Below, piece after piece: positions 1 to 21,390 of a stretch of 21,390 bases of DNA. The stretch comes from a virus. Made by a program: the position numbers and the translations under genes. Under the pieces are notes generated by a model. It had not been told where the DNA came from and searched no databases. It was given only the letters and a program-made list of their open reading frames with translations. The DNA is taken from the IMG/VR virus record IMGVR_UViG_3300013094_000330, positions 1 to 21,390 of that record. One strand, written 5' to 3'. The stretch's first letter is position 1; each line of letters opens with the position of its first letter.

Positions 1-2592
1 GATGATCATCCGGAAGAACTCTACAAGCTGAGGTTGCCAACAAGCCTACGCATAGACACCTATCAGCAATCAGCGGGCGGCGCCCCTGTGATATTCATGC
101 GCGTGTATCAACCAGACGGAATGCGAGATCATTTCCCACTTGGCATACAACCGATGGATCAATGGTCGGTGATAGCGCAGCTTGACGGAGTAATGTTAAC
201 CTATGGTTTGACCAATGATTACGTGATAAATTGGACAACCAACGAGATGGTATTCCTGGTTCCACCGACTGGAGACAGCCTACAGATACTCACGATAGCA
301 GCAGGCGGCACAGGAACTGGTATGAATACCATCAAGCCAGTTAACCCTGGCAGTGGATATCTGCCAGGTGACACTGTTACGTTGGCTGGAGGACAGACAG
401 TTAATTACGATCCTGCTAGGGTACAGGTGGTAACGGTATCGGCTGTAAATGTTGCTATCGAAAATGGCGGCACTGGCTACAGCGTAGGCGATACACTGAT
501 ACTATCTAACGATTATGAAAGCAGCGATATCTACGCTGTAGAACTTTCTGTAACCAATGTTAGCGTTCTGACTGGCAGCATAACTGCTGTGCAACTGATA
601 CAAGGTGGTCAATATACCTTCACACCGCAGACATTTAGCTACGAGACCAATGGATTAGGGTCTGGTGCAAACATTACCGTTGATTGGGGAATAGATACCA
701 TATCTATCTCGTCACCAGGCATGTACAGCGTTCGTCCTGATCAACCAATAGGTCAGGCCAGCACCAGCGGTAACGGTACCGGAGCGACATTCCAAAGCCT
801 GTATGACAGCTTAGTCAGCCATGATAATTTCACGGGCGATGGCACGACAACTGATTTCGTTATATCATCCGCAGTACCAAACAACGATGCTAATCTGCTG
901 TTTGTTACACAGAATGGCATGATACTTAACAGCACCAACAGCGACATAACTGTAGACGGTGATGTGGTAACCATCACGCCAGCTCCTGCAAACAACAGCA
1001 CAGTGAGCATAACCTTGTTCCAAAGTGCGAATTTCAGCATAGTACAGGATCAAGAAATACAGCTACAGACAGCTGTGTTCAGTTACTTGTTGACCAGTCC
1101 GCCATACAGCACAAATCCGCCTTATCTCAGCACCACTGTAGCCAAGGATGGTTATTACCTCCAAGGTCCTCTAATGGATACCTACCTAGCTGATGGTTAT
1201 ACCGACAGCTTTGCTGCTACCTACATGCCTAGCAATTACAGCTATCTGCAGGTTTATAGCGGAGATTACATCCAGACCTATCTAACCGATTATACCATAA
1301 GTGGTAATAACGTGTTGTTCTTTGTGCCGCCAGTGGCAGGGGCTGTAGTATCTTTGGTATGCGTTGATCCAAGCTTTGGCTTCAGTTATACCATTAACAG
1401 TAACTATATCAATTTCCAATCGTCGCCTCCTGTAGATTGGGCAATGGGAGGTTGGAGCAACTATTACGGTTGGTCGCCAGCTGATCCCCAACCTTACACT
1501 GGTCAGGTTTTGAAATTCATTAGCTACAGCCAAGACATCAGCTATGACTTCCGCACTCAGTCAGTACCTGGCCATTGCTATCCATTGGTACCTGGAAATG
1601 TAAACGGTACGTTCGTGTTGATCGATCAACCATATAACGACAGCACGTTGATGGTTTGGATCAACGACATCATGCAGACACTGTTGTATGATTACAGCCT
1701 GGTAACCACCGGACCTATACCTGGTTGGGGTATAACTGGTTACAGCCTCTATGGTTGGAACACTGAATTTGATGGTGATAAAGCTGTGGTGTTTGCACCA
1801 AACCTTACAGTGCTACCAGGTGATACAGTCACGTTCCAGTTCATGAGTGCTCCGCCAGAGGCTCCGGCTATAGCATGGCGTACCATAACCAGCGATACTG
1901 CTACAACCAGCACTGTGATCAGTGATGCCAACAAAACCATAACATTGTCAGAAGTGACAGTCTACAGCGAAAGCATAGAAGTAGCAGATATATCAGTGCT
2001 GAGCGTGCCTACTCCTACAGTGCCTGGCACTATCTGGATAGGAGACGAACGAATAGACTATTGGTCAGTGTTGCCGGCTCCAAATGGCAGCTTCCCTAAC
2101 AGAGGATTCCTGCAGCAGCTGATCAGAGGCACGTTCAACACACCAGTCGGCAACGTCTCGGTGTTGTATGACACCATATTCTATGACGGCGATGGCGTTA
2201 CCACGCTATTCCCAACAGCCACAGGTACACAACCAGCAGGTGGTAATGTGGTCGTGAGCATAGGAAATACTGTACAAGTAGATAGGGCAATCAATGCTAA
2301 TATTGGTACATATACCATAGCTGAAAATCCAATTGGTCACCCTGCTGGTACTTACATCAGCTTCGTTCAGCCTCCGGTAGTTGGTTGGCGCAATATACGC
2401 CTAGCAAGTCCGAGGTTAGAGGTCCAGATCGACAGTCCTGTGAGCCATCCTGTTGGCAGCACGGTCATAGATGCAGGAACAAATCTCACCATCAAGGGAG
2501 GTTATAATTGGATATCATCTCCATATGGATTACAGTATAGCAACACCAGCTTAGCCAAGATGCTGCTAGAACACCCCGGAACCTACACATAA
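1..2592 (+). CDS. Large beta-module virion structural protein, 5' end missing
   Basis: The frame is open from base 1 (the TTG at 34 is internal), so the true start lies upstream; at least 863 residues are present. Counting codon 1 at base 1, at least five related modules appear near residues 35-101, 276-341, 396-456, 528-616 and 725-796. Each has an aromatic or DG-rich lead, a strand ending in a hydrophobic-x-hydrophobic-x-(N/D)G stretch, then a (T/Y)DY-I or equivalent and a VPP-G or AP-G turn before the last strand. Two GTGY/GSGY-x-x-GDT turns lie near 116-129 and 155-169. An IGDERIDY ... RGT segment near 680-715 is a pattern I know from phage virion proteins. The composition is Ser/Thr/Asn/Gly/Tyr-rich, with no membrane segment. 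The gene is followed by other structural genes. I infer a fibre, baseplate-periphery or decoration protein; enzyme activity is not suggested. Confidence 0.75.
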   Translation, partial: DDHPEELYKLRLPTSLRIDTYQQSAGGAPVIFMRVYQPDGMRDHFPLGIQPMDQWSVIAQLDGVMLTYGLTNDYVINWTTNEMVFLVPPTGDSLQILTIAAGGTGTGMNTIKPVNPGSGYLPGDTVTLAGGQTVNYDPARVQVVTVSAVNVAIENGGTGYSVGDTLILSNDYESSDIYAVELSVTNVSVLTGSITAVQLIQGGQYTFTPQTFSYETNGLGSGANITVDWGIDTISISSPGMYSVRPDQPIGQASTSGNGTGATFQSLYDSLVSHDNFTGDGTTTDFVISSAVPNNDANLLFVTQNGMILNSTNSDITVDGDVVTITPAPANNSTVSITLFQSANFSIVQDQEIQLQTAVFSYLLTSPPYSTNPPYLSTTVAKDGYYLQGPLMDTYLADGYTDSFAATYMPSNYSYLQVYSGDYIQTYLTDYTISGNNVLFFVPPVAGAVVSLVCVDPSFGFSYTINSNYINFQSSPPVDWAMGGWSNYYGWSPADPQPYTGQVLKFISYSQDISYDFRTQSVPGHCYPLVPGNVNGTFVLIDQPYNDSTLMVWINDIMQTLLYDYSLVTTGPIPGWGITGYSLYGWNTEFDGDKAVVFAPNLTVLPGDTVTFQFMSAPPEAPAIAWRTITSDTATTSTVISDANKTITLSEVTVYSESIEVADISVLSVPTPTVPGTIWIGDERIDYWSVLPAPNGSFPNRGFLQQLIRGTFNTPVGNVSVLYDTIFYDGDGVTTLFPTATGTQPAGGNVVVSIGNTVQVDRAINANIGTYTIAENPIGHPAGTYISFVQPPVVGWRNIRLASPRLEVQIDSPVSHPVGSTVIDAGTNLTIKGGYNWISSPYGLQYSNTSLAKMLLEHPGTYT

Positions 2593-2595
2593 ATA
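2588..2595 (+). promoter_or_regulatory. T4-type late promoter-like box CATAAATA
   Basis: CATAAATA matches the T4 late consensus TATAAATA at seven of eight positions and straddles the stop codon of the upstream virion gene. Transcription would begin about six bases downstream, at or next to the ATG of the 44-residue gene. It would therefore make a near-leaderless message for that gene, or mainly serve the gene at 2739. Confidence 0.45.
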
Positions 2596-2600
2596 ACGAC

Positions 2601-2735
2601 ATGACAGAACAAAATCAAGACGATAAAAAGCCCGATGCCAAGTTGCCAGACGAAGACGGTACTGTCTTGGTATATGGATTCTTACAGATAAAAGACCACC
2701 AGACTGGTCAGGTCTTAGTTAGCACGAGGTCTTGA
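2601..2735 (+). CDS. 44-residue mini virion-associated protein, relative of the next gene's N-terminus
   Basis: ATG at 2601 opens a 44-residue frame ending in TGA at 2733-2735, filling the gap between two structural genes. The first half is acidic and Lys-rich (TEQNQDDKKPDAKLPDED). The second half, VYGFLQIKDHQTGQVLV, matches the N-terminus of the next protein, SGHVLIRDYATGEILVD. The shared pattern is G-x-(V/L)-x-I-(K/R)-D-x-x-TG-x-(I/V)-LV. The frame ends four residues after this motif. It may be a functional mini-protein sharing a docking motif, or the remnant of a duplicated virion gene. There is no clear Shine-Dalgarno directly upstream. I do not assign a function. Confidence 0.6.
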   Translation: MTEQNQDDKKPDAKLPDEDGTVLVYGFLQIKDHQTGQVLVSTRS

Positions 2736-2738
2736 CGA

Positions 2739-3335
2739 ATGCCTATGATTGAAAACAGTGATCAGAGGATATCAGGTCATGTCCTAATACGTGATTATGC
2801 TACAGGAGAAATCCTAGTAGACAAGATGAATGCCATCAATTACGAAAATTTTTCCATAAGCCTTGCTCGTACCATAGCTGATCGACCAGATAGCTGGATC
2901 CAAGAGATGGTATTTGGCAATGGCGGCGCTACGGTAAGCGAGATCGGAACTATAACATATTTGCCGCCAAATGTCATAGGACAGACTGCTGAACTCTATA
3001 ACGAGACCTACTATCAAGTGGTCGATGATCAGAGTCCTTTAGATCTAGATCCAAGCCAGAATTACATCAGCACTGCCCATATTGACGGTACTACTTTCAC
3101 TGACGTGATCGTAACTTGCTTGCTTGACCTCGGGCAGCCAGCTGGGCAGGATGCGTTTGATACTGCTACCAACATCGGTGGCACATATGTTTTCAACGAA
3201 TTAGGTCTAAAGGCTTATAGTCCGAACGGTCCGAACACGGGTAGGCTATTGACCCATGTCATATTCAGTCCGGTACAAAAGAGCTTGAACAGGCAGATCC
3301 AAATTGTCTATACCATTCGAATACAGACGGTGTAA
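2739..3335 (+). CDS. Conserved T4-like phage virion structural protein
   Basis: This 198-residue protein starts at ATG 2739, with GAGG nine bases upstream (2726-2729) and the start three bases after the preceding stop. The N-terminus carries SGHVLIRDYATGEILVDKMNAINYEN, with the G-x-L-I-x-D-x-x-TG-x-x-LV motif near residues 13-27. It is followed by a region with MVFGNGGATV and TITYLPPN. This arrangement is familiar to me from small structural proteins of marine T4-like phages. There is no signal peptide or membrane helix. The C-terminal third is predicted beta-rich, ending in alternating hydrophobic residues. It lies between fibre-type genes and is probably a tail or baseplate-associated component. 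The precise location in the virion cannot be read from the sequence. Confidence 0.7.
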   Translation: MPMIENSDQRISGHVLIRDYATGEILVDKMNAINYENFSISLARTIADRPDSWIQEMVFGNGGATVSEIGTITYLPPNVIGQTAELYNETYYQVVDDQSPLDLDPSQNYISTAHIDGTTFTDVIVTCLLDLGQPAGQDAFDTATNIGGTYVFNELGLKAYSPNGPNTGRLLTHVIFSPVQKSLNRQIQIVYTIRIQTV

Positions 3336-3341
3336 GGAGCT

Positions 3342-3349
3342 GCTAAATA
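3342..3349 (+). promoter_or_regulatory. Late promoter-like box GCTAAATA
   Basis: GCTAAATA lies in the 41-base gap before the fibre gene and matches the TAAATA core of T4-type late promoters. Its last base is 28 bases before the ATG at 3377. That gives a short leader with an AGG Shine-Dalgarno, which is the geometry expected for a late gene. Confidence 0.5.
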
Positions 3350-3376
3350 TGCTGCTAATCATAACAGGTGAACGAC

Positions 3377-4294
3377 ATGTCAGAGAACATTTATCAATTT
3401 AACGGATCGCTACTGGTAAGTGTAGCTGACGGTGCGCTGAACACCAACGCTGCTCCAATAGCTTTCCCTGGTAGAGGGTACACAAACTACGGTGCCCCGG
3501 TCCTACAGAATCAACTCTGGGACATGCAGCACTTTGCTGGTACAGTGGCGCCTACGCCTCTGTTACAGGGCGTGGTTTGGTATAACACCAACGCTAATGA
3601 GCTTCAAGTCTACACTGGCACCACGTGGTCGGCACTTTTCAAAGACAATCAAACCAACGCACCTGCGGCAAATCTAACATACGATCTTGGTACCAATAGC
3701 CTGCAGTTCAACAACCTTTATGCTGGTACTGTTCATGCTAACAACGTAGTGATATCTGGCAGCATTGTTGCGCCTGGTACCAACGTGATGCTGAACAATC
3801 AAACCAATCTGCCAAGCGTTAACAACACCTACAACCTTGGTAGCGCAAGCTATGTGTTCAACACAGTTTATGCTACTACATTCAACGGTACAGCAACTCA
3901 GGCTCTGTATGCTGACGTCGCAGAACGTTATGCGGCAGACAGCACCATGGAAGTTGGCGATGTTGTGTCATTGGGCGGCGATGCTGAGATTACCCTCACA
4001 ACCGCTGACTGCGATGTCTTTGTGTTTGGTGTGATTTCCGACAAGCCAGCATTCCAAATGAACAGCAAGGCAGGTACAGACGAAACGCATCCATATGTTG
4101 CCCTGCTAGGTCGCACACCATGCAAAGTGATCGGACGTTGTGGCAAGGGTGATAGGCTGGTTAGCAGCAGCACGCCTGGCGTTGCCAGAGCAGCAGACGG
4201 CGGTGAAGATCCGCATGCCATCATAGGACGTGCGTTGTCAGACAAAGATTATGACGATGTTGGACTAGTAGAGATAGTTATAGGACGAGCCTAA
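3377..4294 (+). CDS. Tail fibre-like protein with conserved C-terminal domain
   Basis: This is a 305-residue protein. I chose ATG 3377 (MSENIYQFNG) over the GTG at 3368 because AGG lies about eight bases before the ATG. Residues about 62-87 contain the VWYNT...ELQVYTGTTW segment common in phage fibre proteins. Two copies of a fibre repeat follow: NQTN...YDLGT...FNNLYAGTV (about 90-122) and NQTN...YNLGS...FNTVYATTFNG (about 139-174). The C-terminal domain (about 178-305) runs from YADVAERYAAD through GVISDKPAFQMNS, HPYVALLGRTPCKVIG and GDRLVSS to AIIGRALSD. This layout recalls fibre C-terminal domains that help trimer assembly, including self-cleaving Peptidase_G2-type domains, but no catalytic residue is identified here. 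Its likely role is host attachment or fibre assembly. It ends one base before the next gene. Confidence 0.75.
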   Translation: MSENIYQFNGSLLVSVADGALNTNAAPIAFPGRGYTNYGAPVLQNQLWDMQHFAGTVAPTPLLQGVVWYNTNANELQVYTGTTWSALFKDNQTNAPAANLTYDLGTNSLQFNNLYAGTVHANNVVISGSIVAPGTNVMLNNQTNLPSVNNTYNLGSASYVFNTVYATTFNGTATQALYADVAERYAADSTMEVGDVVSLGGDAEITLTTADCDVFVFGVISDKPAFQMNSKAGTDETHPYVALLGRTPCKVIGRCGKGDRLVSSSTPGVARAADGGEDPHAIIGRALSDKDYDDVGLVEIVIGRA

Positions 4295-4295
4295 G

Positions 4296-5216
4296 ATGAC
4301 TTATGCCAGTGGCGGCCTGATACAAGCCAACGACTACAATGGCTTCGTGGGCAACACGGCGCCAAGCTCTGCCTATGCCAGTTCGCTAGCAGCAACGGAT
4401 AAAGTAGCTGCGCTGATAGGCGTAGGTTACGGTGATCGAGGATACGGTCAAACCAGCACAAACCTCGCAGTTGTCAGCAGCGGTGTTGCTGTATCAGCAG
4501 GACAGTGGAACAATCTTATCAATGCCATGGGTACACTCAATACTCATCAGGGATCGGGACTGTCACCTGCTAACACTGTTACATCTGGATCGTCCATAGC
4601 TTATCAAGCTCGCATACCATCTAACATACCCACCCTAGATACAAATAGGTTGACTGCTAACATCACGCAGATGGCAGTGAGCAGCGTGCTTACTAGCAGC
4701 ATCAACACCACGTGGAGTGGCACGATAACTCACGTGTTCACTGTGGACTTTGGCACAGAAAATGCTGCTCGTTATTATTTCAACACTGGCGGACAGATAC
4801 GTTGGAGTGCTAGCAACACTGGAGGTAGCACCGGTAGCGCAGCAGCCTGGGCAGCATTGTTTACTGCCATGGGTACCATATCCATGGGAGCATACACCAC
4901 AACCTACACTGGTAGTGGTGGTACCATAACCAATAACATAGGCTATTACGGTCTCACGGGATCTTTGGTCCAGACATTCATACACTACGGTTCAGGACCC
5001 TATTACAGTGGCATCTATTACACGATCCAGGTCAGCCGCAGCAATTACACTGGAACCAACGGTGGCAATGGCAGCCTCATAAACTGCACGGTTACCATGC
5101 ATGACGGTGCGTATGGCAATGTTAACGGTACGACCAGCAGCTTCATTGACCAATACAAAGCTGTTGGTGTGCTAACCATAGCCAATCCAACATTCACCAC
5201 AGTCACGCCTCTCTGA
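4296..5216 (+). CDS. Gly/Ser/Thr-rich virion protein of marine T4-like phages
   Basis: This 306-residue protein starts one base after the preceding stop, so it is translationally coupled to the fibre gene. The N-terminal third has GYGQT (about 49-53) and SAGQWNNLINAM...THQG (about 67-86). This pairing of a GYGQ turn with a QWN-L-N segment is one I recognise from structural proteins of this phage group. The middle has ARYYFNTGGQIRWSAS (about 158-173). The rest is a run of short Thr/Ser/Gly/Tyr-rich strands with almost no charge, typical of exposed beta-structured tail proteins. There is no catalytic motif, signal peptide or membrane helix. It is probably a tail or fibre component; the exact position is unknown. 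Confidence 0.7.
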   Translation: MTYASGGLIQANDYNGFVGNTAPSSAYASSLAATDKVAALIGVGYGDRGYGQTSTNLAVVSSGVAVSAGQWNNLINAMGTLNTHQGSGLSPANTVTSGSSIAYQARIPSNIPTLDTNRLTANITQMAVSSVLTSSINTTWSGTITHVFTVDFGTENAARYYFNTGGQIRWSASNTGGSTGSAAAWAALFTAMGTISMGAYTTTYTGSGGTITNNIGYYGLTGSLVQTFIHYGSGPYYSGIYYTIQVSRSNYTGTNGGNGSLINCTVTMHDGAYGNVNGTTSSFIDQYKAVGVLTIANPTFTTVTPL

Positions 5217-5245
5217 CAAGTTGACTAAATTCCAGCTTGCTGGCA

Positions 5246-5267
5246 CAATCGTATGACATAACGATTG
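5246..5267 (+). other. Hairpin immediately before a Shine-Dalgarno
   Basis: CAATCGT (5246-5252) pairs with ACGATTG (5261-5267) over seven base pairs around an eight-base loop. The right arm touches the GGAG (5267-5270) that serves the ATG at 5277. It could tune initiation or protect the 5' end of a processed message. A chance inverted repeat is equally possible. Confidence 0.3.
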
Positions 5268-5276
5268 GAGATCAGC

Positions 5277-5633
5277 ATGGATGAACGTTTAGAAAAAGCG
5301 TTGGAATTTTCAAAATACCGCATAGCGCTGTTCAACCAAAAAGAAGATCTCAAGCTCAAGGTCAACAACATGTTGATCCATGCTGAAAACGGTGGAATCT
5401 TTCGTATCACACAGGAGCTGATAAGCTTTGTCAAGCTGATGTCTGATAGGAATTTGGATACCATAATCCTCATAGACGAGAACGGAAATCCAATACAAGT
5501 CAGCGATCTGGAATCGTTCCTCGATGAGATCATCAGCAAGTACTGGGAAGCCACAAACTATTACCATACCGAATACACCAAATTACGCTCGGCTAGATCA
5601 GTTAAAAGCATACATGAGTTCGTAGATGATTGA
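5277..5633 (+). CDS. Small conserved T4-like phage protein, mostly helical
   Basis: This 118-residue protein starts at ATG 5277, served by GGAG at 5267-5270; an upstream TTG at 5265 would overlap that ribosome site and is less likely. It begins MDERLEKALEFSKYRIALFNQKEDLK, a charged amphipathic helix. It continues with ENGGIFRITQELISFVK, an IILIDENGNPI hairpin and a second acidic helix ending SFLDEIISKYWEATNYY. I recognise this as a protein recurring in marine T4-like phages next to fibre and glycosyltransferase-like genes, but I know of no proven function. There are no metal-binding or nucleotide-binding motifs. It overlaps the next gene by eight bases and so leads the long accessory polycistron. 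Confidence 0.7.
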   Translation: MDERLEKALEFSKYRIALFNQKEDLKLKVNNMLIHAENGGIFRITQELISFVKLMSDRNLDTIILIDENGNPIQVSDLESFLDEIISKYWEATNYYHTEYTKLRSARSVKSIHEFVDD

Positions 5634-6531
5634 GCATCCCGCAGGATTTCAATTGCCTCGCGGCTATGTTATCTACGCACACAACAACGCGAATATAGAT
5701 TATTCGGCGTTGGCAATTTGTAATGCGCTGTTGATCAAGAAACATCTCAAAGAAAATGCGGTAGCATTGATAACTGACAGTGACACTGCCAATTACATGG
5801 AGCATTTCTATAGCGGTACCATGTTGCGCAAGGCATTTGATCGCATCATCATGGATGACAAACCCGCTAACAATGCCACTCGTAGGTTCCACGACACCAG
5901 ATATACCACGTTCACTGATTCCTACAACAATACCAATCGTCCAAACGTTTATGAGCTATCACCATTTGAAGAAACCATATTGATCGATTCAGATTACCTC
6001 ATGTTGGACAATACCATGGATTTAGCATGGGGTAATCGCGAGGATTTCATGTGTAACCGCAAGACCATTGATCTGGATCACAAAGTCAATAATTTTGGGT
6101 TCAACAACAGGTTCAATGAGATGAGCATAAGCCTCTACTGGGCTACAGCGATATATTTCCGTAAGAACGAGAAAAGCAAGCTGATATTTGATCTCATGAA
6201 TTTCGTCAAGGAAAATTATGCCTATTACCAATACCTCTATCGATTCTCGCACAGCGGATATTTCCGCAACGACTATGCGCTGAGCATAGCCATACACATG
6301 GCCAACAACCTCATGGAATACGGTACTGTGTCGCCTCTGCCAGTTGATCACATCAGGTTTAGCATGGAAGATGATGAGCTACATCAGTTCAAGGATGGCA
6401 AATGCTTGATCACTAGCGAGCCCGTACAGGGAGATTTCAACCTGCATACGATAAGCACCAACATACACATGATGAACAAGCGTGCCATACTACGGCACAA
6501 GGATGAGATCATATCATATGCCATCGACTGA
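5626..6531 (+). CDS. GT8-like glycosyltransferase (GT-A fold), copy 1
   Basis: This 301-residue protein is clearly related to the next gene. It opens with RGYVIYAHNN...DYSALAICNALLIK (about 12-38), the first strand and helix of a GT-A nucleotide-sugar domain. The candidate metal-binding DxD is DSD at 121-123 in ETILIDSDYLM. It then has NREDFMCNRKTIDLDHKVNN and a run of aromatic residues (WATAIYFRKN, YAYYQYLYRF). The corresponding blocks in the neighbour are ETIKLDCDMLF, DFVICNRVIDYRSHTINN and TAFMYFKK. I infer transfer of a sugar from a nucleotide donor in the infected cell's cytoplasm; acceptor and sugar are unknown. Start ATG 5626 overlaps the previous gene by eight bases. Compared with its neighbour it lacks the EIPWGD motif, so it may have diverged in donor choice. 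Confidence 0.65.
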   Translation: MIEHPAGFQLPRGYVIYAHNNANIDYSALAICNALLIKKHLKENAVALITDSDTANYMEHFYSGTMLRKAFDRIIMDDKPANNATRRFHDTRYTTFTDSYNNTNRPNVYELSPFEETILIDSDYLMLDNTMDLAWGNREDFMCNRKTIDLDHKVNNFGFNNRFNEMSISLYWATAIYFRKNEKSKLIFDLMNFVKENYAYYQYLYRFSHSGYFRNDYALSIAIHMANNLMEYGTVSPLPVDHIRFSMEDDELHQFKDGKCLITSEPVQGDFNLHTISTNIHMMNKRAILRHKDEIISYAID

Positions 6532-7396
6532 TGTTAACACACGCCAGCGCGGATTCTTCACTTTCGCACAAAATACCGAGACCACTGATTATGTGCGTCT
6601 AGCATATGCCCTGGCACTGAGCCTAAAAGCCAGCCAGACATCTGTGCCATATCTAACCATAGGCGTCACTCCCGATACCACTGTGCCGGACGAGTACGCT
6701 TGGGCATTCGATAACATCATAGAGATACCCTGGGGCGATCATGCGTCAGATAGCATATGGAAGCTGGAGAATGAGTGGAAGGCGATCCACATGACTCCCT
6801 ATGACGAAACCATCAAGCTGGATTGCGACATGTTGTTCTTCAACGACATTGGTATATGGTGGGACACTCTCGCTCGACAGGATTTTGTTATATGTAACAG
6901 GGTCATAGATTACAGATCGCATACCATCAATAATGACTATTATCGCAAGACCTTCACCGAAAACACTTTGCCGGACGTGTATACTGCGTTCATGTATTTC
7001 AAGAAGACACCAGAAACCTTTGAGCTATTCAATCTCGTGAAATACATCTATTTCAACTGGCAAAGCATGTTTGGTTTGGCACTGAAGCCAGAGAATCGTC
7101 CTCGGTATCCCAGCACAGATGTGATATTTGCTATAGCACTCAAACTGCTAGATCTAGATCAGACCTCGTATACCGTGAAAGACATACCAACTTTCACGCA
7201 CATGAAGAGCCATCTGCAGGGTTGGGGCGACGAGGGTATCACGGAAGATTGGAACAAACACATCAGCATGTTCTTCAATCCTGCGTTGGAATGCAAGATA
7301 GGTAATTACCTACAATTCTTCCCTTTGCATTATCATGTTAAGGATTTCATTACAGATGAGATGATAGGATATTATGAGCGAGCACTCGGAAGATAA
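6518..7396 (+). CDS. GT8-like glycosyltransferase (GT-A fold), copy 2
   Basis: I place the start at ATG 6518 (MPSTDVNTRQRGF, 292 residues) rather than the in-frame GTG at 6482. AAGGATGAG lies just upstream and the overlap with the previous gene falls to 14 bases. Family features in order are GFFTFAQN...DYVRLAYALALSLK (about 12-37), IIEIPWGDHAS (about 67-77), PYDETIKLDCDMLF with the DxD-type DCD at 102-104, DFVICNRVIDYR, and PDVYTAFMYFKK. This is a full-length member of a family common in cyanophages and other marine myoviruses. It is soluble, without a signal peptide. It most likely acts with copy 1 on the same glycan or protein acceptor, but this is inferred only from adjacency and similarity. 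Confidence 0.7.
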   Translation: MPSTDVNTRQRGFFTFAQNTETTDYVRLAYALALSLKASQTSVPYLTIGVTPDTTVPDEYAWAFDNIIEIPWGDHASDSIWKLENEWKAIHMTPYDETIKLDCDMLFFNDIGIWWDTLARQDFVICNRVIDYRSHTINNDYYRKTFTENTLPDVYTAFMYFKKTPETFELFNLVKYIYFNWQSMFGLALKPENRPRYPSTDVIFAIALKLLDLDQTSYTVKDIPTFTHMKSHLQGWGDEGITEDWNKHISMFFNPALECKIGNYLQFFPLHYHVKDFITDEMIGYYERALGR

Positions 7397-7913
7397 GAAA
7401 GCCTGGGCGTGGTACGATATCAATACCATGGAATTGAAACATGTAGGCTTCGATCCAAATACCGATCACGGTCTTGATCTGGGTATAGTACCAATGCACT
7501 ATCAGTCAGCATTGGATGTGGCATCTGGTAAGAGCCGGCTGTTCGAATATGAACTGGTCAGAGAAGACGAAGATCTAATCATAAACTACAAGAAGAAGAA
7601 AGTAGCTTTCAAGAAATTCTGGCAACTGTTTGATCCCGAGAAATCTGGGTTTGGATCATACTTTGATTCAGTCAATGGAGAGCTGAGCCCGGTGTTGGTC
7701 AGAGACAGAGACGCACAGGGCTTTACTGTTGATGTCGTTGGTAAAGCCAAGAACATCATATTCTATATAACCATGCGCAATGATCCTACGTATCTGATCA
7801 AGAAGATAGAACTCTATCCATACGCAGCCGACATGGCTACCACTGTGGACATCAAGGTACCAGTAGATGTCACTGGCGATTACAGCATATATGTGAGGTA
7901 CGATGCAGCGTGA
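7374..7913 (+). CDS. Conserved phage protein of unknown function
   Basis: I do not recognise a function for this 179-residue soluble protein. ATG 7374 has AGG a few bases upstream (TAGGATATT) and overlaps the preceding glycosyltransferase gene by 23 bases, the largest overlap in the block. The N-terminal half is rich in charged and aromatic residues (AWAWYDINTMELKHVGFDP). A Lys-rich stretch follows (INYKKKKVAFKKFW, about 69-82). The C-terminal half alternates hydrophobic residues (FTVDVVGKAKNIIFYITMR, VDIKVPVDVTGDYSIYVRY), suggesting a small beta-sandwich. That could be a carbohydrate-binding or structural domain; this is an inference from the strand pattern alone. Overlaps on both sides tie its expression to the glycosyltransferase genes. 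Confidence 0.55.
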   Translation: MSEHSEDKKAWAWYDINTMELKHVGFDPNTDHGLDLGIVPMHYQSALDVASGKSRLFEYELVREDEDLIINYKKKKVAFKKFWQLFDPEKSGFGSYFDSVNGELSPVLVRDRDAQGFTVDVVGKAKNIIFYITMRNDPTYLIKKIELYPYAADMATTVDIKVPVDVTGDYSIYVRYDAA

Positions 7914-8808
7914 GATAAGTGAATTTGATTTCGTGTTCCTCAGCTATGATGAACCCAATGCAGAAGCGTTATACGCTGAGCTTCTCAACATAGTACCATG
8001 GGCCAAGCGAGTGCACGGTGTCAAGGGATTTGATGCAGCACACCGAGCCTGTGCCGACGCAGCCGACACTGATTTTTTCGTTACAGTAGACGGTGACAAT
8101 CGCATCTCAGATCAGTTCCTAAACGTCAAGCTAAACATCAGCGAAGGCCAGGATGATCACGCATGGACCTGGGCTGGTCGCAATCATGTGAATGGATTGA
8201 TCTACGGCAACGGAGGTCTCAAGCTTTGGAGCAAGCAGTTCGTTCGCAGCATGAACAGCCACGAGAACAGCAGCAGCGATGCTGGTAAGGTGGATTTCTG
8301 CTGGAATGCCAAGTACCACGAAGTGTTTGGTACATACAGCACCAGCATGATAAACAGCAGCCCGTACCAGGCCTGGCGAGCAGGATACCGCGAAGGCGTA
8401 AAGATGAGCCTCGAGAGCGGTAACAAGGTAGAACCAGCAGAGTTTTCTCGCAAGATATGGATCTACAACCTGCACAAGCTGCTGATATGGGCCAGTGTCG
8501 GAGCCGACGTAGAGCACGGTATATGGAGCATCTATGGTGCTAGACAGGGTGCGCATGACTGTAATCTCACAGATGATGATCACACCAACATCAGCAACTA
8601 CGATTGGTTCGCCGACAAATGGCAACAGGTAAAAGACAACGATCCATTGGCTGAATCAAGCATGCTAGGCGACAAGCTGAGGCAGGGGCTTGGCATTGAC
8701 CTGGCAGAGCTTGACGCTGAGCAGAGCAGGTTCTTCAAACGAGTCTACATCAATCCGCCGCGCCCGTTGGTTGGGTATGATCAGATCAGGCACTTGTCAG
8801 CAGTCTGA
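7903..8808 (+). CDS. Phage glycosyltransferase-like protein, family B copy 1
   Basis: This 301-residue protein starts at ATG 7903 with GAGG five bases upstream, overlapping the previous gene by 11 bases. It shows the family B order: FDFVFLSYDEPNA (about 8-20), AKRVHGVKGFDAAHRACADAA (about 34-54), FFVTVDGDN with DxD-type DGD at 63-65, NGLIYGNGGLKLW, and SPYQAWRAGYREGVKMS. The DGD after a hydrophobic strand, plus the first-strand and helix pattern, fit a GT-A nucleotide-sugar transferase. Family membership rests on comparing the four copies with each other. It is closest to the fourth copy (10946-11815), with which it shares VKGF, YGNGGLK, the YQAWRAGYREGVKMS block and a longer C-terminal extension. 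Donor and acceptor are unknown. Confidence 0.6.
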   Translation: MQREISEFDFVFLSYDEPNAEALYAELLNIVPWAKRVHGVKGFDAAHRACADAADTDFFVTVDGDNRISDQFLNVKLNISEGQDDHAWTWAGRNHVNGLIYGNGGLKLWSKQFVRSMNSHENSSSDAGKVDFCWNAKYHEVFGTYSTSMINSSPYQAWRAGYREGVKMSLESGNKVEPAEFSRKIWIYNLHKLLIWASVGADVEHGIWSIYGARQGAHDCNLTDDDHTNISNYDWFADKWQQVKDNDPLAESSMLGDKLRQGLGIDLAELDAEQSRFFKRVYINPPRPLVGYDQIRHLSAV

Positions 8809-10256
8809 TGTATGACATAGTCTTTGCCAGCAAACATGATAGGAACCGGACCGCATTTGAGCGATTCTCGATGTCCTATCCTGGGGCCAAATGGCTACCA
8901 AACGTCAAGTCATTGTCCAAGGCAGTTGCAGCAGCGTCACCGATGGTCAACACCAGCATGTACTGGTTGATCACAGATGATGTGCAGCTTGATTCAAACT
9001 TTGATCTGACCTGGAAAGCCGAGACCTGGGACAGACCTTATCCGCACGTATGGCCAACGGTGGATTCCAATGGCAATCCCAGCAGCGAGTTCGCAGGAGC
9101 TTATCTAATACCAAAGAGGTACAAGCCCAGTACCGATGAACTGGAAAACGGTTTCTTAAAATCAAGCAAAGAGATGCCGGGTCCTACTCAGTTGCTGTTG
9201 CCGTTTGACATATACTGGGCTAAGAATGATGCCGATATAACTCGGGCTTGTCTGTCAGCAAGATCGGCTTGTGTGACAGAGATGCATTGGATAGTGATGG
9301 ATGATGTTGATGTCTCGCCTGACATGGATTTCAATTGGCGTCCTCCGACCTGGGATAGGACTTATGCTCACGTATGCGCAGCCGCTGATGCTAGCGGCAA
9401 AATCTTAGAGCATAATACTGGGGTTTATCTGATACCAGGTGATTATCAAACCACTTCCGATGAACAGCAACAAGGCAGCCTGCATTCTCTGAAGCTGCTG
9501 GATACTGTGGCATCTGTGGTTAAACCCTATGACATATTCTTCATAAGCTATCGAGAGCCAGATGCTGCGGATAATTACCAGCTGCTGTTGGATAGGTTTC
9601 CCAGAGCACAACATGTCAGCGGTATAAAAGGCATACACAATGCCCACATGCGCTGTGCTGAGCTCAGCAATACCAAGATGTTTTGGACAGTTGATGCTGA
9701 CACCATAGTTGATTCTGGCTTTGCTTTTGATTATCGTCCCCCTGATTATGATCAGCAATACCTGCATCTGTGGCATAGCCGGAATCCTGTCAATGGGTTG
9801 AGCTATGGATGGGGAGCTATCAAGCTCTGGCCAACCAAGCTGGTGCGAGATTTTAGATCCAACTGGCTGGATTTCACTACCACCGTTGGCAACATCAAGA
9901 TAGTGTCAGATGTTATCGCAACCACCAAATACAACTGCGATGCGATGAGCACCTGGCGCAGCGGTTTCAGAGAAGCTGTCAAGCTTTGCCATAACATTTC
10001 AAACGGTGATCACATAGAAAGTCTTGAACGCCTGATGGTATGGTTGACCATAGAGAACCCAGTACCATGGGCCAACGATAGCACGCAAGGAGCCAGATCT
10101 GGGGTTGATTTCTATCTCAAATGCAGGAGAGAATCCAACATAGAAACCCTGGGTAACATAAACGACTTTGATTGGTTGATAGATAGATTCAATGCCCGTA
10201 AAGTTGATATGCCATTGCCCGCTAGGACAGATCTACTATCAGCACTGAGGTATTGA
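8808..10256 (+). CDS. Three-module glycosyltransferase-like fusion, family B copy 2
   Basis: This 482-residue protein starts at ATG 8808, sharing one base with the previous stop (TGATG). Module 1 (about 2-130) and module 2 (about 132-239) are N-terminal half-domains; module 3 (about 240-482) is full length. Module 3 has PYDIFFISYREPDA, VSGIKGIHNAHMRCAEL, FWTVDADTIVDSGFAFDY with DAD at 296-298, NGLSYGWGAIKLW and TWRSGFREAVKL. In modules 1 and 2 the equivalent strand reads ITDDV and VMDDV, so the first Asp of the DxD is Thr or Met. Both half-modules share DDV...WDR-Y-HV...YLIP...DE. The arrangement suggests one catalytic unit plus two non-catalytic or altered modules, perhaps for acceptor binding. 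Pieces of two genes joined by duplication is an alternative. Confidence 0.6.
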   Translation: MYDIVFASKHDRNRTAFERFSMSYPGAKWLPNVKSLSKAVAAASPMVNTSMYWLITDDVQLDSNFDLTWKAETWDRPYPHVWPTVDSNGNPSSEFAGAYLIPKRYKPSTDELENGFLKSSKEMPGPTQLLLPFDIYWAKNDADITRACLSARSACVTEMHWIVMDDVDVSPDMDFNWRPPTWDRTYAHVCAAADASGKILEHNTGVYLIPGDYQTTSDEQQQGSLHSLKLLDTVASVVKPYDIFFISYREPDAADNYQLLLDRFPRAQHVSGIKGIHNAHMRCAELSNTKMFWTVDADTIVDSGFAFDYRPPDYDQQYLHLWHSRNPVNGLSYGWGAIKLWPTKLVRDFRSNWLDFTTTVGNIKIVSDVIATTKYNCDAMSTWRSGFREAVKLCHNISNGDHIESLERLMVWLTIENPVPWANDSTQGARSGVDFYLKCRRESNIETLGNINDFDWLIDRFNARKVDMPLPARTDLLSALRY

Positions 10257-10259
10257 CGC

Positions 10260-10949
10260 ATGTATGACATAGTTTTCATCAGCTACGAAGAATCAAATGC
10301 CGAAGCAAATTGGCAGCTGTTGATATCTAGATTTCCCAATGCCAAGAGACTGCATGGGGTCAAGGGCATACACACTGCGCATGTCACTGCTGCTAACATG
10401 GTCGCTACTGACATGTTTTATGTAGTAGACGGCGATGCTGTAGTAGACAGTGATTTTGCTTTTGATTACAGCGTACCAGATCATCAGTTGGATCATGTTC
10501 ACGTGTTCCGAGCTAGGAATCCAATCAATGATCTAGTCTACGGTTACGGAGCAGTCAAGCTACTGCCAACCAATGACGTGCGCAGATTGGTTGATAGAGA
10601 TTTCAAACCGGACATGACCAGCAGCATCAATAGAAAATATAAAGTAGTGCACCAGCTTTCTAATGTTACAGCATTCAACACAGACGCATACAATACTTGG
10701 CGCAGCGCATTTCGAGAATGTGCCAAGCTGGCCAGCGGGGTGATAGACGGACAGGTCAATAACGAGACACAGCAGAGATTAGAGACCTGGTGCACGGTTG
10801 GATCTTCTCGTGAATACGGTTACTGGTCCCTACTCGGTGCGCAATCGGGACGCGAATTTGGTCTGAACAGCAGAGGCACTGATCAGCTGATGAGGATCAA
10901 CGATTGGAATTGGCTGCGAGAGAAATACCAGCAAAGCGGACTATCATGA
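10260..10949 (+). CDS. Phage glycosyltransferase-like protein, family B copy 3
   Basis: This 229-residue single-module protein starts at ATG 10260, with GAGG about ten bases upstream and a three-base gap after the previous gene. Motifs are MYDIVFISYEESNAEANW (1-18), AKRLHGVKGIHTAHVTAANM (about 28-47), FYVVDGDAVVDSDFAFDY with DGD at 57-59, NDLVYGYGAVKLLP, and NTWRSAFRECAKL. It is the compact form of the family and closest to module 3 of the preceding gene, with IHxAH, DF/GFAFDY and TWRS-FRE in common. A conserved NDWNWLREKYQ sits at the C-terminus, as NDFDWLIDRFN does in the neighbour. A GT-A type transferase is likely, with the substrate unknown. It overlaps the next gene by four bases (ATGA). 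Confidence 0.6.
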   Translation: MYDIVFISYEESNAEANWQLLISRFPNAKRLHGVKGIHTAHVTAANMVATDMFYVVDGDAVVDSDFAFDYSVPDHQLDHVHVFRARNPINDLVYGYGAVKLLPTNDVRRLVDRDFKPDMTSSINRKYKVVHQLSNVTAFNTDAYNTWRSAFRECAKLASGVIDGQVNNETQQRLETWCTVGSSREYGYWSLLGAQSGREFGLNSRGTDQLMRINDWNWLREKYQQSGLS

Positions 10950-11815
10950 CAGAATACTGGCCTAGGGATCTAGATATCTTCTACATCAGCTATGACGAGC
11001 CCAACAGAGAAGACAACTGGGCGAGGATAGCAGAGGAGATACCAAATGCCCAGAGAATGCATGGCGTCAAGGGCTTTGAAACCGCACACAAGGCCTGCGC
11101 AGAAGCCAGCACAACTGATAGATTCATGACCATAGATGGTGATAATTGGTTGCTGTTTCCTGCGTTAGATGTGATGTTAGATGACACTGGCATGGAAGAT
11201 GTGGTGTTCAGTTTCAAGAGCAAGAACGCCATAAATGGTCTTGAATACGGCAATGGCGGATTGAAATGCTGGCGCAAGGAAGTGTTGTTGAACAGCAGCA
11301 CGCATGAGAGCAGCGACAGCACAGACTTCTGCTGGGCGCTGCGATACTTCCAAGTTGATTTCATAGGTAGCATCAGCGTAAACAACATCACTCCATATCA
11401 GGCCTGGAGAGCAGGCTATCGAGAAGGGGTGAAGATGAGCTATCTCGATGGCACACCTATGCAGTCGGTGCGCAGCGATATCAGCAAATTATACCAGGGC
11501 AATCGCAGCAAGATGCACGTGTGGATGAGCGTGGGGCGAGATGTAGCTAACGGTGCGTGGGCAATGCTTGGAGCTAGACAGGGTTTCTACGAACTCTACA
11601 CCAATGCTGTAGCCAACACCATGATCAATGACTATGCTTGGTTTGACAACCATTGGAAGCGAGTAGCGCACTTGAATCTAGAAACTGCGCTACAGCAATA
11701 CAGCAGGCGTCTGCGCGATGAGCTGGGATTGTTCGTGCCCGAGCTTGATCAACTGACCAGCCAATGGTTCAAAGAAAACTACATGCATCCGCAGCGCAAG
11801 GGACTAATGCTGTGA
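10946..11815 (+). CDS. Phage glycosyltransferase-like protein, family B copy 4
   Basis: The start is ATG 10946, overlapping the previous stop as ATGA; an in-frame TTG at 10904 would add 14 residues inside the upstream gene and is rejected. The protein is 289 residues. Motifs are LDIFYISYDEPN (about 9-20), AQRMHGVKGFETAHKACAEA (about 35-54), FMTIDGDN with DGD at 64-66, NGLEYGNGGLKCW, and TPYQAWRAGYREGVKMS. It pairs with copy 1 rather than with the two genes between them: both have the VKGF form, the YGNGGLK block and a C-terminal extension of about 60 residues ending in FK(R/E)-Y-(N/H)P. A GT-A nucleotide-sugar transferase role is inferred. Confidence 0.6.
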   Translation: MTEYWPRDLDIFYISYDEPNREDNWARIAEEIPNAQRMHGVKGFETAHKACAEASTTDRFMTIDGDNWLLFPALDVMLDDTGMEDVVFSFKSKNAINGLEYGNGGLKCWRKEVLLNSSTHESSDSTDFCWALRYFQVDFIGSISVNNITPYQAWRAGYREGVKMSYLDGTPMQSVRSDISKLYQGNRSKMHVWMSVGRDVANGAWAMLGARQGFYELYTNAVANTMINDYAWFDNHWKRVAHLNLETALQQYSRRLRDELGLFVPELDQLTSQWFKENYMHPQRKGLML

Positions 11816-12537
11816 CGGCTCAGGTGACCAAAGAGGTTCAACAGCATGTTCATAACATGCAGAGATGGAGATCCACCGTTGCTGAACCAGAACAGTTCAT
11901 GGAGCGTTACATCGCAGTGTTAGATAACGCTGCCAGCGATGAGGTCAAATGGACTGACGCCTTTAGCTACGGTCAGCTCAACAGCAAGCTTTGGTTGATC
12001 GGACAGCTACAGACCCTCGACGTCGACCTAGGTAAGATCTGGATCATGTGTGGATGGATAGGCACGTTGGCCTATCTCATGATTCGCACAGATAACCAGC
12101 TAAGGTTTGATCACATACGCAGCTTTGATATCGATCCACATTGCCAACCACTAGCCGACACTCTGAATAGACCGGACGTGATGGATGGATGGAAGTTCAA
12201 GGCCAGTACCATGGATGTGAATGATCTCATCTATGACGACTGTTTTTGGAAAACTACTAAGTTCAACGGCGAGACTGAACTGATGTTTGGCAGCGCTGAC
12301 ACTATAATCAATACCAGCTGCGAACATTTAGATGATTTTGAAGCTTGGTTTAGCAAGATACCAGACGGCAAACTGGTTGTACTGCAGTGTAACAATAGTC
12401 CCGATCTAGACGGTCATGTCAACAACATGAACAGCCTCTACGAGCTGTCAAATCGAGCTAGATGCAGACGAGTATATTTCAAGGGCGCGTTGGACTGCGA
12501 CCTATACGAACGCTATATGTTAATAGGTAGGAAGTGA
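11812..12537 (+). CDS. Rossmann methyltransferase-like protein, copy 1
   Basis: I chose GTG 11812: it overlaps the previous stop as GTGA and has AAGGGA eight bases upstream. An in-frame ATG at 11764 lies deep in the previous gene without such a site. The protein is 241 residues. IWIMCGWIGTLAYLM carries CGWIGTL at 80-86 in place of the GxGxG loop of class I SAM-dependent methyltransferases. SFDIDPHC (about 104-111) supplies the acidic residue at the end of strand 2. ASTMDVND fits the adenine-side loop, and ADTIINTSCEHLDDFEAW the strand-4 region. The next gene repeats all these blocks. The family recurs in marine T4-like phages to my knowledge. The methyl acceptor is unknown; a sugar or virion protein is suggested only by context. 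Confidence 0.6.
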   Translation: MTAQVTKEVQQHVHNMQRWRSTVAEPEQFMERYIAVLDNAASDEVKWTDAFSYGQLNSKLWLIGQLQTLDVDLGKIWIMCGWIGTLAYLMIRTDNQLRFDHIRSFDIDPHCQPLADTLNRPDVMDGWKFKASTMDVNDLIYDDCFWKTTKFNGETELMFGSADTIINTSCEHLDDFEAWFSKIPDGKLVVLQCNNSPDLDGHVNNMNSLYELSNRARCRRVYFKGALDCDLYERYMLIGRK

Positions 12538-13394
12538 TGAAAGATTTGCCTGATCTGGATGTATTGATAAAACTAGAATCACACAGCGATGCCTTGAAGC
12601 TATTGGTCAAGTTATCACCAGCTGAGCTGGATGGATTAGCTGCCATCATGCGATGGCCGACACCAGTGTTGGCAATACTGCGAGATCATCCCAGTGCTCT
12701 GCGCGTGCTTTACAATGCCTGGGAACTGTTAGATGATAAAGCTGCGTTCCTCCGAGCCTATGCGTCAGTAGCTGCTCTTCCCCATGCTGATAGCGTGAAC
12801 ATACTAGATGCTTTCAGCCAAGGTCAGTTGGCCAGCAAGGCATGGTTATTAGACACTGTGCGAAGCCATGATCTGCGATTAGGCAATACTTGGATCCTGT
12901 GCGGTTGGATAGGAACTCTAGCCTATCTCATGTTACTGCGCAAGAATGAACTTGGCGTGACTGCTGTGCGTAGCTTTGACATAGATGATCGCTGTGCCGA
13001 CCTAGCTGATACCTTGAACAGATCTGCGGTCAAAGACAGGTGGATGTTCAAATCATTCACGCAGGATGTCAACATGCTTGACTATGATTCGTTTGAATGG
13101 AGCGTGTGGAGCAACATAAACAATCGCATGAGCTATCCAATAACTGACAGTGCTGATACCATCATCAATACCAGCTGTGATCACATGGGCAGCGATCGCA
13201 CATGGTGGGATAACATACAGCAAAACAAGTTGATAATCTTACAAAACAACAATTGGTTCGAGAATGAACAACACAACAACAGCGTGAATGATTTAGATGA
13301 GTTCAAGCGCATGTATCCCATGAAGGAATTGCTGTTTGCGGGCCAGCTCGACTGTACACTTTACACACGATTCATGCTGATAGGGCGTAAATGA
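12537..13394 (+). CDS. Rossmann methyltransferase-like protein, copy 2
   Basis: The start is ATG 12537, sharing one base with the previous stop (TGATG); a GTG at 12534 would sit on the AGGAAG and leave poor spacing. The protein is 285 residues. It is longer than copy 1 because of an extra N-terminal helical region of roughly 45 residues (KLLVKLSPAELDGLAAIMRW). The core repeats copy 1: LCGWIGTLAYLM (CGWIGTL at 122-128), VRSFDIDDRCADLADTLNRSAV, FTQDVN, ADTIINTSCDH, and a C-terminal CTLYTRFMLIGRK. Tandem duplication with divergence is the simplest origin. Having two copies side by side suggests different acceptors or a heterodimer. It overlaps the next gene by four bases. Confidence 0.6.
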   Translation: MKDLPDLDVLIKLESHSDALKLLVKLSPAELDGLAAIMRWPTPVLAILRDHPSALRVLYNAWELLDDKAAFLRAYASVAALPHADSVNILDAFSQGQLASKAWLLDTVRSHDLRLGNTWILCGWIGTLAYLMLLRKNELGVTAVRSFDIDDRCADLADTLNRSAVKDRWMFKSFTQDVNMLDYDSFEWSVWSNINNRMSYPITDSADTIINTSCDHMGSDRTWWDNIQQNKLIILQNNNWFENEQHNNSVNDLDEFKRMYPMKELLFAGQLDCTLYTRFMLIGRK

Positions 13395-13636
13395 TCATTG
13401 ACCTAGATTCCTTGCCACCAAGACAGCTACAAAAAGAAGCTGCTAGAGTTCTAGCAGCCGGTGATGGCTATGGCAATCACGATCTAGTCATGTTCAACAA
13501 GGCAGCGCATCACGACAGCTACGCTTGGTATAAGGCTGTTATATCTTGGTATATAGATCAACACGGTGGATTGCCCAGCAAGGTGGGCCCGGGCATAGCA
13601 GTCAAACTATTATTGGACACAGCTGATGATATATGA
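13391..13636 (+). CDS. Small helical protein of unknown function between methyltransferase and radical SAM genes
   Basis: This 81-residue protein starts at ATG 13391 in an ATGA overlap with the previous stop and overlaps the next gene by 11 bases. I do not recognise it. It begins MIIDLDSLPPRQLQKEAARVL, an amphipathic helix. The centre is rich in His and aromatic residues (AAHHDSYAWYKAVISWYIDQHGG, about 43-65). It ends in GPGIAVKLLLDTADDI. It is too short for an enzyme. A partner or substrate-handling role for the radical SAM enzyme that follows is possible, since such enzymes often have small partner proteins. There is no direct evidence: no Cys cluster or leader-core pattern is visible. Confidence 0.55.
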   Translation: MIIDLDSLPPRQLQKEAARVLAAGDGYGNHDLVMFNKAAHHDSYAWYKAVISWYIDQHGGLPSKVGPGIAVKLLLDTADDI

Positions 13637-14726
13637 ATATTCTAACATCACTACGGTTCATCTGGAGATAACCGACAAGTGCAATGCCAGCTGTCCCATG
13701 TGCGGCAGGAACAAGTTTGGTGGACCTGAGAATGAATACCTATCTCAGAGAGAACTGTCATTGGCGGATGTACAACGCATCATGTCCGAACCGTTCGTGC
13801 GCCAACTGAAAAAACTGTATATGTGCGGAAACTATGGTGATCCTATCGCAGCCAATGATACGCTGGAAGTCTACGAATGGCTGCGCAGCGTCAATCCTGA
13901 TATCAAGCTAGGCATACACACCAATGCCGGCGCACGAACACCTGCTTGGTGGGCTAGGCTTGGCAAGATACTGAGCCAAACAGGTGACTATGCCAAGTTT
14001 GGTCTGGATGGATTAGCTGATACCAATCACATCTATCGCCGAGGTACCAACTGGCAGAAGATCATGGAAAACCTAACGGCTTTCATAGCAGCTGGCGGCA
14101 TAGCACAGTGGGAGTTTATCGTTTTCAAACACAATGAGCATCAAGTTGAAGAAGCTCGCGCACTTAGCCAAAGCATGGGATTTGCGCAGTTCCGCACCAA
14201 GAAGACAGGCCGCTTCTTCAGCAATACCAAGCTACAGGGCAAGGATAGCCAAGAAGTTTGGAGCAGGAACGGCATGGTCGAGTATCACATTGAGAAGCCG
14301 GAGAATCCAGACTATCACAACGACAGCTTGAGCAAAGAACAGGCGTTGGTTGATCAATTTGGTAGCATGCAGAGCTACATAGATCAGACCTGCGTGCGAT
14401 GCAAGGTTTCAGAAGACAAGAGCCTGTACATCAGTTCAGAAGGTTTGGCTTTCCCCTGCTGCTGGACAGCCAATCAGCTTTATGTCTGGTATTGGCCCCA
14501 CAAGCAGAGCGAGATGTGGAGCCTCATAGACCATGACACTGACAACGTAAATGCTATCAAAAACCCATTGGATTCCATAGTAAATGGCAGCTATTTCAAG
14601 CGGATAGCTGATAGCTGGTCCAAGCCAAGCATCAACGATGGCAAATTGCGAGTATGTGCTAAAACCTGTGGTACAGGGTTCGATCAATTTGGTAGCCAAT
14701 TCACAGGGACCGTAAATAAACAATGA
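13626..14726 (+). CDS. Radical SAM enzyme with C-terminal Cys cluster region
   Basis: This 366-residue protein starts at ATG 13626, overlapping the previous gene by 11 bases. The N-terminus has VHLEITDKCNASCPMCGRNK, with the radical SAM CxxxCxxC motif at C19, C23 and C26 that binds the 4Fe-4S cluster cleaving S-adenosylmethionine. LYMCGNYGDP (about 64-73) replaces the usual GGEP. Further barrel strands are visible (GIHTNAGA, FGLDGL, EFIVFKHN). The C-terminal part has CVRCK (256, 259), FPCCW (278, 279) and RVCAKTC (344, 348), a SPASM-like set that could hold an auxiliary cluster. Such enzymes modify peptides, sugars or cofactors; the reaction here is unknown. It overlaps the next radical SAM gene by four bases. 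Confidence 0.8.
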   Translation: MIYEYSNITTVHLEITDKCNASCPMCGRNKFGGPENEYLSQRELSLADVQRIMSEPFVRQLKKLYMCGNYGDPIAANDTLEVYEWLRSVNPDIKLGIHTNAGARTPAWWARLGKILSQTGDYAKFGLDGLADTNHIYRRGTNWQKIMENLTAFIAAGGIAQWEFIVFKHNEHQVEEARALSQSMGFAQFRTKKTGRFFSNTKLQGKDSQEVWSRNGMVEYHIEKPENPDYHNDSLSKEQALVDQFGSMQSYIDQTCVRCKVSEDKSLYISSEGLAFPCCWTANQLYVWYWPHKQSEMWSLIDHDTDNVNAIKNPLDSIVNGSYFKRIADSWSKPSINDGKLRVCAKTCGTGFDQFGSQFTGTVNKQ

Positions 14727-16129
14727 CATCCAAACTCCCCAGCCCAACTTTCTGCGCCCTGCCTTGGGTGCATCTCAGCAGCCGCCCAGATGGGGCCATG
14801 CGTGTCTGCTGCACTGCCAATGCCAGCAGCGTGCAGGATCCGGACAGCACCAAGAAGAGCGGTGGCGGTCAGATAGGCGTGCTGCGCACAGCCGATGGCA
14901 CGCCAGCCAATCTCAACAACAGCACGTTGATGGAAGCATGGAACAATGATTACATGCGCAACGTGCGCAAGATGATGCTGCGAGGAGAGAAGCCTCCCAG
15001 CTGCCTCAAGTGCTACAAGGAAGAAGAAGCTGGTGTACAGAGCAAGCGCAACTGGGAGACTGCCTATTGGGTTGACCAGCTCGGGTTGGATGACATCATC
15101 GGCGATACTACAGAAGACGGTGCTGTCAGTCCAAGGATACGCTATCTTGATCTGAGATTGGGCAGCAAGTGCCAGCTGGCGTGCGTGATGTGCAGTCCTC
15201 ACGATTCCAGCGGTTGGGTCAAGGAATGGACAGAGATGTATCCCAGCATACAGAATACGCGCCTCAAGGAAAGCTGGAACTGGGCAGACAAGGGTAGGCA
15301 GCATGGCGCCAGCTACAACTGGCACATGAACAATCCAGAGTTTTGGAATCAGCTCTACGACCAGATACCACACATGAAGCAGCTGTATTTTGCCGGCGGA
15401 GAAAGCACCATCATCGAGGAGCATTACACGCTGCTTGAAGAAGTCATACGTCGCGGATATGCCAAGGATATCGAGCTGCGCTATAACAGCAATGCTGTTG
15501 AGCTTCCGCAGAGGTTGTTTGATATCTGGAGCCACTTCCGCCAGGTAAAGTTCCATTTCAGCGTGGACAGCTATGGCGACAAGAACGATTACATACGTTA
15601 TCCAAGCCAATGGGCTACGCTGCTGGCCAACATGCACAAGCTGGACTCTACTCCAGACAACGTGATAGTAACCACTGCTGTGACCGTGATGGCATTGAAC
15701 ATCTATTACATCCCTGACATGATCAAGTGGAAGCTCAGCGAGAACTTCAAGAAATTAAACACCTGGCCGGGCGGTGCTGGCATGATAAACTGGCATCTAG
15801 CCTATTGGCCACCACAGCTCAACGTCAAGGTATTGCCCAAGTGGGCCAAGAAGATGGTGCGAGAAAAGTTCGAAGAGTTCTTCTTATGGTTAGAAGATAA
15901 TTGGGAATCATGCACAGGTGCCACACAATCAGGCATCAGCAAGGAAGATTTCTTCAGGGCAGGATACGGAGTAAAGAGGTTGCGGGGATTGCTAGACTTC
16001 ATGGACAAAGAAGATTGGAGTGAACGCATGCCTGAATTGCGCGAGTGGGTACAGCTGTTAGATCAGCGCAGAGGACTTAGTTTCAAGGACACTTTCCCAG
16101 AGATGTCCAGATTATTAGACGAGGAGTAA
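14723..16129 (+). CDS. Twitch-domain radical SAM protein
   Basis: This 468-residue protein starts at ATG 14723 in an ATGA overlap. An N-terminal Cys region comes first: FCALPWVHL (C11), MRVCCTAN (C29, C30) and SCLKCYKEEE (C94, C97). This is characteristic of twitch-type radical SAM proteins, where the auxiliary-cluster segment precedes the barrel. Then comes YLDLRLGSKCQLACVMCSPHD with CxxxCxxC at C150, C154 and C157. LYFAGGESTI follows, with GGES at 225-228 binding the SAM amino group. Strands LRYNSNA and FHFSVDSYG follow, then a helical C-terminus. It is a different subfamily from the gene before it, so this is a pairing and not a duplication. The substrate is unknown. Codons look somewhat richer in AGC, CAG and AAG than in neighbours, which may hint at separate acquisition; I have not measured it. 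Confidence 0.8.
   Translation: MTSKLPSPTFCALPWVHLSSRPDGAMRVCCTANASSVQDPDSTKKSGGGQIGVLRTADGTPANLNNSTLMEAWNNDYMRNVRKMMLRGEKPPSCLKCYKEEEAGVQSKRNWETAYWVDQLGLDDIIGDTTEDGAVSPRIRYLDLRLGSKCQLACVMCSPHDSSGWVKEWTEMYPSIQNTRLKESWNWADKGRQHGASYNWHMNNPEFWNQLYDQIPHMKQLYFAGGESTIIEEHYTLLEEVIRRGYAKDIELRYNSNAVELPQRLFDIWSHFRQVKFHFSVDSYGDKNDYIRYPSQWATLLANMHKLDSTPDNVIVTTAVTVMALNIYYIPDMIKWKLSENFKKLNTWPGGAGMINWHLAYWPPQLNVKVLPKWAKKMVREKFEEFFLWLEDNWESCTGATQSGISKEDFFRAGYGVKRLRGLLDFMDKEDWSERMPELREWVQLLDQRRGLSFKDTFPEMSRLLDEE
16121..16126 (+). promoter_or_regulatory. Strong Shine-Dalgarno GAGGAG for the long form of the next gene
   Basis: GAGGAG lies seven bases before ATG 16134, inside the last codons of the radical SAM gene. 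It would let read-through message make a version of the following protein with 20 extra residues. It competes with the AGGGA at 16181-16185 that serves ATG 16194. Confidence 0.4.
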
Positions 16130-16156
16130 AAACATGCATTGGGGAATGCCTGGTAC

Positions 16157-16164
16157 CATAAATA
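16157..16164 (+). promoter_or_regulatory. T4-type late promoter-like box CATAAATA
   Basis: CATAAATA ends 30 bases before ATG 16194. That spacing resembles the 28 bases at the fibre gene (3342-3349). A transcript from here would start near 16170, carry the AGGGA at 16181-16185 and exclude the ATG at 16134. Confidence 0.55.
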
Positions 16165-16193
16165 GTAGTGTTAGCTCAACAGGGATCACCGTA

Positions 16194-16565
16194 ATGGCAC
16201 CTTCCCCTAAGAAGATCGTTGACAAGGCAGACGATGCTGCCTGGGACGAGATATTCGATAGCCTGACTATCGAAAACGAACCACCGACTAGATACATTCG
16301 CAGCGTGATCATACAGACCAAAGATGGCAGTGTCATCAAGGTCAGCGGCAAGCATTTTGCTGAGATCATAGAGCAAGAACGAGATCTTAGTCCAGAAGAA
16401 AGCGAGATACGCAGCTGTAAGATGAGCATCAATTTTCCAAAATTGCGTGCTGACATTGATGCGTGGGCAGCTGGTATGCTGGGCAAGTTGAACACTGCTG
16501 ATGAGTTCAAGGTCACCGTTAAGACCAAGCGCAAGCGACAGGCAAAACGCAAGACACAAGATTGA
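16194..16565 (+). CDS. Small conserved T4-like phage protein with basic C-terminus
   Basis: This protein is 123 residues from ATG 16194 (MAPSPKKIVDK), served by AGGGA eight bases upstream and preceded by a late-promoter box. The alternative ATG 16134 is in frame and has its own GAGGAG; it would add MHWGMPGTINSSVSSTGITV. I prefer the shorter form because the promoter lies between the two starts and the extension resembles translated leader. The body has WDEIFDSLTIENEPPTRYIRSV, IIQTKDGSVIKVSGKHFAEII and CKMSINFPKLRADIDAWAAG. The tail is very basic (VKTKRKRQAKRK). I recognise the type as a small conserved protein of marine T4-like phages, function unknown. The tail could bind nucleic acid or a virion surface. 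Confidence 0.65.
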   Translation: MAPSPKKIVDKADDAAWDEIFDSLTIENEPPTRYIRSVIIQTKDGSVIKVSGKHFAEIIEQERDLSPEESEIRSCKMSINFPKLRADIDAWAAGMLGKLNTADEFKVTVKTKRKRQAKRKTQD

Positions 16566-16596
16566 CTTTGGGCTCTGCTGCCAGTCATACTGTTAG

Positions 16597-17253
16597 ATGA
16601 CAGTAAAACTAGTTGCTATAAGCAAACCCACGATAGAAGAGTGCAACACAGCCGAAGAGTTGGTTGCCTACTGCGCCAGGGTTTCAAACCCTGCCAACCA
16701 AAACAATCACGGTACCAGCGCCAAGCTGATACGGTATCTCATCAATAACGCACATTGGTCTCCATTGGAAATGGTCCACATGACCATGGAGATCAATACC
16801 ACCCGCGACATAGCACGGCAGATACTGCGACATCGCAGCTTCAGCTTCCAGGAGTTCAGCCAACGCTATGCTGATCCTACCAAGGCACTGGGGTTCGTTA
16901 CCCGAGAAGCACGCCTGCAGGATGCCAAGAATCGCCAGAACAGCATCGAGATAGATGATGTTGAGCTGGAGACGCTGTGGAAAAACATGCAGGAGCTGGC
17001 CATAGCTGACGCACAGCGACAATACACCAAGGCCATAAACATGGGCATTGCCAAGGAACAGGCGCGTGCGCTGTTACCAGAAGGGCTAACTGAGAGCAGG
17101 ATATACATGGCCGGCAGCTTGCGCAGCTGGGTACACTACTGTGATCTGCGCCGGGCCAATGGCACGCAGAAAGAACATCGTGAGATAGCAGACGCGTGTT
17201 GGAATATCGTATTAGGACAATTTCCCATGCTAGGAGAACACAATGAAGCCTAA
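16597..17253 (+). CDS. thyX: Flavin-dependent thymidylate synthase ThyX
   Basis: This 218-residue protein starts at ATG 16597. It carries the ThyX signature RHRX7SXR at residues 78-90 (RHRSFSFQEFSQR), which binds FAD and dUMP. HWSPLEMVHMTMEI lies before it and GLTESRIYMAGSLRSWVHYCDLRRANGTQKEHREIA after it; the last is the typical C-terminal substrate-binding block. The length fits the family (about 210-250). The enzyme makes dTMP from dUMP using methylenetetrahydrofolate and NADPH and is common in cyanophages and other marine myoviruses, where it supports phage DNA synthesis. Unlike the genes upstream it is separated by a 31-base gap, so it may have its own expression. It overlaps the kinase gene by 11 bases. 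Confidence 0.95.
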   Translation: MTVKLVAISKPTIEECNTAEELVAYCARVSNPANQNNHGTSAKLIRYLINNAHWSPLEMVHMTMEINTTRDIARQILRHRSFSFQEFSQRYADPTKALGFVTREARLQDAKNRQNSIEIDDVELETLWKNMQELAIADAQRQYTKAINMGIAKEQARALLPEGLTESRIYMAGSLRSWVHYCDLRRANGTQKEHREIADACWNIVLGQFPMLGEHNEA

Positions 17254-17725
17254 CAAGAAGATACTGATCATGGGACTGCCAGGAGCAGGCAAGACCATGT
17301 TGGCCAGAGCACTGAGGACCAAGCTACGCGCTGTGCACTGGAACGCAGACGATGTGCGTGCTCAGATCAACAAGGATCTGGGCTTCAGTGAAGCTGATAG
17401 GATAGAACAAGCACGTCGCATGGGTTGGCTCTGCGACAAGGCTGTAGAAGCCGGGCATTGGGCTATCGCAGATTTCATCTGTCCAATCCCTGCTACGCGA
17501 GCAGCGTTTGGCCCGGCTACTACCATCTGGGTTGACACCATCAAGGAAGGTCGTTTCGCAGACACCAACAAGATGTTCGTACCGCCAGAACCTGGACAAT
17601 ATGCCTATCGCGTTGACACGCAAGACGCAGAGTTCTGGGCCAAGTACATCTGGGAACAGTTAGATCTAGAAGACAAACCCAATTGGATCAAAGCAATGCT
17701 TTATGGATTTAGGAACGGCGGATGA
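17243..17725 (+). CDS. P-loop kinase resembling adenylylsulfate (APS) kinase
   Basis: This 160-residue protein has its ATG 17243 inside the end of thyX. The Walker A motif is GLPGAGKT at 11-18. WNADDVRAQINKDLGFSEADRIEQARRMGWLCD (about 33-65) matches the APS-kinase block D-DxVR--(I/L)N-DLGFS--DR-E--RR, and ADFICPIPATRAAF (about 75-88) sits where the FISP loop lies. At 160 residues it is shorter than typical APS kinases (around 200). It departs from them after the FISP region, with a unique C-terminus (VDTIKEGRFADTNKMF, YRVDTQDAEFWAKYIW). True APS phosphorylation is one possibility; a relative that phosphorylates another nucleotide-linked small molecule is another. It shares a four-base overlap with the nucleotidylyltransferase that follows. 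Confidence 0.75.
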   Translation: MKPNKKILIMGLPGAGKTMLARALRTKLRAVHWNADDVRAQINKDLGFSEADRIEQARRMGWLCDKAVEAGHWAIADFICPIPATRAAFGPATTIWVDTIKEGRFADTNKMFVPPEPGQYAYRVDTQDAEFWAKYIWEQLDLEDKPNWIKAMLYGFRNGG

Positions 17726-18105
17726 GAAAGAAATGGGAAAACAACAAGCCAACTACGCAACTCTTAGGACGTTGGCAACCGTGGCACGATGGTCATTTTG
17801 CGCTGTTTGAGCGAGCTGTTGCCAAGACCGGGCAGGTTGCTATCATGGTCAGAGACACTGGTGGCACTGATGAGAAGAATCCATTCTACTACGATGTAGT
17901 ACGCGACAGGATCATCACTGAGCTGGGTAAGAAGGGTTATATGCACGGTGACGAGTATGTGGTCATGCTGATGCCAAACATAGTCAACATAACCTATGGT
18001 CGAGACGTTGGCTATGTGATAGAGCAAGAAGTGTTTGATGAAGAGATACACAACATTTCTGCGACAGCTGTACGCGAGCAAATGAAAAAGGACGGATTGT
18101 TATAA
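17722..18105 (+). CDS. Small HxGH-type nucleotidylyltransferase
   Basis: This 127-residue protein starts at ATG 17722 in an ATGA overlap with the kinase gene. GRWQPWHDGHFALFE (about 16-30) holds HDGH, the HxGH nucleotide-binding motif of the cytidylyl/adenylyltransferase superfamily. ISATAVREQM (112-121) matches the ISxTxxR signature near the C-terminus that contacts the triphosphate. These enzymes couple a nucleotide to a phosphorylated small molecule and release pyrophosphate (NMN, pantetheine phosphate and glycerol phosphate are examples). The enzyme is shorter than most members but both motifs are intact. Direct coupling to the APS-kinase-like gene suggests the two handle one intermediate. 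The stop codon lies in a hairpin (18089-18113). Confidence 0.8.
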   Translation: MRKKWENNKPTTQLLGRWQPWHDGHFALFERAVAKTGQVAIMVRDTGGTDEKNPFYYDVVRDRIITELGKKGYMHGDEYVVMLMPNIVNITYGRDVGYVIEQEVFDEEIHNISATAVREQMKKDGLL

Positions 18106-18113
18106 TCCGTCCT
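18085..18113 (-). terminator. Rho-independent terminator between convergent genes
   Basis: AGGACGGATT (18089-18098) pairs perfectly with AATCCGTCCT (18104-18113) around a five-base loop. Read on the minus strand, the ten-pair stem is followed by five T residues, so it is a good intrinsic terminator for the minus-strand genes ending at 18141. On the plus strand the stem overlaps the last codons and stop of the nucleotidylyltransferase gene and lacks a clear T-run, though it could still stall transcription there. Confidence 0.75.
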
Positions 18114-18140
18114 CGTATCTCATATCAATTTTAAGTGATA

Positions 18141-18854
18141 TTATTTCTTAGCTGCAGGCTTCTTAGCAGCTGGTTTCTTAGCGGCTGCCTTTGGTGCTGC
18201 TTTCTTAGCAACAGGGGCAGCAATGTTCTCGTCTAACCATGAGCTGGCCTTGGCCTTGGTCTTATGACCTGGGTTCAGCGTTGGATCGATAGCATATGCC
18301 TGCGCACGTCGTGCTGTAGCATCTGCTTCTAGCATCTCAGCCATTCGTATGAGATCGCGTGCTTCCTGTGCCTTGCCGTCAGCAGTGGTGCCTTCCATGT
18401 TGCTCTGATGAACATTGAACTTGCCCATCTCAGCGATGACCTGTGCACGAGTCACTGGATCCAGATCATTGAGGTCTGGCGGAGTGCTATCTTCGACCTG
18501 TTTCATAGCAGCTAGGATCTGTCGCAGCGGGAACTTCATGCCACGAGCAGGAGTCATGTGGACCAAATCAACAGGAACCTTGTCAAGGCGCTGTGCTTGA
18601 TGCAGCTTTTGGAGCATGGTAGCACCAGTGCCGTCTGGAGCAGGGCGGCGACCTAATAGCTCTCCGAGATCCTTGCTCTGCTGACCTTCAACGCTCTCTA
18701 CGATCTTGCGCAGTGCTTCGTTGTATTGATCGGGTAGCGCATCTGTGTCAATGACCAATGCGTGGTCATCATCTCCTGGCAGGCTCATGAATACTACCAC
18801 TACTTGCTTGCCAGTGTTTTCCATCTGGCCTATGTGTTTCATCATCTCAGCCAT
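18141..18854 (-). CDS. Conserved T4-like phage protein with Ala/Lys/Pro-rich tail
   Basis: The start is ATG 18854-18852 (MAEMMKHIGQMEN, 237 residues), overlapping the previous stop by eight bases; a GTG three codons earlier is less likely. The main body has VVVVFMSLPGDDDHALVIDTDALPD, then an Asp/Glu-rich helical region, then VDLVHMTPARGMKFPLRQILAAM. It ends in a mostly helical stretch and SWLDENIAAP. The last 25 residues (about 213-237) are almost only Ala, Lys, Pro and Val, with KKPAAKKPAAKK, like a histone H1 C-terminal tail. The body resembles a protein I know from marine T4-like phages without known function. The tail suggests nucleic-acid or acidic-surface binding. It is the last gene before the terminator. 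Confidence 0.7.
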   Translation of the reverse strand: MAEMMKHIGQMENTGKQVVVVFMSLPGDDDHALVIDTDALPDQYNEALRKIVESVEGQQSKDLGELLGRRPAPDGTGATMLQKLHQAQRLDKVPVDLVHMTPARGMKFPLRQILAAMKQVEDSTPPDLNDLDPVTRAQVIAEMGKFNVHQSNMEGTTADGKAQEARDLIRMAEMLEADATARRAQAYAIDPTLNPGHKTKAKASSWLDENIAAPVAKKAAPKAAAKKPAAKKPAAKK

Positions 18855-19065
18855 TGGCAGCACCAGCGGTCTGATCGCTAGCAGGCTGCTGTTGAGCTGC
18901 TGCGCTGTCTACGAACTTCTTAAACTTGTTATACAGTTGACCAACTGGTTCTAGCTCTGGACCACGGAACGCACCGCGGCTGCTAGCGAGATCCAGCACA
19001 GTCAATATGTTCTGCAGGTCTGCCAGATTGATCGTTGAATCGGCTTGTGCCGTCTGATCGTTCAT
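18847..19065 (-). CDS. Small conserved phage protein with SSRGAFRG motif
   Basis: This 72-residue protein starts at ATG 19065-19063, with a perfect AAGGAG seven bases upstream (19073-19078), the strongest ribosome site in the window. Its core reads INLADLQNILTVLDLASSRGAFRGPELEPVGQLYNKFKKFVD (about 12-53). It is two amphipathic helices joined by an SSRGAFRG loop, a pattern I associate with short proteins of marine T4-like phages. The last 20 residues are Gln/Ala-rich and look disordered. No catalytic motif is visible, and its size favours an adaptor or structural role. It overlaps the next gene by eight bases, so the two are translationally coupled and probably work together. Confidence 0.7.
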   Translation of the reverse strand: MNDQTAQADSTINLADLQNILTVLDLASSRGAFRGPELEPVGQLYNKFKKFVDSAAAQQQPASDQTAGAANG

Positions 19066-19128
19066 GTTTGTACTCCTTGATATGAGACTCTATGCTAGTA
19101 TTAAGCAGGATTACAAATAGAACCAAAT

Positions 19129-19136
19129 TATTTTTA
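19129..19136 (-). promoter_or_regulatory. Possible late promoter-like box TAAAAATA
   Basis: On the minus strand TAAAAATA matches seven of eight bases of TATAAATA and overlaps the stop of the 61-residue membrane protein gene. It would give a leader of roughly 60 bases to the ATG at 19065. The region is AT-rich, so chance occurrence is a real possibility. Confidence 0.3.
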
Positions 19137-19319
19137 GGCTAGTGCGTGATAGATGCGAAACACTATTCCTGCCATGCCTGTGAAACTTCCTAGGAAGGCT
19201 GTGGTGCTTATAGCTAGGTCATTATGAACCTGTTCGCAGCACAAGCCTATCATCCCAGCTAGAAAGAATATAACGAACAGCGCCAGTGGCACACAGATCT
19301 TTTTGATAGTAGTTTTCAC
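19134..19319 (-). CDS. Small two-helix membrane protein
   Basis: This 61-residue protein starts with GTG at 19319-19317; GGGA lies about eight bases upstream. A basic N-terminus (MKTTIKK) precedes a hydrophobic helix (ICVPLALFVIFFLAGMIGLCC, about 8-28). A short polar loop with EQVHND leads to a second, Gly-containing hydrophobic helix (AISTTAFLGSFTGMAGIVF, about 36-54). The topology suits a two-pass inner-membrane protein. Its size, late-promoter box and topology would fit a holin-like or other lysis-timing protein, but equally an uncharacterised membrane protein; there is no lysin gene next to it. It heads the short minus-strand group. Confidence 0.55.
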   Translation of the reverse strand: MKTTIKKICVPLALFVIFFLAGMIGLCCEQVHNDLAISTTAFLGSFTGMAGIVFRIYHALA

Positions 19320-19358
19320 ATCAAGGTTCCCGTGGCAAAGTGGTGTTGAATTTGGAAT

Positions 19359-19366
19359 TATTTATG
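19359..19366 (-). promoter_or_regulatory. T4-type late promoter-like box CATAAATA on the minus strand
   Basis: On the minus strand the box reads CATAAATA, identical to the boxes at 2588 and 16157. It lies 40 bases before the GTG of the 61-residue membrane protein, in the divergent gap 19320-19396. It probably drives the three minus-strand genes. I see no comparable box facing the plus-strand gene at 19397. Confidence 0.55.
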
Positions 19367-19396
19367 ATATTGGCGGTGATATTAGCATAATCGGGA

Positions 19397-20506
19397 ATGA
19401 TACCTCAGACCACATATGACTATGACACTTGGACATACGTAAGCGGTCCTACCAATCAGCTGCACACTTGGCGGCCATATATGGAAAAACTAATAGAAGA
19501 TGAGCTGGTCTCGGGTAGGCACTTCTTCATACACTGCATTAACCAACATCCGATAAGCATGATATACGAGCTGTTTCCCTGGGATGTGTTTGCGGAAACC
19601 GTTGATAAACATCGAGAAAAAACCATTATAGTTGTGTTAGATGCCCACACCGAAGGCCCCAGTTGGAGCCATATCAAGAGCACCGTTGAACGCATGCGTG
19701 ATCAGTTTAACATCGATCCAGCAAACATAATACAATGGACAGGCAGCGCAGGCGAGGGCAATGAACCAATCAAGCTGGTCACTGTGATGGACGCATTCAG
19801 CATCATAACCGACGCCGAAGCTGCTGTACCAATGTCCGATCCCACTCATCATTTCGCTATGCTGGCTAGGATACCAAAACCTCATCGCGTGCTGATGGCT
19901 GTGGAAGTTTTGCGCCGCGGGCTGGATCAATACGGATACATCAGTTGTGGCTGCGGCGATCACGGAGAGACGCTAGAACTCACGTGGCAAGCTGTGCCAG
20001 CTGAGCTGCGCCATAGGTTCCCGCTGCTGTTGCCGGGTGACCAATTCAATCCCATACAGACTCCGGAGTTCACTCGTGACAGCATCACGCTGCCGGAGGT
20101 CACTGGGGCATTCTGCAGCGTCATACCAGAGACAACTCATGATCTCATGTTTCCAAACGTGTTCACTGCCTTCCTCACTGAGAAGAGCGAGAAATGTTTT
20201 CTTTTAGAGCAGGTACCTCTATGGGTAGCACCGCACGGCCAGGTCAAGCTGGCCAGGGAGTGGGGGTTTGATGTGTTCGATGACGTCATAGATCACAGCT
20301 ATGACCAAGAACTTGATGCTCTCTTGCGCATCAAGATGGTAGCTGATCAGCTGGAGAAGATCTGCGCATCTAGCATGGAAGACCTCAAGAACTTCAAGCA
20401 GGATAACGCACAGCGCTTTGCTGCCAATCGAGAATTGTGTTTCAAGCTACGCAGGGAATTTCACGACATCCAATACCAGAAATTGAAAAACTGCTTAGAT
20501 GCTTGA
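19397..20506 (+). CDS. Large phage protein with fucosyltransferase-like TEK motif, function unproven
   Basis: This 369-residue protein starts at ATG 19397; GGGA lies directly before it with poor spacing, so initiation may be weak. The middle has HHFAMLARIPKPHRVLMAVEVLRRGLDQYGYISCG (about 151-185), with the pattern PHR-L--VE-L---GL--YGYIS. The C-terminal part has FTAFLTEKSEKCFLLEQVPLWVAP (about 256-279), then GFDVFDDVIDHSYD. An aromatic-T-E-K helix before a hydrophobic strand ending in a Pro/Gly turn resembles the donor-binding half of GT10-type fucosyltransferases and related viral proteins. I regard glycosyltransferase as plausible but not shown; the N-terminal half matches nothing I know. 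It shares eight bases with the next gene. Confidence 0.55.
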   Translation: MIPQTTYDYDTWTYVSGPTNQLHTWRPYMEKLIEDELVSGRHFFIHCINQHPISMIYELFPWDVFAETVDKHREKTIIVVLDAHTEGPSWSHIKSTVERMRDQFNIDPANIIQWTGSAGEGNEPIKLVTVMDAFSIITDAEAAVPMSDPTHHFAMLARIPKPHRVLMAVEVLRRGLDQYGYISCGCGDHGETLELTWQAVPAELRHRFPLLLPGDQFNPIQTPEFTRDSITLPEVTGAFCSVIPETTHDLMFPNVFTAFLTEKSEKCFLLEQVPLWVAPHGQVKLAREWGFDVFDDVIDHSYDQELDALLRIKMVADQLEKICASSMEDLKNFKQDNAQRFAANRELCFKLRREFHDIQYQKLKNCLDA

Positions 20507-20852
20507 CATAGAACAAGTGGCCAGATCTCGTTTGCTGGATTTCGTTGCGTTTAGAAAGATTGACGTGTCGGACCACAGCGATTTGCTAACCGTTGATCTA
20601 AACAAGCTTGGGTTCACCGTGATAGACTGGGGCACTCTCATTGGTGAGATACAGTGCGATTGCCTGACCTTGATTGACTGGGACAACCTTGATACAGAGT
20701 TCACGTGCCTCGAGCAGGTAGTCAACCTAATCAAATCTGGTACAGCTATGGATTCAGCAATAGAGTTACACAATCGCATGCGACGCGACTTGCCGTTGGA
20801 TGATCAGATCTACGACATCAAGACTGCCAGGGAATTAGATTGGCCACATTAG
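20499..20852 (+). CDS. Small protein with internal TxIDWxxL repeat
   Basis: I do not recognise this 117-residue protein. ATG 20499 overlaps the preceding stop by eight bases. It has a short internal repeat: FTVIDWGTL (39-47) and LTLIDWDNL (56-64) align with a 17-residue period, each giving T-x-I-D-W-x-x-L. It is strongly acidic around them. The C-terminal third is an amphipathic helical region (LEQVVNLIKSGTAMDSAIELHNRM). There are two Cys in the linker (CDC, 53-55) and no signal peptide. Short repeats of this sort occur in binding proteins, but no family or function is clear. The following gene overlaps its end by 13 bases. Confidence 0.55.
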   Translation: MLDIEQVARSRLLDFVAFRKIDVSDHSDLLTVDLNKLGFTVIDWGTLIGEIQCDCLTLIDWDNLDTEFTCLEQVVNLIKSGTAMDSAIELHNRMRRDLPLDDQIYDIKTARELDWPH

Positions 20853-21390
20853 AAGACATACTGCCCGTGACTACCCTGCTATGTTATCCTGGTGGCACCA
20901 GCGGACACCAGGTCATCAGCACTCTGCATCATAGCCGGTACTTTGCTAGATACGATAACCTAGGCATCAGCCCAACTGGCTCTATACCGAGGATGCCATT
21001 CTTACCGTTCAACGAACGACAGTATATTATGAGATTACCTCACCAGGACATCGTGTCCATAGGCGCAGGCGGGCAGTGTTGGATCAAGACCGAAGACAAC
21101 AGACAATGGCTGCGAGATCAAACCTTGGATTGGTTACTGCGTAGATGGAAAAGCCAAACCGGCCTGGATATTGACAGCGTGATCGCCAGCAGACAGCAGT
21201 TGATATTTCACACTCATCTAGACAATGATTTCATCCAATGGTTGCTACCCGAGGCTCGCAAGCTGTTCATGCTTACTAGCAACAGCTATTTTGGATTGAG
21301 AGCAGATGCTGCTAAGAATCCAGACAAGCATCCACGTGATCCCAAGAAGCTGCTGCGATACATCGCCATGCGATCAGGATGGCACGTACA
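20840..21390 (+). CDS. Unknown phage protein, 3' end cut by window edge
   Basis: The frame is open from 20804 to the right edge. I choose TTG 20840 (MATLEDILPVTTLL) because AGGGA at 20829-20833 lies six bases upstream; the GTG at 20867 lacks such a site. At least 183 residues are present. It begins with hydrophobic residues, then LLCYPGGTSGHQVISTLHHS (about 14-33), a Gly-rich turn after a strand that could be a nucleotide or phosphate-binding loop. No P-loop consensus is present. Later parts read QYIMRLPHQDIVSIGAGGQCW and IFHTHLDNDFIQWLLPEARKLFML. I do not recognise the family, and the missing C-terminus prevents a call. A first loop like YPGGTSG is seen in some sulfotransferase-like proteins, but this is a weak resemblance. 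Confidence 0.55.
   Translation, partial: MATLEDILPVTTLLCYPGGTSGHQVISTLHHSRYFARYDNLGISPTGSIPRMPFLPFNERQYIMRLPHQDIVSIGAGGQCWIKTEDNRQWLRDQTLDWLLRRWKSQTGLDIDSVIASRQQLIFHTHLDNDFIQWLLPEARKLFMLTSNSYFGLRADAAKNPDKHPRDPKKLLRYIAMRSGWHV

Follow-up and report, generated by a model that had tools for sequence, protein, structure and literature searches.

Why would a T4-like phage carry, next to its fibre genes, an uninterrupted row of genes for predicted sugar transfer, methylation and radical chemistry, and on which molecule would such enzymes act? We addressed this question in a 21,390-nucleotide stretch of viral DNA, hereafter the window. Clusters of radical SAM and sugar-transferase genes have been described from T4-like phages from 2010 onwards, their function undemonstrated (PMC2853527; PMC5332604; PMC7029224); the combined pathway, which the initial annotation had presented as its own inference, is therefore only partly new. 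That annotation had also spoken of marine T4-like phages. The T4-type assignment is borne out by a gp23-type capsid protein (PF07068) in 12 of the 15 related contigs tested, the window itself being a 21 kb fragment, while "marine" found no support.

Positions 5626-16129 hold twelve consecutive, overlapping plus-strand ORFs in the ORF list of the window (Table 1): two GT8-like proteins, four family-B GT-A-fold paralogues, two class I methyltransferases, two radical SAM enzymes and two unassigned proteins. ORFs, profiles and fold models all agree with this island as first annotated. The sole gap, of three bases (10257-10259), is as described, and every other junction overlaps. The overlaps, originally given as 1 to 23 bases, were roughly right: they span 1-52 bases with the longest starts, and in-frame ATGs further downstream (6518 and 10946) would shorten two overlaps, one to 14 bases and the other to 4. 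All twelve genes are under purifying selection, with dN/dS mostly <0.2 where dS is unsaturated. Because of this selection and of synteny in ~250 loci, the block is beyond chance. We found no clear membrane helix in the twelve block proteins and no sugar-nucleotide synthesis genes in the window.

Table 1. Coordinates of the genes and the promoter-like box considered here, with the basis of each call
Feature	Position	Strand	Basis or remark
fib3, fibre-like structural protein	3368..4294	+	PHROG tail fibre/virion-structural matches (phrog_19602, E 7e-11)
fib4, fibre-like protein, proposed acceptor	4296..5216	+	composition, position
F5265, small conserved protein	5265..5633	+	alignment; probable start ATG 5277
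GT8a, GT8-like glycosyltransferase	5626..6531	+	profile to glycogenin, E 2e-5; 26% identity to GT8b
GT8b, GT8-like glycosyltransferase	6482..7396	+	profile, DxD; probable start ATG 6518
U179 (gene X)	7374..7913	+	between GT8b and first family-B gene; fast-evolving
B1	7903..8808	+	best conserved family-B paralogue; 73-86% identity in most close relatives
B2	8808..10256	+	C-terminal full domain and two N-terminal partial repeats
B3	10260..10949	+	family-B protein chosen for modelling; DGD at residues 57-59
B4	10904..11815	+	41% identical to B1; probable start ATG 10946
MT1, class I SAM methyltransferase	11764..12537	+	tandem paralogue of MT2, 46.5% identity; start uncertain
MT2, class I SAM methyltransferase with helical N-terminal domain	12534..13394	+	structure model
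U81, conserved protein of 81 aa	13391..13636	+	alignment, 16 invariant residues
RS1, radical SAM with C-terminal SPASM-like cysteines	13626..14726	+	PF04055, 36.7 bits, over cut-off
RS2, twitch-domain radical SAM	14723..16129	+	NCBIfam NF033640, 424 bits (cut-off 170), E 5e-127
CATAAATA, T4-late-promoter-like box	16157..16164	+	33 nt 5' of in-frame ATG (near 16194) of next gene

The two proteins that open the block, GT8a and GT8b, are predicted members of the glycogenin/LgtC-type GT8 family. A GT8 profile of 48 members reached glycogenin at E values of 2e-5 to 4e-4 over residues 5-118 only, and both aspartates of its DxD motif (D114 and D116) are kept in at least 90% of the 48 sequences. The relation is distant, since single GT8-like sequences gave no match to Pfam GT8. 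Family B, in turn, matched no family over cut-off in Pfam, PHROGs or NCBIfam, and no PDB sequence significantly. The AlphaFold model of B3 (pLDDT 93) adopts a nucleotide-diphospho-sugar transferase Rossmann-like fold, with GtrB, WrtF and ArnC as its top Foldseek matches (E about 1e-4 to 1e-3). At Z scores of ~9-11 over 130-140 residues, IspD-type cytidylyltransferases tie with glycosyltransferases; the model thus assigns family B to the GT-A fold, which does not by itself separate sugar transferases from nucleotidyltransferases. D57 and D59 of B3 are both invariant in the family alignment, and the DxD...YGxG pattern is kept in 467 of 507 homologues. Residues 241-461 of B2 are 43% identical to B3, and residues 1-102 are 29% identical. 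We found at least 590 stretches matching family B among IMG/VR contigs and none in 50,697 GenBank phage records; hence, the family is widespread in phages yet nearly undescribed.

The MT2 model (pLDDT 93) aligns with NodS (Z 17.1, rmsd 2.9, 173 residues), which indicates a seven-strand Rossmann methyltransferase fold. A single-protein scan of IMG/VR with MT2 gave no pattern match, and methyltransferase homologues were gathered there by an alignment-based scan. In the methyltransferase alignment GW at 124-125 and D149/D151 are present in at least 90% of sequences, and the SAM-binding loop is an atypical GxGxG. U81, for which no family match was found, occurs in 49 of 75 methyltransferase-anchored loci, usually between the methyltransferase and the first radical SAM gene. 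The CxxxCxxC motif is invariant in the RS1 alignment and present in 973 of 973 radical SAM homologues of at least 300 aa. RS2 carries its SPASM/twitch domain at the N-terminus and scores 23.1 bits against PF04055, below cut-off. Judged by motif conservation and dN/dS, the island enzymes look intact.

Although the twelve ORFs stand, the conserved unit does not begin at 5626, where the island had been taken to start. It starts further 5', and both the ORF at 5265-5633, whose last 8 bases lie within the first GT8 gene, and the fibre gene at 4296-5216 belong to it. fib4 consists of 26% Ser+Thr, 13% Gly and 5% charged residues, and family searches of the Pfam/PHROG type returned no match of its own; we label it fibre-like from its composition, its position and its neighbour fib3, which precedes it in relatives as it does in the window. 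Relatives of fib4 are 23-83% identical to the window copy. F5265 always lies between fib4 and the GT8 pair, and a gene at the X position is found in nearly all relatives; U179 itself has no family match and no PDB match.

The twelve-gene order is kept in ~18 close IMG/VR relatives, and the core recurs in hundreds of contigs. Approached from four separate anchors, the families co-occur beside fibre genes, as the initial annotation had expected, and they do not occur independently of one another in relatives. Radical SAM genes lie within five genes in 93-96% of 67-69 methyltransferase- or GT-anchored loci. Searching IMG/VR with a fib4 DNA motif gave 33 loci that reach 4.5 kb or more downstream; GT8 is present in 33/33, F5265 as the next gene in 32/33, family B in 32/33 and radical SAM in 23/33. 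Four of these loci are minimal (GT8-GT8-(X)-B-B) and lack radical SAM genes. Among 69 GT8 pairs in B- or methyltransferase-anchored loci, F5265 is directly upstream in 57, fib4 is at -2 in 47 and B is at +2 in 67, and F5265 adjoins all but one of the pairs that have any upstream gene. These counts define the unit as fib4-F5265-GT8-GT8-X-GT-A plus a variable tailoring set, whose genes differ in number and order (1 to 13 radical SAM genes per locus). Relatives also carry genes for a carbamoyltransferase, a DegT aminotransferase, a UDP-sugar dehydrogenase, an NTP transferase, a cupin related to mannose-6-phosphate isomerase, a GatZ-like aldolase and a shikimate-dehydrogenase-like protein, all predicted functions fitting the making and tailoring of sugars. 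Fe-S carrier genes (PF01521) are present in 8 of 9 related contigs of ~200 kb or more, consistent with the demand of Fe-S enzymes.

The unit appears to be co-transcribed with the fibre genes. No internal promoter had been noted, and our scans concur: sigma-70-like promoters are at chance level (25 matches versus 23.4 +/- 6.5 by chance), and [CT]ATAAATA is absent from inside the block, in the window and in the relatives scanned. A terminator scan also gave chance level only, and the overall count of T4 late boxes allowing one mismatch was not above chance. The exact box CATAAATA lies at the equivalent place in eight close relatives (L005, L006, L007, L009, L011, L012, L014 and L021) and is the only exact box of its type in each; the copy at 16157 likely marks the 3' boundary of the unit. 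A second exact late box, at 2588, is not claimed, being absent in the one relative that extends there.

From gene content, folds, motif conservation, purifying selection and fixed fibre-gene synteny, all established here, we infer with a probability of roughly 55% that the block glycosylates and tailors the phage's own fibre in the cytoplasm; the fibre as acceptor, the order of the steps and the radical SAM substrate are the inferred parts. The block would make up the 3' half of a T4-like phage's fibre operon, with fib4 and soluble enzymes made from one gene string and decoration taking place in the cytoplasm of the host, while the virion assembles or earlier. The glycogenin-like GT8 pair would start a glycan on the fibre, B1-B4 would then lengthen or branch it, and MT1 and MT2 would methylate it. 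RS1 and RS2 could carry out carbon-centred chemistry on the glycan or its carrier peptide, with U81 as a possible accessory. The fibre, F5265, the GT8 pair, X and the first B gene would form a fixed core, and the methyltransferases and radical SAM enzymes an exchangeable tailoring set, by which each lineage would be able to alter its outer chemistry. A multi-step decoration tied to fibre genes had been proposed from the start, with the choice between virion and host surface left open. The co-occurrence upholds the tie, and we favour a virion target because of the fixed fib4 adjacency, the lack of membrane proteins and the lack of flippase, polymerase and ligase genes.

The 33/33 fib4-anchored loci tie glycosyltransferase genes to a virion protein gene, although this adjacency could alternatively reflect the general synteny of T4-like phages. 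The main rival takes the place of the block by the fibre genes to reflect a shared host-recognition region and, unlikely in our estimate, holds that a host-surface glycan (LPS core, O-chain or capsule precursor) is modified in the cytoplasm during infection, which would prevent superinfection or help progeny to leave. LPS synthesis commonly involves GT8 members, and in bacteria family-B homologues have GT2, epimerase and aminotransferase genes nearby. GT8 and radical SAM cassettes reported in pelagimyophage host-recognition regions have, moreover, been read as modifying host LPS (PMC7029224). Against this stands the near absence of membrane proteins: a strong hydrophobic segment occurs in 21 of 2,443 island genes (three of them methyltransferases) versus 63 of the 371 genes beside B homologues of bacteria, which leaves no flippase, polymerase, ligase or GtrA/B-type step. 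The adjacency to one fibre gene is fixed, and the unit seems to be co-transcribed with fibre genes, whereas superinfection-exclusion genes are usually expressed early. An O-antigen or serotype-conversion cassette of the gtrABC type was rejected, as the membrane protein GtrA and the GtrB/GtrC parts are absent from the block and membrane proteins make up <1% of relatives' island genes.

The substrates of radical SAM/SPASM enzymes are often peptides and not glycans, and the SPASM-like cysteines of RS1, the twitch/SPASM domain of RS2 (such domains are frequent in peptide maturases) and the usual position of U81 beside RS1 would suit a peptide target. RS1 and RS2 would then work with U81, as leader-binding partner or precursor, to make RiPP-like cross-links or changes on the fibre or a small peptide, sugar transfer being a second, partly independent decoration. 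We regard this as improbable: RS1 also matches a sugar-nucleoside enzyme, cytosylglucuronate decarboxylase (7vob, E 2e-8), and sugar genes lie beside radical SAM genes in 93-96% of loci. U81 is conserved over its full length and has no variable core, and its role as a RiPP precursor was judged unlikely on that ground. It is very improbable that the products are methylated, edited sugars on phage DNA bases, made against restriction as by virus-encoded DNA glycosyltransferases. Radical SAM enzymes can serve phage DNA hypermodification, and ThyX, P-loop kinase and nucleotidyltransferase genes follow the block (16597-18105); however, in relatives (L038, L068) ThyX and the following genes lie away from the island or on the other strand while fib4 stays, GT8 falls outside the DNA-glycosyltransferase families, and the extensions in relatives add glycan chemistry and no base chemistry. 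Equally hard to credit is a loose set of auxiliary metabolic genes at a recombination hot spot by the fibres, sharing no pathway. The varying number and order of tailoring genes and the exchange of an entire radical SAM module among Campylobacter phages (PMC2853527) fit such a set, but the core order is fixed over the large divergence of fib4 and co-occurrence in fib4-anchored loci is near-obligate.

Known systems share parts of the unit. A nucleotide search with the block gave no match in GenBank phages, and tblastn of the B, methyltransferase, GT8 and fib4 proteins found none in named phages, so the full module was not found in any named phage of that collection. The virulent, T4-related Campylobacter phages CP220 and CPt10 (Firehammervirus) have 11-12 radical SAM genes, for whose modules the authors suggested a metabolic benefit to the host (PMC2853527). 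They carry a module of five radical SAM genes and an amidinotransferase near baseplate genes, CP220 also encodes two nucleotide-diphospho-sugar transferase-fold proteins, and RS1-type enzymes match CP220 at E 4e-35, but profiles of GT8, family B, the methyltransferases, F5265 and fib4 had no match in the 24.7 kb covered. Pelagibacter phage Mosig EXVC030M has, by its tail-fibre genes, a MoaA-like radical SAM gene matching the RS1 profile (7e-32), a methyltransferase matching the MT profile (9e-24), a carbamoyltransferase, aminotransferases and oxygenases; GT8, family B, F5265 and fib4 were not found in the 36 kb examined. The T4-like TARA_ERS488813_N000010 (183 kb) resembles the large relatives seen here in its array of 12 radical SAM genes and its Fe-S A-type carrier, and was described in terms of Fe-S metabolism, the link to fibre and glycosyltransferase genes not being drawn (PMC5332604). 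In chlorovirus PBCV-1, GT-A glycosyltransferases and SAM methyltransferases (A064R, A061L, A111/114R) make and methylate a virion glycan (PMC9614988). Structural alignment matches the B3 model to 2p72, the capsid glycosyltransferase domain of PBCV-1 (Z 9.8, rmsd 3.8, 137 residues), in fold only and at ~14% identity; PBCV-1 is a eukaryotic virus with an N-linked capsid glycan and no radical SAM enzyme. Among tailed phages, mycobacteriophages have capsid and tail-tube subunits that bear glycans (Freeman 2023, cited by PMC12619734); other proteins are involved there, and the text covered mentions no radical SAM tailoring.

A more specific proposal, on balance doubtful, is that fib4 is the dedicated acceptor of a phage O-glycan. 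As in glycogenin, this glycan may start on a tyrosine, the invariant one of GYGQ in fib4; a new glycosyltransferase family would lengthen it, and radical SAM enzymes would then edit it. If true, no virion decoration shaped by radical chemistry would have been known before this one, and the arrays of radical SAM genes reported from T4-like phages since 2010 would gain a function. That this row follows the fib4 gene in many uncultured phages suggests that phages with the fib4 island make an elaborate coating on their own fibres. More than 15 years of reports on radical SAM clusters in T4-like phages have brought only vague metabolic suggestions, and the fibre-linked island offers a lead on their role. 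Linking them to a fixed fibre-glycosyltransferase unit narrows the question to one that can be tested on a single protein, fib4, and also bears on how phages alter the chemistry of the part that contacts the host.

The twelve-gene modification island described in the initial annotation was confirmed: in this single virus record of 21,390 bases, twelve consecutive plus-strand ORFs overlap one another apart from one 3-base gap. The first two encode GT8-like proteins, whose 48-homologue profile matches glycogenin (E 2e-5) over the N-terminal part only. The four family-B paralogues (B1-B4) belong to no Pfam, PHROGs or NCBIfam family (B1-B3 in the NCBIfam scan). An AlphaFold model of B3 (pLDDT 93) has a nucleotide-diphospho-sugar transferase fold; its best Foldseek matches are the glycosyltransferases GtrB, WrtF and ArnC (E about 1e-4 to 1e-3), and in a second structural comparison sugar transferases and nucleotidyltransferases tied at Z 9-11. 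Both aspartates of the family-B DGD motif (D57 and D59) are invariant, and B2 is larger than the other members, with two additional partial repeats. MT1 and MT2 are tandem paralogues; the MT2 model (pLDDT 93, Foldseek) shows the class I methyltransferase fold preceded by a helical N-terminal domain (NodS, Z 17.1). RS1 is a radical SAM (rSAM) enzyme with SPASM-like cysteines, and RS2 a twitch-domain one (NF033640, 424 bits). The other two ORFs, U179 and U81, gave no family match.

Coordinates of the island and neighbouring features in the window
Feature	Position	Remark
Large structural protein	ends at 2592	upstream of island; virion-structural PHROG match
ORF	2739-3335	among structural genes upstream of island
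fib3	3368-4294	fibre-like; upstream of island
fib4	4296-5216	upstream of island
F5265	5265-5633	small; 3' end overlaps first GT8 gene by 8 bases
Island	5626-16129	twelve ORFs, + strand
U143	16134-16565	annotated coordinates; downstream of island
ThyX, kinase, nucleotidyltransferase		downstream of island
Kinase/cytidylyltransferase-like pair	17243-18105	near ThyX; the kinase and nucleotidyltransferase of the row above
d19397	19397-20506	no Pfam match

A first scan of IMG/VR with RS1 as query returned 80 loci. About 18 close relatives keep the order F5265-GT8-GT8-U179-B-B-B-B-MT-MT-U81-RS1-RS2 to their contig ends, a single gene being absent in some; roughly 60 more distant loci retain B and rSAM, usually with MT. 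Between the window and four relatives, dN/dS is mostly <0.2 at unsaturated dS; the island genes are therefore under purifying selection. T4-type gp23 was found in 12 of 15 related contigs tested. The largest related contig (L021, 518,643 bases) carries gp23 of this type and 22 radical SAM matches and, if correctly assembled, is a very large T4-like phage; a 46 kb fragment has 17 matches. In four loci (L071, L077, L129 and L189), runs of as many as five consecutive radical SAM genes occur, with totals reaching 13 per locus, suggesting that tailoring enzymes duplicated and diverged within one island. Of the nine related contigs at least about 200 kb long, eight have Fe-S carrier genes, which would be useful to a phage with many radical SAM enzymes.

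The first scan depended on RS1 being present, and we therefore used three more anchors. Among B-anchored loci, 64/69 usable ones have an rSAM gene within five genes; among MT-anchored loci, B occurs in 63/67 and rSAM in 64/67. Radical SAM homologues make up 683 of the 2,562 genes called in these two sets. The strongest test is to anchor on the neighbouring gene fib4. A degenerate DNA motif for R-Y-F-F-N-A-G-G matched at least 120 stretches; among the matches listed, 33 carried fib4 and extended at least 4.5 kb beyond it. GT8 genes are present in every one of these 33 loci, F5265 directly follows fib4 in 32, and B is found in 32; within eight genes, rSAM is present in 23 and MT in 3. The counts do not represent independent events, since the loci share descent and sample only the beginning of a larger set. 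In four of the 33, the minimal string fib4-F5265-GT8-GT8-(X)-B-B is followed by unrelated opposite-strand genes. We therefore regard fibre, F5265, GT8 pair, X (U179) and B as a fixed unit; rSAM and MT genes are often added to it but are exchangeable. Identity of fib4 to the window copy is only 23-83%, and the tailoring part is reshuffled whereas the core is not. The co-occurrence of these enzyme families holds from the RS1, B, MT and fib4 anchors.

Several side observations concern other genes and contigs. The APS-kinase-like P-loop kinase downstream of the island (PF01583, E 1e-14) is followed by a small cytidylyltransferase-like protein; together the two could provide an activated donor of sulfate or nucleotide. 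Judged by eye, d19397 may be a glycosyltransferase with a different fold; its homologues lie inside rSAM/GT islands of relatives (17/79 B-anchored and 17/75 MT-anchored loci). A further group of contigs (L085-L097, L112, L117), assigned for the most part to Bdellovibrionia, Bdellovibrionales or Bacteriovoracaceae bins, has homologues of B, rSAM and MT together, with genes for GT2, epimerases and aminotransferases around them; these may be chromosomal counterparts, or possibly donors or hosts. Actinobacteria such as Streptomyces, Micromonospora, Salinispora and Actinosynnema carry family-B homologues (L098-L105, L108, L115) with no rSAM neighbours among the genes called. Strings of fib3-fib4-F5265-GT8-GT8, or similar islands, also occur on contigs in MAGs of Rickettsiales, Pelagibacter, Neomarinimicrobiota and others (L083, L084, L106, L109, L111, L113, L114, L116, L119); these contigs have the look of phage DNA that was binned with bacterial genomes.

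Where might this chemistry take place? O-antigen or capsule conversion normally requires membrane steps. No clear membrane helix was seen in the island proteins of the window. Such helices occur in 21 of 2,443 island genes of relatives (three of them methyltransferases), compared with 63 of 371 for the genes next to B homologues in bacteria. A target that is soluble and cytoplasmic, for instance a fibre in assembly, therefore fits better. The multi-step decoration of a virion or host-surface molecule first proposed is supported in part and narrowed towards the fibre; fib4 as acceptor, the order of steps and the rSAM substrate we infer. In such a scheme, GT8 enzymes would start a glycan on fib4, B enzymes would extend it, MT1 and MT2 would methylate, and RS1 and RS2 would edit the sugar or the peptide that carries it. 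The fib4 protein is rich in Ser/Thr/Gly and almost uncharged, and the tyrosine in its GYGQ motif is invariant. Glycogenin uses tyrosine as its site, and for that reason alone this residue is a candidate glycosylation site. Extra genes in other relatives (carbamoyltransferase, aminotransferase, UDP-sugar dehydrogenase, NTP transferase, cupin, aldolase and shikimate-dehydrogenase-like) fit a role in the making and tailoring of sugars.

Neither the window nor the relatives scanned have a [CT]ATAAATA box within the block, and sigma-70-like boxes are no more frequent than expected by chance. CATAAATA lies 23-35 bases 3' of the annotated start of U143 both in the window and in eight close relatives; it is the sole such box in each of the eight, and in the window an in-frame ATG follows it after about 30 bases. 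By sequence, this fits a T4-style late promoter that would open the next unit, with the island read through from the fibre genes. The annotated U143 ATG is probably upstream of its promoter, and translation likely begins instead at the in-frame ATG that comes shortly after 16190.

Radical SAM arrays have precedents: Campylobacter phages CP220 and CPt10 have 11-12 such genes and an exchangeable module that encodes an amidinotransferase, to which CP220 adds two proteins with a sugar-transferase fold (PMC2853527), and a T4-like marine genome has an Fe-S carrier and 12 rSAM genes (PMC5332604). In pelagimyophages, cassettes of GT8 and rSAM genes lie in the host-recognition region and were interpreted as host LPS modification (PMC7029224). 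Genes for rSAM, carbamoyltransferase, aminotransferase and methyltransferase adjoin fibres in Mosig; the stretch examined there lacks the GT8/B/fib4 core. Chlorovirus PBCV-1 is an established case of virion glycans made by viral GTs together with methyltransferases (PMC9614988), and work cited in PMC12619734 established glycans on the capsid and tail tube of mycobacteriophages. New here are the fixed fibre-F5265-GT8-GT8-X-B unit, an undescribed GT-A-like family (B) with hundreds of members in uncultured phages and without a match among 50,697 records of named phages, and the link between rSAM arrays and the fibre-GT unit. The old question of what phage radical SAM arrays do becomes directly testable on one protein.
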